Assembly (NCBI RefSeq): GCF_000214175.1
Contig: NC_015564.1
Coordinates: 2,418,001 to 2,482,000, forward strand
Reading direction: 5' to 3'
Length of the DNA stretch: 64,000 bases
DNA from: Hoyosella subflava DQS3-9A1
Lineage (GTDB): Bacteria; Actinomycetota; Actinomycetes; Mycobacteriales; Mycobacteriaceae
Of this stretch, positions 1 through 64,000 are shown one piece after another (positions within the stretch are counted from its first letter, which is position 1; every line of letters begins with the position of its first letter). Under the pieces are notes generated by a model. The model was not told where the DNA came from. It worked only from the letters and a program-made list of their open reading frames with translations, and did no database searches. A program made the translations under genes and the position numbers.

Positions 1-1
1 C

Positions 2-1246
2 GCACTGGTTAGCGCTGGTTTGGGGTCATTGCTGGTTCTGCGCGATGCCGACTGGTTGTCCGTGCTCGCAGTGCTCATCGTGGTGGTTCTGACTATGTCT
101 GCGCTCACAGGAGCACGCGCTGTTGCTGCGACAGTGCTTGCGGCGGCCTCCTGGCCGGTTGCGGCTCTCCGGGGGCTCCCGTTGCTCGGCCGTTCGATGT
201 CTGCATTGTCGCGTCATTCGATCATCTGGCCGGTGCTCCGCACGGTCGTGATTTCGGTTGCGGCCCTGGTGATCTTCGGCGGGCTCTTCGCTTCCGGAGA
301 TGCGATTTTTGGTTCGTGGGCGGACCAGCTCATCCCGGATGTGAACGCGGACGGCTTTGTCTACCGATCATTCGTTGGATTCTTCGTCGGCGGCACTGTA
401 CTCGCCGCAACATATGTCGCGATCAATCCTCCGCCTGTCAACAACACGGCGATGACGTCAGGCAGACCAGTGCACCGCCGGTTTGAATGGCTCGTCCCGC
501 TGGGTCTGGTGATCGCCATCTTCGGTGTTTTCCTCGCGGCACAAGCGTCCGCGATGTGGGGTGGCCACGACTATGTTCAGCGGACTACCGGACTCACGTA
601 CGCCGAGTACGTGCATCAGGGGTTCGGTCAGCTTGTCGCGGTGACATTCCTGACGCTCGTCACCGTTGCGCTTGCGGCCAGGAAAGCTCCGCGAGTGACG
701 GCGAATGACCGCCTTCTGCTGAATGTCTCGCTGGGGCTCCTCTGTGTACTTGCACTTGCTGTTGTCGGTTCAGCACTGCTGCGAATGTATGTGTACCAGG
801 AGGCGTACGGATTCACCGTGTTGCGTGTACTTGTTATCGCCTTCGAATTCTGGATGGGTCTACTGCTCGTGTTCGTGCTCACGGCCGGAATCGTGCGCCA
901 CGGGCGCTGGATTCCCCGCGGCGCGCTGCTCTCGGCTGCACTTTTCATCCTGGCGATCGGCCTGATCAACCCCGAAGCCTTCGTGGCTCAGCGGAACATT
1001 GACCGTTACAACGAGACTGGAAAGATCGACACCCACTATTTGCGCAGACTGGGCCCCGACGCCACCCCCGCCATCGTTGCAGGGCTCCCCCGTGAGCTTG
1101 CCACGTGCATTGTCAGTGCTCCGCCGAACTTGTCGGATGACGTTCTCGAGTGGAATCTGGGGCGTGCACGGGCCGCCGCAGCAGCGCAGGGGCTTGATCC
1201 AAGTCAGACAACAGGGTGCGACAGCTGGTTATTAGACCAGTCCTAG
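2..1246 (+). CDS. DUF4153/DUF4173-like multi-pass membrane protein (5' end outside window)
   Basis: The reading frame is open from the first bases of the window, so the true start lies upstream; the TTG at 20 is only the first start-like codon. The visible 400+ residues hold about eight hydrophobic segments separated by short charged loops, then a soluble C-terminal tail of about 90 residues starting near the NPEAFVAQRNIDRY stretch. That stretch followed by a tail with a D-x-x-YL-R-R-L pattern resembles the DUF4153/DUF4173 family of integral membrane proteins, whose function is unknown. It ends 43 bases before the molybdate regulator gene and does not look co-transcribed by design. Membrane protein: sure; family: moderate. 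Confidence 0.7.
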   Translation, partial: ALVSAGLGSLLVLRDADWLSVLAVLIVVVLTMSALTGARAVAATVLAAASWPVAALRGLPLLGRSMSALSRHSIIWPVLRTVVISVAALVIFGGLFASGDAIFGSWADQLIPDVNADGFVYRSFVGFFVGGTVLAATYVAINPPPVNNTAMTSGRPVHRRFEWLVPLGLVIAIFGVFLAAQASAMWGGHDYVQRTTGLTYAEYVHQGFGQLVAVTFLTLVTVALAARKAPRVTANDRLLLNVSLGLLCVLALAVVGSALLRMYVYQEAYGFTVLRVLVIAFEFWMGLLLVFVLTAGIVRHGRWIPRGALLSAALFILAIGLINPEAFVAQRNIDRYNETGKIDTHYLRRLGPDATPAIVAGLPRELATCIVSAPPNLSDDVLEWNLGRARAAAAAQGLDPSQTTGCDSWLLDQS

Positions 1247-1265
1247 TATTCGGGTTCCAGCAGCC

Positions 1266-1284
1266 TATAATTCCGCTATTGCGG
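1266..1284 (+). promoter_or_regulatory. Candidate -10 box and short inverted repeat before the molybdate module
   Basis: TATAAT at 1266-1271 is a perfect -10 hexamer about 19 bases before the ATG at 1290, implying a very short leader. Directly after it, CCGC-TATT-GCGG (1273-1284) is an inverted repeat across the probable transcription start, where a repressor would block initiation. No convincing -35 is visible. The link to the HTH-TOBE protein encoded just downstream is inference. Confidence 0.4.
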
Positions 1285-1289
1285 TATGT

Positions 1290-1697
1290 ATGCTGCCTTC
1301 TGTGCCGCAATTCCGTCTGAGTCAAGCCGCTGACCTCCTCGGGGTCAGCGACGATACCGTGCGCCGGTGGGTGGCGCAGAAACTCCTTGTGGCCGACGCC
1401 GATGGAGCGGGCCGTCAGGTGATCGATGGCGCCGAGATCGCGGCGTTTGCGCGTGAACGCGCGAGCAGCGGCAGTGGCGGTGGGCGGGTATCCGCGCGCA
1501 ACCGCATCAGAGGGATCGTGACTGAGGTGCAGAAGGACGGGCTCATGGCTCAAGTGGAGGTGACCGCCGGCCGATTCCGTCTGACGTCGCTGATGTCCCG
1601 CGACGCCGCCGAAGAAATGGGCTTGCAACCCGGAGTGGCGGCGACGGTCGTCGTGAAGGCCACAAACGCCATCATCGAGACAGAGAGCGCGGGTTGA
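1290..1697 (+). CDS. HTH-TOBE (Mop-like) molybdate-responsive regulator
   Basis: This 135-residue protein has an excisionase/MerR-type helix-turn-helix at about residues 5-50 (LSQAADLLGVSDDTVRRWV). A TOBE/Mop domain follows at about 65-133, with the typical ending VVVKATNAIIE. Mop/TOBE domains bind molybdate or tungstate oxyanions, so the protein is most likely a ModE-like sensor that controls the modABC genes immediately downstream. Its stop overlaps the modA start (TGATG). No strong Shine-Dalgarno is seen before the ATG, and a consensus -10 only 19 bases upstream suggests a short or leaderless transcript. Domain calls are strong; the regulatory target is inferred from position. Confidence 0.8.
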   Translation: MLPSVPQFRLSQAADLLGVSDDTVRRWVAQKLLVADADGAGRQVIDGAEIAAFARERASSGSGGGRVSARNRIRGIVTEVQKDGLMAQVEVTAGRFRLTSLMSRDAAEEMGLQPGVAATVVVKATNAIIETESAG

Positions 1698-2488
1698 TGT
1701 TGCGACGATTCGTCCTAGCGTTCTCTCTGGTGATGGTCGCGATAGCCGGGTGCGGCGCGCCTGGCGATCCCGATGAGGAAACCCAGACTGTCGCTGTGGC
1801 GGCCGCGGCCGATCTGAAGTTCGCCCTCGACGAGATCATCAATGCCTTCGAAGCCGAACACGACGGCTGGCAGATCTCCGTTTCCTACGGCTCGTCCGGC
1901 AACTTCGTCCAGCAGATACGCAACGGCGCACCGTTCGATGTGTACCTGTCAGCGGATATCACGCTTGCGGAAGCTCTCGCCGACGGCGGCTTCGCGGACC
2001 CAGCTGACGTCTTCGGCTATGCGACGGGGCGCCTAGTGGTGTGGGCGGCTGATGGGTCGCCTGCAGACCCCACAGCGGGCGTCTCGGGGCTGGTTAAGGA
2101 CGACGTGAAGACCGTCGCGATCGCTAATCCGCAGCACGCACCCTACGGGCAGGCCGCCGAGGCTGCGATGCGAACCGCGGGCGTGCTGGAAGAGTTGAAG
2201 GGCAAACTGGTATTGGGCGAGAATATCGCGCAGGCTGCCGAGTTCGCGCAAACAGGGAACGCTGATGCGGGAATCATCGCTCTCTCCCTGGCACTATCTC
2301 CCGGACTGCGTGACGTTGGCGCGTTCAGTGAAGTACCTCTGGATGACTTTCCGCGGCTGAATCAGGGCGGCGTGGTCCTGAGCCGTGCGTCCGAAAGCGC
2401 GCACATTTTCGCGGATTTCCTGACCTCCCCGGCCGGGCAGGAGATCCTGTCGAGATATGGGTTCTCCCCACCCGACGGTGAAGGCTGA
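1697..2488 (+). CDS. modA: Molybdate ABC transporter substrate-binding lipoprotein
   Basis: This is a periplasmic-type oxyanion-binding protein of about 263 residues, the normal ModA length. The N-terminus MLRRFVLAFSLVMVAIAGC is a lipoprotein signal with the acylated cysteine at residue 19. The mature start VAVAAAADLKFALDEI and the SYGSSGNFVQQI stretch are ModA hallmarks, where the serine/alanine-rich loops bind the oxyanion. The ATG at 1697 overlaps the stop of the regulator gene; a TTG one codon earlier is possible but unnecessary. It delivers molybdate (or tungstate) to ModB/ModC, which follow in the same operon with a 5-base gap. Confidence 0.93.
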   Translation: MLRRFVLAFSLVMVAIAGCGAPGDPDEETQTVAVAAAADLKFALDEIINAFEAEHDGWQISVSYGSSGNFVQQIRNGAPFDVYLSADITLAEALADGGFADPADVFGYATGRLVVWAADGSPADPTAGVSGLVKDDVKTVAIANPQHAPYGQAAEAAMRTAGVLEELKGKLVLGENIAQAAEFAQTGNADAGIIALSLALSPGLRDVGAFSEVPLDDFPRLNQGGVVLSRASESAHIFADFLTSPAGQEILSRYGFSPPDGEG

Positions 2489-2493
2489 CGGAC

Positions 2494-3168
2494 GTGGATT
2501 GGGACGCGGTAGTACTCAGCCTGCGCCTTGCCGCTGCTACCACGGTTGTCTTGCTGCTCACGGGGATTCCGCTGGCGGCCTGGCTAGCGTACTCGCGCAG
2601 GCGATGGACGGTGGTCGTGGAGGCAGTTGTCGCGCTGCCTCTCGTACTACCGCCGACGGTCTTGGGCTTCTACCTTCTCGTCGCCCTCGGCAACCGCTCT
2701 CCGATAGGGCGGTGGTGGATCGAGCTGACGGGCTCACCACTGGTCTTCACCTTCAACGGTTTGCTTATCGCCTCGGTCCTGCACAGTCTGCCGTTTGCTG
2801 TGCAGCCGCTGATGGCGTCTTTCGCAGGAGTTGACCGGCGGTTGCTCGAGGCGTCAACAGTGCTGGGCCGGACGTGGCCGGCGACCATCGTCAAAGTAGT
2901 GCTGCCGCTCTCCCGTGCGGGGCTGGTTACCGCGGTAGTGCTGACGTTCGCACACACCATCGGCGAGTTCGGGGTGGTACTTATGGTCGGAGGCAACATC
3001 CCTGGCCAGACACGGACGGTCGCCATTTCGATTTACGACAGTGTGCAAGCCTTTGATCATGCAACCGCGGCGCGAACGAGCTTTGTGCTGCTGTTGTTCT
3101 CACTTGTCGTACTTGTCGCGACGTACACGATCAACCGGAGAGGCAGGCCCGCATGGCCCCGGCCCTGA
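2494..3168 (+). CDS. modB: Molybdate ABC transporter permease
   Basis: This 224-residue permease of the ModB/CysTW type has about five to six membrane segments. The cytoplasmic coupling (EAA-like) loop, around ASTVLGRTWPATIVKVVLPL, contacts the ATPase. The segment FAHTIGEFGVVLMVGGNIPGQT is highly characteristic of ModB. The GTG start at 2494 lies 5 bases after the modA stop, and the end overlaps modC by 16 bases, indicating translational coupling. It forms the membrane channel of the molybdate importer. Confidence 0.92.
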   Translation: MDWDAVVLSLRLAAATTVVLLLTGIPLAAWLAYSRRRWTVVVEAVVALPLVLPPTVLGFYLLVALGNRSPIGRWWIELTGSPLVFTFNGLLIASVLHSLPFAVQPLMASFAGVDRRLLEASTVLGRTWPATIVKVVLPLSRAGLVTAVVLTFAHTIGEFGVVLMVGGNIPGQTRTVAISIYDSVQAFDHATAARTSFVLLLFSLVVLVATYTINRRGRPAWPRP

Positions 3169-4241
3169 CCATCCGTGTTCGCCACCGTTTGCTCGACGTG
3201 GACCTGGAACTGCCGATGGATTCCGCCGCGCCTGTCACCGTTCTCTTCGGCGCATCTGGCGCAGGGAAAACGACACTGCTGAGGTGTGTTGCAGGACTGG
3301 AGAAACCTGCACCCCCGAGCCGGATCGCCTTTGGCTCGGAAGTATGGAACGACGGCCGCCGCCAAGTACGGCCCAGGCACCGGCGTGTGGGTTATCTCTT
3401 CCAGGACCATGCACTCTTCCCCCACCTGAGTGTGGACGCCAATGTGGCATATGGACTTGTCGGGGTCCCTCGCGGTGAGCGCAGAACTCGCACTGACAGT
3501 GCGCTGGCTACAGCGGGCGCTACGCATCTCTCCGGGCGCGCGACCTCGGAGTTGTCCGGCGGGGAAGCTCAGCGCGTCGCACTTGCCCGCGCGCTCGCCG
3601 TAGATCCTCGGCTGTTACTACTGGATGAACCGCTCTCGGCGCTTGATGGACCCACGCGCGCGCGTCTGCGCACTGAACTTCGCTCGATTCTGGTGGCAAC
3701 CGGTACGCCCACACTGCTGGTCACGCACGACCGCACCGAAGCGCTAGCCCTCGGCGACAGGATCGTCGTTCTCGTTGACGGCCACGTCCACCAGCAGGGG
3801 CCAGTCGAAAGCGTCTTCTCACAACCCGCGACGCCACATGTTGCTGAAGCTGTCGGCGTCGAAAATGTCTTGCCTGGCACCGTTGAAGGCAATGGCGACG
3901 GGGTGGTGCACATTCGTTTGTCGTCGGGCACACTTACTGCGCTAGATCCTGGTGATCTTGCCGTCGGTATCCGCGTCCTTGCCTGTATACGGGCCGAGGA
4001 CGTGGCCCTGGAGGCGACCGAGCCGCACCGTGCGAGCCCACGCAACCACATCCCCGCGCTGGTGCGCTCAGTTGTCTCTGAGGGGCCGTTGCAGCGGGTA
4101 GAACTCGACGCCGGTGTGCCGTTAACGGCCTACATCACCCGCCCAGCGTGTGACGAACTTGGGCTCGCGCCCGGCTCACGTGTTACTGCCGCCATGAAAG
4201 CGACCGCGGTGCATGTCATCGCGCGCACAGAAGGTGCATGA
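3153..4241 (+). CDS. modC: Molybdate ABC transporter ATP-binding protein
   Basis: This 362-residue ATPase has Walker A GASGAGKT at 33-40, the ABC signature LSGGEAQ at 134-140, Walker B LLLLDEP at 154-160 and the switch histidine at about 192. A C-terminal TOBE domain (about 290-360) of the ModC type can bind oxyanion and gate transport. The start overlaps the end of modB. It powers molybdate import, supplying cofactor for enzymes such as the molybdopterin oxidoreductase encoded at 17296-19533. Confidence 0.93.
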   Translation: MAPALTIRVRHRLLDVDLELPMDSAAPVTVLFGASGAGKTTLLRCVAGLEKPAPPSRIAFGSEVWNDGRRQVRPRHRRVGYLFQDHALFPHLSVDANVAYGLVGVPRGERRTRTDSALATAGATHLSGRATSELSGGEAQRVALARALAVDPRLLLLDEPLSALDGPTRARLRTELRSILVATGTPTLLVTHDRTEALALGDRIVVLVDGHVHQQGPVESVFSQPATPHVAEAVGVENVLPGTVEGNGDGVVHIRLSSGTLTALDPGDLAVGIRVLACIRAEDVALEATEPHRASPRNHIPALVRSVVSEGPLQRVELDAGVPLTAYITRPACDELGLAPGSRVTAAMKATAVHVIARTEGA

Positions 4242-4286
4242 CACGATGAACCGGCACGACAGACACCGTCTAAGAGGGAGTTGTTT

Positions 4287-5369
4287 GTGAATTCGCCGTG
4301 GCCCGTAGCCATGATCGACCCGCACATTCACCAGTGGGACCCCTACACAACGCCCCGGCACACCACCCGAAAGGCACGGTTGTTTCGTCCCCTCCCGCAG
4401 ATACCGCGCGCACTTCGCTGGACTGCCCCGCGGTCTGATCGCGAGTTCATCGGGCATCCCCACCACGCCATGAAGCCCTACCTGCCCAGTGATTACCAGC
4501 GGGACGCCGGGCAGTTGCCGGTGACCTCTGTGGTGCATATCGAGGCCGCGTGGCAAGCTTCCGGCCATTTGGGTGGTGTTGGCGAAACCCGTTGGGTGGC
4601 AGCGCTTCCTTTCGGTCAGGACGGGTTTCCACAGCTTGGGGCGATCGTTGTGCACGCCGACCCACGGTGGGAAGATGCCGGTGACGTGCTCGACGCGCAT
4701 ATCGCTGTGAGCCCCCTAGTGCGCGGCGTCCGATTCTCGGCAAGCAACCACCCTGACCCGGCGGTGCGCGACTTTTGCTCCCGTCCGGGAGTTCTCTGCG
4801 ACCCATCATTTCTGCGCGGGTTTGCGGCGCTCGCGGATCGAAATCTCAGCTTCGAAATGTGGCTGTATTCGCATCAGCTTCCCGACGCCGTTGTGCTCGC
4901 CCGCGAATATCCGCAAACCACCTTCGTTCTCGACCACTACGCCACCCCGGTAGGGCTGTTCGGCCCACGCGGAAGCCACACCGGTACGACAGTTCGCGAC
5001 CGGTCCTCGCTGTTCGCGCAGTGGCGGGACGACATCGCAGCGCTCGCACAGTTGCCGAATGTTGTGGCGAAGCATTCCGGGCTGGGAATGCCGTTGCTCG
5101 GTGGGGACCCGCGCCGCCCGATCGATGTCGCGCAGCTACCGAAAGTCGTCGATCGATCGGCCCCGCTCATTCGTCACCTGCACGACAGCTTTGGGTCAGA
5201 CCGGACGATGTGGGCTTCCAACTACCCCATCGACAAACCTGTCCACACGATCGCCGCGAGTGCACGAGTCCTGCTGGAAGTGCTCGGCGGCGATGCGCAC
5301 CCACAGAAGTTGTTTCACGATGTCGCAGAGCGCACATACGGGGCCGTGTCTGGACCGGAGCAGCAGTGA
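4287..5369 (+). CDS. Amidohydrolase (Amidohydro_2, TIM-barrel metal hydrolase)
   Basis: A metal-dependent hydrolase of the COG3618/Amidohydro_2 type, about 360 residues. Family signatures include the N-terminal metal-binding IDPHIHQWDP (H-x-H), a mid-protein VLDHYATP histidine and the C-terminal WASNYPIDKP aspartate. Members act on lactones or aromatic carboxylates; the substrate here is unknown. The GTG at 4287 is preferred over the TTG at 4281 because GAGGGAG (4274-4280) sits at ideal spacing. It follows modC by 45 bases on the same strand, and a functional tie to molybdate transport is not evident. Confidence 0.82.
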   Translation: MNSPWPVAMIDPHIHQWDPYTTPRHTTRKARLFRPLPQIPRALRWTAPRSDREFIGHPHHAMKPYLPSDYQRDAGQLPVTSVVHIEAAWQASGHLGGVGETRWVAALPFGQDGFPQLGAIVVHADPRWEDAGDVLDAHIAVSPLVRGVRFSASNHPDPAVRDFCSRPGVLCDPSFLRGFAALADRNLSFEMWLYSHQLPDAVVLAREYPQTTFVLDHYATPVGLFGPRGSHTGTTVRDRSSLFAQWRDDIAALAQLPNVVAKHSGLGMPLLGGDPRRPIDVAQLPKVVDRSAPLIRHLHDSFGSDRTMWASNYPIDKPVHTIAASARVLLEVLGGDAHPQKLFHDVAERTYGAVSGPEQQ

Positions 5370-5390
5370 AACTTCCGTAAGCTGAGCGTC

Positions 5391-5933
5391 ATGGCCCTCG
5401 GTGCGACGATGTTCAGCTTCGCGGTCGACCTCGCCGACGTCGACCGCGGTGTCTACGAACATCTGGATCTGCGGGTCGCACGTCATCCGTCGGAGACTTC
5501 CGACTTCATGCTCACGCGCTTACTGGCCTACCTTCTCGAGTATCAGGAAGGCATCGCGTTCAGTGAGGGCGGAGTGTCGTCGACCGGCGAACCAGCTGTT
5601 CTGGTTCGAGATCTCACTGGACGCATCACTGCCTGGATCGAGGTCGGAGCTCCCGACGCGGACCGCGTGCATCGTGGCAGCAAGCTTGCCGGCCGTGCTG
5701 CCGTGTACACGCACCGGGACCCGAAAAAGGTGCGCATGCAACTCGTGGGGAAAGGGATTCATAAGGCCGAGGAGATTCCCGTCTACAGTTTCGATAGCCA
5801 TTTCATCGATGCGGCGGTCGCCGCGATCGAACGCCGCAACACTTTTACGCTCTCCATCACAGAGCGCGAACTGTATCTGGATCTCAACGGCTCAGTTCTG
5901 AGCACTGCGGTCGCAGAGCTCCAACTCAGCTAG
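5391..5933 (+). CDS. YaeQ family protein
   Basis: This 180-residue protein matches the YaeQ family in length and motifs. It has the opening F-x-VDLADVDRGVYE, the central segments E-x-IAFSEG and EVGAPDADRVHRGSK, and the end FTLSITERELYLDLNG. YaeQ has a PD-(D/E)XK nuclease-like fold, but its biochemical role is not established. The gene starts 21 bases after the amidohydrolase and converges with the TAXI gene on the other strand. Family assignment is strong; function is unknown. Confidence 0.9.
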   Translation: MALGATMFSFAVDLADVDRGVYEHLDLRVARHPSETSDFMLTRLLAYLLEYQEGIAFSEGGVSSTGEPAVLVRDLTGRITAWIEVGAPDADRVHRGSKLAGRAAVYTHRDPKKVRMQLVGKGIHKAEEIPVYSFDSHFIDAAVAAIERRNTFTLSITERELYLDLNGSVLSTAVAELQLS

Positions 5934-5957
5934 CCCTTGCACTAAGGCGTCTGCCCG

Positions 5958-6845
5958 TCACCCGTGCAGACTCCGGTACGCTTCCGCGGCACCTGGATGC
6001 AGAGGGACCGGCCGCGTGCCAATCAATGATCGAATATCGAGAAACTGCGTGCCTAAAGCGTGGGCGGGTATCAGATCACTTGCCCTGTTCACAAGGATGT
6101 GAACGAGCTCCGACGCGGCCTCGGAAGGCAAGTGGCGACGAGTGAGTAAGAGATTCGCGACACCGACCGTGTCAATGGTCGTCCCTGGAAGTTGCACATG
6201 GTCGTATAGCCCGGGATAGGCACTCTGCAGCGCCTCGATGTTAGGGGCCAGCGAAAGGAAACGGAAGCTACGGCGAGCAAGGGCAGGTGTGGGGTATCCG
6301 CTGCCCCAGATGAGCGCGTCGATGTCGCCACGTTCCAGCGAGGCGATGGCGTCGGTCAGGTTCATGTAGCGGGCGTCTACCTCTTCCGTCATCTCGGCCG
6401 CACTCAACAGCCGGGGCGCAGTGACTGCCGCGACTCCAGAACCCGGCGCGCCGAGCACAACGCGACGGCCACGCAAATCGATAAGCTCCGAATACTCTGA
6501 GTCCGCACGAACAACTAGCTGGAGGTAGTTCTCGTAGACGCGGCCGATCGCAGCCAGCCCATGCTCAGCGAAATCAGTGTCGTGGGCGACCGCGTCAGCG
6601 TGGCTCAGGGCTAGATCAGCTGCACCGTCGAGTAGTAAGCGAATGTTCGTTCGAGAACCATCAGTCTCGATTGGTTCTATTCGAATCCGTGAACCTTCAG
6701 ATGCGGCTGCGAGCAGCCGCGCGAACTGGAAATACGTCCCAGCGGATTCTCCAGACGCCAGACGTAGCTGCTGAGGTCCTTCACCTTGCGCACAGCCGGC
6801 CGCCGCAGCCCCAACGAGGAGGAGGAACATTCGTCTCGTGAGCAA
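5958..6845 (-). CDS. TAXI family solute-binding lipoprotein (orphan of TRAP permease)
   Basis: This 295-residue extracytoplasmic binding protein begins LTRRMFLLLVGAAAAGC, which combines a twin-arginine-like pattern with a lipobox (cysteine at about 18). The mature part shows TAXI hallmarks: LASGESAGTYFQFARLLA near the start and LRGRRVVLGAPGSGVAAV in the middle. TAXI proteins usually deliver carboxylates to a TRAP permease, but no TRAP membrane subunit is encoded here. Instead the gene follows the histidine kinase gene by 3 bases. It may act as ligand sensor for that kinase or as an accessory binder for the DASS symporter encoded across the divergent promoter; both are inference. Confidence 0.88.
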   Translation of the reverse strand: MLTRRMFLLLVGAAAAGCAQGEGPQQLRLASGESAGTYFQFARLLAAASEGSRIRIEPIETDGSRTNIRLLLDGAADLALSHADAVAHDTDFAEHGLAAIGRVYENYLQLVVRADSEYSELIDLRGRRVVLGAPGSGVAAVTAPRLLSAAEMTEEVDARYMNLTDAIASLERGDIDALIWGSGYPTPALARRSFRFLSLAPNIEALQSAYPGLYDHVQLPGTTIDTVGVANLLLTRRHLPSEAASELVHILVNRASDLIPAHALGTQFLDIRSLIGTRPVPLHPGAAEAYRSLHG

Positions 6846-6848
6846 TCG

Positions 6849-8276
6849 TCATCCACCCTGTCCCTGGATTCGCTGCACGGCGGGAACCTCGAGAACCACA
6901 CTTAACCCGTGCGGCTGTGCCGGGCGCACGCGCAGAGTAGCCAGATGCGCGGCCGCGAGCGCATGCGCAATCGACAGACCCAGCCCGGTGCCGGACTGAC
7001 CTTGAGTTGTGGCCCGGTAGAAGCGCTCAGTGAGTCGGTCGATCTCGCCCGGGGGGACACCGGGCCCGTTATCGGTGACCTTGATTTCGATGTGCTCCCC
7101 GACATTTCCCACCGTGATCGTCACCTTCGCACCCGCTCCGGCGTAACTGTGCGCGTTGCTCAGGGCGGCGTCCAGAATTTGTTCGAGAGATGCTTCGTCG
7201 ATTGCCACCTCACAATGCGGTTCGCTGAACTCTGTCGTGAGGGGCATGTCCGCAGCAGCGAAAGCCGCTCCCCACGCGTCCGCTCTCTCGGCAGCGACAA
7301 GTACCGCATCACAGGTGGCAGCTTTGCCGGATCCCGCGACGGCAAGTTCAAACCGCTCCGGCACTCCTGCGGCCGCGAGCTTCAGCATGCCGTCGAGCAG
7401 GGAGCGCAGGCGCTGCGCTTCCGCAGCGGCGCGATCCAGCGAGGGCAGCGCCGTTTCTGGGGCATCAGATGTGAGCATGTCCAGCCGGATCTGCAGCGCG
7501 GCGAGTGGGTTTCGCAATTTATGCGCAGTGTCGGTGATCAACTGTCGCTGGGCGGATGCTGAGTTCAGCACCGAGTGCGTCATGGCGTCGAATGAGCGGG
7601 CGAGGTCACGAATCTCTGGCGGCCCCGTGTAGTGGTCGGTGAGCGGGGCGGGTTCTTCTGTTTTCGGGAGAGTGCGAGTAAGAGAAGCTACTCCCGATGA
7701 CAGCGCATCTAGCGGGCGCAGCACCCATCGTGTCAGGACGTGCGCGAGGGCGACGACCAGCGCCAGCGCGACCGTTGATGTGGCGGCAATGAGCCCCCAC
7801 GTTCGGGCGATATCGCTCTGCGCTCGCGTTGTCGAGACCGAGAGGACAACGACGCCCTCCGAGTGAACGCCAGTACCTATCGGGCGGGCGAGCAGCATTT
7901 CCTCAGCACTCCAGGGACTAAGCCTGGTGGGGACTGGTAGTTGCTCGTTGCGGCGGGCGGCGTCGATAGCGGCGCTCACCTTCGGATCGGCCAGGTCGAG
8001 CCCTGACGCGTAGCGCGGTACTCCCGCCGCGTCGGCGATCAGCACAGCCTCACCGAAGAGGTGGTGGTAGTCGTCTATCTCACCCCTCAGGTAATCCGCG
8101 TCGCCCGTGAAAAACTCCGGGTGCGCCAGGGTGGCGAAATAGTCCAGGACCGCGGTCCTGCTCAGCATCAGTTCGTGCGTTCGTGCGTCTGAAGCAGTAA
8201 ATGCCAGGGGGATGGCGAAGGAGAGGACTGCCGTCGCCGCGAACATGAGCAACACTGCGAGCACACGCGTCCGCAA
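6849..8276 (-). CDS. Sensor histidine kinase
   Basis: A 475-residue membrane kinase. The first membrane helix is at about 5-27, an extracytoplasmic sensor of roughly 130 residues follows, and the second helix is at about 160-182, then HAMP. The dimerisation H-box DTAHKLRNPL carries phospho-accepting His252. N (DAALSNAHSYAG), G1 (VTDNGPGVP) and G2 (GTGLGLSIAHALA) boxes are all present, so it should be active. The TTG start lies one base after the response regulator stop; a later ATG is possible but would cut into helix one. It forms one operon with the regulator upstream and the TAXI protein downstream, so carboxylate sensing is plausible. Confidence 0.92.
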   Translation of the reverse strand: MRTRVLAVLLMFAATAVLSFAIPLAFTASDARTHELMLSRTAVLDYFATLAHPEFFTGDADYLRGEIDDYHHLFGEAVLIADAAGVPRYASGLDLADPKVSAAIDAARRNEQLPVPTRLSPWSAEEMLLARPIGTGVHSEGVVVLSVSTTRAQSDIARTWGLIAATSTVALALVVALAHVLTRWVLRPLDALSSGVASLTRTLPKTEEPAPLTDHYTGPPEIRDLARSFDAMTHSVLNSASAQRQLITDTAHKLRNPLAALQIRLDMLTSDAPETALPSLDRAAAEAQRLRSLLDGMLKLAAAGVPERFELAVAGSGKAATCDAVLVAAERADAWGAAFAAADMPLTTEFSEPHCEVAIDEASLEQILDAALSNAHSYAGAGAKVTITVGNVGEHIEIKVTDNGPGVPPGEIDRLTERFYRATTQGQSGTGLGLSIAHALAAAHLATLRVRPAQPHGLSVVLEVPAVQRIQGQGG

Positions 8277-8277
8277 C

Positions 8278-8937
8278 TTAGTGTCCCCACCGGTAACCGT
8301 AACCCCGGATCGTGGCGATTAATCCGGGCCTATTGAGTTTGGATCGCAATCCGTTCATGTGGACGTCGAGCGTTCGCGAAATCGCAACATACGCGTCGCC
8401 CCAGATCTCGTCCATGAGTTGCTGCCGACTGACGGCTTCTCCAGGTCGTCCGGCGAGCGCGGCAAGGAGGTCAAACTCCTTCGATGTCAGTCCGGCGTCC
8501 TCCCCTGCGACCGTCGCCACCCGTGCTGTGAAGTCAACCCGGACATCGTCAACAGTAACGAATTCCGGAGCAATGTCAGGCTCGGATCTTCGACGTCTCG
8601 TGACCACCTCAAGCCGGGCCACAAGTTCGTTGAGTCTGGGCGGCTTAACCAGGTAATCGTCCGCACCGATGCGCAGGCCGCGCACCACGGAACGCTCGTC
8701 GTCCCGTGCAGTAAGGATGATCACCGGCACGTCGCTGACGGCGCGGAGATTCCGCAGTATGACCAGACCGTCAGCGTCTGGGAGCCCCAGATCGAGGAGA
8801 ACAGCGTCAAATCCTTTGTGATGGAGGAGTAAATCCTCACCGCGCTGCATCCGCGTGGCATTGTGCGAGCGCGCAGTAAGAGCGTCGACAAGCGCATCGC
8901 CGACGCCATCGTCGTCCTCAACGACCGCGACTCGCAC
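8278..8937 (-). CDS. OmpR/PhoB-family response regulator
   Basis: The receiver domain (about 1-115) has the acidic pocket EDDD at 7-10, phospho-acceptor Asp49 in LLDLGLPDADG and the conserved Lys in DDYLVKP. A winged-helix DNA-binding domain (about 130-219) ends SRTLDVHMNGLRSKLN...TIRGYGYRW. The frame stays open far upstream, but the GTG at 8937 is chosen because it puts the receiver at the protein start and has GGAAGAG 7 bases upstream. The divergent DASS transporter promoter is the obvious target, with autoregulation likely. Confidence 0.9.
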   Translation of the reverse strand: MRVAVVEDDDGVGDALVDALTARSHNATRMQRGEDLLLHHKGFDAVLLDLGLPDADGLVILRNLRAVSDVPVIILTARDDERSVVRGLRIGADDYLVKPPRLNELVARLEVVTRRRRSEPDIAPEFVTVDDVRVDFTARVATVAGEDAGLTSKEFDLLAALAGRPGEAVSRQQLMDEIWGDAYVAISRTLDVHMNGLRSKLNRPGLIATIRGYGYRWGH

Positions 8938-9035
8938 GAAGGTTCTCTTCCCGCCCAAGGTGACGTGGATACTGCCCATGACTACGTTACATAACCAGGA
9001 CTCCCGCGAAGATCCAGGTGGGTACGCGATCGTCT

Positions 9036-9050
9036 TAAGGGAATGTAAGG
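9036..9050. promoter_or_regulatory. Tandem direct repeats, candidate response-regulator site
   Basis: TAAGG occurs at 9036-9040 and again at 9046-9050, exactly one helical turn apart. It lies in the 200-base divergent region between the response regulator and the symporter. OmpR-family regulators typically bind head-to-tail half sites with 10-11 base periodicity, so this is a plausible site. The half sites are short and chance occurrence is possible. Confidence 0.35.
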
Positions 9051-9137
9051 CATCGGGCAAGAGTGTGGTGTGCCTCATAGGGGCTGCGTCAGGGTGGGGC
9101 TTATCACTCACCAACGCTGCACGCTTTAGGAGCTCAC

Positions 9138-10622
9138 ATGAGCCTAGCCACGATGTCTGATAGGCCTGCCAAGACGCACTCGTCGCCGACGTTCACCCGG
9201 GGACGGATCGGGCTTGTGCTGGGCCCCGCTCTGTTCGCGGGTGCCTACTTCATCCCTGCGTTGACCGGGCTCGACGACGCGCCTCGTGCCGTACTGGCAG
9301 TCACCCTGTGGGTCGCTGCCTGGTGGATCACGGAGGCATTGCCGATTCCGGCGACATCGCTGATGCCGATTTTTCTGCTCCCCATACTGGGTGGCACTGA
9401 TCAGGTGACTGCTACCGCCGCGTATGCCCATCCCCTTGTCTTCATGTACATGGGCGGATTCACCATCGCGCTCGCCATCCAGAAGTGGAACCTGCACAAG
9501 CGCATCGCGATGGTGATCATCACGATGGTCGGCAGCGGCGGCCAGCGAATCATGCTGGGCGTCATATTGGCCACCGCTGCCCTGTCGATGTGGATCTCGA
9601 ACGCAGCAACCGCACTGATGATGCTGCCGATCGCTCTCGCGCTGATTGCGGAGTTGCGCGAGAAAGAGGTCTACGACGAGCAGACCTTACGGCGCTACGC
9701 CAAAGGGCTTTTGCTTTCGGTGGCGTACGCGGCATCCATTGGTGGTCTGGCAACGCTCATCGGTTCAGTGCCCAACGCGGTTTTCGCGGCTGTCGCTGAG
9801 CAGAGCCTCGGTCGCACCATCTCTTTCGCCGAGTGGTTCTTCTTCGCCGCACCCCTGGCATGTCTGATGCTGGTGGCACTGTACTTCTATCTGACTCGGG
9901 TCGTGTGCCGGAAGGTGTCTTCGACGGCGACTGTGTCGACAGACTTCGCGCGCGAGCAGCTCAAACAACTCGGGCGCATGTCGTACGAGGAGAAGGCGGT
10001 TCTGTCGATCTTCTCGATTGTGGGTTTGCTGTGGATCAGCAGCGGATTCCTGCCTGCGGTGCTGCAGCTTTCCGATACGTCGATATCGATGATCGGTGCT
10101 GTGGCCATGTTCTTGCTGCCCGCCCGGCAAGCGAGTGGTGGGCTCCTTGTCTGGGAAGACATGAAGCTGCTCCCCTGGGGTTTGCTGCTGCTATTCGGGG
10201 GCGGCCTGTCGCTCGCGGCGGCTTTCGAGGACTCCGGCCTCACAGGCTGGTTCGGTGAACTGCTGGGCGGACTTGCGTCACTCCCGTTCATGCTCATCAT
10301 CGTCTCGCTGAGCATCATCGTGCTCTTTATGACCGAAATCATGTCGAACACCGCGGTAGCGAACATGTTGATACCGATCAGTATCGGCCTCGCGCTCGGT
10401 ATCGGGGTGGATCCGTACTCGATCATGGCAGTGGTCGCATTGTCAGCGAGTTGTGCCTTCATGCTGCCCATCTCTACGCCGCCAAACGCTGCGGTGTTCG
10501 CATCGGACTACATCACGATCAGTGACATGGTCCGGGCGGGATTCTGGGTCAACATTTTCGCGATTATTCTGATCAATGGTTTTGTGCTGCTCTGGCAGCC
10601 GATCATGATGAGTGCGACGTGA
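9138..10622 (+). CDS. DASS/SLC13-family sodium:anion symporter
   Basis: This 494-residue membrane protein has about 11-12 hydrophobic segments and motifs of the divalent anion:Na+ symporter family. These are the N-terminal WWITEALPIPATSLMP stretch, the first SNAATALMMLPIALAL helix hairpin and the C-terminal SNTAVANMLIPI and SASCAFMLPISTPPNA hairpin. The two SN(A/T)T motifs form the Na+/substrate clamp. Substrates of the family are C4-dicarboxylates, citrate or sulfate. AGGAG precedes the ATG at good spacing. Divergent transcription from the RR-HK-TAXI operon suggests induction by its own substrate. Confidence 0.92.
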   Translation: MSLATMSDRPAKTHSSPTFTRGRIGLVLGPALFAGAYFIPALTGLDDAPRAVLAVTLWVAAWWITEALPIPATSLMPIFLLPILGGTDQVTATAAYAHPLVFMYMGGFTIALAIQKWNLHKRIAMVIITMVGSGGQRIMLGVILATAALSMWISNAATALMMLPIALALIAELREKEVYDEQTLRRYAKGLLLSVAYAASIGGLATLIGSVPNAVFAAVAEQSLGRTISFAEWFFFAAPLACLMLVALYFYLTRVVCRKVSSTATVSTDFAREQLKQLGRMSYEEKAVLSIFSIVGLLWISSGFLPAVLQLSDTSISMIGAVAMFLLPARQASGGLLVWEDMKLLPWGLLLLFGGGLSLAAAFEDSGLTGWFGELLGGLASLPFMLIIVSLSIIVLFMTEIMSNTAVANMLIPISIGLALGIGVDPYSIMAVVALSASCAFMLPISTPPNAAVFASDYITISDMVRAGFWVNIFAIILINGFVLLWQPIMMSAT

Positions 10623-10623
10623 C

Positions 10624-11832
10624 TCAGCGGATCGCTACGCCGGAGATCGCCCTCGAGATCACCAATCGCTGGATCTCCGATGTGCCTTCAAAGATCGTGT
10701 AGATCTTCGCATCGCGGTACATGCGCTCGACGGGGTGGTCGCGCGAGTATCCGGCGCCCCCGAGTATTTGCACAGCGCGTTCGGTAGCCATCACGGCGAC
10801 TTCACTGGCTTTGAGCTTGGACATCGAGCCTTCTCCAGCGTCAAATGCTTTGTTGTTGCGTCCCATCCAGGCGGCACGCCAGACAAGCAGCCGGGCAGCA
10901 TCGATTTCGGTGCGCATGTTCGCCAGATCGAAAGCAATGGCCTGGTTTTCGATAATCGCACGGCCGAACGCTACTCGTTCCTTCGCATAGTCGAGCGCAT
11001 ATTCATATGCAGCCCTGGCAATACCGAGTGCCTGAGCGCCTACGACTGGCCGGGTGAGTTCGAAGGTGCGCATCGCGTTCTGTGTGGCGGTCTTTCGGCC
11101 TTCGCGAGCCTTAGCGAGGCGTTCGTCGAGTTTCTCTTTGCCACCGAGGAGGCAGCGCCCGGGTACACGAACTTCGTCAAGAAAGACATCGGCCGTGTGG
11201 GATGCTCGAAGTCCAAGTTTCAGTATTTTGCGGTTGGCGACGAGTCCGGGAGTGCCTGGGGGCACGATGAACGTCGCCTGACCGCGTGATTTCAGATCGG
11301 GATCAACAGAGGCGACGACCGCATGGATGCCCGCTTCACCGCCGTTGGTGATCCATGCTTTCTGCCCGTTGAGAACCCACTCGTCTCTGGCTTCGTCGTA
11401 CCTCGCCCGCGTCCGCAGTGATGAGACATCGGAACCGGCGTCAGGTTCGGATACGCAGAACGCGGCGACTTTCGGGTCAGCGATATCGCCGAAGCACTGC
11501 GGACCCCACTCGAGAAGCTGTTCTGGGGTCCCTGACGCGAATATTGCGCCCATGGCGAGGTTTGTGCCGAACATCGCCATGGCGATGCCTGCGTCACCCC
11601 AGAACACCTCTTCGGCGACCAGCGGCATGGAGAGCCCTGTGGGGTCGCCCCACACCTGAGCTTGCGTTTCGAAGCTATACAGGCCAACTTTGGCGGCCTC
11701 CCGGATCACCGGCCAGGGCATCTCCTCACGTGCATCCCATTCGCCGGCAGCCGGACGGATGTAGTCGGTAGCAAACTGCCGCACCCACTGCTGCAGGTCC
11801 TGCTGTTCTTCACTCAGTTCGAAAGAAACCAC
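10624..11832 (-). CDS. Acyl-CoA dehydrogenase family protein
   Basis: This 402-residue flavoenzyme has the full acyl-CoA dehydrogenase layout. FAD/substrate segments are [16 protein letters not shown] and [11 protein letters not shown], the C-terminal helical domain carries [22 protein letters not shown], and the catalytic glutamate sits in [14 protein letters not shown]. It should oxidise an acyl-CoA at alpha-beta; chain length cannot be read. The GTG start at 11832 has GGGGAG upstream. It lies one base downstream of the NTF2-like gene and probably shares its PadR-controlled promoter. It converges with the symporter gene one base away. Confidence 0.93.
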
Positions 11833-11833
11833 G

Positions 11834-12217
11834 TCAGCTCCCCTGCGCTTGCATTGCGGCTTCGAACATGACGCCCATCTTCTCGGCGAAAGCGGTGGTT
11901 GCTTTGAGGGGGCGCAGCATCACTGTGAAGGTGTCGATCAGTCCGTCACTGTTGGTGTGCAAAAAGTCGCAGCCCTGCAACTTCAGCTCCCCGACACGGG
12001 CGTGGAAGATCAGGGCGTGATTTTCCCCGTCGGCTATCTCTGTCTCGTATTCGAAGTCCTCGAAGACCTCGATGACTGCTCCCAGAATGAGCGCCACCAT
12101 GTCGCGGCCCTGATACGGCTTGTGCGCGATTGGGCTGTGAAAGACGACGTCTTCAGCGAAGAGGTCAGGCACAGTGGTGAAGTCTCGCGCTTCAACGGCG
12201 GCTCGGAAAGGGTGCAT
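11834..12217 (-). CDS. NTF2/SnoaL-like small protein
   Basis: About 127 residues with the SnoaL/NTF2-like pattern: [39 protein letters not shown], then strands rich in [16 protein letters not shown]. The ATG at 12217 is chosen because AAGGAG precedes it by 7 bases; the frame extends further but without a ribosome site. Such domains form cone-shaped pockets used as isomerases, cyclases or ligand binders; the substrate is unknown. It lies one base from the acyl-CoA dehydrogenase gene, so a role in the same acyl-CoA pathway is likely. Confidence 0.8.
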
Positions 12218-12253
12218 CAATCGACTCCTTGAGTGGTGTGAGACACACACTGA

Positions 12254-12277
12254 ACATAGTCTTATTGTTTACTATGT
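12254..12277. promoter_or_regulatory. Inverted repeat, candidate PadR operator
   Basis: ACATAGT (12254-12260) and ACTATGT (12271-12277) are perfect 7-base inverted arms with a 10-base AT-rich spacer. They lie between the divergent NTF2-like and padR genes. PadR-family proteins bind dyads containing ATGT...ACAT-type arms, and the position fits autorepression plus control of the acyl-CoA dehydrogenase operon. Binding is inferred. Confidence 0.6.
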
Positions 12278-12305
12278 CAAGAAGTGACTAGGAAGGATTT
12301 CGCCT

Positions 12306-12884
12306 GTGGCGCTACGGCACGCTGTCCTCGCGGCCCTGCTCGATGGGGAGATGTCGGGATACCAGCTCGCGAAGACTTTCGACGTCGCAGTATCGAACTA
12401 CTGGCACGCGCTGCCGCAGCAGCTCTACGGAGAACTCACGAAACTCGAGAGGGAAGGCCTCATCACCGGGCGCGAGGTCATCCAGCAGGGGCGGCCCAAC
12501 AAACGTGTGTTCACACTGTCAGAGGCCGGGCGCGGCAAGCTCGCTGAGTTCATTTCGGCTGGTTCAAAGCCCTCGTTCATCCGGGATGATCTGTTGGTCA
12601 AAGTCCGTGCGGCCGAGGCCGGCCCAATGATTGATCTGGTCGAGCAACTCGAGGACCGCGCCGAGCAGGCGCGCGGAAAGATTGCACTCTTCGAAAAGCT
12701 CTTGCGGCAACTGCGCGGTGACCTAGATGAACAAACCTATCTCGAACAGAGTCCTCGCGTTGGTCCGTACCTCACGGGTCTGCGAGGCAGAGCATTTGAG
12801 GAAGATACTTTGCGATGGTGCTCGCACGCGGCTGAGGTCTTGCGCGCGCGACACGCCTCAGAAGGCGCGCGCCCCGAGTCGTAG
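12306..12884 (+). CDS. PadR family transcriptional regulator
   Basis: This 192-residue regulator has an N-terminal winged helix (about 1-85) of the PadR type: LAALLDGEMSGYQLAKTF, YGELTKLEREGLI and RPNKRVFTLSEAGRGKL. The C-terminal helical dimerisation domain (Vir_C-like) spans about 95-185. The GTG start follows an AGGAAGGA ribosome site. PadR proteins repress adjacent genes and respond to phenolic or lipophilic ligands. The divergent NTF2-like/acyl-CoA dehydrogenase pair, across a perfect inverted repeat, is the likely target. Confidence 0.9.
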   Translation: MALRHAVLAALLDGEMSGYQLAKTFDVAVSNYWHALPQQLYGELTKLEREGLITGREVIQQGRPNKRVFTLSEAGRGKLAEFISAGSKPSFIRDDLLVKVRAAEAGPMIDLVEQLEDRAEQARGKIALFEKLLRQLRGDLDEQTYLEQSPRVGPYLTGLRGRAFEEDTLRWCSHAAEVLRARHASEGARPES

Positions 12885-12971
12885 CGCAAATGTCACTCCA
12901 GCCCCGCTGGGCGCGCGACTGACGACTCATGACGCCTAATCGGAAAAAATTGCTCCACTGAGATCAAATAC

Positions 12972-13007
12972 TTGAATGATTCCAGAAAATGGGTCACACT
13001 TAGGGCT
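12972..13007 (+). promoter_or_regulatory. furA promoter region, probable FurA autoregulatory site
   Basis: A -35-like TTGAAT at 12972-12977 is followed by an AT-rich stretch with GATTCCAGAAAA. This resembles the AT-rich FurA-binding sequence known upstream of mycobacterial furA-katG. The spacing to the GTG at 13008 leaves no room for a ribosome site, suggesting a leaderless furA mRNA as in mycobacteria. The similarity is from memory, not an alignment. Confidence 0.5.
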
Positions 13008-15748
<2,741 letters not shown>

Positions 15749-15763
15749 TCACCGCGGTTCGTC

Positions 15764-15807
15764 AGACGCCCCGCACGCTCACTGGGCTTGCGGGGCGTCT
15801 CCGTCTT
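15764..15807 (+). terminator. Intrinsic terminator after katG
   Basis: AGACGCCCCGCA (15764-15775) pairs perfectly with TGCGGGGCGTCT (15789-15800), giving a 12-base GC-rich stem with a 13-base loop. A weak CCGTCTTT tail follows. It lies 16 bases after the katG stop. Confidence 0.85.
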
Positions 15808-15854
15808 TAGTGCATATCGCTCACACTTGGACGTGACGGCGGTAAAATCCGCTG

Positions 15855-16493
15855 ATGAAGCGCCTCATAGTCCTCATGGTCGGCCTGTTAGCTACTGGAT
15901 GTGCAACAACACCGCCGGATTCTGATCCCAATGACACTGCTCCCACGTCCCCTCCCGCCGCGGCGGAAACTACCGTGGCGGCAGCACCCACGTTCGACTG
16001 CTCTGCCCCGAGTTCGGAAATCGAGTCGCTCGTGTGCACTGACACGGACATGGCAGATCTCGATTCACGCCTCAACTCGGAGTATCAGCAGGTGCTCAAC
16101 ACTCCCGGAGCGGACAAGGACGCCCTCGAAGCCTCGCAAATCGATTGGCAGAGTCAGCGCGAGGAGTGCACGCAGGAAGCGGACCCCAAGGTATGCGTGC
16201 AGCAGGCTTACTTGACCAGACTGGTCGAACTGCATATCGCTGATCCGACGACGGCAGCCCCTACGGAGGCCCGATACAACTGCCCGGACGGCGAGGAACT
16301 CACTGCCCGGTATTACAACGACGGTGACCCTCAAGCTGGCGTCTTCACGTGGGAGGGCAATGAGGTGATCTTATTTATCGAGATGTCCGGCAGTGGCGCC
16401 CGGTACGGCAGGGACGGTGTCTCGTTCTGGGAGCACCAAGGCGAGGCGACTTTCGACTACTACGGGGACAGTGTGGTGTGCGAAGTAGCGTAG
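15855..16493 (+). CDS. Lipoprotein with LprI-like and MliC-like domains (putative lysozyme inhibitor)
   Basis: This 212-residue lipoprotein starts MKRLIVLMVGLLATGC, with the lipid-modified cysteine at 16 and then a Pro/Thr/Ala-rich linker. Residues about 49-125 form an LprI/DUF1311 domain: FDCSAPSSEIESLVCTD, then DLDSRLNSEYQQ and CTQEADPKVCVQQAYLTRLVEL, with four cysteines. Residues about 140-212 resemble MliC: YNCPDGEELTARY, then a W/Y-rich barrel with a final cysteine. Both domain types are linked to inhibition of lysozyme at the cell surface. The gene stands alone after the katG terminator. Confidence 0.78.
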   Translation: MKRLIVLMVGLLATGCATTPPDSDPNDTAPTSPPAAAETTVAAAPTFDCSAPSSEIESLVCTDTDMADLDSRLNSEYQQVLNTPGADKDALEASQIDWQSQREECTQEADPKVCVQQAYLTRLVELHIADPTTAAPTEARYNCPDGEELTARYYNDGDPQAGVFTWEGNEVILFIEMSGSGARYGRDGVSFWEHQGEATFDYYGDSVVCEVA

Positions 16494-16524
16494 AAATGAG
16501 ACCTCATCATGACGGAATTTTTCG

Positions 16525-17196
16525 GTGACGAGGGTCCGGGGTATCGACGGGTATGCGAGAGGCTGGATTGGCGTTGAACTGGATGACGGCGCGCTAGTCC
16601 GCGTGGAATCAGCGCCGACACTCGCCGCGCTGTGTGACCCGGGGTGTGCCGTTATCGGCGTTGACATTCCGCTGGGTTTTCCTGAGAAGGGCTGGCGTGC
16701 TGCCGATTTCGCTGCACGTCGGCGCCTAGGTGTGCGCCGCAACAGTATCTTCCTAGCACCGCCCGCCTCCGTCTGGGAGGAGGACGAGTGGGTGGCCGCG
16801 AACAAGCTGACGCGGCAACTCACCGGTCAGGGACTCACCAAACAGGCTTACGCGCTGCGCACTAAAGTGCTCGAGGCAAATGCTCTCTCCGGCATGACAG
16901 AACAGCCGTTGCGCGAGGTCCATCCCGAGCTGAGCTTCGCAGCGATGAACGGTTCACCACTGCCCTACACCAAGAAGACGTGGAACGGCGTCATGGCGCG
17001 GCGGGCACTCCTCGCGGCCTGTGGAATCGCCGTACCTGATGATCTAGGTGACGCTGGCACTGTTCCCGTCGACGACGTGCTGGACGCTGCGGCCGCCGCA
17101 TGGTCAGCTCATCGGATCGCCGTGGGAGCAGCCACGGCGTTGCCTGAGCAACCGGAATTGAGCAGCGACGGACGGCCGATGGCGATCTGGTACTGA
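16525..17196 (+). CDS. DUF429 domain protein (predicted RNase H-like fold)
   Basis: About 223 residues. The opening VRGIDGYARGWIGVELDDG with its acidic residue and the VIGVDIPLGFPEKGWRAAD segment are the DUF429 signature. The internal REVHPELSFAAMNG and final PVDDVLDAAAAAWSAHR supply the remaining conserved acidic positions. The family has an RNase H-like fold and is predicted to be a nuclease, but no function is established. The start is GTG. It is a single gene between the lipoprotein and the molybdopterin enzyme. Confidence 0.85.
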   Translation: MTRVRGIDGYARGWIGVELDDGALVRVESAPTLAALCDPGCAVIGVDIPLGFPEKGWRAADFAARRRLGVRRNSIFLAPPASVWEEDEWVAANKLTRQLTGQGLTKQAYALRTKVLEANALSGMTEQPLREVHPELSFAAMNGSPLPYTKKTWNGVMARRALLAACGIAVPDDLGDAGTVPVDDVLDAAAAAWSAHRIAVGAATALPEQPELSSDGRPMAIWY

Positions 17197-17240
17197 AAGC
17201 CCACAACACGGATTCGATGCTGGTGATTGGTCACATGTCG

Positions 17241-17256
17241 CAGAATATGTATTCTG
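17241..17256. promoter_or_regulatory. Perfect 16-base palindrome before the molybdopterin oxidoreductase gene
   Basis: CAGAATA-TG-TATTCTG is a perfect palindrome about 40 bases before the ATG at 17296, in an otherwise AT-richer promoter stretch. It is a good candidate operator for a dimeric repressor (TetR, MarR or similar). No regulator gene is adjacent, so the cognate protein is unknown. Confidence 0.5.
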
Positions 17257-17295
17257 TCATAGTAAATCCTTCTGTGTCGTCAGTACGGAGTAGTA

Positions 17296-19533
<2,238 letters not shown>

Positions 19534-20124
19534 CCCAGAAGGTAATCACCGAGCGCCATCGCCCATGGTTCCGCGTGGCAAAGTCGATCCTTGGGGCGTA
19601 GTGAGCAAGCCCTGTCCAAAGCCCATCGTCACTGCCGTCCAAGGATTGTGCTACACCCTTGGAATCGAACTCATGCTGTGCAACCAGATCACGGTCGCCG
19701 CTGAGAACGCACAGTTCATCCAATATGAGGTAAGCCGCGGTCTCTTCCCTTTCGGTGGTGGCACAGTGCGGTGGCCGCTGGCAGCGGGTACTCACAACGC
19801 ATACCGCTACATGCTGACTGGCGAGCCCTTCGACGCGGCTGAAGCACATCGCATCGGTATCGTTCAGCAGGTCGTTCTCGCCACTGAGTGCCTCCCGGCC
19901 GCAATCGAGATGGCACAAAAGATCGCAATGCAGGCCCCGTTGGGTGTCCAAGCGGTATTGCGTAATACTCGGCTGGCTGAGGCCCGGGGCTCAGATGCGG
20001 CACTCGGCAGACTACGTCGCGAGATTGTGAAAATCTTCCTCAGCAAGGACATCCGCCGCGGCCTAAAGGCATTTCAGGAACGCAGACCCGCGCGCTTCGA
20101 AGGAAACTGACGGGGCCCGGGCAG

Positions 20125-20376
20125 ATGAGGGGTGGGTGGCCTGGAACGCTGGTGCCGGACTGGCCATCCATTGCTAGGGAGTGGGACGTTGTGCATGTTT
20201 CACTCAGCGGGTTGCTGTGTGCCAATCCGCGAATATCGTTGGTCCCCTATCAGGGCGGAGACGAGTCTGGCTGGACACACAGTCAATCGGGCGACTATGG
20301 CGGAGTCGCGGCATGGACTGTTCCGAGCACGGCATGGCTGCGCTTTCCTGACGGATTCAGTATTGAACAGGCGTAG
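20125..20376 (+). CDS. Uncertain 83-residue ORF
   Basis: An ORF of 83 codons lies between the crotonase remnant and the NhaC-type antiporter. The translated middle (WDVVHVSLSGLLCANPRISLVPYQGG, shown here only in part: SLSGLLCANP) and end (AAWTVPSTAWLRFPDGF) look protein-like rather than random. I recognise no family. There is no convincing ribosome site before the ATG at 20125. It could be a small gene, a fragment of a larger one lost in the same event that truncated the crotonase, or noise. The rest of 20377-20513 is the leader of the antiporter gene, with nothing else recognised. Confidence 0.35.
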   Translation: MRGGWPGTLVPDWPSIAREWDVVHVSLSGLLCANPRISLVPYQGGDESGWTHSQSGDYGGVAAWTVPSTAWLRFPDGFSIEQA

Positions 20377-20513
20377 ATGCTTCCGAAGCATTCCCAGGGC
20401 TTCGCCCGTACTGTCATGCTGGATCCAGCGGGCAGCTGCCGCTGCCCCGAAGTATGGACGTCCCGTGCGGGCTGGGCGCAGCAGCGCAGCAGGCGAACCC
20501 AAAGGAACACTGC

Positions 20514-22313
20514 ATGTCCGAGACCAAGTATCCCGCGAGCAGCACGCCCCCGTTCGGTACGCAGAAGTCAGGTTCGGCACGGACCCGGCGCCGCACGCTG
20601 GTAGTCGCGACTGTCGTCGTCGTAGCGATCCTGGGACTGCTCCTCTACCAGACAATGGACACCGGGAGCGCGGTTGACGGTTCGTCTACTGCGGCCACCG
20701 GCAGGTGGTGGTCGTTGCTTCCGCCTGTCGTCGCCATCAGCCTCGCGCTACTCACAAGGCAGATCCTTCCTGCACTCTTTGCGGGGGTCTGGCTCGGAGC
20801 GTGGCTAGCGGAAGGACTTTCGGCGTGGGGTTTAGTGACGTCACTCCTGGATTCCGCTGGCGTCTATGTCGTGGATGCAATCGCTGAACCCGACCACGTA
20901 ATGATCATTGCCTTCACACTCATGATCGGGGGCCTCGTCGGCATTCTGAGAAAGAATGGGGGGACGGACGGAATTGTGCGCATCGTGACACGGTGGGCAT
21001 CGACGCCGCGGCGCGGTCAGGTTGCTACGGGCGGTTTGGGCGTCGCAATTTTTTTCGATGACTACGCGAACACCTTGGTCGTCGGCAACACTATGCGTCC
21101 GGTCATGGATCGGCTGCGTGTGTCCCGGGAGAAGCTCGCCTACATCGTAGACTCGACGGCCGCACCGATCGCGACACTGGCTCTGCTGTCAACCTGGATC
21201 GGATTTCAGGTCGTCTTGATCGACGACGCTATCGCTGGGACAGACCTGACTGCGAACGGCTTCGCGGTGTTCGTTGAGTCCCTGAAATACGCTTTCTACC
21301 CGATCCTGGCCCTCGCTCTGGTGTTCGCGATCGCGTTGAGCGGGCGTGATTTTGGTCCGATGCTTCAGGCTGAGCGGCGGGCGCGAACCACTGGTGCAGT
21401 GTCACGCGAGGGCGCGGATATCGGACTCGGCGGCGTCGAAGACGAGTTGACCCCGCACGAGGGGGCACCGCGCAGACTCGTGAATGCACTGCTGCCGATC
21501 CTGGTGTTAGTTGGCACCACCGTGGCGGGCCTCTTCGCTACTGGCGAGGGCGCCTCGATCATTGAGATCGTCGGGGATGGTGACCCGTTCAGTTCGCTGC
21601 TATGGGGTGCGCTGCTCGCGATCCTCGTCGCTGCAGCATTGAGCATGAGCCAGGGGATCTTGACGATCGCCGATGTGGTTGCCGCGTGGTTTGCCGGCGT
21701 TAAATCGGTGCTGTACGTCGTGATCATCCTCGTCCTCGCCTGGGCTCTGGCCGCGCTGACCGGGATCCTTGGAACCGCCGAGTTCCTCGCTGGCGCTCTC
21801 GGGACTGCGTTGCCTTTGTTCCTTCTACCCGCGGTGCTTTTTGTCGTGGCGGGTGCGGTCGCATTTTCGACTGGGACCAGCTGGGGGACGATGGGCATCC
21901 TGACCCCTCTCGCTGTTCCTGTCGCTTGGGCGGTCCTTGATGCGCGTGGTCTGGCGGACGCGGCGGGACATCCAATTCTGTTCGCGTCGGTTTCGACAAT
22001 CCTGGCTGGTGCAGTACTTGGAGATCACTGCTCACCGATCTCGGATACCACCGTGATTTCGTCGCTGGCATCGCAATGCGACGTCATTGACCACGTCCGA
22101 ACCCAACTCCCCTACGCTCTCTTCGTCGGCGCTGTGGTGATTGTGTTCGGGCTTGTGCCAGTCGGCTTGGGCCTGCCATGGTGGGCTGCGATGGCCCTCT
22201 GCGGCCTCGTCGTAGTTGGTGGTCTCATGGTGGCCGGACGCAGGTCCGATGCCGTGGAAGCTCCAGGCTTCGGCCCACCGCCAGCCCCGGAAGCACGCGA
22301 GGTGATTGGATAG
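20514..22313 (+). CDS. NhaC-family Na+/H+ antiporter
   Basis: A roughly 600-residue membrane protein with about 12 hydrophobic segments. NhaC-family marks are IFFDDYANTLVVGNTMRPVMDR with the paired aspartates in a membrane helix, STAAPIATLALLSTWIGF, SFSTGTSWGTMGI-like FSTGTSWGTMGIL, and GDHCSPISDTTVISSLAS near the end. A soluble N-terminal tail of about 28 residues precedes helix one. The ATG at 20514 is selected by AAAGGA 7-8 bases upstream. It exchanges sodium, or an organic ion in some relatives, for protons. The stop overlaps the next gene (TAGTG). Confidence 0.9.
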   Translation: MSETKYPASSTPPFGTQKSGSARTRRRTLVVATVVVVAILGLLLYQTMDTGSAVDGSSTAATGRWWSLLPPVVAISLALLTRQILPALFAGVWLGAWLAEGLSAWGLVTSLLDSAGVYVVDAIAEPDHVMIIAFTLMIGGLVGILRKNGGTDGIVRIVTRWASTPRRGQVATGGLGVAIFFDDYANTLVVGNTMRPVMDRLRVSREKLAYIVDSTAAPIATLALLSTWIGFQVVLIDDAIAGTDLTANGFAVFVESLKYAFYPILALALVFAIALSGRDFGPMLQAERRARTTGAVSREGADIGLGGVEDELTPHEGAPRRLVNALLPILVLVGTTVAGLFATGEGASIIEIVGDGDPFSSLLWGALLAILVAAALSMSQGILTIADVVAAWFAGVKSVLYVVIILVLAWALAALTGILGTAEFLAGALGTALPLFLLPAVLFVVAGAVAFSTGTSWGTMGILTPLAVPVAWAVLDARGLADAAGHPILFASVSTILAGAVLGDHCSPISDTTVISSLASQCDVIDHVRTQLPYALFVGAVVIVFGLVPVGLGLPWWAAMALCGLVVVGGLMVAGRRSDAVEAPGFGPPPAPEAREVIG

Positions 22314-23260
22314 TGAATAGGCAGAATCTCCTTGAGGACTGGCGGCACCTAGGCAGTCGTCAGGTCGCTGTCAACGGTATTGAACTCCAAGTGACTGAGC
22401 ACGGTGAAGGGCCGCTTGTTGTCTTTTGCCACGGGTTCCCCGAGCTGGGATTCTCATGGCGGCACCAGGTCTTCGCACTCGCTGAAGCGGGCTTCCGCAC
22501 GCTCACGCCGGACATGCGTGGCTATGGCGGCAGTTCTCGTCCAGACCGAATCGAGGACTACGGAATAATGGCCGTCTGCGGCGATCTCATCGGCCTGCTC
22601 GACGATGTTGACGCTGACGATGCGATCTTCGTGGGGCATGATTGGGGCGCATCTGTCGTCTGGCGCCTTGCACTGGAATACCCAGAACGGGTACGCGCCG
22701 TTGCGGGCCTGAGCGTACCGGCGACTCGGCGTCCGCCGGCGCCGCCTTTGCAGATCCTGCGGTCCCGGCTGACCGACGATTTCTATATGTGCTGGTTTCA
22801 GGAGCCAGGCGTGGCAGACACGGTCCTGGCTGCAGATGTCCGCCGGACACTCCTCCAGGACGACGTGATCAGCGCGCGACGGATGGTGAGCCAGTCCGGC
22901 GCGGAGATGCCAACTCCCCCATGGCTGAGCGATGCTGAACTCAACTACTACCTCGACACTTTCAGCAAGACCGGATTCACTGGCGGGCTTAACTACTACC
23001 GCAACTTAGACCGGGATTGGGAACTCAGCGCGCATCTGGACGGCAAAAGAATCGACCAGCCGTCGCTTTTCATCGCCGGCGCGCGTGACCCGGTCATTCA
23101 GTTCACACGGACCGACAGACTCCCCGCCATGCTCACCGATCTGCGGGCTTCCCTCATTCTCGAAGACGCGGGGCACTGGATCCAGCAGGAACGGCCGAAT
23201 GAGGTTAACGACGCGCTCATCGCCTTCGCACGCGAAGTTTGCGGCGCAGGCACTAACTGA
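22313..23260 (+). CDS. Alpha/beta hydrolase, epoxide-hydrolase-like
   Basis: A 315-residue alpha/beta hydrolase. The oxyanion-loop motif HGFPELGFSWRHQ and the nucleophile elbow VGHDWGASVVW carry Asp rather than Ser, the hallmark of epoxide hydrolases and haloalkane dehalogenases. The HGFPE motif and cap-domain tyrosines favour epoxide hydrolase. The catalytic histidine is in EDAGHWIQQERP near the C-terminus. The GTG start overlaps the antiporter stop, so the two are co-transcribed. It would hydrate an epoxide to a diol; the substrate is unknown. Confidence 0.87.
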   Translation: MNRQNLLEDWRHLGSRQVAVNGIELQVTEHGEGPLVVFCHGFPELGFSWRHQVFALAEAGFRTLTPDMRGYGGSSRPDRIEDYGIMAVCGDLIGLLDDVDADDAIFVGHDWGASVVWRLALEYPERVRAVAGLSVPATRRPPAPPLQILRSRLTDDFYMCWFQEPGVADTVLAADVRRTLLQDDVISARRMVSQSGAEMPTPPWLSDAELNYYLDTFSKTGFTGGLNYYRNLDRDWELSAHLDGKRIDQPSLFIAGARDPVIQFTRTDRLPAMLTDLRASLILEDAGHWIQQERPNEVNDALIAFAREVCGAGTN

Positions 23261-23268
23261 CTCAAGCG

Positions 23269-23727
23269 CTATTGTGCTTCGGCGATTGCCGCGAGCCTTG
23301 CTATAGATGCCTGGAGCATTTCGGCCGTGGTCCCGCGGGCACGCAGGAGGCGTTTCTCGTCGGCAAGGCGGGACCAATCGTAGGTATGTGTCACTTTGGT
23401 AGTGGTGTCACCGGCTGGCTCGAGCTCCCACCGCCAGAGATGTCCTGGGGGCGTTCCACCAACTTCGGACGGCAGCCACGCGATTCGCGTCCCCTCAATG
23501 AACTCGACGACATGGTTCTCTCGCACGTGGCCGTTGGTCAGGGTCATGATGAACACCTCACCCGAGCGTCGCACGCGCTGTCCGGGCTGCGCCTCGGCAA
23601 GGTTGCCGTTACCGTCCCAGCGGGGCTGCTGTGACGGATCAGCTATCAGGGCAAATATTCGTTCAGACGTAGCCGCGATCTCGCGGCTCGCGCTCACAAT
23701 TCGAGAACCACTTGCCGTCTCCATCAT
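23269..23727 (-). CDS. SRPBCC (START-like) family protein
   Basis: About 152 residues with the polyketide-cyclase/START-like pattern: SASREIAATSERIFALIADPSQQPRWDG at the start, a barrel of strands ending GHLWRWELEPAGDTTTKVTHTYDW, and a long C-terminal helix. Such proteins form a hydrophobic ligand pocket; no catalytic residues are diagnostic. Two tandem ATGs (23727, 23724) are possible starts, with no clear ribosome site. It lies 72 bases downstream of the WS/DGAT gene on the same strand and may be the last gene of that lipid operon. Confidence 0.78.
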   Translation of the reverse strand: MMETASGSRIVSASREIAATSERIFALIADPSQQPRWDGNGNLAEAQPGQRVRRSGEVFIMTLTNGHVRENHVVEFIEGTRIAWLPSEVGGTPPGHLWRWELEPAGDTTTKVTHTYDWSRLADEKRLLRARGTTAEMLQASIARLAAIAEAQ

Positions 23728-23799
23728 GAGCACATTGAATCACGGGCAGAGGCGAGCTCCAGGCCTGTCGGACAGATCTGCCAAGCTCAGCCCGCTCAG

Positions 23800-25182
23800 C
23801 TATGCCTGCACCACCGCTCGTTCTAGGGCAACCAAGGAATTCTCCAGGTGAATGAGCAGACGCTGCAGATGCGGAATTGCGGTGCGGCAGCCAATGATCC
23901 CGAAGTCCAGCGTGTCAGCGTTGCTGGTCAGGGTGATGTTTAATGCCGCACCATCCATGATGATGGAGGCTGGATAAACACCGTCAAGCTTCGCTCCGTC
24001 CCAGTACATCGTGCGTTTAGGGCCCGGGACATTTGAGACGACGACGTTGAACGTCGGCGGCACCGCACCGCAGCTACGCGTCATGCTCGACGTAACAAAC
24101 GGCGAGAGCATCGCGGCTGACACGGCCATCGCCTGCACCGGTGTCAGGCCTGCCATCATCGTCTTCGCCTGACGCATCGAGCGTGTGACAGTCTCGATGC
24201 GCATGAGCGGATCAGCAGTATCGGTGCCCAGGTTAGCGAGGACTGCCGCGACAGCATTGCCTGCACTGCCGTCCCCTTTGTCGTGCAGTGATATTGGGAC
24301 GAAGGAAACTAACGGTGCGTCAGGAAGTGCGTGTTGTTCGAGGAGGTATTCGCGCAGCGCACCCCCGCACATACTGAGCACAACGTCGTTGAGCGTGCAG
24401 TTCGCCTCGCTGGCTACCGCTTTGATGCGGTCGAGCTGCCACGATTGTGCGGCGAAGCGGCGCGCTCCGCCTATAGGAACGTTGAACATTGTGCGCGGTG
24501 CACGCAACGGAAGTGGCATATCGCGTTCACGTGCGATGTGCCAGCCGATTGCCGCGGTTGCGCGCGCCAGACCGGTAGCTTCCCGGCCTATACCGGCAAC
24601 CGTCTTGATCGCACCGAACGAGCCTCCGCCGCCAGCCTTGATAGATTGCCGCTTGTGCGGGGCGAACAGCGGTGGCACGGATGCGGCGTCGGCGTCCTCG
24701 CTGAGCGAGGACTGCATCAACTTCAAGGCGGTGACACCGTCCGCCAGCGCATGATGCATCTTCGTGTAGACCGCAAACCGTCCATCATGCAGGCCTTCAA
24801 CCAGATGAATTTCCCACAGCGGACGGTGCCGGTCGAGGAGCGCACTGTGCCAGAGTGACGTCACTTCGAGTAATTCCCTGATCCGCCCCGGACGCGGAAG
24901 GGCGGACAGCCGCACGTGATAGTCGAGGTCGATGTTTTCCTCATCTCGCCAGCTCAATGCCTTGGGTGTTGCCGACACTGAGCCGATCGTCTGGCGAAAT
25001 CGCGTCGATACGGCGTCAGCACTGAGAAGTTTCGTGTACAGCTCCCGGGTGAAGTCGGGGCCAGCTCGTTCGGGTGGTGTGAAGAGCTGCAGCCCGCCCA
25101 CGTGCAGCGGACGCTCTCGCCCTTCGAGAGCGAGAAAGAAATAGTCAACAGGATTGATGAACCGCATGGGTGAGGCTTTCAC
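23800..25182 (-). CDS. Wax ester synthase/diacylglycerol acyltransferase (WS/DGAT)
   Basis: A 460-residue acyltransferase of the WS/DGAT (Tgs) family. The catalytic HHxxxDG motif is MHHALADG at 143-149, preceded by RPLWEIHLVEG. The C-terminal PLN-type region has FNVVVSNVPGPKRTMYWDGAKL. It joins acyl-CoA to a fatty alcohol or diacylglycerol, making wax esters or TAG at the membrane-lipid body interface. The GTG at 25182 and the ATG at 25167 are both possible; homologs usually begin MRFINPVD, favouring 25167. It lies 19 bases downstream of the acyl-CoA ligase gene, which would supply its acyl-CoA. Confidence 0.94.
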   Translation of the reverse strand: MKASPMRFINPVDYFFLALEGRERPLHVGGLQLFTPPERAGPDFTRELYTKLLSADAVSTRFRQTIGSVSATPKALSWRDEENIDLDYHVRLSALPRPGRIRELLEVTSLWHSALLDRHRPLWEIHLVEGLHDGRFAVYTKMHHALADGVTALKLMQSSLSEDADAASVPPLFAPHKRQSIKAGGGGSFGAIKTVAGIGREATGLARATAAIGWHIARERDMPLPLRAPRTMFNVPIGGARRFAAQSWQLDRIKAVASEANCTLNDVVLSMCGGALREYLLEQHALPDAPLVSFVPISLHDKGDGSAGNAVAAVLANLGTDTADPLMRIETVTRSMRQAKTMMAGLTPVQAMAVSAAMLSPFVTSSMTRSCGAVPPTFNVVVSNVPGPKRTMYWDGAKLDGVYPASIIMDGAALNITLTSNADTLDFGIIGCRTAIPHLQRLLIHLENSLVALERAVVQA

Positions 25183-25201
25183 TCGAGTGTGGCGAGGGGT
25201 T

Positions 25202-27040
25202 TCACTGGTTGTAGAGCGCGTCGATTTCGGCAGCGAACTTGTCCGCTACGACGTTGCGCTTGAGCTTCATCGATGGAGTGAGTTCGCCCGTGGCCTCAGT
25301 GAAGTCGACATCAAGGATCGTGTACTTCTTGATGGCCTCGGCCTTAGATACGGTTTTGTTCGCCGCGGCGACGGCCTCTTCGACTTCGATGATCAGGTCC
25401 ACGTCGGTGCGCAGGTTAGCAATGGTTGCGTCCGCGGGCTTGCCGTTGCGGTCCTTCCAGCCTGGGAACGCCTCGGAATCGATGGTGATCAGCACGCCGA
25501 TGAACGGCTTCTGATCCCCGACGACTACCGCCTGACTGATCAGCGGATGCGCGCGCAGCACGTCCTCGAGTCCGGACGGAGCGACGTTCTTACCCCCGGC
25601 GGTGATGATTAGTTCCTTCTTACGGCCGGTGATCGACAAGTAACCGTCGTTGTCCAGGCTGCCGAGGTCACCGGTGTGGAACCAGCCGTCCACGATCGAC
25701 TCAGCGGTCGCCTTCTCGTTCTGCCAATAACCGGAGAACACCACGGGACCGGCTAGCAAGACTTCACCGTCATCGTTGATGCGTACTTTGTTGCCTGGCA
25801 ATGGTCGTCCCACGCTGCCGATCTTCTGCCTGCCGATCGTGTTGACGGTGATTGCCGCGGAGGTTTCCGTGAGCCCATACCCCTCATAGATCGTGACACC
25901 GATGCCCCGGAAGAAATGGCCGAGGCGCGCACCGAGCGGGGCGCCGCCGGAGATGGCGAGTTCGCACTGTCCACCGAGCGCGCCCTGAAGTTTGCTGTAG
26001 ACGAGCTTGTTGAACACCGCGTGCCGGACTTTAAGCGGGAGCGGGACATTGCCAGAATCCTGTGCCTGGCTCCAGGCGATTGCAGTCTCCGCGGCCTTGT
26101 CGAAGATCTTGCCTTTGCCGGCATCGTGCGCTTTCTGCCGGGCAGAGTTATAGACCTTCTCGAACACGCGCGGCACTGACAGGATGAGGTTTGGCTGGAA
26201 GCTCCCGAAATGCTCGACGAGATTCGGGACATCGGACGTGTGGCCCACGGTGACTTTCGCTTCCACGCAGGCGACCGAGATCGCACGGGCGAAAACATGC
26301 GCGAGCGGCAGGAACATCAGGGTCTTGTTGCCTTCCCGCAGCAATGAGGAGAAGCTCGATGCGAGGATTGACGCTGACTCGGACAGCAAATTGCGGTGCG
26401 CCAACTGGACACCCTTCGGACGTCCCGTTGTGCCTGATGTGTAAATCAGGGTGGCTGGGTCGGCGGCCGTGAGCGCCGCCACCCTGTCATCAACAGCTGA
26501 ATCAGCGAGATCCTTTCCAGCGGTTACGAGTTCGCTGATTGCCGAAGTGCTACCACCGTCGATTACCAGGACCGTCTTGAGGGCAGGCGCGGCGGCAGCG
26601 ACCGTCTCGACGTTCCTCTTATTCTCCAGCGTCTCCACAATCAGGCCGACCGCCGCGGAGTCTTCCAGAATCCAGGCCACCTGATCCGGTGAAGACGACG
26701 CGTAGATCGGCACCGTCACTGCCCCGGACGACCAGATGGCGTAATCGAGGACGACCCATTCGTAACGCGTGTTCGCGAGGAGTGCCACGCGGTCACCCGG
26801 AGCCACTCCAAGGGCGATGAGGCCTTTCGCGGCGCTGTAGACGTCATTCTTGAATTCCGATGCGGTTACCTCTGTCCAGCTCCCTTGGGTGTGGCGCTGG
26901 AAGAGCGGATAGTTCGGGGTTTCGGCGGCGTGGCGTGCCACGACATCCGCGCATGACGCGTCTTCCGGGATCGTGTACGTCGCGGGACTACTGAACTCAC
27001 GCGCTACAGCGGTGGGGTGAGGGTTCTGGGTGATGCTCAT
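25202..27040 (-). CDS. Long-chain fatty-acid-CoA ligase, FadD15-like
   Basis: A 612-residue AMP-forming ligase. The P-loop-like motif is LIYTSGTTGRPKGVQLAH, the adenylate motif GYGLTETSAAI, the hinge region GWFHTGDLG, then DNDGYLSITGRKKELIITAGGKNVAPSGLE-type sequence. Length and the TSGTTGRPKG-plus-insert layout match long-chain FadD15/ACSL-type enzymes. It activates a fatty acid to acyl-CoA. The start overlaps the GMC oxidase stop by 4 bases, so it is translationally coupled, and it feeds the WS/DGAT downstream. Confidence 0.94.
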   Translation of the reverse strand: MSITQNPHPTAVAREFSSPATYTIPEDASCADVVARHAAETPNYPLFQRHTQGSWTEVTASEFKNDVYSAAKGLIALGVAPGDRVALLANTRYEWVVLDYAIWSSGAVTVPIYASSSPDQVAWILEDSAAVGLIVETLENKRNVETVAAAAPALKTVLVIDGGSTSAISELVTAGKDLADSAVDDRVAALTAADPATLIYTSGTTGRPKGVQLAHRNLLSESASILASSFSSLLREGNKTLMFLPLAHVFARAISVACVEAKVTVGHTSDVPNLVEHFGSFQPNLILSVPRVFEKVYNSARQKAHDAGKGKIFDKAAETAIAWSQAQDSGNVPLPLKVRHAVFNKLVYSKLQGALGGQCELAISGGAPLGARLGHFFRGIGVTIYEGYGLTETSAAITVNTIGRQKIGSVGRPLPGNKVRINDDGEVLLAGPVVFSGYWQNEKATAESIVDGWFHTGDLGSLDNDGYLSITGRKKELIITAGGKNVAPSGLEDVLRAHPLISQAVVVGDQKPFIGVLITIDSEAFPGWKDRNGKPADATIANLRTDVDLIIEVEEAVAAANKTVSKAEAIKKYTILDVDFTEATGELTPSMKLKRNVVADKFAAEIDALYNQ

Positions 27041-28797
27041 GAGAGTTCCTTTTCAGCGTTGGGGCCGGGCGTAGCGGTCAGCGCGCGGCCGTGTGTGACA
27101 TCCGCAATGGGCAGGTGGAGGGCTGCGGGCGCGTGTTCGGGGACTGCCGGGTGTTGTGGCGCGACGGCGGGAAGCCTGGTGTAACCCGATCCGACGGGTG
27201 GACGGCTGTCGGCCTGACCCTTGTTGGGCCAGAACGCGAGCGCACGTTCAGCCTGGGCGGTGATGGTCAGTGACGGGTTGACACCGAGGTTCGCGGTGAT
27301 CGCTGACCCGTCGGTGACATGGAGCCCTGGGTGGCCGTAGATGCGGTGCCAAGGATCGATCACGCCGGTGTCGCGGCTATCTCCGATCGGGCAGCCACCG
27401 ATGAAGTGTGCGGTCATCGGTATGTTCGCGATCTCGCCGATGGTGCCGCCGGGGACCCCACCGATCTTTTTCGACACTCGACGTGCGGTTTCATTACCTT
27501 TCGGGATCCAGGTGGGGTTCGGTGCGCCGTGACCCTGGCTGGAGGTGAGCCGGTAGGTTCCGAATAAGCCTTTCTTCCCGCGGATATTGATCGAGTTGTC
27601 GAGGGTTTGCATGACCAGGAGGATGATCGTTTTCTCGGACCAGCGGCGCACTGAGAACCAGGTGAGGTTCCGGGGGCTCAGGATCATGGTCAGCACCCAG
27701 GTCAGCCATCGCGGAATCTTCTCGCCACCATCGGTCAGCGCGGTCTGCAGCAGTCCCATGGCGTTGCTGCCCTTGCCGTATCGGACTGGTTCGATGTGTG
27801 TGTGCTCGTCCGGGTGGAATGACGAGGTGATCGCGACACCACGGGTGTAATCGTTAGTGGCGGAACGGCTTTTGGCGCCCAGAATTGATTCCGAGTTGGT
27901 GCGCGTCAGTTCACCGAGGCGCGGTGATACTTCTGGCAGCGCACCCTCGTCACGCAGGCGGTGAAGAAGTTTCTGCGTGTTGTAGGTCCCGGCCGCGAAA
28001 ATCACCTGTTCGGCAGTAAAGGTAGCGAGGTTCTTTCTGCGGTGCGTGCTGCGCCCGGTTCGCACAGTGTCGACAGCGTACCCACCTTCAGATAATGGCC
28101 TTACGGCCGTGACCGTGGTGAGCGGCCGGACCTCTGCCCCGTTGCGTTCCGCAAGGTGCAGGTAGTTCTTGTCCAGTGTGTTCTTCGCGTTGTACTTGCA
28201 TCCCGTCATGCACTCACCGCACCGGATACACGCGTGGCGCTCCGGACCCGCGCCACCAAAGTACGGGTCACCCACCGATTCGCCGGGCCTCGTTGCCGGA
28301 CCACCGAAACACACTCCGACTGGAGTGGAGTGGTACGTGTCCCCCACGCCCATCTCCTCAGCGACTTGCTTCATCACTTCATCAGCCGCAGTGACGTCAG
28401 GGTTGGTCTGCACGCCGAGCATGGACTTGGCCTGCCGGTAGTACGGACTGAGTTCCGAGCGCCAGTCAGTGATATGGGACCACTGCTTGTCCCGGAAAAA
28501 GGGATCGAGTGGTTCATACAACGTGTTGGCGTACACCAGCGACCCGCCGCCGACACCGGAAGCAGCGAGGATTACCGCGTCCTTCACCATGTGGATGCGC
28601 TGCATACCGAAGCACCGCAGCTTGGGGGCCCACAGGAAGTTCCGCAGATCCCATGAGGTTTTAGGGAGAGTGTCACGGTCGAATCGGCGTCCGGCCTCGA
28701 GCACACCAACTCGGTAGCCTTTCTCGGTGAGCCGTAACGCGGCGACCGAGCCGCCGAATCCAGAGCCGATCACGAGAACGTCATAGTCAAAGGTCAT
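27037..28797 (-). CDS. GMC family oxidoreductase, ChoD-like
   Basis: A 586-residue flavoprotein. The FAD Rossmann motif VIGSGFGGSVAALRL is at about 9-23, and ASGVGGGSLVYANTLYEP is the second FAD contact. A cysteine-rich stretch HACIRCGECMTGCKYNAKN is typical of the ChoD-like subgroup. The C-terminal region holds HFIGGCPIGDS and HVTDGSAITANLGVNPSLTI. Relatives oxidise sterols or long-chain alcohols to ketones or aldehydes. The start overlaps the aldehyde dehydrogenase stop (ATGA). In context it is more likely a fatty-alcohol or terpenoid-alcohol oxidase acting before the dehydrogenase. Confidence 0.9.
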   Translation of the reverse strand: MTFDYDVLVIGSGFGGSVAALRLTEKGYRVGVLEAGRRFDRDTLPKTSWDLRNFLWAPKLRCFGMQRIHMVKDAVILAASGVGGGSLVYANTLYEPLDPFFRDKQWSHITDWRSELSPYYRQAKSMLGVQTNPDVTAADEVMKQVAEEMGVGDTYHSTPVGVCFGGPATRPGESVGDPYFGGAGPERHACIRCGECMTGCKYNAKNTLDKNYLHLAERNGAEVRPLTTVTAVRPLSEGGYAVDTVRTGRSTHRRKNLATFTAEQVIFAAGTYNTQKLLHRLRDEGALPEVSPRLGELTRTNSESILGAKSRSATNDYTRGVAITSSFHPDEHTHIEPVRYGKGSNAMGLLQTALTDGGEKIPRWLTWVLTMILSPRNLTWFSVRRWSEKTIILLVMQTLDNSINIRGKKGLFGTYRLTSSQGHGAPNPTWIPKGNETARRVSKKIGGVPGGTIGEIANIPMTAHFIGGCPIGDSRDTGVIDPWHRIYGHPGLHVTDGSAITANLGVNPSLTITAQAERALAFWPNKGQADSRPPVGSGYTRLPAVAPQHPAVPEHAPAALHLPIADVTHGRALTATPGPNAEKELS

Positions 28798-30398
28798 TTC
28801 ATGCCCGCCTTCTTCATCACCACAAATGCTGCGGTGAGTGCGCCCGCCCAGAGCGGATAGCTCATCCGCGCAGGGGGCCGGAATCCGATGACCCGCTGGT
28901 GCGCGATGGTTTGTGCCTCGGTGTACTTGAGCAGGCCTTCCGCGCCGTGGCGCCGTCCCAGTCCGGAATCCCCCATGCCGCCCATGGGGGCATCAACGCT
29001 GCCCCACGCCGCGGCGAATGCTTCGTTGACGTTCACTGTTCCCGCATGTAGCCGCGCGGCGAGTGTCCGGCCGCGTTTACCGTTGCGCGTCCAGACACTC
29101 GCGTTGAGCCCATACGTGGTGTCGTTCGCGCTGCGCACGGCTTCGTCAACGCTGTCGAATGGGTACACCGACACCAATGGACCGAAGGTTTCCTCGCGAT
29201 AACACGCCATCTCGGAGGTGACGCCAGCAAGAACGGTCGGCTCGAAGAACAGCGGCCCGAGGTCGGGCCTCGCCCGCCCACCTGCGAGTACAGTTGCGCC
29301 CTTAGCTACGGCATCGTCCACGTGGCCGGCCACAGCGGCGAGCTGCGAACGCGAGGTCAGCGACCCCATATCGCAGCTGAAATCAAACACGGCGCCGAGC
29401 TGCATGTCTTCGACCCGGCGGAGAAACCGCTTCACAAACTCGTCGTACACCGACCGATGTACATAGAGACGCTCGATAGAGATGCACAACTGCCCGGTTG
29501 ACGAGAAACAGGCACGTACCGCTCCCTCTGCGGCCTTGTCGAGGTCAGCATCGTTGAGAACAATCATTGCGTTCTTGCCGCCCAGCTCGAGCGACGCACC
29601 GATCAGTTTCTCGCCCGCGTCACCAGCGATCCCCTTGCCTGAATTGGTGGAACCGGTGAACATCATGTAGTCGGATCCCTGCATCAGCGCGTCACCAAGT
29701 ACTCGGCCGGGCCCAACAACGATCTGCCACAGGCCTTGTGGCAATCCCGCCTCATACATGAGGTCAACGGCCCACAGCGCACTGAGCGCGGTCTGCGTAT
29801 CTGGTTTCTGAACGACCGCGTTTCCGGCGAGCAGTGCGGGGATAGTGTCCCCGGCCGCGAGGCTGAACGGGTAGTTCCACGGTGAGATCACCGTGACGAC
29901 GCCTTTAGGGTGACGGAGTTCAGTCGTATGGGTGATCACTGGAAATGCGCCGCGACGGCGCCTGGTCTTCAACAGCGACGGCGCGGTGCGTGCGTAGTAG
30001 CGGGCGGTCAGAGCGATGTCCGCGACCTCGAGAAAAGCATCCCTGCGGGTCTTTCCGTTCTCCGCCTGAATCAGGTCAAGAATCTCGTTCTTCCGCTGCA
30101 AGACAAGGTCATGAAAGCGCGCAATAACGCGTGCCCGCTTCCGGACCGGGGTCGCGGCCCAGGCACGCTGCGCTTTCCGGGCCACAGTGAACGCCTCATC
30201 GACGTCTTCACGGGTCGATACTGGCAGGTCTCCCACGATGGAGCCATCGTGGGGCGCGGTCGTGATAACCCGTTCAGCATCGGGTGCTGCACTGATCCGC
30301 ATGGCTAGCTGCGGGGCTCTAGTCGCGGCACGGGCCGAAGACGGTTGGCGACCGCGGATTTCATCATTCATCGTCAAATCTGGAAGCTCGATGCTCAT
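28794..30398 (-). CDS. Aldehyde dehydrogenase (succinate-semialdehyde dehydrogenase-like) with hydrophobic C-terminal tail
   Basis: A 534-residue NAD(P)-dependent aldehyde dehydrogenase. The cofactor motif FTGSTNSGK begins at 247, the general base is Glu271 in LELGGKNA, and the catalytic Cys305 is in STGQLC. By sequence it would be named GabD2-like. However, the last 20 or so residues (about 513-528: SYPLWAGALTAAFVVM) are hydrophobic and followed by lysines, like the membrane anchor of fatty aldehyde dehydrogenases. Placed between an acyltransferase and GMC oxidase/FadD/WS-DGAT genes, a long-chain aldehyde is a better guess than succinic semialdehyde. Confidence 0.9.
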   Translation of the reverse strand: MSIELPDLTMNDEIRGRQPSSARAATRAPQLAMRISAAPDAERVITTAPHDGSIVGDLPVSTREDVDEAFTVARKAQRAWAATPVRKRARVIARFHDLVLQRKNEILDLIQAENGKTRRDAFLEVADIALTARYYARTAPSLLKTRRRRGAFPVITHTTELRHPKGVVTVISPWNYPFSLAAGDTIPALLAGNAVVQKPDTQTALSALWAVDLMYEAGLPQGLWQIVVGPGRVLGDALMQGSDYMMFTGSTNSGKGIAGDAGEKLIGASLELGGKNAMIVLNDADLDKAAEGAVRACFSSTGQLCISIERLYVHRSVYDEFVKRFLRRVEDMQLGAVFDFSCDMGSLTSRSQLAAVAGHVDDAVAKGATVLAGGRARPDLGPLFFEPTVLAGVTSEMACYREETFGPLVSVYPFDSVDEAVRSANDTTYGLNASVWTRNGKRGRTLAARLHAGTVNVNEAFAAAWGSVDAPMGGMGDSGLGRRHGAEGLLKYTEAQTIAHQRVIGFRPPARMSYPLWAGALTAAFVVMKKAGMK

Positions 30399-30431
30399 CG
30401 TTTTGCTTTCGGTATGTTGGTGGCGATTCGT

Positions 30432-31352
30432 TCAGCCGAAGATCGGGAAGCGTCGGCGTTGCGCGAGACGGTCCATTCCCGCCTGGATGGCGGATTCGAC
30501 CTGCTGGTAGATCGCGTCGACGTACTCGGCGTCATTGACCCGGTCGGGATCGCTGTCCACCATGATTGGTTCTAGGATCTCGGTTCGGATTTTGGCAGGC
30601 AGCGGGATGTGCATCGGGAGAATCTCGATTGCCAGCGGAAATGGAAAGCCTGAGATTATTGGCATCGTCGCTCCCCGCAGGCGCTTGCTCAGCCCGCTCC
30701 ACCGCGCGAGTGAACGTCCCTCGGAGAGGACGAATACCGTGTCGTGACCACCGATAGTCGCAACGGGAACGATCGGGACGCCGGACCGGATCGCCTGCCT
30801 TACAAACCCTTTCCGCCCTGCGAGTACGGCCTTGTCGCGTTTATTCCAGCTGCGCATCGCGTCTTGCTCACCGCCCGGCCAGACCACCACATCGCGTCCG
30901 CCCTGGAGCGCGGCTGAAACCCCACGTCGCGATGCGGGGATGACACCCACAGCCTTGAAGTAGTCACCGAGTACCGGTGCGGCCATGAGCACGTCGTGAG
31001 CGGTCCCGTGCAGAATTCGTTTGCCATCGAAATGACGGTGCCACGCGTGGACGAGCGTCCACGCATCAATAGTGAGCGAGCCGCCGGAGTGAACGCCCAC
31101 AAGCAGGGACGGTTCTGTCGGCAAACGATCCCATCCGCTAATTTCGAGACGAAAGTACCTGTCACACAGAAAGTCCCATACTGGGCGCTGAAACATGCGC
31201 ATGAAGGCTGGATTCGGCCCGTCCGAGGTTTGGGCTTTGGACACCCGTCTGGTGATGAATCGGCTGAGTGGATCGCGAGGCGCTTTCGAAGCGCGTTCAT
31301 TGGCCTGCGGAGTGGAGGGTGTGGTGGCTGGTGCGGGGATTTGTGTTTGCAT
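30432..31352 (-). CDS. Lysophospholipid acyltransferase (PlsC-like) family protein
   Basis: A 306-residue acyltransferase with the PlsC-like fold. Motif I is VGVHSGGSLTID, where the usual HX4D reads HSGGSL and lacks the aspartate at the canonical place. DVVVWPGGEQDAMRSWNKRDKAVLAGRKGFVRQA is the FPEG-like block, followed by VPIVPVATIGG. HSGG/HTGG variants are common among actinobacterial members; the paralogue at 54702-55604 has the same feature. It probably acylates a lysolipid or glycerolipid. GAGGAAG precedes the ATG. It heads the ALDH-GMC-FadD-WS/DGAT run, 33 bases upstream. Confidence 0.85.
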   Translation of the reverse strand: MQTQIPAPATTPSTPQANERASKAPRDPLSRFITRRVSKAQTSDGPNPAFMRMFQRPVWDFLCDRYFRLEISGWDRLPTEPSLLVGVHSGGSLTIDAWTLVHAWHRHFDGKRILHGTAHDVLMAAPVLGDYFKAVGVIPASRRGVSAALQGGRDVVVWPGGEQDAMRSWNKRDKAVLAGRKGFVRQAIRSGVPIVPVATIGGHDTVFVLSEGRSLARWSGLSKRLRGATMPIISGFPFPLAIEILPMHIPLPAKIRTEILEPIMVDSDPDRVNDAEYVDAIYQQVESAIQAGMDRLAQRRRFPIFG

Positions 31353-31400
31353 GGCAAATCTTCCTCAGGGTATGACGATTCGGCGTTCGCTGTACGCACG

Positions 31401-31427
31401 GTGAACGTGAACGTGAACGTGAACGTG
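31401..31427. repeat. Tandem hexanucleotide repeat (GTGAAC x4)
   Basis: Four perfect copies of GTGAAC (31401-31424) plus a half copy lie between the TetR stop and the acyltransferase start (GTTCAC on the coding strand). The surrounding 31353-31458 has no gene. It may be a slippage-prone microsatellite in a leader, or a stack of regulator half-sites. Confidence 0.8.
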
Positions 31428-31458
31428 GTGGTGTGACTGCGTTGTGCAGTTCCGGCCG

Positions 31459-32136
31459 TCAGGCTGCCGAGATTGCCTCGATGTAGGAGGCGTAAATGTG
31501 GGCCACACCCGAGACCGCTTCGTCGCGGTCTCGAGGCGCGAGGGCAACGAAATTCAGAGCATTGCGGGTTATCGCTTCGCCAAGGACGCGGGCGTCATGC
31601 GGGCTCGCGTTCACCCAGCTGCGCTGGAACGCTTCTGCGATGACGGGGGACGCGTGGTCGACAAGGAACTGACTTTCCACGGTGATCATGCGCAGCAGGT
31701 CAATGGGCGAATCGGTAGCCCGCAGTGATTCGACTAGGGGGTCCGCTTCTATGCGGCGGAAGAAGTCGAGGTAAGCGGCATGAACGGCGTGATATGCGGC
31801 GCCGGGATTGGCATAGATTTCCCGCGCGATCGCGTCGGCGATGTCGCTCGTGAGTCGGGAAGCGTAGGCGCGGGCGAGGCCGCTGCGCGACTGAAACTCG
31901 TTATAGAGAGTCTTGCGGCTAACTCCGGCTGCTGAGGCGATGTCCGCCATCGTGACCGCAGACCATTTCTTGACCTTGAGCTGTTCACTGAGAGCGTCGA
32001 GAACAGCGCGGCGCATGAGTGTCAGCGCTGTTCTCTGGTAGCGGTTTGGCGACCATTCGGCCTCGGCCATGCGCTCAAGAATAGTAGACGTGTGGATTGC
32101 TCGCGGCCTCCTCAGATCGTGCGGACTGTTGTGCAT
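31459..32136 (-). CDS. TetR family transcriptional regulator
   Basis: A 225-residue regulator. The N-terminal DNA-binding domain (about 38-85) has VTMADIASAAGVSRKTLYNEFQSRSGLARAYA, a standard TetR helix-turn-helix. The C-terminal helical ligand domain includes DPLVESLRATDSP and ASYIEAISA. The ATG at 32136 has AGGAG 6 bases upstream. It precedes, on the same strand, the acyltransferase-ALDH-GMC-FadD-WS/DGAT genes and follows the esterase gene. Palindromes in its promoter (32159-32199) suggest autoregulation. The ligand is probably a fatty acyl-CoA or lipophilic compound, by context only. Confidence 0.92.
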   Translation of the reverse strand: MHNSPHDLRRPRAIHTSTILERMAEAEWSPNRYQRTALTLMRRAVLDALSEQLKVKKWSAVTMADIASAAGVSRKTLYNEFQSRSGLARAYASRLTSDIADAIAREIYANPGAAYHAVHAAYLDFFRRIEADPLVESLRATDSPIDLLRMITVESQFLVDHASPVIAEAFQRSWVNASPHDARVLGEAITRNALNFVALAPRDRDEAVSGVAHIYASYIEAISAA

Positions 32137-32158
32137 GGAATCTCCTGCGTAGGGCTAG

Positions 32159-32199
32159 CTGTGTATACAGATTAGCGCTTTGTGTGTAACACGTACACA
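32159..32199. promoter_or_regulatory. Two palindromes before tetR, candidate TetR operator
   Basis: TGTATACA (32162-32169) is a perfect 8-base palindrome inside CTGTGTATACAG. TGTGTA (32183-32188) and TACACA (32194-32199) form a perfect inverted repeat with a 5-base spacer. Both lie in the AT-rich 82-base gap upstream of the TetR start at 32136. A TetR dimer site of 15-17 bases is typical, so the second element is the better candidate. Confidence 0.5.
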
Positions 32200-32218
32200 G
32201 TTATCACTATATGTGTAT

Positions 32219-33136
32219 CTAAAGGTGGTATATGTCACTTCTACCGCGTGTAGTGGCTGGCCCTAGGAAAAGGCCGACTTCGTGTGTGGCATCGGTACAT
32301 TCGGCTACCAGGCCCGCGTGCAGGTGCGCCACATGCCACAGCCCGGCAAATATGCGCTGGCGGATGGCGCCGCCCGCGTTCCGCACAAGCTCGACGAATC
32401 TGTCGATGTCGGGACCGAGAATCTCGTCGCTTCCGGCGTGCACAAGCACGGGCGGCAGCCCGGACAAGCCCGCGTACATAGGCGATAGCGCCGGATCCGT
32501 CAGGCGCTCTGTGACCCCTCCATAGCGAGCAGCGCAGGAACGCAGCCAGGCCGTGCGGAGCATCGGGTCGCGATTGTCGTCGCGCACGCCGGTCAGGGTC
32601 AGGTCGACCCAGGGCGATATCAATGCAATTCCCGCCGGTGCAGGGATTCCCTCATCGCGCAATGTGATGCACAGCGCGAGTGCGAGCCCAGCCCCTGCCG
32701 AATCACCCGCGACCGCAATTCGTCCGGGCGCAATGCCGCGCTGCAGGAGCGCTTTGTACGCACTGAGCGCGTCCTCGAGCGCTGCAGGGTACGGGTGCTC
32801 TGGAGCGAGCCGGTAGTCAGCCAGATAGACCGGCATCCTGGCTGCGGCGGACAGGTGCGCGGCTAACGCCCGGTGCGTCCTGGGCGACCCAACCGTGTAG
32901 CCACCACCGTGCAGGTAGAGCACAGCCCGTTGCGCATCTGCACCTGGAGTCTTCACTCTTTCTGCTGGGCATCCGTGCAGTGAGATGCGGTCAACCTGAG
33001 TGCCCTGCGGCATTTTCGCGACCCGCCCTGCAATATCGAGCACTGCGCGTTGCAGCTCTACCGGTACCGAGGGAGAGAGTGTGGGCCGGACGACGCCACG
33101 CACTACGAGCCTCATCATCTGCCGGGCCAGCGTCAT
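32219..33136 (-). CDS. lipR: Alpha/beta hydrolase, LipR-like carboxylesterase
   Basis: About 305 residues of the hormone-sensitive-lipase type. The oxyanion motif is YLHGGGYTVGS, the nucleophile elbow VAGDSAGAGLAL carries the catalytic Ser, DEIL supplies the Asp, and the histidine lies in GLWHVAHLHAG. DYRLAPEHPYPAALED is the class signature. The ATG at 33136 overlaps the monooxygenase stop (ATGA), replacing a longer upstream frame without ribosome site. Downstream of a MymA-like BVMO and virS-like regulator, it matches LipR of the mycobacterial mymA operon. It may cleave the ester product of the monooxygenase. Confidence 0.87.
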   Translation of the reverse strand: MTLARQMMRLVVRGVVRPTLSPSVPVELQRAVLDIAGRVAKMPQGTQVDRISLHGCPAERVKTPGADAQRAVLYLHGGGYTVGSPRTHRALAAHLSAAARMPVYLADYRLAPEHPYPAALEDALSAYKALLQRGIAPGRIAVAGDSAGAGLALALCITLRDEGIPAPAGIALISPWVDLTLTGVRDDNRDPMLRTAWLRSCAARYGGVTERLTDPALSPMYAGLSGLPPVLVHAGSDEILGPDIDRFVELVRNAGGAIRQRIFAGLWHVAHLHAGLVAECTDATHEVGLFLGPATTRGRSDIYHL

Positions 33137-34647
33137 AACTGAACCGTTCCTGAAAGCGACGGAGCCGGAGCAGGTGCGGCGTGGTAGTCGTTCTCGTCGA
33201 ACGTGCGCGTTGAACGGCGGTAAGCGAACGTGAAGCCTGGCCAGTTGTTGGTCACTTTGCCGGATGCAGTCTTGTACCAGCTCGAGCACTCCCCTGCCCA
33301 GACTGTGGCGCCAATCTTTTTCTGCACCTGAGCGTTGAATACGCCTTGGACGTGAGGCAGTACGTCGAGCCATTTGATGTCACCTTTAGCCAGGCGTGTG
33401 ATGCCCTGCAGGATGTAGCGGATCTGGGACTCGAGCATGAAGACGATGGAGCTGTGCGACAGATTTGTATTCGGCCCGTACAGCATGAACAGGTTCGGGA
33501 ACCCAGCAACCGTGATGCCGAGGTACGCCTCGGCTCCCTCTCGCCACTCCTCGTTCAGGGTCTTCCCCTCAATCCCGGTGAATTCCATTGGCGAGAGAAA
33601 GTCGGTGGCCTGGAAGCCTGTCCCCAGAACGATCGCGTCCACCTCGTGCAGAACTCCATCAGCGGTGACCAGCCCATCAGGTGTGATTTCGGTAATTCCC
33701 GAGTTCACAACGTCAACGTTCGGCTGGGCGAGCGCCTGGTAGTACTCGTTGGAGATCAGGATGCGCTTGCAGCCGATCGGGTCCTTCGGGGTGAGCTTGT
33801 CACGGAGTACCGGGTCTTTGATGGTCTGCTTCAGGTGCCGCTTGAAACGCCACTCGATGACGCTCATCGCCTTGGGGAACTTCGTGAACGCGAGCGCCCG
33901 TGGCTCCAGCGTGGCGTATGTGGCCCACCGCGAAAGCCGAACCAGCCCGGGGACGCGGCGGAACAACTCCACCGCAGCCCTTGAGTAGGCATAATCGGGC
34001 TTCGGGATCACGTGTGCGGCATCACGCTGAAACAGCTCGACCTGGGCGCCGCTGGCAGCGATTCGTGGCACGAACTGGATGGACGAAGCGCCCGTGCCAA
34101 TCACGCCGACCTTCTTGCCTTCCAGCTGATAGTCGTGGTTCCACGTGGCGGAGTGAAAGATCTCGCCTTTGAACGTGTCGAGGCCCGGGATCCGCGGGTA
34201 AGCGGGTCGGCTGAGCTGACCAGTTGCCGTAATAACGACATCTGCACGGTGCGTGCGTCCGTCAGCGAGCTCTACCGCCCATGCCCCTTCGTGCTCATCA
34301 AATTTTGCGCCGCGTACTTCCGTGTTGAATTCGATGTGCGGCAGCAGGCCGTACTTGCGGGCGCAGTCGCGGAGATACTCGTGGATTTCAGCTTGCGGAG
34401 CGAAACGGCGTGACCAGTCGGCTTTCGGCTCGAATGAGAACGAGTAGAGGTGCGAGGGCACATCACACGCGGCCCCTGGGTAGTCGTTGTCGCGCCACAC
34501 TCCGCCGACATCATCGGTCTTCTCGAACAGTGTGAGGTTGTCGAAGCCAGCCTTCTTGAGCTGGATCGCCATCCCCAGGCCACCGAAGCCGGTGCCGATT
34601 ATGGCAACTGAAGGTGCGTGTGTAAGGCGGGCTGCTCCCATGGTCAT
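33133..34647 (-). CDS. mymA: Baeyer-Villiger-type flavin monooxygenase, MymA-like
   Basis: A 504-residue FAD/NADPH monooxygenase. The FAD Rossmann motif IIGTGFGG is at about 16-23, the class I BVMO fingerprint F-x-G-x3-H-x3-W is exact (Phe159, Gly161, His165, Trp169), and the NADPH motif GVIGTGASS is near 181-189. It inserts oxygen into ketones or oxidises related substrates. In M. tuberculosis the mymA operon is divergent from the AraC regulator virS and followed by lipR. The same order is seen here with an AraC gene at 34745, so this is very likely the MymA orthologue. Confidence 0.92.
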   Translation of the reverse strand: MTMGAARLTHAPSVAIIGTGFGGLGMAIQLKKAGFDNLTLFEKTDDVGGVWRDNDYPGAACDVPSHLYSFSFEPKADWSRRFAPQAEIHEYLRDCARKYGLLPHIEFNTEVRGAKFDEHEGAWAVELADGRTHRADVVITATGQLSRPAYPRIPGLDTFKGEIFHSATWNHDYQLEGKKVGVIGTGASSIQFVPRIAASGAQVELFQRDAAHVIPKPDYAYSRAAVELFRRVPGLVRLSRWATYATLEPRALAFTKFPKAMSVIEWRFKRHLKQTIKDPVLRDKLTPKDPIGCKRILISNEYYQALAQPNVDVVNSGITEITPDGLVTADGVLHEVDAIVLGTGFQATDFLSPMEFTGIEGKTLNEEWREGAEAYLGITVAGFPNLFMLYGPNTNLSHSSIVFMLESQIRYILQGITRLAKGDIKWLDVLPHVQGVFNAQVQKKIGATVWAGECSSWYKTASGKVTNNWPGFTFAYRRSTRTFDENDYHAAPAPAPSLSGTVQL

Positions 34648-34744
34648 GTCCTCGCATTTAGCTCGTCGGTAGTGGGACTGAAATCAAGAATATGAAGGTC
34701 AGATCGAAGGAAACAGGTGATAATTGGCCCAAGAGTTACTAGAT

Positions 34745-35821
34745 ATGGCCACTCTGAAGGGGCCACGCGATCGGGAGGTACCTGCAGTGATCCGGCAAGC
34801 GATACCGCGCTCGCCGGCGAGCGCGGCATTGCTCATTGAGTTCGCGCAGGCCCGCGGCGTTGCACTCGCGACGTGCCTTAAAGGTACGAGACTCACGATG
34901 AGTGCCCTGAGGAACCCCGCCACTGAGGTGACCGCCCAGCAGGAACTACGGCTCATTGCAAACACCGTTAAGGCCCTCGACTACGAGCCCGGTCTGGGAA
35001 TCGAGGTAGGCCACCAGTACCACCTGACAACCTATGGAATCTGGGGTTTCGCACTCATCAGCAGCCCAACACTGCGCAACGCCATCGACGTCGGCTTACG
35101 TTTCGTCGGACTGACATTTGCGTTCTGCCGAATCACCGCGCGTCTGCATGACGACGAAGTATGGCTAGTTCTCGACCCCAATGAGGTTCCGGTTGCGGTG
35201 CGCAGATTCGTCACCGAGCGGGACAGCGCTGCGATAAAGAACCTCCAGCAGGAACTGGTCGGACAGTCCGTCCCGCTCCGGCGGGTGACGTACACCTTCC
35301 CCGCACCCATCGACGGCATCGAGCGCTACACCGAAATACTCGGCACTGCACCCGTGTTCGGCGCGGACGAGAACACACTCGTTATCGATCCGGCCTACCT
35401 CGATGAGCCACTGACGCAAGCGAACGAATACGCGAGAGCACTCGCACAGTCTCAATGCCGTGACTTGCTCAACCAGCGTGAAGCGCGCGCAGGCTTGTCC
35501 GGTCAGGTACGGGACCTGTTGCTCGCGGATCCAACCCAGCCACTCACACTCGAAGAGGCTGCACGCGAACTGCACATGAGCAGTCGAACAGTGCGCCGAC
35601 TACTCGCGGCAGAAGGAACCTCGTTGCGCGCGTTGACCAATGAGATTCGGGAAGGACTTGCCGAGGAACTCCTGATCACCGGACGCATGCCGGTCGCCGA
35701 CGTCGCACACCGGCTCGGCTACACGGAAGTATCGAGTTTCTCGCAGGCATTCCGGCGGTGGAAGGGACTCGGGCCGCGCGAGTACCGGGCGCAGGTGAGC
35801 ACGGGAGCAATTTCCCGCTAG
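34745..35821 (+). CDS. virS: AraC-family regulator, VirS-like
   Basis: About 358 residues. The N-terminal half is an Arabinose_bd-type domain (YHLTTYGIWGFALISSPTLRNAI). The C-terminal AraC helix-turn-helix pair (about 255-350) has LTLEEAARELHMSSRTVRRLLAAEG and VADVAHRLGYTEVSSFSQAFRRWKGLGPREYR. The ATG at 34745 has AAGAG upstream; a TTG at 34724 with AGGTGA is an alternative. It is divergent from the mymA-lipR-like genes across about 100 bases, the arrangement of virS in mycobacteria, so it should activate them. Confidence 0.88.
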   Translation: MATLKGPRDREVPAVIRQAIPRSPASAALLIEFAQARGVALATCLKGTRLTMSALRNPATEVTAQQELRLIANTVKALDYEPGLGIEVGHQYHLTTYGIWGFALISSPTLRNAIDVGLRFVGLTFAFCRITARLHDDEVWLVLDPNEVPVAVRRFVTERDSAAIKNLQQELVGQSVPLRRVTYTFPAPIDGIERYTEILGTAPVFGADENTLVIDPAYLDEPLTQANEYARALAQSQCRDLLNQREARAGLSGQVRDLLLADPTQPLTLEEAARELHMSSRTVRRLLAAEGTSLRALTNEIREGLAEELLITGRMPVADVAHRLGYTEVSSFSQAFRRWKGLGPREYRAQVSTGAISR

Positions 35822-35829
35822 GCGCGTGT

Positions 35830-37125
35830 TCAATCCACAACCCTGTCTCTGAGCCAATGGCACAGCAGCAGGGCAACCTCGACATCGAGCCGATCGTCGC
35901 TGATCTCGCGGCCACGGCGCTCCAACGCCCGCCGAACCCGATATCTGACGGTGTTGGGGTGCATGTGCAGCTCCTCTGCCGCGCTCTTATAACCCGAGTC
36001 GGCCCGCAGGAAAGCACGCAGCGTCTCCCGCAATCTCTCGTCGCTTTCCGTAGGCGACGCAAGCGGACCGAGAACTTCACCCACCCAAGAGCGTGTCGCG
36101 TCAGCGTTCTCGGCAAGCAGGCCCGACAACAACACGCCACATTCGCTGGCATCGGTCACCCGCTGTTCCTGCTGTCCCGTTGCGTGTGCGACCGTGCGGG
36201 CTAACTGCGCCTGCTGATGCGAACGACGGAAACCGTCCAGCCCGTGGAGCGGCTGCCCAATTGCAACGAAAGGGGCTTGCGGCGTCGCATCAACCGCGTC
36301 GCGGACCGCTTGCTGCACAGTTGCTCTTGCTGCCGCAGTCACCGGAACCCACACCCACCCCGTGAGCCGGTCGGCGGCGACAAAGAGCGGGGACTCAGGG
36401 CCGGCCACCCCACTTTCGTGGAGTTTGTGCACGAACCTTTCGATGGCCGTGAGTTCGCCCCCTCCCTGCTGATCGTGACACCACACAACGATTGCCAGGT
36501 GAACCCTTCGCAATGGATAACTGATTGCCGATGTCAGGACATCAAGATCAGCATCGGTATCAGTGTCACCACCCGCGAGCAGTTCACGCACGCGCGACGA
36601 GCGCAGGCTGTTGCGGCTCGCCTGCCAGCGATCACGCTCATCCTGATACACCCGAATCAATTGCTGCGAGATCCAGTCGATGTATCTGAACGTGAGCGCG
36701 GTGATTCGTTCGATGACGTCGAGAATTAGCGGGGAGTCGAAATCACAGCCGCGGATCTCCTCCATCACAACGTTCAGCACCGTTTGGTGACCGATGCGGT
36801 AGGCCCTGATCAGTGCGTCAGCAGACACGTCACGTTGGGCAAGTCTGCGTGCATATTCAAGCGCGGTTGTTGGCGGCTCGATGTGGTCGAGGGAAATGTC
36901 ATTGCGGATCGCCGCGAAAACGGTATCGATATTCGCTGCAACGGTGTCATGGAGCAGCTGTTGGAGCTGAGCATCATCCCGCAACTCCGAGATTTCCCGC
37001 ATCAGAGTGTCCTGCGTGGAGCGTGTTATCGCACCCAACTGGTCATCGAGCCGCGTGATGATTGCCGCCGCGGAGTCAGCGACGACGGCACGGTAGTCAC
37101 CGTCTTCCCGGTCGTCGCGCGTCAT
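35830..37125 (-). CDS. PucR/CdaR-type transcriptional regulator
   Basis: A 431-residue regulator. The N-terminal RsbT co-antagonist/RsbR-like helical region (about 20-180) includes ALIRAYRIGHQTVLNVVMEEI, a GGDEF-like linker domain follows, and the C-terminal PucR helix-turn-helix is LRETLRAFLRADSGYKSAAEELHMHPNTVRYRV. It converges tail to tail with the virS-like gene (8 bases apart). It is divergent from the P450-reductase-Rieske operon across 162 bases, which contain the palindrome GGAATTCC at 37169-37176 and repeated GCGGAGC words. It is the probable regulator of that operon. Confidence 0.88.
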   Translation of the reverse strand: MTRDDREDGDYRAVVADSAAAIITRLDDQLGAITRSTQDTLMREISELRDDAQLQQLLHDTVAANIDTVFAAIRNDISLDHIEPPTTALEYARRLAQRDVSADALIRAYRIGHQTVLNVVMEEIRGCDFDSPLILDVIERITALTFRYIDWISQQLIRVYQDERDRWQASRNSLRSSRVRELLAGGDTDTDADLDVLTSAISYPLRRVHLAIVVWCHDQQGGGELTAIERFVHKLHESGVAGPESPLFVAADRLTGWVWVPVTAAARATVQQAVRDAVDATPQAPFVAIGQPLHGLDGFRRSHQQAQLARTVAHATGQQEQRVTDASECGVLLSGLLAENADATRSWVGEVLGPLASPTESDERLRETLRAFLRADSGYKSAAEELHMHPNTVRYRVRRALERRGREISDDRLDVEVALLLCHWLRDRVVD

Positions 37126-37287
37126 GTGCGGAGCGTAATTAAGCGGAGCTTGTGCCGGGAGTCATTCGGGAATTCCAGCTTGTATCGAGCCTACAAAGGC
37201 TGCACGAAAGTTGGTATCGCCGTGACATCGGCACATCAATTCTCGCTCCGTAGCGTGATTTACACCCAACCGACAAAGCGAGAGACT

Positions 37288-38526
37288 ATGACCTCAACAG
37301 CCCCAAATGACCTTGACAGCATCGACCTCGCAGACTCCACAGTGTGGGATGGCGGGCCGCCCTACGAGTTGTTCAAGCGACTCCAGCGCGAAGACCCGGT
37401 TCATTTCAGCGCGCAGCGCTCAGCACCCGGCGAAGGCGGCTTTTGGTCAATCACTCGGTACGATGACGTGCGGTCAGTGAGCCGCGACCATAAGACGTTC
37501 TCGTCGGAAAAACGCGGAATATTCCATTTCGACGATATTGGCGTCCCACTCGATATTCAGCGACTGCAGATGATCTCGATGGATCCCCCGCGCCACGACC
37601 GTTTGAAAGCACTTGTCATCAAAGCGTTTACGCCGCAGCGAGTGGCCGAACACGAAGATCACATCCGCCAGATCATCGGACGGGTTCTCGACAGCGTAGC
37701 TGACCGGGAGAGATTCGACCTCGTTGCTGATGTGGCGCGACCAATCCCGGCCCGCGTCATCGGCTCTTTCCTCGGTACTCCGCCCGAAGACGATGCGACG
37801 CTGGTGCATTGGACCAATGTGTTCACCGCGTTCGAAGACCCCGCGATCCGCGATCAATGGTCCGACACCGCGGGCGTGGTCACCGAGATCATCGAATACG
37901 TCAATGGACTCATCGCACAGCGCCGCGAACACCCTCAGAACGACTTGCTGTCAGCGCTTATGGACGCTGAAGTCGACGGCGAAAAGCTCAACGAACTCGA
38001 GCTCGCAACGTTCTTCATTCTGCTGATGTCAGCCGGTAACGACTCCACCCGGGCTACCTACAGTGCGACGATGCTTGAACTGCTGCGCAACCCGGAAATG
38101 CTCGCGCAACTCCGTGAACAGCCCGAACTAATCGAGGCGGCAGTCGAAGAGGGGCTTCGCTGCTATCCAGCTTTCGCCTTCATGGCCCGCGCAGCGACCC
38201 GCGACGTCGAAATGCACGGCAAAACGATCAAGGAAGGCGACCGCGTCCTGCTCTGGTATCTGGCGTCGAACCGCGACGAAACCGCGTTCGAGAATCCAGA
38301 TCAGTTCGACATCACACGGCCCGGCCTCGCCGACAAGCATCAGGCCTTCGGCGGGCGTGGACGCCACTTCTGCCTCGGCGCCAACCTCGCTCGCCTGGAA
38401 CTGCGACTGTGGATCGAGCAGACATTGCAGCGCTTCCCCAATCTCGAACTCGACGGCGAACCGACCCGTGTCCGGGCCTTGTTCCTCAACCAGTACAACT
38501 CGATTCCAGTGCGGCGGACATCATGA
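37288..38526 (+). CDS. Cytochrome P450
   Basis: A 412-residue soluble P450. The I-helix oxygen-activation motif AGNDST is at 249-254, the K-helix ExxR spans Glu288-Arg291, and the haem-binding loop FGGRGRHFCLGANLA has ligand Cys362. The open frame runs about 500 bases further upstream, but MTSTAPNDLD at 37288 is the natural P450 start and lies clear of the divergent pucR gene. The stop overlaps the reductase start (ATGA). It hydroxylates an unknown substrate, with electrons probably from the co-encoded VanB-type reductase. Confidence 0.95.
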   Translation: MTSTAPNDLDSIDLADSTVWDGGPPYELFKRLQREDPVHFSAQRSAPGEGGFWSITRYDDVRSVSRDHKTFSSEKRGIFHFDDIGVPLDIQRLQMISMDPPRHDRLKALVIKAFTPQRVAEHEDHIRQIIGRVLDSVADRERFDLVADVARPIPARVIGSFLGTPPEDDATLVHWTNVFTAFEDPAIRDQWSDTAGVVTEIIEYVNGLIAQRREHPQNDLLSALMDAEVDGEKLNELELATFFILLMSAGNDSTRATYSATMLELLRNPEMLAQLREQPELIEAAVEEGLRCYPAFAFMARAATRDVEMHGKTIKEGDRVLLWYLASNRDETAFENPDQFDITRPGLADKHQAFGGRGRHFCLGANLARLELRLWIEQTLQRFPNLELDGEPTRVRALFLNQYNSIPVRRTS

Positions 38527-39524
38527 CCGCCCCGGAACTCCTCGTCGAGTCGCCCCAGCGCAACAGGGGCACCTATCGGGAAGTTGAACTTGACCTTCAG
38601 GTACGAAAACGTGAGCGCGTTGCGGAGGGCGTTGTAGTACTTACCCTCGCCGACCCTGCGGGCGCTGACTTGCCTGAATGGACACCTGGCGCGCACATCG
38701 ACCTGATGATGACACCGACGCTCATACGCCAGTATTCGCTCTGTGGGGATACCTCCAACAGCGCCGAGTGGAAAGTCGGCGTGCTGCTCGATCCGGCCAG
38801 CCGCGGAGGTTCACAGTTCGTCCACGACAAACTGCATGAGGGAGCCACCGTTCGCGTTCGCGGCCCGCGTAACCACTTTCCGATGGTGCAAGCGGCTCGG
38901 TATAAGTTCATTGCCGGCGGGATTGGCATCACCCCGATCTACACGATGATCGCCGCTGCCGCAGCGACCAACGCTGACTGGCAGCTGCTGTATGGCGGCA
39001 GAACACGGTCGTCGATGGCTTTCCTTGACGTCCTGGAAGACCACGGCGACCGGGTCTCGGTGTGTCCCCAGGACGAGACAGGGATGCTTGACCTTGCTGC
39101 GGAACTCTCCGCGCCTGACGAAGACACCGTTGTGTACTGCTGTGGTCCTGAAGGACTTCTCAGCGCAGTTGAACAGGCCTGCACGAGCTGGCCTACCGGG
39201 AGCCTGCACATCGAGAGGTTTGCTGCGAAGGCGTTCGAGCCTTCCGTCGGCGGAGACAGCGCTTTTGAGGTCGAGTGCCAGCGGTCCGGCGTGAGTGTGA
39301 CTGTGCCGCCGGACAAGACGATCTACGAAGCGGTCGAGGAAGCGGGCGTCGACGTCCTCGGTTCCTGCATGGAAGGCGTTTGTGGCACCTGCGAATGCGA
39401 TGTCATCGAAGGCGAGCCCGACCCTCGTGACTCCGTACTGTCGGAGGCGGAGCGGGAAAGTGGAGCCACAATCATGATCTGCGTTTCGCGATCCAGGTCC
39501 GAAAGGCTGGTGCTGGACCTATGA
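38523..39524 (+). CDS. Phthalate-dioxygenase-reductase-type (VanB-like) ferredoxin reductase
   Basis: A 333-residue single-chain reductase. The flavin-binding motif is RQYSLCGD at 69-76 (FMN type), the NAD(P)H domain starts FIAGGIGITPI, and the C-terminal plant-type [2Fe-2S] domain has Cys282, Cys287, Cys290 and a final Cys in MICVSR. This order (flavin, NAD, ferredoxin) is that of VanB/OphA1. The ATG at 38523 overlaps the P450 stop and the end overlaps the Rieske start, so all three are coupled. It could serve both the P450 and the Rieske oxygenase. Confidence 0.93.
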   Translation: MTAPELLVESPQRNRGTYREVELDLQVRKRERVAEGVVVLTLADPAGADLPEWTPGAHIDLMMTPTLIRQYSLCGDTSNSAEWKVGVLLDPASRGGSQFVHDKLHEGATVRVRGPRNHFPMVQAARYKFIAGGIGITPIYTMIAAAAATNADWQLLYGGRTRSSMAFLDVLEDHGDRVSVCPQDETGMLDLAAELSAPDEDTVVYCCGPEGLLSAVEQACTSWPTGSLHIERFAAKAFEPSVGGDSAFEVECQRSGVSVTVPPDKTIYEAVEEAGVDVLGSCMEGVCGTCECDVIEGEPDPRDSVLSEAERESGATIMICVSRSRSERLVLDL

Positions 39525-40546
39525 GAACCAACTATCCATTCAACTGCTGGTACATCGCCGCAGCGAGCGAGGAGATAAAAACCGGGCTGTTCACTCGGCG
39601 GGTGCTTGACCAGCCGGTCGTGATGTTCCGTCGAGGCACAGGTGAAGTCGTCGCAATGGAAGACCGCTGCCTACACCGGGCCTATCCTCTCTCGAAGGGC
39701 AGAATCGAGGACGATCGCATCGTATGCGGCTACCACGGCTGCACATACGACGCTGGTGGTCGCCTCGTGGATGTGCCATCTCAAGGTAACGTCCCGCCAG
39801 GAGCTCGAGTGCGGACCTACCCGATCCACGAGAAATCGGGGTTCGTGTGGCTTTGGCTCGGTGAGCCTGCGGCTGCTCGTCTCCGGCCGCCGCCACGAAT
39901 CCCGTGGTCCGCGGAAGAAGATGGATGGGGGAAGTCGCTTGAGGTGTCCAGCGTGCGGGCAAACTACCTGCTGCTCCACGAGCACTACCTCGACCTGACC
40001 AACGTGTTCCACATGTACCCCGAAGCAGCACCACCAGATATCCACACACTTCCGCCGTTAAATGAAGTGGAAGTCTCCGAACTGTCGGTGTCCTACTCTC
40101 GTCAGACGGTCCCCACCCGCCCGGCGTCGTGGGAGATGGACGTGGCGGGGCTCGCGGCGGATACGAAGCTGCCCCGGGTCGAGGAAGGGATCTTCGTCTC
40201 CCCCGCGCTACACGTTCAGCGCTACATCGTCGGTCCAGATGGGGAGAAACCCTACGTTCTGTTGCGAGTGCAAGGGTTCACGCCGGAAAGCCATGGCGCC
40301 ACCCACGTTTTCCTGCAGATCCAGCGCAACTACGCGATCACTGACGACAGTGTGACCGGGTATTTGCGGACCATGTTTCACGAGATGGGCAAACGTGATC
40401 AGGACGTCCTCGAAACAGTCCAGCAGCAATTGGATCAGGAGACCCGGCCGCACAGAGACCTCAACTTCAAGGCCGACCGGGCTGCGATCCGCGCACGCCG
40501 CATTGCGCAGCAGATGGTCGACGACGAGCGCTTCGTGCTCAGGTGA
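39521..40546 (+). CDS. Rieske-type oxygenase (VanA-like) with altered iron-ligand motif
   Basis: A 341-residue protein. The N-terminal Rieske centre is Cys50-x-His52 and Cys69-x2-His72, intact. The C-terminal catalytic domain has ANYLLLHEHYLDLTNVFHMY at about 147-166. In VanA/KshA-type enzymes this place reads D-x2-H-x4-H. Here the first histidine is Asn161, and the next histidine is at 164, two residues early. The nucleotides were re-read codon by codon and support this. Either the ligand set is shifted or the mononuclear iron site differs. It is the last gene of the P450 operon and overlaps the convergent pucR gene by 8 bases. Confidence 0.88.
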   Translation: MRTNYPFNCWYIAAASEEIKTGLFTRRVLDQPVVMFRRGTGEVVAMEDRCLHRAYPLSKGRIEDDRIVCGYHGCTYDAGGRLVDVPSQGNVPPGARVRTYPIHEKSGFVWLWLGEPAAARLRPPPRIPWSAEEDGWGKSLEVSSVRANYLLLHEHYLDLTNVFHMYPEAAPPDIHTLPPLNEVEVSELSVSYSRQTVPTRPASWEMDVAGLAADTKLPRVEEGIFVSPALHVQRYIVGPDGEKPYVLLRVQGFTPESHGATHVFLQIQRNYAITDDSVTGYLRTMFHEMGKRDQDVLETVQQQLDQETRPHRDLNFKADRAAIRARRIAQQMVDDERFVLR

Positions 40547-41774
40547 CTTCGTCGTTATCAGGGGTGCTCGGTATTGACAGCGCAACAATGAGTTCAAGAA
40601 TGGTTTGCGGATCGCTCAGCCTGTCACCGTAAAGTTCACGCAACTGCGTCATGCGATATCGCACCGTCTGGGCGTGCACGTACAGGTCTGCCGCGACAAG
40701 GTCGCGCTGCCCCTGGTGAAGCAGCCACGACCGGAGCGTTTCGCCAAGACGTTCGGCGGAGCTGGCCCGGATCTCGGCCAGCGGTGCGAGTACGCGGTTC
40801 CGGAGGTCGTCGGCTGCCTCGAGGTCTGCGGTGAGGATCAGGTCCACCAAGTGTGCATCGGTGTCTACGGGAGCGGTGATGTCGCCGCGTACGATCCCGC
40901 GGGTGCGCATCGCACGCTGATACGACGACCGCACCCGAATCCATTCGCGTGCCGGACCAACGATGGCGTGGCGGTCCTCGAGCAGTCGTAGCAGCGTAGC
41001 TCTGTTTGACCCGTCCATATCAGGAATCAGGAGCACCGCGGAAGGATCAGTCGCCTCCATACCAGGGAGTTCTTCTGTGACTTGCAATGTCGCTTGACCA
41101 AACCGCGACATGAGACCACGCGTCTGCGCGAGCGGCAGTAAGACCGCGGTGAGCGTGTCCGGCGCCTGCCAGGTCGCACGCTCCGCGCTGGACAACAGCA
41201 CCTCTTCTGACTTTCCAGCTAGCAGGTTCTGCCCGAGCTGATCAAGATAATGTTGCCTGACTTGACCGGTCGTGGCGCGTTCATCGGCGTGACCGGCAAT
41301 GCTTGCGGCTGACAGTTCATCGATGAACGCGAACGCGAGTTCGGCGAACCGCGCGACGGTGAGGGCAGGCAGCCCTCTCTCAACGGCGGTCGTTGCCATT
41401 TCGCGCCAGGCGGCGCGTGCGCCCACTCGGTAGGCCGCGAGGAGTGCGTCCATCGACCTCCCATTGCGGGCCTCCCCTCTGCCCAGTTCGTATGCGCCGT
41501 CGAGGGCAGCAGGAAGAGGTGAACCCAGGTCCGACCCTTCAGCTCGCGCGGCGATTTGCACGAGCGCCCCAAGGGCCATTCGGACCGCGCCTTCGATTGT
41601 TCTGCCCATGCGTCCGCTGAAGGCGCGTGAGTAGCTGGGCACCTCGACCATGACCGCTGCGACCGTCAGCTCCGCGAACCTGGGTAGTCCGACTTGAAGG
41701 GCGGTGACAATCTCGGGGTCGAGGGCTAGGCCGGTAACGAGACCCAGATCACGCTCGGTCCGCTCATTCGGCAT
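40539..41774 (-). CDS. Second PucR-type transcriptional regulator
   Basis: A 411-residue PucR-like protein. The N-terminal helical sensory region has DALLAAYRVGARAAWREMA and a GGDEF-like middle domain. The C-terminal helix-turn-helix includes LRSWLLHQGQRDLVAADLYVHAQTVRYRM. It is convergent with the Rieske gene (8-base overlap) and divergent, over 86 bases, from the reductase-desaturase pair. It is therefore probably the regulator of the desaturase genes. It is not closely similar to the PucR at 35830-37125, so recent duplication is unlikely. Confidence 0.87.
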   Translation of the reverse strand: MPNERTERDLGLVTGLALDPEIVTALQVGLPRFAELTVAAVMVEVPSYSRAFSGRMGRTIEGAVRMALGALVQIAARAEGSDLGSPLPAALDGAYELGRGEARNGRSMDALLAAYRVGARAAWREMATTAVERGLPALTVARFAELAFAFIDELSAASIAGHADERATTGQVRQHYLDQLGQNLLAGKSEEVLLSSAERATWQAPDTLTAVLLPLAQTRGLMSRFGQATLQVTEELPGMEATDPSAVLLIPDMDGSNRATLLRLLEDRHAIVGPAREWIRVRSSYQRAMRTRGIVRGDITAPVDTDAHLVDLILTADLEAADDLRNRVLAPLAEIRASSAERLGETLRSWLLHQGQRDLVAADLYVHAQTVRYRMTQLRELYGDRLSDPQTILELIVALSIPSTPDNDEVT

Positions 41775-41860
41775 GAACTATTCCTGAAGAACAAAAGTGC
41801 ATTGATCTTTCACGCTTCACGGACAAGAGTTTATCCCCTGAAGTAGGAGATCGTAGAGAT

Positions 41861-42946
41861 ATGACAACAAGGGCACCGAAATCACCCACTGTCGGCACCC
41901 TGCGTGACCGTTTGGTCAAGCTTGCCCAGATTGCGACCACACCGCTAGTCCCGTCGGACTACCTGGATCTCGTCGCGCCCCTGCGATCCGGTACTGCGTT
42001 ACGCGGCCGGATCACCGCGATTCACCCGGAAACGCGTGACGCAGTGACCCTCGTGATCAGGCCCGGGCGGGACTGGCAGCCACATGAACCAGGCCAGTAC
42101 GCTCGGCTCGGGATCGACGTCGACGGTGTGCGCCAATGGCGGACCTACTCGCTTACGTCCAAAACGGACCGCGTGGACGGCTGTATTGCCATCACGGTCA
42201 AAGCGATCCCTGGAGGGACCGTCAGTAACCATTTGGTCCGGCGTGCGCGCGTCGGCACAATCGTGCACCTCGATGGTGCCGCGGGTGATTTCACACTCGG
42301 TGCCCACGTTCCGGCCAAGGTTCTGTTTGTCACTGCGGGGAGCGGCATAACCCCCGTCATGGGGATGCTGCGCAACAACGCGGAGCACCTCGACGATGTG
42401 GTTGTTGTCCACTCCGCACCCACCGCGGCCGACATGGTTTTCGGCAGTGAACTGCGCAAACTCGCGCAGCAGGGACGGATCCGTCTCATTGAGCGGCACA
42501 CCGAAACTAGCGGCCGACTTGGTGTCACAGAACTCGAAGAGCTTGTCCATGACCTCGCTGATCGCGAAACATGGGCGTGCGGCCCTGCGGGGTTGCTCGA
42601 CACGCTCGAACAACACTGGGCCCAACGTGGTCTTACCGACCAGTTGCACACCGAGCGCTTCCGGATCGAGCCGATCGTCGCCGGAGACGGCGGCACAGTG
42701 ACTTTCACCCGATCCGGGACAACCGCGGAGGCTGCCGGATCAGAATCCCTGCTCGACGCCGGTGAAGGCTCCGGGGTCCTCATGCCCTCGGGCTGCCGGA
42801 TGGGTGTCTGTTTCGGATGCGTCGTGCCACTCAAAGAGGGTGCGGTGCGAGATCTCCGCTCCGGCGACATCACTGAAGCATCTGAAGGCGTCCTCATCCA
42901 AACGTGTGTGTCTGCTGCGGCAGGCTCGTGCAATATCGACGTATAA
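41861..42946 (+). CDS. Ferredoxin reductase partner of acyl-CoA desaturase (Rv3230c-like)
   Basis: A 361-residue protein with a FAD domain (RTYSLTSKTD), NAD domain (FVTAGSGITPVMGML, ACGPAGLLD) and C-terminal plant-type [2Fe-2S] domain (SGCRMGVCFGCVVPL plus a last Cys in LIQTCVS). The N-terminal 55 residues are an extension typical of the Rv3230c group. In M. tuberculosis that protein transfers electrons from NADPH to the DesA3 desaturase encoded beside it. The next gene here, 9 bases on, is such a desaturase, so the role is well supported by context. Confidence 0.91.
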   Translation: MTTRAPKSPTVGTLRDRLVKLAQIATTPLVPSDYLDLVAPLRSGTALRGRITAIHPETRDAVTLVIRPGRDWQPHEPGQYARLGIDVDGVRQWRTYSLTSKTDRVDGCIAITVKAIPGGTVSNHLVRRARVGTIVHLDGAAGDFTLGAHVPAKVLFVTAGSGITPVMGMLRNNAEHLDDVVVVHSAPTAADMVFGSELRKLAQQGRIRLIERHTETSGRLGVTELEELVHDLADRETWACGPAGLLDTLEQHWAQRGLTDQLHTERFRIEPIVAGDGGTVTFTRSGTTAEAAGSESLLDAGEGSGVLMPSGCRMGVCFGCVVPLKEGAVRDLRSGDITEASEGVLIQTCVSAAAGSCNIDV

Positions 42947-42955
42947 GGAATTGAT

Positions 42956-44128
42956 ATGACTCCCTTGCAGCGCATAGAAGACAACCCCATCGCCCATCTC
43001 ACCGCTCAGGACATCGAAAACCTAGGCCAGGAGCTCGACGCTATTCGCAGCCAGGTGATCGCGAGCCGCGGTGAGCGCGACGCCAACTACATTCGTTCGG
43101 TCATCAAAATGCAGCGGACGGTCGAACTCGGCAGCCGCGGTGTGCTCCTGTTCTCGCTCCTCCCTCCAGCGTGGCTTATCGGGACCGCGGGTCTCGCGTT
43201 TGCGAAGATCGTCGAGAACATGGAAATCGGCCACAATGTGATGCACGGCCAGTGGGACTGGATGCGTGACTCGAAGATTCATTCGACGACCTGGGAATGG
43301 GACAACGCCTCACCGGCGAAGATGTGGAAGCACTCCCATAACGAACTCCACCACACCTACACGAACGTCCTCGGCAAGGACAACGACCTCGGCTATGGCA
43401 TCATGCGTGTCGACGAGGACCAGAGGTGGACCCGGTATCACCTGATCCAGCCACTGGCGAACTTCGTCAACGCGTGCTTTTTCGAATACGGCATCGCCGC
43501 ATACGATCTCGAGATCGGCAAATACCTCAAAGGCCGCTTGGACAAGGAAGAGTTCCAAAGCAAGCGCAAGGCGGTTCTCGCCAAGATCCGCAAGCAGGCC
43601 GCGAAGGACTACGTGGTCCACCCGCTGTTGTCGGGCCCTTCCGCCCCCACCACCTTCCTCGCGAACGTCACCGCGAACCTGATCCGCAACCTATGGACTC
43701 ATTCCGTGATCATGTGCGGCCACTTCCCTGAAGGCGTGCAGACCTACGAGAAAACCTCGATCGACGGCGAGACCCGTGGCGAGTGGTACCTGCGGCAAAT
43801 GCTCGGCTCCGCCAATATCTCCGGCGGACCGCTGCTGCACTTCATGACCGGGAACCTGTCCTATCAGATCGAACACCACCTCTACCCGGACCTCCCAAGC
43901 AACCGCTATCAGGAGATCGCCCCGAAAATCCGCGACATATTCGAGCGCTACGAACTCAAATACATCAGTGGCCCACTCCCGAAGCAGGTTGGGTCAGCCT
44001 GGAAGAAAGTATTCCGGCTTTCACTGCCCAACGGCTTCCTGAGCAACGCGAAGTCAGCCCCCAAACGGCTCCTGCGAGGAAAGTTGCCGTCGTGGAGGGC
44101 GACGAGCGAGGTTCAGGCAGCGGCCTGA
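42956..44128 (+). CDS. desA3: Membrane fatty acyl-CoA desaturase, DesA3-like
   Basis: A 390-residue integral membrane diiron desaturase. Three histidine boxes are visible: GHNVMHGQWDWM, HNELHHTYTN and YQIEHHLYPDLP. Hydrophobic segments flank box one (LLPPAWLIGTAGLAF) and lie between boxes two and three. It introduces a double bond into acyl-CoA (delta-9 in DesA3) using electrons from the reductase just upstream. AAGGA precedes the ATG. The end is followed by a strong hairpin at 44231-44256. Position specificity cannot be read from the sequence. Confidence 0.93.
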   Translation: MTPLQRIEDNPIAHLTAQDIENLGQELDAIRSQVIASRGERDANYIRSVIKMQRTVELGSRGVLLFSLLPPAWLIGTAGLAFAKIVENMEIGHNVMHGQWDWMRDSKIHSTTWEWDNASPAKMWKHSHNELHHTYTNVLGKDNDLGYGIMRVDEDQRWTRYHLIQPLANFVNACFFEYGIAAYDLEIGKYLKGRLDKEEFQSKRKAVLAKIRKQAAKDYVVHPLLSGPSAPTTFLANVTANLIRNLWTHSVIMCGHFPEGVQTYEKTSIDGETRGEWYLRQMLGSANISGGPLLHFMTGNLSYQIEHHLYPDLPSNRYQEIAPKIRDIFERYELKYISGPLPKQVGSAWKKVFRLSLPNGFLSNAKSAPKRLLRGKLPSWRATSEVQAAA

Positions 44129-44230
44129 GGCTACGCGCTCTCGGCGGGCGGGGAGTTCTCATCATGGCGACTCCGCAAGGCGGGCGACACCCGCGCACTG
44201 GAAATGTGCAACGGCGTTAGTTGCTCCTAC

Positions 44231-44256
44231 CGCGGCTGCACACTAGTGCAGCCGCG
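44231..44256 (+). terminator. Strong GC hairpin downstream of the desaturase gene
   Basis: CGCGGCTGCAC (44231-44241) and GTGCAGCCGCG (44246-44256) form a perfect 11-base stem with an ACTA loop. No T-tract follows, which is common for actinobacterial terminators. The whole non-coding stretch 44129-44390 holds nothing else recognised. Confidence 0.6.
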
Positions 44257-44390
44257 TCCGCCATCTCACGTGTCCTCCGCGCCGCCGACAATCCGTTATG
44301 CTTCGACCAATCCGATGCCAGGATGATCTGTCCGCTGGTTTGACGGCTCGGACTGCGCCTTCCTCCTCTGCGATGCGCCGATACTTCTCC

Positions 44391-44588
44391 CTATCTGCCT
44401 CCGTGAGAGGAGTCGGGGTTTTTGCCTCGCGATTGGACGAGCCCCGCCCCGATTAGCAGGAGCCCGCACACCATCGCGATGGCACCTGCGATTCCGATCC
44501 CCGAGACAAGCCCGTCCCCTTGTGCAAGACCAACTGCGCCCGCAAGGACAAGAAGCGTCCCAGTGATCATCGGTCGCGTCCAGCGCAT
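44391..44588 (-). CDS. Small two-helix membrane protein, hypothetical
   Basis: A 65-residue ORF with two hydrophobic segments (about 8-24 and 30-50) and a short charged tail, RGKNPDSSHGGR. AGGAGGG sits 7-8 bases before the ATG, a near-perfect ribosome site, which argues that it is real. It matches no family I recognise. It lies alone between the desaturase hairpin and the YjbR-like gene. Confidence 0.65.
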   Translation of the reverse strand: MRWTRPMITGTLLVLAGAVGLAQGDGLVSGIGIAGAIAMVCGLLLIGAGLVQSRGKNPDSSHGGR

Positions 44589-44727
44589 TGTTCCCGCCCT
44601 CCTAAGTCAAACTCTCGAGCCGCGTGCTTTCCTTATGGGCCACTGTCAATGGTGCATGAACTCAGATTCTGTTGCGCTTGGTATTGGTTCAACGGCCGCG
44701 AGAGGCAGATCCTCGTAAGCTGTGCTG

Positions 44728-45147
44728 ATGACCGAGGACGACAGGCCTGCAACGGTGTCAGATGTTCACGACATCGCAGGTGGGATGCCGTACGTCAAGG
44801 TGGAGAAGGCGGGCACTAACCCGGTCTATCAGGTCGGTGGGAAATCGTTCGTTTTCTTCCGCAACCCGCGCCCAGATGCATTCGATCCCGACACTGGGGA
44901 AAGGTATGACGACGTGATCGTCGTCTGGGTAGCGAGCGAGAGTGAGAAGAAGTCGCTCATCCAGGATCGTCAGCGTCCCTACTTCACCACAGCGCATTTC
45001 GATGGGCACCTCTCCGTGCTCGTGAGAGCCTCGAGACTGCACGAAATTCCGTACGGTGAGCTTGTTGAGCTGATTCAGGACGCGTGGCTGTGCCGGGCAT
45101 CGCGCCGACGTTCCAGCGCATGGCTAGCTGAACACGGCCTGGCTTGA
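44728..45147 (+). CDS. MmcQ/YjbR family protein
   Basis: About 139 residues with the MmcQ/YjbR (CyaY-like fold) pattern. VSDVHDIAGGMPYVKVEKAGTNPVYQVGGKSFVFF is the N-terminal half, followed by DDVIVVWVASESEKKSLIQDR, PYFTTAHFDGHLSVLVRASRL and a C-terminal helix ELVELIQDAWLCRA. The family is structurally related to DNA-binding or frataxin-like folds, but its role is not known. The ATG at 44728 gives the usual length. It is 40 bases upstream of the sigma factor gene. Confidence 0.83.
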   Translation: MTEDDRPATVSDVHDIAGGMPYVKVEKAGTNPVYQVGGKSFVFFRNPRPDAFDPDTGERYDDVIVVWVASESEKKSLIQDRQRPYFTTAHFDGHLSVLVRASRLHEIPYGELVELIQDAWLCRASRRRSSAWLAEHGLA

Positions 45148-45152
45148 GCCGA

Positions 45153-45187
45153 TCTCACATTTTGCCGGTCCGAAACGTCTACAGGGT
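45153..45187 (+). promoter_or_regulatory. Candidate ECF-type promoter before the sigma factor gene
   Basis: TCTCACA (45153-45159), a 16-base spacer and CGTC (45176-45179) resemble ECF promoters with a CGTC -10, notably the ECF41 consensus TGTCACA-N16-CGTC, with one mismatch. Transcription would start at about 45186-45188, at the GTG, giving a leaderless, possibly self-activated gene. Confidence 0.4.
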
Positions 45188-45670
45188 GTGACAGTGCGAC
45201 CGTTCGAGGACGTGGTGGCCGAATACGGCCCGATGGTACTGCGCGTGTGCCGCGCGGTACTCGGCCCAGCCGATGCTGAAGATGCCTGGTCCGAGACATT
45301 TCTGTCTGCCATGCGCGCCTACCCGGACCTCAGCCCGTCGGCAAACATAGAAGCCTGGCTCGTGACCATAGCCCATCGACGCGCGATCGATGTCGCACGA
45401 ACGAATTCGCGTTCACCGGTCCCCGCCGAAAGACTGCCAGAGCAACACGCCAGAACCGGTATTCCTGGGACTTATGACCCCGATTTGTGGGCGGCGCTCA
45501 GGTCGTTGCCCGATAAACAGCGCAAAGCCGTGGCCTACCACTATCTCGCCGGGTTGCCGCACGCAGAGATCGCGGAGTTACTCGACAACTCTCCCGCAGC
45601 TGCCCGCCGTGCGGCCGCCGATGGCATCAGAACATTAAGAGCGATTTATCCGAAGGACGATCCATCATGA
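45188..45670 (+). CDS. ECF-type RNA polymerase sigma factor
   Basis: A 160-residue sigma factor. Region 2 is about 5-70 (YGPMVLRVCRAVLGPADAEDAWSETFLSAMRAYPDL), with the -10-binding helix. Region 4 is about 100-155 (LPDKQRKAVAYHYLAGLPHAEIAELLDNSPAAARRAAADGI), with the -35-binding helix-turn-helix. No extra C-terminal domain and no anti-sigma gene are seen. The stop overlaps ogt (ATGA), and a 2OG oxygenase follows, so it probably drives a DNA alkylation response. The GTG at 45188 may be leaderless. Confidence 0.9.
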   Translation: MTVRPFEDVVAEYGPMVLRVCRAVLGPADAEDAWSETFLSAMRAYPDLSPSANIEAWLVTIAHRRAIDVARTNSRSPVPAERLPEQHARTGIPGTYDPDLWAALRSLPDKQRKAVAYHYLAGLPHAEIAELLDNSPAAARRAAADGIRTLRAIYPKDDPS

Positions 45671-46281
45671 AAACAAGTGATCACGGGCGCCTCATAAGCG
45701 AACTTGGTGGTGGTGGTGACGACGCCGAGGTGCTGGCCCGGTTGCATAGCCGATTGGAACGCGCCGCTGAGGAAGCACTTCTTCTTGACGTTGCGTACCA
45801 CACTCTCGACACCCCACTGGGACCATTGCTCCTCGCAACGACCCCCATCGGACTGGTACGGATCGCTTACGCCAGCGAAGGTCACGACACCGTGCTCTCA
45901 TCCCTCGCACACAAAATCAGTCCCCGGGTCCTGCGTGCGCCCGGTCGTCTCAGCACCGCCGCCCGCGAGATCGACGAGTACTTCGCCGGGACGCGCACCC
46001 AGTTCGACCTGCCGCTTGACCTCCGATTCCTCGGTGGGTTCCGGCTGCAGGTACTCGATCACCTGCGCGAGATCGCCTACGGGCAGCGGGAGAGCTACGC
46101 AGCTGTCGCGTCTGCCATCGGCAATCCGAAAGCTGTACGAGCTGTGGGCAGCGCCTGCGCCCGCAACCCTCTGCCACTCGTCATTCCCTGTCACCGAGTT
46201 GTGCGGACCGACGGCACGATCGGCCAGTACATCGGCGGCACAGAGGCGAAGAACACCCTGCTGACTCTGGAGGCGGCATGA
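45667..46281 (+). CDS. ogt: Methylated-DNA-protein-cysteine methyltransferase
   Basis: A 204-residue Ogt/MGMT protein. The active-site motif is LVIPCHRVVR with the methyl-accepting cysteine. The DNA-binding helix region is YAAVASAIGNPKAVRAVGSACARNPLP, with the conserved arginine finger, and the tail is IGQYIGGTEAKNTLL. The first 40 residues (MKTSDHGRLISELGGGGDDAEVL) form an extension absent from most Ogt proteins. Its charged, leucine-spaced character could be a short anti-sigma-like segment, but this is speculative. It repairs O6-alkylguanine in a suicide reaction. Coupled to the sigma factor gene by a 4-base overlap. Confidence 0.93.
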   Translation: MKTSDHGRLISELGGGGDDAEVLARLHSRLERAAEEALLLDVAYHTLDTPLGPLLLATTPIGLVRIAYASEGHDTVLSSLAHKISPRVLRAPGRLSTAAREIDEYFAGTRTQFDLPLDLRFLGGFRLQVLDHLREIAYGQRESYAAVASAIGNPKAVRAVGSACARNPLPLVIPCHRVVRTDGTIGQYIGGTEAKNTLLTLEAA

Positions 46282-46973
46282 CAGCGACAACAGCAAGTCT
46301 GGCCGACCGGATTGGATCGCAGGACTGGCCACGCCTGACCGACGAAATCGATGCGTTTGGATGCGCGCAAAGCGGCCCGCTCCTCACTGACGGGGAATGC
46401 GCTGAATTCGTCGCGATGTGGGATGAAGCCGACAGGTTCCGCACCACAGTTGATATGGCCCAGCACCGGTACGGACAGGGCACATACCGCTACTTCGCGG
46501 AACCCGTCCCTGAGCCGATCATGACGATGCGTGCCGAGTTTTATCATCGCCTGCTGCCTGTCGCACGAAGCTGGGCTAACCGTTTACGAGATCAGACCCA
46601 ATGGCCGGATGACTTCGCCGACTGGCTCAGTGAATGTCATGCGGCAGGACAGTACAAACCGACCCCACTACTGCTGCGCTACACCGCAGGTGACTGGAAC
46701 GCGCTGCACCGCGACCTCTACGGTGACCTAGTCTTCCCGCTACAGGTCGTCATCGGGCTAGACCGTCCGGGAGTCGACCACACCGGTGGCGAGTTCATGC
46801 TCGTGGAACAGCGCGCCCGAGCACAATCACAAGGCACAGTTACTGTGCTGCAACAAGGTCACGCACTCATCTTCACCACCCGCGACCGGCCAATGAGGAC
46901 AAAACGCGGCTGGTCGCGGTGCGCTGTGCGCCACGGTGTCAGCCGCGTCCGTTCAGGGCACCGCACACCCTAG
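46278..46973 (+). CDS. 2OG-Fe(II) oxygenase (AlkB-like repair context), 3' frameshift suspected
   Basis: A 231-residue product overlapping ogt by 4 bases. The iron ligands are HRDLYGD (H-x-D) and a downstream His in RHGVSRVRSGH, with a likely 2OG-binding Arg. The frame ends RSGHRTP with TAG at 46971. In the overlapping frame from 46961 the bases read PHTLGLVLHDAQ then TAA at 46997-46999, which looks like the conserved last strand of the family. A one-base deletion near 46963 (CGCCACACC expected, CGCACACC seen) would explain it. It may oxidatively dealkylate DNA; whether it is functional depends on this tail. Confidence 0.82.
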   Translation: MTATTASLADRIGSQDWPRLTDEIDAFGCAQSGPLLTDGECAEFVAMWDEADRFRTTVDMAQHRYGQGTYRYFAEPVPEPIMTMRAEFYHRLLPVARSWANRLRDQTQWPDDFADWLSECHAAGQYKPTPLLLRYTAGDWNALHRDLYGDLVFPLQVVIGLDRPGVDHTGGEFMLVEQRARAQSQGTVTVLQQGHALIFTTRDRPMRTKRGWSRCAVRHGVSRVRSGHRTP

Positions 46974-47024
46974 GTCTCGTTCTGCACGACGCGCAGTAAC
47001 GACACCGGCGCCCCCAATTGGGTG

Positions 47025-47729
47025 TCACCCCAGCACACACACGGCGTCCCCGACTGTGATCCTCCCTGACTGGACGACCGTCGCTCGAGCTCCGAGCTCG
47101 GCCCCGCGCGTCATACCGATCGCCCTCAACATCCGCGGTTCAGCGGTCACGCCGACTTGCGGCTCATCCACCATTCGGCACCGCGGCATGCCGCCGTCAA
47201 CGCGGAGAACAACTGTCGGCCCGATCGCGAGCGAGACGCCGTCCCACTGATCCTCGGGAAAACCTGCGTCAACCGTTTCAATCAGGATGTTCGCACGCAG
47301 ACGGGCAGCATCGATCCGCTGCCCAAGACTCCGCTGGACACTCTCAATCGACGATGTGGTCACCAGGTGAACTGGACAATCGTCGTGGTGCGGCTCATCG
47401 GTCGCCTCTTTCAGCACCAACGGCTCGCCGAACGCGTCCGACAGTGCCTTCGATGCCGCAGAATCATTGACAGACAGCACATTTCCATCAGGCGCATGAA
47501 GGTGAACGGAATCACCATCGACCGTCGACCGCCAATACAACAAGCCGTCAACCCGACGGAACCGCTTCGTAGTTTTGCCGCTGGCGATCCGCCCTTCGGC
47601 CGTGAACACCGCCCACCTTCGATCGTGATCAATCCCCTGCCCCGTCACGGTCGCACACTGCAATGACTCCCCAGCCGTCGACTTCACCGGGAACCTCGAA
47701 AGTGCGAGCACACGACCACGAATATCCAC
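47025..47729 (-). CDS. MOSC domain protein
   Basis: A 234-residue protein with an N-terminal MOSC_N beta-barrel (ALSRFPVKSTAGESLQ, GIDHDRRWAVF) and a C-terminal MOSC domain. The core is SIESVQRSLGQRIDAARLRANILIET, then GGMPRCRMV with the cofactor-binding Cys and a final RITVGDAVCVLG. MOSC proteins bind or transfer sulfurated molybdenum cofactor, and mARC-type members reduce N-oxygenated compounds. It is convergent with the 2OG oxygenase gene (26 bases after the suspected second stop). Its cofactor need links it to the modABC genes. Confidence 0.9.
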   Translation of the reverse strand: MDIRGRVLALSRFPVKSTAGESLQCATVTGQGIDHDRRWAVFTAEGRIASGKTTKRFRRVDGLLYWRSTVDGDSVHLHAPDGNVLSVNDSAASKALSDAFGEPLVLKEATDEPHHDDCPVHLVTTSSIESVQRSLGQRIDAARLRANILIETVDAGFPEDQWDGVSLAIGPTVVLRVDGGMPRCRMVDEPQVGVTAEPRMLRAIGMTRGAELGARATVVQSGRITVGDAVCVLG

Positions 47730-47824
47730 ACCGCCATCCTGGCATGCCGAATCCGCCCGCGCTCCTCAGAAAGATCCACCAAGTCAGCCCATCATGGAGA
47801 CCAACCGCGTGCTAGAGAAGACAT

Positions 47825-48676
47825 ATGGTCAGCGACGAGATGAGCTGGGTCTGCGTCACCTGCGCGAACGAGTACCTGCCCGCGGGCACTCCACCCGAGT
47901 TATGCATCATCTGCACCGATGACCGCCAATACGTCCCATCAGGCGGTCAACAGTGGGTGCGGCTCGACGATGACGCCCACACCCGGAGACAGTTGACCTC
48001 CCGTGTGGTGGAGGACGGACTTTCCGAACTCACCTTCACGCCAACAGTGGGGGTCGGTCAGCGCACCTTCGTCGTGGAAACCGAGAGCGGGAACGTGCTG
48101 TGGGAGCCACCCGGTTTCGCTGGCCCCGTTCTAGTCGACTGGCTCCTCCAGCATGGCGGGATCTCCGCGATCGCGTCGAGCCACCCGCACCTCGTCGGAG
48201 CGAGTGTGGCACTCAGCCACCAGCTAGGCCACGTCCCTATATGGTTCAACGCCAGTGACCGGCGATGGGTCACACGCCCCGATCCCGTCATCAAATACTG
48301 GTCAGCGAGACAGCGTGTGCTGCCAGGTGTTGAACTCGTTCAATGCGGCGGGCACTTTCCTGGCAGTTCACTCCTGCTGATTGAGCGCGCCGCGGAAGGT
48401 CGCGGAGCGGTCTTGTCAGGCGACACGATCATGGTGGGCGCCGACAGAGCGAGCGTCTCATTCATGAGGAGCTTCCCCAACCTCATTCCCCTGCCGCCCC
48501 GTCTGGTTGAGCAGATCGCCGACACCGCCGGACATCTCGAGTTCGACCGGCTCTACAGTGCTTTCGGAGACGCGTGCATCATGTCGGGCGCGCGGGAAGT
48601 CATCCGCGCATCAGCCGACCGCTACATCGGATGGATAACGGATCAGATCGTGGACCCCGACGATCACACTCTGTGA
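47825..48676 (+). CDS. MBL-fold protein with N-terminal zinc-ribbon-like motif
   Basis: A 283-residue protein. The first 35 residues hold two CxxC pairs (WVCVTCANEYLP, LCIICTDD), a rubredoxin/zinc-ribbon-like module. A metallo-beta-lactamase-like domain follows: TFVVETESGNVLWEPPGF, IASSHPHLVGASVALSH, LVQCGGHFPGSSLLL and VLSGDTIMVGAD. The canonical HxHxDH metal site reads SHPHLVGA, so part of the metal set is missing, while the later His and Asp positions are kept. This degenerate motif seems typical of the subfamily. The enzymatic activity is unknown. AGAGAAG precedes the ATG. Confidence 0.82.
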   Translation: MVSDEMSWVCVTCANEYLPAGTPPELCIICTDDRQYVPSGGQQWVRLDDDAHTRRQLTSRVVEDGLSELTFTPTVGVGQRTFVVETESGNVLWEPPGFAGPVLVDWLLQHGGISAIASSHPHLVGASVALSHQLGHVPIWFNASDRRWVTRPDPVIKYWSARQRVLPGVELVQCGGHFPGSSLLLIERAAEGRGAVLSGDTIMVGADRASVSFMRSFPNLIPLPPRLVEQIADTAGHLEFDRLYSAFGDACIMSGAREVIRASADRYIGWITDQIVDPDDHTL

Positions 48677-48683
48677 GTAGTAG

Positions 48684-49190
48684 TCACGCTTGCTCGGCGC
48701 GCTCCGAGATCCAGGTGGCAGTGTCGTCGCATTCCGACTTCACCAGCTTGGTCACCATCTGCACAATCATCGGTTCGATCGCTCCCCCGATGAAGCGTGC
48801 CTTCACTTCGGTGCGCCCCTCGACATCCAGAGTGGCTCGCGCACCGTCCGCCCGGAGCACCAGCGTGCCTTCGGTGCTGGAGGTCAGCCCCGTGGAATGC
48901 GCAGTGAACTTCGCACCCGCCTGATCCCCCTCGAGAGGACCCCAGTTGTCGGTGCGAACAATGTTGAGGTCGCCGCGCAGCGCCTTCCGCACGATCGCCG
49001 GGAGCGACTCGCTAGGAATGTTCTGAGTGACAGTGACTTCGATTGTTCCCGGCCCTGGGCTTTCTATCGTCATCGTGACGTTCTCCGCCCCCTCGACCCG
49101 GCGCTGCCACAGCTCCGGAGTGATGAAGGCACGATGCACCTCCGCTACTGGATGATCGATCGTGACCGAGAAACTGAAATCCTTCGCCAT
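48684..49190 (-). CDS. DUF2505 domain protein (START-like fold)
   Basis: A 168-residue protein with the DUF2505 pattern: FSFSVTIDHPVAEVHRAFITPELWQRRV at the start, an internal NIPSESLPAIVRKALRG segment, and strands ending EVKARFIGGAIEPMIV. It belongs to the SRPBCC-type lipid- or ligand-binding folds; function unknown. It is convergent with the MBL-fold gene (7 bases) and divergent from the glutamate uptake operon. Single gene. Confidence 0.88.
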   Translation of the reverse strand: MAKDFSFSVTIDHPVAEVHRAFITPELWQRRVEGAENVTMTIESPGPGTIEVTVTQNIPSESLPAIVRKALRGDLNIVRTDNWGPLEGDQAGAKFTAHSTGLTSSTEGTLVLRADGARATLDVEGRTEVKARFIGGAIEPMIVQMVTKLVKSECDDTATWISERAEQA

Positions 49191-49303
49191 GGGACATCAC
49201 AGTACTGAGGCGCAGGCCCGGACGCGATATGACGCGGCGATGTCGAACCGGTGATTTCCCGATTCGCCGCGCTCCCAGGGAAACAACTGCCTAGAGTCAT
49301 CTC

Positions 49304-50053
49304 ATGACCGACGTCGGCGAACCACTCGTGGTCCTGAAGGATGTCAATAAACACTTCGGCGACCTTCACGTACTACGCGATATCAACCTGACAATTCACC
49401 GCGGTGAAGTGGTGGTGGTAATCGGACCGTCAGGTTCGGGCAAATCCACCCTGTGCCGTGCGATCAACCGGCTCGAAACTATCGGATCTGGCACGATTTC
49501 GATTGACGGAAAAGAGCTTCCCGAAGAGGGAAAGGATCTAGCCCGGTTGCGCTCGGACGTGGGCATGGTTTTCCAGTCCTTCAATCTGTTCTCCCACATG
49601 ACGGTGCTCGACAACGTGACACTGGGCCCGATCAAAGTCCGGAAAGTGCCAAAAGCGAAAGCTGTCGAGCGTGCGCGTGAACTTCTCACACGTGTCGGTG
49701 TGGAAGTGCAGGAAAAGAAGATGCCCGCACAGATGTCCGGCGGGCAACAGCAGCGGGTCGCAATCGCTCGGTCGCTCGCCATGGACCCCAAGGTCATGCT
49801 CTTCGACGAGCCAACCTCGGCACTTGACCCCGAGATGATCAACGAAGTACTGGACGTGATGACCTCGCTGGCGAAGTCAGGCATGACGATGGTCGTCGTC
49901 ACTCACGAGATGGGGTTCGCCCGGCGCGCAGCAGACCGCGTGGTCTTCATGGCTGACGGTGAGATCGTTGAACAGAACACCCCGGAAGAATTCTTCACGA
50001 ATCCGCAGAGCAGCCGCGCGCAGGACTTCCTGTCTAAGATCCTCGCCCATTAG
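49304..50053 (+). CDS. gluA: Glutamate-type amino acid ABC transporter ATP-binding protein
   Basis: A 249-residue polar-amino-acid ABC ATPase. Walker A is [11 protein letters not shown] at about 44-54, the signature [16 protein letters not shown], Walker [15 protein letters not shown] and the switch motif [11 protein letters not shown]. Sequence and the following gene order (binding protein, two permeases) match GluABCD of corynebacteria. It energises import of glutamate or related acidic/polar amino acids. Confidence 0.93.
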
Positions 50054-50091
50054 CCGCTCATCGGCTATCAAAGGGAAGTTGGGGCAATTCT

Positions 50092-50994
50092 ATGCATCGC
50101 CGAATAATTGGCAGCCGGTCAGCCGTTGTCGGCGCAGCGCTGATGATGACGCTCAGCGCCTGCGGCAGCATTGGGGGCGCGAACGTCGAATCCCGTGTCG
50201 AGGTTGTCGACAATCCCGTGTTTGATGAAGGAACCACAATGGCGCGAATCGTCGAAGACGGGAGGTTTCGCGTCGGCATCAAATTCGACCAGCCCGGTTT
50301 TGGGCTTATGCGGCTAGAGGGCGGATTTACCGGTTTCGACGTCGAAATCGCACAATTCGTCGCCGCCGGGCTCGGATTCGAACCGAGCGATATCGACTAC
50401 TACGAAGCGCCCTCGCAGCGGCGGGAAGAAATCCTCGAATACGACAATGTGGATATGGTGGTGTCCACCTACACGATCAACGATCGCCGCCGTGAACGGA
50501 TCAGTTTCGCGGGCCCCTACTACATCGCCGGTCAGCAGTTGATGGTAAACGCTGACGACGAGCGAATCACCGGTCCAGAATCATTCACCGAACACCCTGA
50601 TGCAACGGTGTGTTCGGTCACTGGGTCAACGCCCAGCCAGGAGATTCAGCCGTACCTCGCCAACGTGAGCCAACTGGTGCTTTTCGACGTCTACTCAAAA
50701 TGTGCAGACGCGCTTCGCACCGGGCAGGTTGACTCGGTGACCACAGACAACGTCATCCTTCTGGGCTTCGTCGCGAAATCCGACGGTGAGTTCAAGATGG
50801 CGGGTGAGCAGTTCACAGAAGAGCCCTACGGCATTGGCATCACTAAAGGCGATGTTGCGTTCTGCGAGTTCATCAACGAACAGGTCCAGCTCGCTTACGA
50901 CTCGGGTGCCTACACAGAGGCGTGGCTCGACACGGCGGGCTCCGTAGAAGGTGCACAGACGCCGGAACTCCCGGAGTTCGATCCATGTACCTGA
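50092..50994 (+). CDS. gluB: Glutamate-binding lipoprotein
   Basis: A 300-residue SBP_bac_3 protein with a lipoprotein signal ending LSACGS (cysteine at about 24). The ligand-binding domain starts RIVEDGRFRVGIKFDQPGFGL, with GFDVEIAQFVAAGLGF and VSTYTINDRRRERISFAGPYY as typical binding segments. It delivers glutamate or a similar amino acid to the permeases encoded after it. Two late cysteine pairs are seen, which may form disulfides. It starts 38 bases after gluA with GGGAAG upstream. Confidence 0.92.
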   Translation: MHRRIIGSRSAVVGAALMMTLSACGSIGGANVESRVEVVDNPVFDEGTTMARIVEDGRFRVGIKFDQPGFGLMRLEGGFTGFDVEIAQFVAAGLGFEPSDIDYYEAPSQRREEILEYDNVDMVVSTYTINDRRRERISFAGPYYIAGQQLMVNADDERITGPESFTEHPDATVCSVTGSTPSQEIQPYLANVSQLVLFDVYSKCADALRTGQVDSVTTDNVILLGFVAKSDGEFKMAGEQFTEEPYGIGITKGDVAFCEFINEQVQLAYDSGAYTEAWLDTAGSVEGAQTPELPEFDPCT

Positions 50995-51040
50995 CCGCTC
51001 TGCGCAACCATTCGGGCCCAGCTATCGGAGGGACAATTCG

Positions 51041-51691
51041 ATGGGCGTGGTAATCGACAATTTCGACCTGTACTTATCTGGGTTCCTGACATCGGTGATG
51101 ATCTGCCTCTGGGGCCTCATCGGGTCACTTATCCTGGGCGTGATCATCGCGACGTTCCGGGTATCACCAATTCCCATCCTCAAGTGGGTCGGTTCGGCCT
51201 ACGTGACGGTGGTCCGAAACACCCCATTGACGCTGGTGCTGTTCTTTTTCGCGTTCGGGCTCCCAGAACTGGGCATCAACACCTCCTACTATGCGTTCGG
51301 TCTGGCGGCGCTGATCATCTACACCTCAGCATTCGTCTGTGAGGCCGTGCGCTCGGGCATCAATTCAGTGTCCGCCGGTCAAGCTGAAGCTGCGCGCTCC
51401 ATCGGCCTCGGATTCGGCCAGTCGTTGACGCTCGTGGTCTTGCCTCAGGCGATGCGGACAGTGGTGCCACCACTGGGCAGCGTCATCATCGCGATGTTCA
51501 AGAATTCCGCGGTGCTCGGCGCATTCGGTGTCGGTGGCGACCTCTGGAGCACCGGGATGGACCTGTCGAGCGCACAAGGCTACGCACCGTTGCCCGTTTT
51601 CATCGGTGTCGCAGTCGGATACCTCTGCATCACCATTCCTTCCGGACTGGCTCTGCAGGTAATTGAGCGGAAGGTGGCGATCGCGCGATGA
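51041..51691 (+). CDS. gluC: Glutamate ABC transporter permease 1
   Basis: A 216-residue His/Glu/Gln/Arg-type permease with about five helices and the coupling loop GQAEAARSIGLGFGQSLTLVVLPQA. RNTPLTLVLFFFAFGLPELGI is the typical early loop. The ATG at 51041 is selected by GGAGGGA; a longer frame runs back into gluB. It pairs with GluD to form the channel, and its stop overlaps gluD (ATGA). Confidence 0.92.
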   Translation: MGVVIDNFDLYLSGFLTSVMICLWGLIGSLILGVIIATFRVSPIPILKWVGSAYVTVVRNTPLTLVLFFFAFGLPELGINTSYYAFGLAALIIYTSAFVCEAVRSGINSVSAGQAEAARSIGLGFGQSLTLVVLPQAMRTVVPPLGSVIIAMFKNSAVLGAFGVGGDLWSTGMDLSSAQGYAPLPVFIGVAVGYLCITIPSGLALQVIERKVAIAR

Positions 51692-52602
51692 AAGCCCTCA
51701 CGACCCTGAAGCCTCCCGAACACGGCGCCACCGTGCTGTTCGACGCACCCGGGCCCCGCGCGCGCCGGCGCACTTTGATGTTCAGTGTCATCGCTGCCGT
51801 CGCGGTGCTCGCAGTCATAGGTGTCGCGATCCTCCAGCTGGTGCGGTCAGGACAGTTTTCGTATGCGAAGTGGGGACCGTTGATCGACCCCACAAACGAG
51901 TACTTCGCTCACGTGTGGGCACGGCTCGGTGATGGCTTTTTGCGAACGCTGATTGCCGCGGTACTCGCGATCGCGCTCTCCCTGATCATCGGTGTAGCGA
52001 TCGGTGTGGCACGCATATCCGCGGGCCGGATCACGCGGACACCGATTGTTGCGTTTATCGAGTTGTTCCGCGGATTGCCGGTCATTCTCGCTATCTATCT
52101 GGTTTCGCGATTGGCGGACGAATTCCGGGTCGGGGTACCGCTCCCGGGTGACAACGTGCTGCGTTTCGACCTCTCCGTACTGCCAGGCGGAGACCTCTTG
52201 TGGGTGCTGGTTATCGGCCTCACCGCCTACAACTCGGTCATCATCGCGGAGATCGTGCGAAGCGGTGTCGTGTCGCTGCCCAAGGGCCAGAACGAAGCCG
52301 CACTCGCGCTTGGCTTGACGCGGTGGCAGAGTCTTCGGATGATCCTGCTGCCTCAGGCTTTCCGTGTGATGCTGCCGGCACTGATCAGCCAGCTCGTCGT
52401 CGTTCTGAAAGACACCTCGCTGATCGCTGTGCTTGGTGGTTACATCGAATTGCTGAAGATGAGCCGCCTGGTCATCGAGAATCTCGCAAATCCAATTCAG
52501 GTGTATGTGGTGGTCGCCGCTATATTCATCGCGGTCAACTACGCGCTCACGAAGTTCGCGGAATATGTCGAGCGGACGCTCGCCGCGCGGACGAGTGGCT
52601 AG
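51688..52602 (+). CDS. gluD: Glutamate ABC transporter permease 2
   Basis: A 304-residue permease of the same family with a longer N-terminal soluble part, then about five helices. Motifs are FIELFRGLPVILAIYL and the coupling loop GQNEAALALGLTRWQSLRMILLPQA. The start overlaps the gluC stop. It completes the GluABCD importer. It converges with the SRPBCC-acyl-CoA synthetase gene 24 bases away, with no clear terminator hairpin noticed between them. Confidence 0.92.
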   Translation: MKALTTLKPPEHGATVLFDAPGPRARRRTLMFSVIAAVAVLAVIGVAILQLVRSGQFSYAKWGPLIDPTNEYFAHVWARLGDGFLRTLIAAVLAIALSLIIGVAIGVARISAGRITRTPIVAFIELFRGLPVILAIYLVSRLADEFRVGVPLPGDNVLRFDLSVLPGGDLLWVLVIGLTAYNSVIIAEIVRSGVVSLPKGQNEAALALGLTRWQSLRMILLPQAFRVMLPALISQLVVVLKDTSLIAVLGGYIELLKMSRLVIENLANPIQVYVVVAAIFIAVNYALTKFAEYVERTLAARTSG

Positions 52603-52626
52603 GCGAGGGTACCGACGCTGCCAGGC

Positions 52627-54705
52627 TCAGGTATCGAGGAGTTGGCGCTTGACGATCTTCCCGGCAGCGTTGCGCGGTAGAGCGTCGAGAAACTCGATGT
52701 CGCGCGGCACCTTGTAGCGCGCAAGTTGTGCGCGCACCAAATCTTTCACTTCGTCGGCAGAGAGTGTTTCGCCATCCCGCAGGACGACGAACGCACGCAA
52801 GCGCTGACCGAATTTGTCGTCGTCGACACCAACACACGCGGCTTCGGCGACGGACGCGTGACGGGCGATAACGTCTTCGACTTCTCGCGGATACACGTTC
52901 TCGCCGCCGGAAACGATCATTTCGTCGTCACGGCCTACTACGAACAGACGGCCCGCCTCGTCGAATCGTCCGAGATCACCTGTCGCCATGAGGCCACCGA
53001 TACGTTCCTTGTCACCGCCACCCGTGTAGCCCTCGAAAAGGTGTGCGTTGCCGACGTAGATGCGACCGGTCTCGCCTTGCCGCACTTCCTTGCCGGACTG
53101 GTCGAAGAGCCGCACAGTCGTGCCGCGGGTCGGTCGTCCAGCGGTGCCCGGCGCCGTGCGCAGATCCTGCGGGGTGGCGATCGTGGCGTTGGCAACCTCG
53201 GTAGAGCCGTAAAGGTTGTACAGGTTGTCGCCGAAGGAATCCATCCACCGAGTAGCGAGGTCACCCGCCAGCGCGGAGCCCGAGACCGCCACCACTTCGA
53301 GGGACGACGTGTCATATTTGTCGCGAACGTCCTTCGGAAGATCGAGGATGCGCTGCAGCATCACCGGGATCGCTATGAACGCTTCACATTTCGAGCGGTC
53401 GATCTCCGCGAGCCACTCCTCGGCACTGAACCTGCGCAGCATCACCACCGATGCGCCCAGCCCCAGCGCCATCACCAGGTTCGCGAGACCCCACGCGTGG
53501 AAGGCCGGCGCAGCCAGACCGATTCGCATCCCCGCGCGAAGCGGGATACGGCCGAGAAGCGCCGCCGGCGCCTCCAGGGTGAGAGTGCCGCCAGCTGCGA
53601 CGGCACCACGGGTGGCGCCTTTCGGAGTCCCGGTTGTCCCGGAAGTCAGGATGGTGAGCTTCCCCGACCGATTGGGGACCGGCGGACGACGGCCATGGTA
53701 TTCGACGGCGAACGATGCCAGGCTGGGCGCATCACCATCAGGATCCGCGTCGCTGAAGACCCGCAGCATATGCATGGGACTATCCCCCATCAGCGCGTGG
53801 AATTCCGTGTCGTAGATAACCGCGGACACGGCCTCCCGCGTTGTCACCTCCCGCAATTGGGGCCCCGAAAACTCAGTGTTCAGCAGCAGAACATCAGCGC
53901 CGACCTTGGCCACGGCCGTCGCGGCCTCAAGGAAACCTCGGTGATTGCGCGCAAGCACGCCGACCGTGTCGCTCTCAGTGACACCGTGCAGCGCAAGACC
54001 GCTCGCGATTGCGTTGCTGCGCTCGTCCACCTCAGCGTAGGTTTGGGTGCCGAATTCGTCGACAATTAGTGGCGCGCCGCCGCTGCGGATCGCCCCCGCC
54101 GCGACCGCTGTCCCTAGGCTCAGCCCCCACGTCCGCGCTGCCCACGCGAGCCGGAATAGCGTATCTGGTCTCATCGGCCGCACAATCCCCCTGCGCGCCA
54201 GCACACCGGCATAGGTAAGTTCCCGAATGGCGCGGCGGGGCAGCGAGGGTGGCGCTGGTTGTGGCGCCGTCCTATGTTCGACCTCGAGCTTCGCAGCCTC
54301 GAGCGCATTGGTGAACATCGAGTGCACCTTGGGGTATGCAGCGAGATCCGCGACAGTCCCCAGCACACCGGGGGCATCATAGGAGAAACGCAGTGTCAGC
54401 GCTGTGCGGCCATTGCTGAGAGGCCGGAATCGCAGGCGCAGGCGATGATCGACGCCGGTGAACGCGTTCCAGGCGAATTCGCGGGCGGGCGTGAAGTCGA
54501 CGATAATGATGTCGCCGCCTACCAGTGCGGCGCCCAGCTTCAGATGAATCCGGTAACGCCCATCAAGTGCTGGCTTCTGTCCTTCTTCTGCGGGCGTCAC
54601 GGTCATGGCGGAGCCGACGAAGCCTGCGAGCTGCGCAGGGTCCGCGCAGGCTTCCCACACCGCTTCGGGTGGCGCATCGACTTCGATTCTTTGTTCGAAC
54701 TTCAT
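52627..54705 (-). CDS. SRPBCC-acyl-CoA synthetase fusion protein
   Basis: A 692-residue two-domain protein. Residues about 1-145 are a CoxG/SRPBCC-like domain (FEQRIEVDAPPEAVWEACADPAQLAGFV, ending in a long helix). Residues about 180-690 are an AMP-forming ligase with LTILTSGTTGTPKGATRG, the NLYGSTEVANATI adenylate motif, GRDDEMIVSGGENVYPREVED and the catalytic Lys in PRNAAGKIVKRQL. The SRPBCC part may bind the hydrophobic acid or acyl-CoA. It activates a carboxylic acid, perhaps from the upstream BVMO/esterase route. The start overlaps the acyltransferase stop by 4 bases. Confidence 0.9.
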   Translation of the reverse strand: MKFEQRIEVDAPPEAVWEACADPAQLAGFVGSAMTVTPAEEGQKPALDGRYRIHLKLGAALVGGDIIIVDFTPAREFAWNAFTGVDHRLRLRFRPLSNGRTALTLRFSYDAPGVLGTVADLAAYPKVHSMFTNALEAAKLEVEHRTAPQPAPPSLPRRAIRELTYAGVLARRGIVRPMRPDTLFRLAWAARTWGLSLGTAVAAGAIRSGGAPLIVDEFGTQTYAEVDERSNAIASGLALHGVTESDTVGVLARNHRGFLEAATAVAKVGADVLLLNTEFSGPQLREVTTREAVSAVIYDTEFHALMGDSPMHMLRVFSDADPDGDAPSLASFAVEYHGRRPPVPNRSGKLTILTSGTTGTPKGATRGAVAAGGTLTLEAPAALLGRIPLRAGMRIGLAAPAFHAWGLANLVMALGLGASVVMLRRFSAEEWLAEIDRSKCEAFIAIPVMLQRILDLPKDVRDKYDTSSLEVVAVSGSALAGDLATRWMDSFGDNLYNLYGSTEVANATIATPQDLRTAPGTAGRPTRGTTVRLFDQSGKEVRQGETGRIYVGNAHLFEGYTGGGDKERIGGLMATGDLGRFDEAGRLFVVGRDDEMIVSGGENVYPREVEDVIARHASVAEAACVGVDDDKFGQRLRAFVVLRDGETLSADEVKDLVRAQLARYKVPRDIEFLDALPRNAAGKIVKRQLLDT

Positions 54706-55604
54706 CCGATCACCGGTAACTTCCGCTCGATCTGCAGGGCGGTCAGCACGTCCTGCATGCGCGCCAGAACATCTTCATAGACCTCGTCCCAGTCTGGGGC
54801 CTCGCCATACTCGGCGCGAAGATCAATAGGTTCCAGATACTGGATGACGATTTTTGACGGCAGTGGCACAAATGGCGCGAAAGGCGGCGTGAGCCCGTAG
54901 GGAACCGACACCATGATGGGGATGGTTTTGAGCCGGAAGATCCGGTCAACGCGCAGCAATCGAGCGAGCCACTCCCCCCGGGAAAGAAACAGCGCGGTCT
55001 CTTGGCCACCAATCGTCACCTGCGGAACAATAGGAACGTTGTGTTTGTACGCGAGACGCAGGAAGCCTTTCCGGCCGCCGAAGTCCACTTTCGCTGATTC
55101 CCAGCTCGGTCTGAACACCTCGTAGTCACCGCCCGGGAAGACTTGCAGCACAGCTCCTTCGGAGAGGGCCAGGTCAGCATTGGCGGGATCCGCCTCAACT
55201 GTGCCGAACCGGCGAAGAATCCACGCGAACGGTGAGTTCAGCACCAATCTGTGGGCGAGTTGATAGAACGGCCGTTGCGTACCGAGGTACGACGAAATAG
55301 CGAGCTGGGAGATGAACACTTCGGGTGACTGCAGACCGCCGGTATGGTTGCCGACGATCAGCGCTGGGCCCTTCCCCGGTAGATGGTGTAAACCCCGCAC
55401 GTCGGGACGGAACCACAGGCTCATCAGCAACCACAGTCCGGGGAGAAGTTCGCGGATCGAATCCGGATCGCGTGCCTCTAAGTCCCCTGGCCGGAACCGC
55501 GGCATCAGCCCCGAGAGAGGCCGGGTAAACGTTCCGGTAGCCCCCTGCGTCAGAGCCCGCACGGTACTGAGCATCTGCCCAGCTACGCTCTCGCCGAAAG
55601 CCAT
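54702..55604 (-). CDS. Lysophospholipid acyltransferase (PlsC-like) family protein
   Basis: About 300 residues. Motif I is VGNHTGGLQSPE, where the HX4D aspartate is replaced by Gln. FPGGDYEVFRPSWESAKVDFGGRKGFLRLA is the FPxG block, and VPIVPQVTIGGQET is motif IV. It is a paralogue in type of the gene at 30432-31352. The ATG at 55604 has GAGGAG upstream; the frame extends further without a ribosome site. It may acylate glycerolipids with acyl-CoA supplied by the fused synthetase downstream. Confidence 0.86.
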   Translation of the reverse strand: MAFGESVAGQMLSTVRALTQGATGTFTRPLSGLMPRFRPGDLEARDPDSIRELLPGLWLLMSLWFRPDVRGLHHLPGKGPALIVGNHTGGLQSPEVFISQLAISSYLGTQRPFYQLAHRLVLNSPFAWILRRFGTVEADPANADLALSEGAVLQVFPGGDYEVFRPSWESAKVDFGGRKGFLRLAYKHNVPIVPQVTIGGQETALFLSRGEWLARLLRVDRIFRLKTIPIMVSVPYGLTPPFAPFVPLPSKIVIQYLEPIDLRAEYGEAPDWDEVYEDVLARMQDVLTALQIERKLPVIG

Positions 55605-55656
55605 CGCGCTCCTCGATTCGATTAGTGCACGTCCCGGGGTGCCGGTGCGCCCAAGT

Positions 55657-56418
55657 CTAGGGCGGGGGCTGGGCGGGAGGGCGAGAGTTCGACGAAGCAG
55701 CACCGTCGAAGTACTGGTCCAATCCCTGCTTGAGGTTGTGATCGACGGCTCGAGCCAGCAGGATGTGAACCGACTGCACCGCCACATTCTCAAGCCGCGT
55801 GATGGCGTCGATCGTGCGGCCCACATCCTCTGTGCGTTCTGGTGTGTCAGTTCTGCGCTGCTGATTTTCGATCAGATCCAGTCCCGCCCTGATCATGATC
55901 TGGGCGATCTGGTCGACGTGCTCGGTCACGGCACCCATGACGTCGATCAGCGGGCGCAGTTCAAACCCGAAGTCGCGCAGTTCGAGGAACGCTTCGACCA
56001 GTTGTGTTTCGGCGAACACGGCATTGTCGTTGTTGATCGAGACCATGCCCATCTCGATGAGTTTGTCTAAGAGTTCTCGATCGCGCGCTCCGAGGAATGC
56101 TTCGATTCCGTGCAGAGGCACCTCGAGTGTCTGATCGCGGGACCACGTCGCGGTGGTGGCGCTGGGCAGCCCGAGGATCTCAGCGAGACTCTTGCCGCTC
56201 TCCCACCCCGCGATGAAGTCCACTATGTGCGCGCTGGTGAAACCTCGCTGGAGCAGCGTGTCAATGAGCTTCAGCCGCTCCAGGTGTGACTCATCGTAGA
56301 AGTTTGTGCGGCCACGACGCTGCGGTTCGTGCAACAGGCCGCGTTCCCGATAGGCACGAATATTGCGGGTGGTGGTGTTGGCGGCCTGTGCAAGGTCATC
56401 GATCCTGTACTCCGCCAT
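55657..56418 (-). CDS. MerR family transcriptional regulator
   Basis: A 253-residue regulator. The N-terminal MerR winged helix (about 1-70) is YRIDDLAQAANTTTRNIRAYRERGLLHEPQRRGRTNFYDESHLERLKLID. A long C-terminal helical effector domain (about 75-250) lacks the cysteines of metal sensors, so a small organic ligand is more likely. It lies in the middle of the co-directional BVMO/diiron gene run and is the best candidate for its control, including the inverted repeat at 60761-60786. Confidence 0.9.
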   Translation of the reverse strand: MAEYRIDDLAQAANTTTRNIRAYRERGLLHEPQRRGRTNFYDESHLERLKLIDTLLQRGFTSAHIVDFIAGWESGKSLAEILGLPSATTATWSRDQTLEVPLHGIEAFLGARDRELLDKLIEMGMVSINNDNAVFAETQLVEAFLELRDFGFELRPLIDVMGAVTEHVDQIAQIMIRAGLDLIENQQRRTDTPERTEDVGRTIDAITRLENVAVQSVHILLARAVDHNLKQGLDQYFDGAASSNSRPPAQPPP

Positions 56419-56461
56419 CCGAAGCTGGTCCTCCCGCGCACGGTCGCATGAAAGTGGTGAT

Positions 56462-57949
56462 TTACCTTCTTTCTACCAGGCGTGGCTGAGCAACTGCGTC
56501 GAAGTCAGCCATATCTACGGCGCGGAGCTGGTGGGCGAACTCAGTGGCGAATCCCGGGAACATAGTGGCGTTGAATTTGTCTTCCGTGAGATACCAACTG
56601 GAGCAGCCAGAATTCCATGTGGTTCGGCGGAGGCGCCGCTGCAGCCGGGCGTTGTATGTGTCTTGCCGATCTCTGCGAACATCGAGCATCGTGAGATCAC
56701 GCTCCACGATGATTCTGACCGCTTCGGTGATGTAGTCGATCTGTGCCTCCATGTAGACCAGCGCTGAGTTGTGGCCTGGCCCCGAATTGGGGCCGAATGT
56801 GAAGAACAGGTTGGGATATCCAGACACAGCGACGCTCTTGTGGGCATACGCGCCGCGGCTCCACTCGTCGGCAAGCACTTTCCCGCCGCGGCCTCTGATG
56901 GGAATGGGTGTCCCCGTTTTCGACACATCGAATCCGGTCGCGAAAACGATGCAGTCGAATTGGTGCTCGATGCCTTCTGCTGTGCGAATTCCCTTCGGTG
57001 AGATCCGCACGATAGGCCAGGTCACCAGCTTGCAGTTGGTGCGCTGCAACGCTGGATAGTAGTCGCTGGTCATCAGCAGCCGCTTGCATCCCGCGCGAAA
57101 ATCCGGCGTCAATTGACGTCTGAGCCAGGGATCTTTCACCTGTGCTCGCAACTGTGCCTGACCGACAAGCTCAACCGCGCGGGTAAGTGGCGTCTTCCAG
57201 ACAACACCAAGCGCAACGGTCTCGTGCCCCCAGAACCAGGCTTGCCGTGCGGCTGACTGTACGGCGGGCAGCTGGCGGTACAGCGCCTTCGTTGCACCGC
57301 TGGTCCGGCGGTTCACACGTGGGAGAACCCAGCCAGGCGTTCGCTGGAAAACCTTCACCGATTCCGCGTTTTTCACCAGTTCAGGAACGATCTGAACGGC
57401 GCTGGCCCCGGTGCCGACGACAGCAACTTTCTTGTCTGCGAAATCGTAGCCATGATCCCAGCGCGCACTATGAACCTTGTGGCCTTCATAGGTTTCAATG
57501 CCGGGAATGTTGGGGAAGCTGCAGTTGGACAACGGACCCGAAGCAACCACTACGGCGCGGGCGTGCAGGGCTGGCTGGCCTTCTACAGCGACGGTCCACA
57601 GGCCGGCTGTCTCATCGAAGTCGAGCGAAGTGACGTTGTGGCGGAATCGGATTGAAGGTTCCAGGTCATACTCACGCACCATGTGTTCGATGTAGGTGAG
57701 GATCTCTTCGCTTCCTGAGTAGGTGTGCGACCAGTCCGGGTTTGGCGCGAAGCTGTAGGAGTAGAGCCGTGACGGGATATCGCAGGCGGCGCCAGGGTAC
57801 GTGTTGTCGCGCCACGTGCCTCCCACCGCAGTGCCCCGCTCGAGAATCACGAAGTTGTGGATACCTTTATGCCGCAGCCGAATCGCTGCACCGAGTCCGG
57901 CAAAACCAGCGCCTACTATCGCCACGTCGAGTGGCGGTGGGGCGCTCAC
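56462..57949 (-). CDS. Baeyer-Villiger-type flavin monooxygenase (second copy type)
   Basis: About 495 residues. The FAD motif VAIVGAGFAGLG is at about 9-20. The BVMO fingerprint reads Y-E-G-H-K-V-H-S-A-R-W (154-164), i.e. F-x-G-x3-H-x3-W with Phe changed to Tyr. The NADPH motif is VAVVGTGASAVQ. The GTG at 57949 overlaps the stop of the diiron gene (GTGA), replacing a longer frame start. It is similar in type to the MymA-like protein at 33133-34647. It would convert a ketone to an ester, with the SDR and esterase genes nearby on the same strand. Confidence 0.9.
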   Translation of the reverse strand: MSAPPPLDVAIVGAGFAGLGAAIRLRHKGIHNFVILERGTAVGGTWRDNTYPGAACDIPSRLYSYSFAPNPDWSHTYSGSEEILTYIEHMVREYDLEPSIRFRHNVTSLDFDETAGLWTVAVEGQPALHARAVVVASGPLSNCSFPNIPGIETYEGHKVHSARWDHGYDFADKKVAVVGTGASAVQIVPELVKNAESVKVFQRTPGWVLPRVNRRTSGATKALYRQLPAVQSAARQAWFWGHETVALGVVWKTPLTRAVELVGQAQLRAQVKDPWLRRQLTPDFRAGCKRLLMTSDYYPALQRTNCKLVTWPIVRISPKGIRTAEGIEHQFDCIVFATGFDVSKTGTPIPIRGRGGKVLADEWSRGAYAHKSVAVSGYPNLFFTFGPNSGPGHNSALVYMEAQIDYITEAVRIIVERDLTMLDVRRDRQDTYNARLQRRLRRTTWNSGCSSWYLTEDKFNATMFPGFATEFAHQLRAVDMADFDAVAQPRLVERR

Positions 57950-58866
57950 GCGGCGGCCTCGTACGTGAGTTCCTTCGACCACGCAGGCTGGGGCCGGAGG
58001 AGTCGCCTCGGATAACGGGCAGTGAGCTTCACCATCGTGTCCGCAAACAGGTGGTACGGGTGGTTACGGTCGATCACCATCGCCGCATGCACCTTGATGA
58101 TCTGATACATCGGTAGCCGTCGCGAGTACGCGCTGCGGTCCCCGGCCGCCTTGAATCTCTTGAGCGCGGCGTAAAGCCGGTCTTCGTCCACCCCCATCGC
58201 GACGATGTTGTCACGCATTTTGTTCAGCAGAGGCACGTAACTGAGCGCACCGACGATGAGCGACGGTTTCAGCCAGCCACCGACGAGGTCAATGGCCATT
58301 TTTCGTGTTGTCGCGTGTCCGAGAAGGTCCATCACGGCAAAATCCACAGCGAGATGCCGAGATTCGTCAGCATTGATCTTCCGGAATACGTCCTGACAAA
58401 CGGGATCTTTGATCTCGTCAACGATGAACTTCACCAGCGCACCATCGAGCGCGACTTCTAGCATCGGGATTACGGTGCCGAGGAACGAGAGGGACATGCC
58501 GTCGGAGTACTTGTCGAGCCAGTCGATGACCAGCTTGACATTGATGTTGGGTTCGGGAACTTCGTCGCCGTCCAGCATGCCCCAGCGGCGCATCAGTGCG
58601 AGCTCGGCGTTAGCGTGGCGCTGCTCCTCGGCGTGGAAGTACCGGTAGATCTCTTTCAGAGTGTCAGTTGGTGCTTTTTTCGCCATTGCGGCGAACCCTC
58701 GTGCGCCAACATTTTCGATCCACACAAGGTCAGCCATGAATGGTTTGAGCCGTGCATGCAGGTCGGGACTTACGGTCTCCACGCCGGGAGCATCCCAGTC
58801 GATGTCAGCGAGTGACCATTGGCGTGCCTTGATCTTGGTAAGCATCTGATCGAAGTCGAAGGACAT
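57946..58866 (-). CDS. Ferritin-like diiron protein, probable oxygenase
   Basis: About 306 residues. A complete four-helix diiron ligand set is seen: Glu51 (LVWIENVGARG), Glu81-x2-His84 (HAEEQRHANAE), Glu137 (IPMLEVALDG) and Glu168-x2-His171 (NADESRHLAVDF). This E...ExxH...E...ExxH pattern fits ferritin-like oxygenases (AurF-like or fatty-acid desaturase-like) rather than iron storage. The ATG at 58866 has AGGAG 7 bases upstream. It overlaps the BVMO gene and follows the SDR by one base. A 2Fe-2S reductase is divergently encoded. Exact family and substrate: not recognised. Confidence 0.8.
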   Translation of the reverse strand: MSFDFDQMLTKIKARQWSLADIDWDAPGVETVSPDLHARLKPFMADLVWIENVGARGFAAMAKKAPTDTLKEIYRYFHAEEQRHANAELALMRRWGMLDGDEVPEPNINVKLVIDWLDKYSDGMSLSFLGTVIPMLEVALDGALVKFIVDEIKDPVCQDVFRKINADESRHLAVDFAVMDLLGHATTRKMAIDLVGGWLKPSLIVGALSYVPLLNKMRDNIVAMGVDEDRLYAALKRFKAAGDRSAYSRRLPMYQIIKVHAAMVIDRNHPYHLFADTMVKLTARYPRRLLRPQPAWSKELTYEAAA

Positions 58867-58867
58867 G

Positions 58868-59737
58868 TCAGGCTCCTGTCGTTTCACGTACGGGTGGTTG
58901 CGCCTGCTCGCGCGGAAGGGTTCTGTTCATCAGCCCGAGCGCCCAGGTGTACTGCCGGGGCAGGTGGCGCTTGAGATGCCAGAGGGCATGTGCATCGAGT
59001 TGGGGCAGGACGTATAAACGCCCTTTGTCGTGGGCGTCGAGTGTCATGCGCGCGACTCGTGCGGGTGAGTGTCCTGTCCATTTCATGAGGAAGTCAGCGA
59101 GCCTGAAGGACTGAGCGGTGATCCGCCCGTCGCGGGCGACGTTGGTTTTGACGAAGGTCGGGCATAGCACCGAAACGGTGATTCCCGTTCCGTTGAGTTC
59201 GGCGGCAATCGTCTCCGAGAGCGATACCACCGCTGCTTTGGAGACGTTGTAGGGAGCCATCAGTGGCGCGGCTGCGAATCCCGCAGCGGACGCCACGTTG
59301 ATGATTCCGGCCGGTTGTGTCCGCCGCAGCTGCGGCATGAACAGTTCGCAGCCGTAGACGACTCCCCAAAGGTTTATGCCTAAGGCCCACTCCCAGTCGG
59401 TGAAGCCGATCTCGCCGACCGGTCTGCCACCGATTCCGACACCCGCATTGTTGACGACCAGCGTGGCTGGACCGCGGAAAACGGTTTCGGCGTGTGCGGC
59501 GAGGTTCTCAACGTCTCCGCGAACCGAGACGTCACAGAAGTACGAGTGGGCTGCGCCGGGGTATTTCGCGTTGATTTCCTGTGCAGCCTTATCTGCCCGG
59601 TCACGGTCGACGTCCGCGCAAATCACGTCGCCGCCTCTACGGGCGAGTTCAATGGCGATGCTCCGCCCGATGCCGCTGCCCGCACCTGTGACCACGGCGC
59701 GTGCGCCGTACGAAGGCTTTGTCCTGTGCTGGTTCAT
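58868..59737 (-). CDS. Short-chain dehydrogenase/reductase (SadH-like)
   Basis: A 289-residue SDR. The cofactor motif is TGAGSGIG near residue 18-25, followed by CADVDRDRA (an Asp suggesting NAD). The NNAGVGIGG motif and catalytic Ser plus Y-x3-K (APYNVSKAAV) are present. The C-terminal 60 residues with DAHDKGRLYVLPQLDA resemble the SadH/secondary-alcohol type of mycobacteria. It would interconvert a secondary alcohol and a ketone, feeding the BVMO. Two bases separate it from the esterase upstream, and one base from the diiron gene. Confidence 0.9.
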   Translation of the reverse strand: MNQHRTKPSYGARAVVTGAGSGIGRSIAIELARRGGDVICADVDRDRADKAAQEINAKYPGAAHSYFCDVSVRGDVENLAAHAETVFRGPATLVVNNAGVGIGGRPVGEIGFTDWEWALGINLWGVVYGCELFMPQLRRTQPAGIINVASAAGFAAAPLMAPYNVSKAAVVSLSETIAAELNGTGITVSVLCPTFVKTNVARDGRITAQSFRLADFLMKWTGHSPARVARMTLDAHDKGRLYVLPQLDAHALWHLKRHLPRQYTWALGLMNRTLPREQAQPPVRETTGA

Positions 59738-59739
59738 AA

Positions 59740-60741
59740 TTAGCCTGCCTGCTCAGTTAGGGACAGGTCGCGGGAGGACCAAGCTCTGGTGATGAACTGC
59801 CCCGCGCGGCGCAGAGCTGGCCGTGCCTCCGGAACGAGGCGCGGCAGCGCCTGGAAAACGTGCATCTGACCGGGCCAGATCTCCAGTTCGCAACTGCCCC
59901 CGGCCTGGGTGACGAGGGCACGGAGGTATTCGGCATCGGCGCTGAGCATCTCTTCCCCACCTGCTTGCACCAGCAGTGGCGGCAGCGCGGTTCCGGCAGC
60001 GAGACCGAGCTTTAGTCGTGGATGATCCGCGGGGTGCCTGCCCGTGTAGAGGGATACCAGCTTTCGTGCATTTTCGGCGCTGATCATCGGATCTCTGCGA
60101 GTTCGTTCCTTGGCTTCAGCAAGAGAAAGCGAGAGATCCATTAGTGGCGAGAACAGCACCGCCGCGGAAGGCTGCGGTGTTTGGGTGCGCGCGTTTTCTA
60201 TGAACAAGTCAACCGCCAAGTGACCGCCGGCCGAGTCCCCCGCGACCACTATCTGGTCGCTCACGTAGCCCTGCCCGAGGAGCCACCGATAGGCCGTCTC
60301 GATGTCCTGTGCGGCGGCAGGGAACGGATGTTCTGGCGCCAGCCGGTAGTCGACAGTGAAAACAGGCGCACCAGATGCCTGCGAAAGCCTCGATGCGATT
60401 CCGCGGTGCGTACGGGCTGAGCACACCACATAACCACTGCCGTGGATGTAGAAGATCGCCCGATCGGACTGTGTGACACCTGGCCCTCGTACCCACTCCC
60501 CCCGGACTGCGCCGGACCTGACCTGTTCGACGCGCGTACCACGCAGGGGCGGTCCGAGCACCCCCATCGAGACGGACACTAGCTGTCGTGCGAACCACAC
60601 ACCGGGGTTGTTGAGCGGAACCACATTTGTCAAATTACGCAGCACACAACGTGTTCCAGTTGCCGCTGCCCGCGAACGCCATGATGCCCGCCGGGGCACA
60701 GCGCGAAGCGGGGATCTCGTCGACGTTGACTGATCTACCAT
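59740..60741 (-). CDS. Alpha/beta hydrolase, LipR-like carboxylesterase
   Basis: About 333 residues. The oxyanion motif is YIHGSGYVVCS (HGSG variant of HGGG). VDYRLAPEHPFPAAAQD is the HSL class mark, the nucleophile elbow is VAGDSAGGHLAV, EEML supplies an acid, and the histidine is in WPGQMHVFQ. It resembles LipR-type esterases of mymA operons. The start at 60741 or 60747 is supported by position just after the divergent inverted repeat; the frame extends further. First gene of the minus-strand run, it could cleave the ester made by the BVMO. Confidence 0.86.
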   Translation of the reverse strand: MVDQSTSTRSPLRAVPRRASWRSRAAATGTRCVLRNLTNVVPLNNPGVWFARQLVSVSMGVLGPPLRGTRVEQVRSGAVRGEWVRGPGVTQSDRAIFYIHGSGYVVCSARTHRGIASRLSQASGAPVFTVDYRLAPEHPFPAAAQDIETAYRWLLGQGYVSDQIVVAGDSAGGHLAVDLFIENARTQTPQPSAAVLFSPLMDLSLSLAEAKERTRRDPMISAENARKLVSLYTGRHPADHPRLKLGLAAGTALPPLLVQAGGEEMLSADAEYLRALVTQAGGSCELEIWPGQMHVFQALPRLVPEARPALRRAGQFITRAWSSRDLSLTEQAG

Positions 60742-60760
60742 GCACATAGCATCATTCACT

Positions 60761-60786
60761 ATTGTGCCAGTTGTCAATGGCACAAT
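60761..60786. promoter_or_regulatory. Perfect inverted repeat in the divergent esterase/reductase promoter
   Basis: ATTGTGCCA (60761-60769) and TGGCACAAT (60778-60786) are perfect 9-base arms with an 8-base spacer. They lie about 20 bases from the esterase start and 50 bases before the reductase start. On the minus strand TTGACA is embedded here and may be a -35. One site could control both directions; the MerR protein encoded at 55657-56418 is a candidate binder. Confidence 0.65.
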
Positions 60787-60835
60787 GGAACAAGGTAAGA
60801 AGTCGTCTCGGCAAGTTCTAGAAGGAGCCACGAGG

Positions 60836-61882
60836 ATGCCGCCCCGATATCAGCTCACCATCACCGAAGTGGTGCGCGAAACGCCCGATGCAGCCACCCT
60901 CGTGTTCGAACCACCGCCGTCTGGTGCACCGCTCGTTTACCAACCCGGACAGTTCCTTACAGTTCGCGTTCCAGACAGCGGCGCCGGATCGGTCGGTCGC
61001 TGCTACTCGCTGTGCAGTTCACCCGCTACAGACGCGCGGCCAGCTATAACAGTGAAGCGCGTGTCAGGCGGGACTGCGTCTAATTGGTTGTGTGACAACG
61101 CTATTCCTGGATTGGTGCTCGATTGCCTAGCACCCCGCGGAACATTCACGCCGCAGGACTGGGATCGGAATTTCCTTCTGTTTGCGGCGGGAAGCGGCAT
61201 CACCCCGATCATGTCCATCCTCAAAACGGCACTACACGACCACGGCAACTCGCTCACTCTCGTCTATGCAAACCGAGATCACGAGTCGACGATCTTCGCT
61301 TCGCAGCTTGCAGAACTCGAACACAGACACCCCTCCCGATTCACGGTGTACTACATGCGGGAGTGTGAGTCTGGACTGCCCAATCCCGACGCCCTCGCAG
61401 CGAGGCTCACAAGCATCCCTGTCAACGATCGGCACGACGCCTACCTGTGCGGGCCTGAACCGTTCATGGACGCTGCTGCAGCAGCACTCCAAGTAAGCAA
61501 CATGGCCACCAGCCGCATCCACCGCGAGAAATTTCAGTCCCTGACTTCGAACCCATTTAGTTATGCCGACAGGGCATCCGAACCACGACCTGAAGAAAAG
61601 GATCTGTGCACAGTCCGCGCCACTGTTGACATCGCCGGTGACAGGCACGAACTCGAATGGCCCCGTGAGTCCCGATTACTTGATCTGCTATTGGACCAAG
61701 AGATTGACGCTCCCTACGCATGCCGTGAAGGTTCCTGCGGCGCCTGTGCATTCACCCTCATTAGCGGTGAGGTGAAGCTTCTTAGCAACGACACGCTCGA
61801 CAGTTACGAGTTGGAGCAAGGGGTACGCCTCGCCTGTCAATCAGTTCCCCTGACCGACGACGTTGAAATCGAATTCAACTAG
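60836..61882 (+). CDS. 2Fe-2S ferredoxin reductase, KshB-like
   Basis: About 348 residues. The FAD domain (RCYSLCSSPATD), the NAD domain (LFAAGSGITPIMSIL, LCGPEPFMDAA) and the C-terminal plant-type ferredoxin domain (CREGSCGACAFTLISG and a late Cys in LACQS) come in the order of KshB/PaaE-type reductases. The ATG at 60836 has AGAAGGAG 8 bases upstream; ATGs at 60785 and 60740 are alternatives. It is divergent from the esterase-SDR-diiron-BVMO run and is the likely electron donor to the diiron protein. It is clearly distinct from the two reductases at 38523 and 41861. Confidence 0.92.
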   Translation: MPPRYQLTITEVVRETPDAATLVFEPPPSGAPLVYQPGQFLTVRVPDSGAGSVGRCYSLCSSPATDARPAITVKRVSGGTASNWLCDNAIPGLVLDCLAPRGTFTPQDWDRNFLLFAAGSGITPIMSILKTALHDHGNSLTLVYANRDHESTIFASQLAELEHRHPSRFTVYYMRECESGLPNPDALAARLTSIPVNDRHDAYLCGPEPFMDAAAAALQVSNMATSRIHREKFQSLTSNPFSYADRASEPRPEEKDLCTVRATVDIAGDRHELEWPRESRLLDLLLDQEIDAPYACREGSCGACAFTLISGEVKLLSNDTLDSYELEQGVRLACQSVPLTDDVEIEFN

Positions 61883-61919
61883 TTACCCGCGGTGTCGCAG
61901 GGCCCGGGCAAGTCGGGCC

Positions 61920-62120
61920 TCAGATGCAGGGTGTCGTGAACAACGTGACGCGGAAGAACGATACTTCCCACTGAGTCCCGAAGCCGCCTGGATAGACGCA
62001 GAAATGCGGATGCGGCCACATTTCCGGAGCAGCGCTTGCAACCGCGGGCGCCCCAATCGTGACGCCCGCCGCGAGGGCGCCGACTATCATGAATTGACCA
62101 ATTCGTTGTTTGAGAGCCAT
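61920..62120 (-). CDS. Small secreted protein, hypothetical
   Basis: A 66-residue ORF with a signal peptide (positive MALKQR, hydrophobic core FMIVGALAAGVTIG, cleavage at about ASA-AP) and a mature part of about 36 residues rich in aromatics with two cysteines (HFCVYPGGF and TTPCI). GGAGG precedes the ATG by 5 bases, so it is likely real. No family recognised; similar tiny exported proteins are common in actinobacteria. Confidence 0.6.
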   Translation of the reverse strand: MALKQRIGQFMIVGALAAGVTIGAPAVASAAPEMWPHPHFCVYPGGFGTQWEVSFFRVTLFTTPCI

Positions 62121-62362
62121 CGTGGCCTCCGAGGCTGGGTTAAAGATCTGGATAACTATGCTATTTTAGCGCCAATTAGTCAGCTTTGAAATACTAGATT
62201 TGCGAATTTACAGCTAGACTCAGTCCAACAGTTTCAATTTCAACAAACAGCCCTGAATATTGAAATATCAAAGACGGCGCTGATACGAGCTAATAGTTTA
62301 GATTTCGAGCGAGATGGCTTTATTCGGTTGCGGCGCTCCGCCGCGCGCAGTGGAATGAAAGC
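62121..62362. other. AT-rich intergenic region
   Basis: About 240 bases without a gene. The part 62161-62280 is roughly 35-40% G+C by hand count, far below its neighbours, with runs such as TTTCAATTTC and an imperfect palindrome TGAATATTGAAATATCA. It may contain promoters for the SDR gene and the small secreted gene, or a junction of foreign DNA. Nothing else was recognised. Confidence 0.5.
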
Positions 62363-62365
62363 GTG

Positions 62366-63181
62366 ATGAACAGTCGTAGCTTGTCCGGGCGCGTCGCGCT
62401 GATCACGGGTGTCAGCCGGCGTCAGGGAATCGGCTATGCCGTTGCGCGACGTCTCGCTGCGCTCGGTGCCGGGCTATACCTCACTCATTGGGTTCCACAT
62501 GACGCAGCACAGCCGTGGGGCGCTGATGACATTGACGCCCTGCTAGGCGGCCTACCCGGTGCTCCGCAGGTAGTGGACCGCAGCGTCGACTTCGCTAATC
62601 CCGATGCGCCGCAACAGGTGATGGATGAGGCTGTCCGCAATTTCGGGCACGTCGATATCCTGGTGGCCAACCATGCACGAAGCGGCAACGACGGGAGCCT
62701 CTTCGACATAGATGCCGACATGCTCGACGGACACTGGGCCGTGGACGCACGCTCAGTCCTTCTACTGACTCAAGCGTTCGCACGGCAGTTCTGTCCCGGC
62801 CGAAGCGAAATAACTGACAGAGGGCGCGTCATCTGGATGACCTCGGGTCAGCATCTCGGGCCCATGCGTGACGAAGTTGCGTACGGATCCGCGAAATCGG
62901 TGCTGGCGGGAATGACTCAGACGGTCGCATCAGAACTGATTGAGCGCGGCATCATTCTCAACACCGTCAATCCCGGCCCGGTCGACACCGGTTACCTCAC
63001 AGCAGCGACAACCGATCGGGACGTATCGCTGGTAGCGGAAGTACACGCCGCGTTCCCTCGGGGCAAAGTGGGAACACCCGATGACCCGGCACGGTTAATC
63101 GCTTGGCTGGCAACTGACGAAGGACGTTGGGTCGTCGGCCAGGTGATCAATTCTGAGGGCGGATTCCGACGCTCAAAATGA
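62366..63181 (+). CDS. SDR family oxidoreductase
   Basis: About 271 residues. The N-terminal cofactor motif is TGVSRRQGIGYAV, an FabG/carveol-dehydrogenase-like variant. VANHARSGN stands in place of the usual NNAG, the active site is SGQHLGPMRDEVAYGSAK with Y-x3-K, and the NPGPVDTGYL and INSEGGF ends are typical. It could reduce a 3-oxo compound or similar. The GTG at 62363 and ATG at 62366 are adjacent; the second is used here. Monocistronic, preceded by the AT-rich region. Confidence 0.86.
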   Translation: MNSRSLSGRVALITGVSRRQGIGYAVARRLAALGAGLYLTHWVPHDAAQPWGADDIDALLGGLPGAPQVVDRSVDFANPDAPQQVMDEAVRNFGHVDILVANHARSGNDGSLFDIDADMLDGHWAVDARSVLLLTQAFARQFCPGRSEITDRGRVIWMTSGQHLGPMRDEVAYGSAKSVLAGMTQTVASELIERGIILNTVNPGPVDTGYLTAATTDRDVSLVAEVHAAFPRGKVGTPDDPARLIAWLATDEGRWVVGQVINSEGGFRRSK

Positions 63182-63254
63182 AGACCAGTTTTTGGGTGTG
63201 GGTGTGTGCCCGGCGGGTGGGGTGTTTCCGGCCGGGTTGTGGGGTGTGTTGGTG

Positions 63255-64000
63255 TTAGAAGGGTGGTTCGGTGCTGGTGGTGGTGGTGTTGTTGTGGCAG
63301 CGGGTGGCGTGGTTGATGCCGCGTTCGGTGCGGACGCGGGCGGCGCGGTGTTGGGTGCGGGTGCGGGCGGCGCGGTGTTGGGTGCGGGTGCGGGTTTTTT
63401 TCGGTAGTCCCGCGGGTTCTGTGTTCGGGCTGGGGAACGCGGGTGGGGCGCCGGTGAGCAGTTCGACGGGCCCGGATTGGTAGAGGGTGTAGGTGAGTCC
63501 GCTGGGTGCGTGCAGCACCATGGTGCGGTCGCCGCTGGGGGTGAAGGTCCAGCCGCAGAAGGTTTTGATCCGGTGATGGCCGCGGCACAGCGGGCCCAGG
63601 TTCGCCGCGACCGTGCGGCCCCCGGCTTCCGGGTCGGTGTGGTTGAACGGATCGTTATGGTCGAGGTCGCAGTCCCATGCCGCCCGGTCACAGTGCGGCC
63701 ATTGACAGGTGCCGTGCTCGGCGCGGGACCGGTCCGCGACCTGCAGGCGGGGCCGGTACGTCAGCGCCGCGTCGTCCTGGCAGGCCGGGGCAGACGGGAC
63801 CGGATCGCCTGGCACAGGCGGATCAGCCGGACCTGCGGGGTGTGTCTGGCTGGGGGTGAGGGGGCGGATGATCGCGTGGGCGGCGATCTCGCGGGCGAGG
63901 GCGCTGTCGATGATGCCGTACCCGTCGAGATACGCCGGGGTGTTCTGGTCCTGCCCGGTCAGTGCGGTGTCGGTGAGGATGACGTGCACGACCGGTTTCC
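63255..64000 (-). CDS. DUF222/HNH endonuclease-type protein (N-terminus outside window)
   Basis: The frame is open to the end of the window, so the protein begins further on. The visible 248 residues include the HNH-like core: CQWPHCDRAAWDCDLDHNDPFNHTDPEAGG, then NLGPLCRGHHRIKTFCGWTF. This is the C-terminal nuclease module of the DUF222 (13E12 repeat) family. The tail is low-complexity, with a nine-residue unit TRTQHRAAR repeated twice and a Thr-run before the end. Members are multi-copy in actinobacterial genomes and of unknown role, possibly mobile. Confidence 0.85.
   Translation of the reverse strand, partial: KPVVHVILTDTALTGQDQNTPAYLDGYGIIDSALAREIAAHAIIRPLTPSQTHPAGPADPPVPGDPVPSAPACQDDAALTYRPRLQVADRSRAEHGTCQWPHCDRAAWDCDLDHNDPFNHTDPEAGGRTVAANLGPLCRGHHRIKTFCGWTFTPSGDRTMVLHAPSGLTYTLYQSGPVELLTGAPPAFPSPNTEPAGLPKKTRTRTQHRAARTRTQHRAARVRTERGINHATRCHNNTTTTSTEPPF
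63336..63389. repeat. Two perfect 27-base tandem repeats within the HNH gene
   Basis: A 27-base unit (63336-63362) is repeated exactly at 63363-63389 and followed by a partial third copy. It codes in frame for TRTQHRAAR twice, so the number of copies can change without breaking the reading frame. Confidence 0.85.

Follow-up and report, generated by a model that had tools for sequence, protein, structure and literature searches.

A conserved esterase–SDR–diiron–BVMO-type–MerR gene unit and its proposed role in oxidative chain cutting in Hoyosella subflava DQS3-9A1

Gene content of the locus and extent of the conserved unit

The locus lies within a 64-kb window (the whole stretch of DNA that was analysed) and carries a minus-strand run of genes for an esterase, a short-chain dehydrogenase/reductase (SDR), a diiron-type protein, a Baeyer–Villiger-type monooxygenase (BVMO), a MerR regulator, an acyltransferase and an SRPBCC-ligase, together with a divergent 2Fe-2S reductase gene (Table 1). 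This is the arrangement described in the original prediction, and it was borne out by the ORF list and a profile search, which recovered 8/8 of its ORFs with matching coordinates and domains. With the starts judged likely, the successive gaps along the run are 2 bp, 1 bp, a 4-bp overlap, 43 bp, 52 bp and a 4-bp overlap. In their longest ORF forms, the esterase (start 60831) and the reductase (start 60740) would overlap; the likely starts (~60741 and 60836, respectively) leave a divergent stretch of ~94 bp that contains a 22-bp control-site-like palindrome, TGTGCCATTGACAAnTGGCACA (60763–60784), at the head of the unit. RNA elements and tRNAs were not found within the window at the thresholds used.

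Table 1. Features of the locus, in window positions
Feature	Position	Strand	Remark
Control-site-like palindrome TGTGCCATTGACAACTGGCACA	60763..60784	(-)	Head of unit, close to esterase ATG
Esterase, hormone-sensitive-lipase type (Abhydrolase_3, GDSAG)	59740..~60741	(-)	Longest ORF start, 60831
Short-chain dehydrogenase/reductase (SDR)	58868..59737	(-)	Domain match
Ferritin-like diiron-type protein, uncharacterised family	57946..58866	(-)	Likely ligands E58, E88, H91, E144, E175, H178
Baeyer–Villiger-type FAD monooxygenase (FMO/BVMO-type)	56462..57949	(-)	Motifs GGTWRDNTYPGAACD and YEGHKVHSARWD
MerR-family regulator	55657..56418	(-)	Proposed binder of 60763–60784
Acyltransferase (PF01553)	54702..55604	(-)	Adjoins conserved unit, outside it
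SRPBCC domain fused to FadD12-like CoA ligase	52627..54705	(-)	Adjoins conserved unit, outside it
FAD/NAD (FNR) + 2Fe-2S reductase	60836..61882	(+)	Proposed electron donor for diiron protein

Gene order was compared across Mycobacteriales in two sets of loci, the best 80 of 545 confirmed stretches (62/80 from Nocardia) and 47 further loci that partly overlap the first set (L129, for example, is the same contig as L065). Neighbour counts rest on tblastn; our own gene calling lost the diiron ORF in some high-GC loci. A BVMO-like gene or fragment lay directly 3′ of the diiron gene in 80/80 of the best 80 and in 46/47 of the further, overlapping loci, an adjacency beyond chance given 21 FMO-like matches in the 4.86-Mb genome. 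The same neighbour adjoins every mapped copy in multi-copy genomes, such as G017 (four diiron copies) and G532 (three). The SDR gene was upstream of the diiron gene in 77 of 78 loci among the best 80 and in 38 of the 47 further ones, and the esterase was present in 67/78 and 29/46; it was not found in 11/78 and 17/46, which counts against the chain-cutting route proposed below. The reductase occupied the divergent site in 13/77 loci among the best 80 and in 12/45 further loci, so most of the hosts in which it is not at this site (64/77 and 33/45) would need another donor. The conserved unit is esterase–SDR–diiron–BVMO–MerR, smaller than first noted, with the divergent reductase in a subset of loci. 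In several genera of the Mycobacteriales, the genes for the esterase, the SDR, the diiron protein and the BVMO-type enzyme are conserved together as a single unit, as had been anticipated, and the flanking genes vary between genera while the unit stays constant. The gene content of a subterminal route (secondary-alcohol dehydrogenase, BVMO and esterase) is thus gathered in a single unit.

Several loci departed from this arrangement. The G014 unit lacks the SDR gene, and an SDR gene with a MerR gene and the palindrome is found at another place in that genome; in loci such as L139, L148, L155 and L174, the diiron and BVMO-like genes are together though the SDR gene is missing or elsewhere. In the fetched stretch of G078, SDR, BVMO and esterase genes are all absent beside a diiron gene; a reductase ORF begins 1 bp after this diiron gene, and the pair is preceded by a palindrome with 4 mismatches. 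Four distant copies (L152, L153, L157 and L172) carry, directly 3′ of the diiron gene, a stand-alone BVMO fragment of ~200 aa that matches BVMO residues ~161–348 and was counted as BVMO in the adjacency tallies. A full BVMO-like gene comes after it, on the same strand in L152, L153 and L157 and on the opposite strand in L172. The diiron protein could work in contact with the corresponding part of the BVMO.

The acyltransferase and SRPBCC-ligase genes adjoin the unit in 1/77 and 1/75 loci, respectively, among the best 80 of 545. They adjoin the run in H. subflava and H. altamirensis (L039) and not in Hoyosella sp. YIM 151337 (L065), and they are paired without the unit in G022 (90%/84% identical) and G010 (71%/59%), two genomes with no diiron match. 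On these grounds both genes were dropped as pathway parts. The idea that the cluster has its own CoA activation found no support, since the pair is an independent two-gene module.

The diiron protein and its enzymatic partners

Numbered from the GTG at 58887, residues E58, E88-x2-H91, E144 and E175-x2-H178 of the diiron protein are invariant in 42/42 aligned homologues, down to 51% identity, and the ligand-spacing pattern was present in 80/80 loci (best 80 of 545) and 47/47 further loci. The diiron assignment is sound at the sequence level, with six likely metal-ligand positions that would presumably hold the metal centre. The AF2 model (pLDDT 83.5) consists of helices only, and sequence and model together describe a helical bundle with the 4-Glu/2-His ligand set of ferritin-like diiron carboxylate proteins. 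Fold searches matched R2lox, R2, ADO and CmlI with weak E-values, none below 2e-3 in Foldseek with the better model. The R2-like ligand-binding oxidase, aldehyde-deformylating oxygenase and CmlI/AurF share the helical ferritin-like fold and the 4-Glu/2-His ligand type with the diiron protein, but it is only 11–18% identical to its fold matches. The family thus lies far from any characterised oxygenase, which weighs against the proposed route. The protein scored under the cut-off of every Pfam family that it touched, and a search by sequence found no solved natural relative.

An alternative is that the SDR, BVMO and esterase degrade ketones and secondary alcohols that are supplied from outside or made by the cell, and that the diiron protein carries out an aldehyde- or ester-directed oxygenation or an N-oxygenation, not the first hydroxylation. 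Aldehyde-deformylating oxygenase did rank first in the fold search with a first, poorer model, and the ligand spacing of 30/56/31 is like that of this enzyme family. The AurF profile (PF11583) also gave a weak score, 23.4 bits against a cut-off of 29.6, and matched 15/17 diiron family members (best E 3.7e-5). In proteins of the AurF type, the residue four positions ahead of the last Glu is a histidine that serves as a third His ligand. At this position, four before E175, the diiron protein has I171, which is nearly invariant, and the adjacent N172 is invariant. Given the sub-cut-off score and the missing extra histidine, membership in the AurF N-oxygenases was dropped. Two gene arrangements also speak against such a role: diiron and BVMO-like genes stay together in loci in which the SDR gene is missing or elsewhere, and the reductase ORF is directly 3′ of the diiron gene in G078. 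We regard this alternative as rather unlikely.

The window BVMO contains the type I motif [AG]GxWx4[FY]P[GM]x3D (GGTWRDNTYPGAACD) and the Rossmann motifs GAGFAG and GTGASA; the type I motif was present in 79/79 loci among the best 80 of 545 and in 45/45 further loci with a long BVMO match. The strict fingerprint, which an excerpt of PMC9044951 gives as FxGx3Hx3W[PD], differs at one position from the window protein, in which YEGHKVHSARWD carries Y for F. This first position is F in 20/79, Y in 59/79 and neither in 0/79 of the best 80 of 545, and F in 16/45, Y in 20/45 and neither in 9/45 of the further loci. Because Y replaces F, we use the label BVMO-type, which rests on the resemblance of the protein to phenylacetone monooxygenase and steroid monooxygenase (E ~1e-75). 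The top NCBIfam score was obtained with the neopentalenolactone/pentalenolactone D synthase model, as might be expected if the unit were a natural-product tailoring cluster, but this score is far under the cut-off (202 vs 1100 bits), a scaffold-making enzyme was not found in the conserved unit or in the flank genes scanned (part of all flanks), and the flanks change between genera while the unit is kept. A tailoring role therefore seems very improbable.

The window esterase has HGSG and GDSAG, the motifs of the hormone-sensitive-lipase type. HGx[GAS] was found in 67/67 loci among the best 80 of 545 and 37/37 further loci, and GxSxG in 46/67 and 35/37; the 23 misses retain the serine as CDSAG or ADSAG.

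The reductase is 49% identical to another reductase of the genome, whose gene adjoins one of the KshA type, and its score with the PaaE model TIGR02160 (228.7 bits) is below the cut-off of 420.8. Like PaaE and KshB-type reductases, it has FAD, NAD and C-terminal 2Fe-2S domains; unlike them, it adjoins a diiron gene and not a Rieske oxygenase gene or paaABC. Enzymes of the SDIMO type (propane and alkene monooxygenases) combine a diiron oxygenase with an FAD/2Fe-2S reductase. The unit has a comparable pair of predicted proteins but is without the alpha/beta hydroxylase subunits and the coupling protein: the diiron protein matched no SDIMO family in Pfam, and neither a second hydroxylase subunit nor a coupling protein was found among the neighbouring ORFs scanned.

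The palindrome and the MerR regulator

The palindrome was detected in 109/127 diiron loci with a consensus derived from the loci that were counted; a less circular check gave 27 matches versus 3 for the reversed pattern. It is missing in 15/127 loci, mostly distant copies. A MerR gene was present in the fetched stretch of 97/109 loci with the palindrome versus 1/15 without it (hand tally, Fisher test, uncorrected for kinship), which leaves 12 loci with the palindrome and no MerR gene in the fetched stretch. The palindrome also adjoins MerR genes distant from diiron genes. We infer that the MerR protein binds this element. At ≤3 mismatches, the H. subflava genome has one site. Additional sites in related genomes pointed to MerR, SDR or esterase genes and to one PF10118 gene, and gave no clue to the substrate.

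The palindrome contains TTGACA (60777–60772), located 18 bp before GATGCT (60753–60748), and these hexamers may represent the promoter of the unit; promoter-like sites showed no excess over shuffled sequences. Since TTGACA lies near the centre of the palindrome, a repressor fits better than the promoter layout of classical MerR activators.

A proposed oxidative chain-cutting route

We lean slightly towards the view that the esterase–SDR–diiron–BVMO–MerR unit and the divergent reductase encode a regulated oxidative chain-cutting route. With electrons from the 2Fe-2S reductase, the diiron protein would oxygenate an aliphatic or alicyclic substrate at an unactivated carbon, and the SDR would convert the resulting secondary alcohol into a ketone. 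Oxygen insertion by the BVMO would then yield an ester or lactone, which the esterase would open into an alcohol and an acid that could enter beta-oxidation. Expression of the unit would be controlled by the MerR protein, acting on the 22-bp palindrome in front of the esterase gene. The original prediction was of a whole subterminal route with its own reductase, regulator and CoA activation; what stood is the esterase/SDR/diiron/BVMO unit with one palindrome and, in a subset of loci, the reductase, while CoA activation fell away.

More tentatively, and with some doubt, we suggest that the diiron protein may team with the divergent, KshB-like reductase in an undescribed two-component C–H hydroxylase. 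This enzyme would head a self-contained unit, transferable by plasmid, for hydroxylation, oxidation, oxygen insertion and hydrolysis, which would have a MerR switch and operator of its own and be distinct from the four alkane hydroxylase types of the strain. Hoyosella (Amycolicicoccus) subflava DQS3-9A1 is described in excerpts of the literature as an alkane degrader, with AlkB, CYP153, LadA and propane monooxygenase reported (PMC3743902). The earlier proposal that the diiron protein replaces the usual alkane hydroxylase was thus too strong; in a strain with four such types, it fits better as a further candidate. A route with the same intermediates (secondary alcohol, ketone and BVMO-made ester) is described for subterminal alkane oxidation with BVMO_4041 of Rhodococcus erythropolis XP; this enzyme was picked singly from the genome, and the words diiron, SDR and esterase are absent from the excerpted text (PMC12724338). 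A search by title and abstract, which covered a small part of the subscription papers, found no literature on the unit, and the papers listed for the palindrome letters concern, by title, other subjects.

Terminal hydroxylases are better known than the enzymes that initiate subterminal oxidation. The unit is compact and combines one gene for a candidate oxygenase with those for a candidate reductase and a regulator, as well as a defined DNA site. If the proposal is true, it would add a new family of oxygenases for the degradation of hydrocarbons and for biocatalysis, supply a part for biosensors, and serve as a marker by which the route could be recognised in genomes of Nocardia, Rhodococcus, Mycolicibacterium and Tsukamurella.

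We also considered a mymA-like role in the modification or turnover of a lipid of the cell envelope, for example by Baeyer–Villiger conversion of long-chain ketones, and judge this role improbable. Excerpts of PMC9044951 associate mymA and ethA with the metabolism of lipids and mycolates, and Nocardia dominates the best 80 of 545 loci. The window contains a separate mymA-like cluster (23800–35821), in which an AraC gene is divergent from a different BVMO gene (33133–35821). The mymA operon reportedly comprises virS, the BVMO gene mymA, lipR, an SDR gene, adhD, tgs4 and fadD13; it is not known to include a diiron protein or 2Fe-2S reductase. Both systems have a BVMO and a LipR-like esterase of the hormone-sensitive-lipase type (that of M. 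tuberculosis also includes an SDR and a FadD), but the mymA regulator is AraC/VirS and that of the unit is a MerR protein, hence not of the VirS type. Between the two clusters of the window, the BVMOs share only 39% identity and the esterases 36%. As regulator, content and sequences differ, mymA membership was dropped. Hoyosella is reported to lack mycolic acids, which argues against the envelope role; wax-ester mycolate metabolism was dropped for this host for the same reason, and no paper on such a gene was found by title or abstract.

The distribution of the unit likewise argues against an envelope role: it is present in only 34/145 good-quality relatives and was found on three plasmids. 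A Tsukamurella plasmid carries a complete six-gene copy, reductase included, with a 1-mismatch palindrome, which speaks for the chain-cutting route. On two Mycolicibacterium plasmids, distant copies lie among genes for FadD, a P450 and three FAD oxidoreductases, a neighbourhood that points to catabolism; one of the two also has acyl-CoA dehydrogenase and carboxylase genes beside the copy.

Conservation of the unit around the diiron gene

All eight ORFs of the run claimed in the original prediction agree with ORFs found in the window. Judged by homologues and ribosome-binding sites, the esterase likely starts at ~60741 and the reductase at 60836, so that a divergent intergenic stretch opens between both genes. 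Neighbors of the diiron gene were counted by tblastn at fixed positions, in loci with enough flank, using two overlapping sets: set A, the best 80 of 545 confirmed stretches from a public genome scan (62 from Nocardia and 18 from Hoyosella, Antrihabitans, Smaragdicoccus, Rhodococcoides or Rhodococcus), and set B, 47 further loci. We observed a BVMO-like gene downstream of the diiron gene in 80/80 loci of set A and 46/47 of set B, an SDR gene upstream in 77/78 and 38/47, an esterase gene at its unit position in 67/78 and 29/46, and a MerR gene downstream in 72/78 and 17/46 (divergent in 0/77 and 7/45). A BVMO-like gene also adjoins every mapped copy in multi-copy genomes, such as G017 (four diiron copies) and G532 (three). 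Among the flank genes scanned, the surroundings of the unit vary from genus to genus, and hence it is not merely a piece of one frozen chromosome segment.

The acyltransferase and the SRPBCC-ligase are contiguous with the unit here and in H. altamirensis, but the claim of one cluster does not extend to them elsewhere, nor is CoA activation upheld as part of it: an acyltransferase lies beside the unit in 1/77 (set A) and 0/46 (set B) loci, and a CoA ligase in 1/75 and 5/45, four of these five being 30–36% identical and the fifth closer to the window's other ligase. The pair also occurs without the diiron unit in two genomes (G022, G010).

Diiron homologues were detected in 35 of 151 genomes, counting its own and a weak match (28%) in G036, and in 10 of 396 genomes drawn across the phylum, nine from the same family (its own included) and one, G522, related at the phylum level only. 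Among 72,556 plasmid records, three carry a homologue.

Coordinates of features in the window (W), on its contig (C3) and at other loci (L handles)
Feature	Position	Strand	Remark
Candidate control site TGTGCCATTGACAACTGGCACA	W 60763-60784	minus	esterase/reductase intergenic stretch
SRPBCC (Polyketide_cyc2) domain fused to FadD12-like ligase	W 52627-54705	minus	paired with acyltransferase
mymA-like second BVMO cluster	W 23800-35821
Cytochrome P450 and Rieske (VanA-type) oxygenase genes	W 36784-40546		near mymA-like cluster
Two more reductase-like matches	C3:2456649; C3:2460008		within window
Stand-alone BVMO piece	L157:10293-10922; L172:10395-10976
PF10118 genes	L217:5523-6425; L172:12494-13600		recur near palindrome site or distant diiron-BVMO loci
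'Metal-dependent hydrolase' annotations	L223:6321-7190; L225:6354-7223		recur near palindrome site or distant diiron-BVMO loci

Diiron protein, partner enzymes and reductase

The residues E58, E88, H91, E144, E175 and H178 are invariant in 42/42 aligned diiron homologues, with identity down to 51%. For the window protein, Pfam gave sub-threshold scores for AurF and rubrerythrin. In a profile search of solved structures, a short repeat matched a designed helical bundle (E 6e-8), and no other match had E <0.6. The AlphaFold2 model (pLDDT 83.5) is helical throughout and weakly matches R2lox, R2, aldehyde-deformylating oxygenase and CmlI (best E 2e-3); an earlier, poorer model (pLDDT 73.9) had aldehyde-deformylating oxygenase as its top match (6.5e-4). 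The protein is best called a member of an uncharacterized ferritin-like diiron-type family with a predicted metal content.

In sets A and B, the first BVMO motif is present in 79/79 and 45/45 loci; the second carries F in 20/79 and 16/45, and Y, as in the window, in 59/79 and 20/45. The SDRs keep the glycine motif (77/78 and 37/39) and YxxxK (78/78 and 39/39). The esterase GxSxG was found in 46/67 and 35/37, the misses being CDSAG or ADSAG with the serine kept; in set A, 21/67 loci, such as L045, L051 and L097 of Nocardia, have lost the glycine that precedes the GDSAG-type elbow. From what is generally known of these enzyme families, the most parsimonious order would be that the diiron protein oxygenates first and the SDR then oxidizes, with Baeyer–Villiger insertion and, finally, hydrolysis to follow.

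The reductase combines FAD, NAD and 2Fe-2S domains. Its nearest paralogue within this genome, at 49%, adjoins a KshA-type Rieske gene, so the enzyme is of the oxygenase-reductase kind. It is divergent from the unit in 13/77 loci of set A and 12/45 of set B. In genome G078, a reductase ORF (51% identical) starts 1 bp after the diiron gene, and a palindrome with 4 mismatches lies 184 bp ahead of the latter; SDR, BVMO and esterase had no match in the fetched 19.9 kb. A Tsukamurella tyrosinosolvens plasmid shows the complete order, reductase (divergent), alpha/beta hydrolase, SDR, diiron (annotated 'reductase'), FAD oxidoreductase and MerR, and a palindrome with 1 mismatch. However, 64/77 loci of set A have no reductase at the divergent site, and reductases 43–50% identical also occur in many relatives that lack a diiron gene.

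A palindrome at the head of the unit

The palindrome occurs once in the window at ≤3 mismatches (0 in 100 shuffles) and once in the genome. Half-site scores of ≥13/16 were obtained in 68/94 esterase-bearing loci versus 1/470 shuffles. It lies upstream of the diiron gene (≤5 mismatches) in 109/127 loci, 38 of them exact; it is missing in 15, and three have too little flank. In 11/11 loci of set A in which no esterase was found, it precedes the SDR gene and thus still heads the unit. A search of 91 genomes with the pattern gave 27 matches in 21 of them (reversed control, 3). According to their coordinates, 19 are at diiron units, four are next to a MerR, SDR or esterase gene away from such units or at the end of a contig, and one adjoins a PF10118 gene; three are without explanation (G034 once, G018 twice), neither genome being among the listed diiron matches.

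By hand tally, a MerR homologue was detected in 97/109 loci with the palindrome versus 1/15 without it, mostly distant copies (Fisher p 1.2e-10, kinship of loci ignored). In G014, whose diiron unit lacks SDR and MerR, a second locus consists of MerR, palindrome and SDR; in G041, whose main unit lacks MerR, it consists of MerR, palindrome and esterase. Given this co-occurrence and these second loci, we propose MerR as a candidate binder of the palindrome. A TTGACA lies within the palindrome, 18 bp ahead of a GATTCT/GATGCT that stands right before ATG. This layout suggests a leaderless promoter, with conservation as the sole basis since a generic promoter scan showed no excess over shuffles.

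Host background and distant versions

Strain DQS3-9A1, described as Amycolicicoccus (now Hoyosella) subflava, came from oil mud and grows on C10–C36 alkanes and propane; its genome paper names four types of alkane hydroxylases, and the words Baeyer and subterminal are absent from the main text (PMC3743902). Subterminal chemistry with a BVMO was demonstrated in R. erythropolis XP (PMC12724338). A search for type I BVMOs in 12 genomes, including H. subflava, is described in PMC9044951; its second motif demands F, and the window BVMO may have been missed because Y stands there. BVMO-esterase-SDR sets are an already known kind of gene set, and no diiron partner, conserved unit or control site was described in the literature searched by title and abstract.

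M. chubuense NBB4 pMYCCH.01 (L223) and M. aubagnense pJCM15296 (L225) carry a larger version, with SDR, diiron, three FAD oxidoreductases, alpha/beta hydrolase, P450, transglutaminase-like and FadD genes, and no palindrome at ≤5 mismatches. Acyl-CoA dehydrogenase and carboxylase genes lie near the diiron copy of NBB4, a hydrocarbon degrader. These catabolic neighbors of distant copies on Mycolicibacterium plasmids favor a role of the unit in breakdown rather than synthesis.

In four distant loci (L157, L172, L152, L153), a stand-alone BVMO-like piece of ~200 aa, possibly an accessory subunit, comes right after the diiron gene. It matches only BVMO residues ~161–348 (up to 134–371 in some) and is followed by a complete BVMO-like gene of its own, which in L172 lies on the opposite strand; the pieces of L157 and L172 are 34% identical.

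The mymA-like cluster in the window comprises genes for an AraC-type regulator, BVMO, esterase, TetR, DGAT-type acyltransferase, aldehyde dehydrogenase, GMC oxidoreductase, acyl-CoA ligase and wax-ester synthase.
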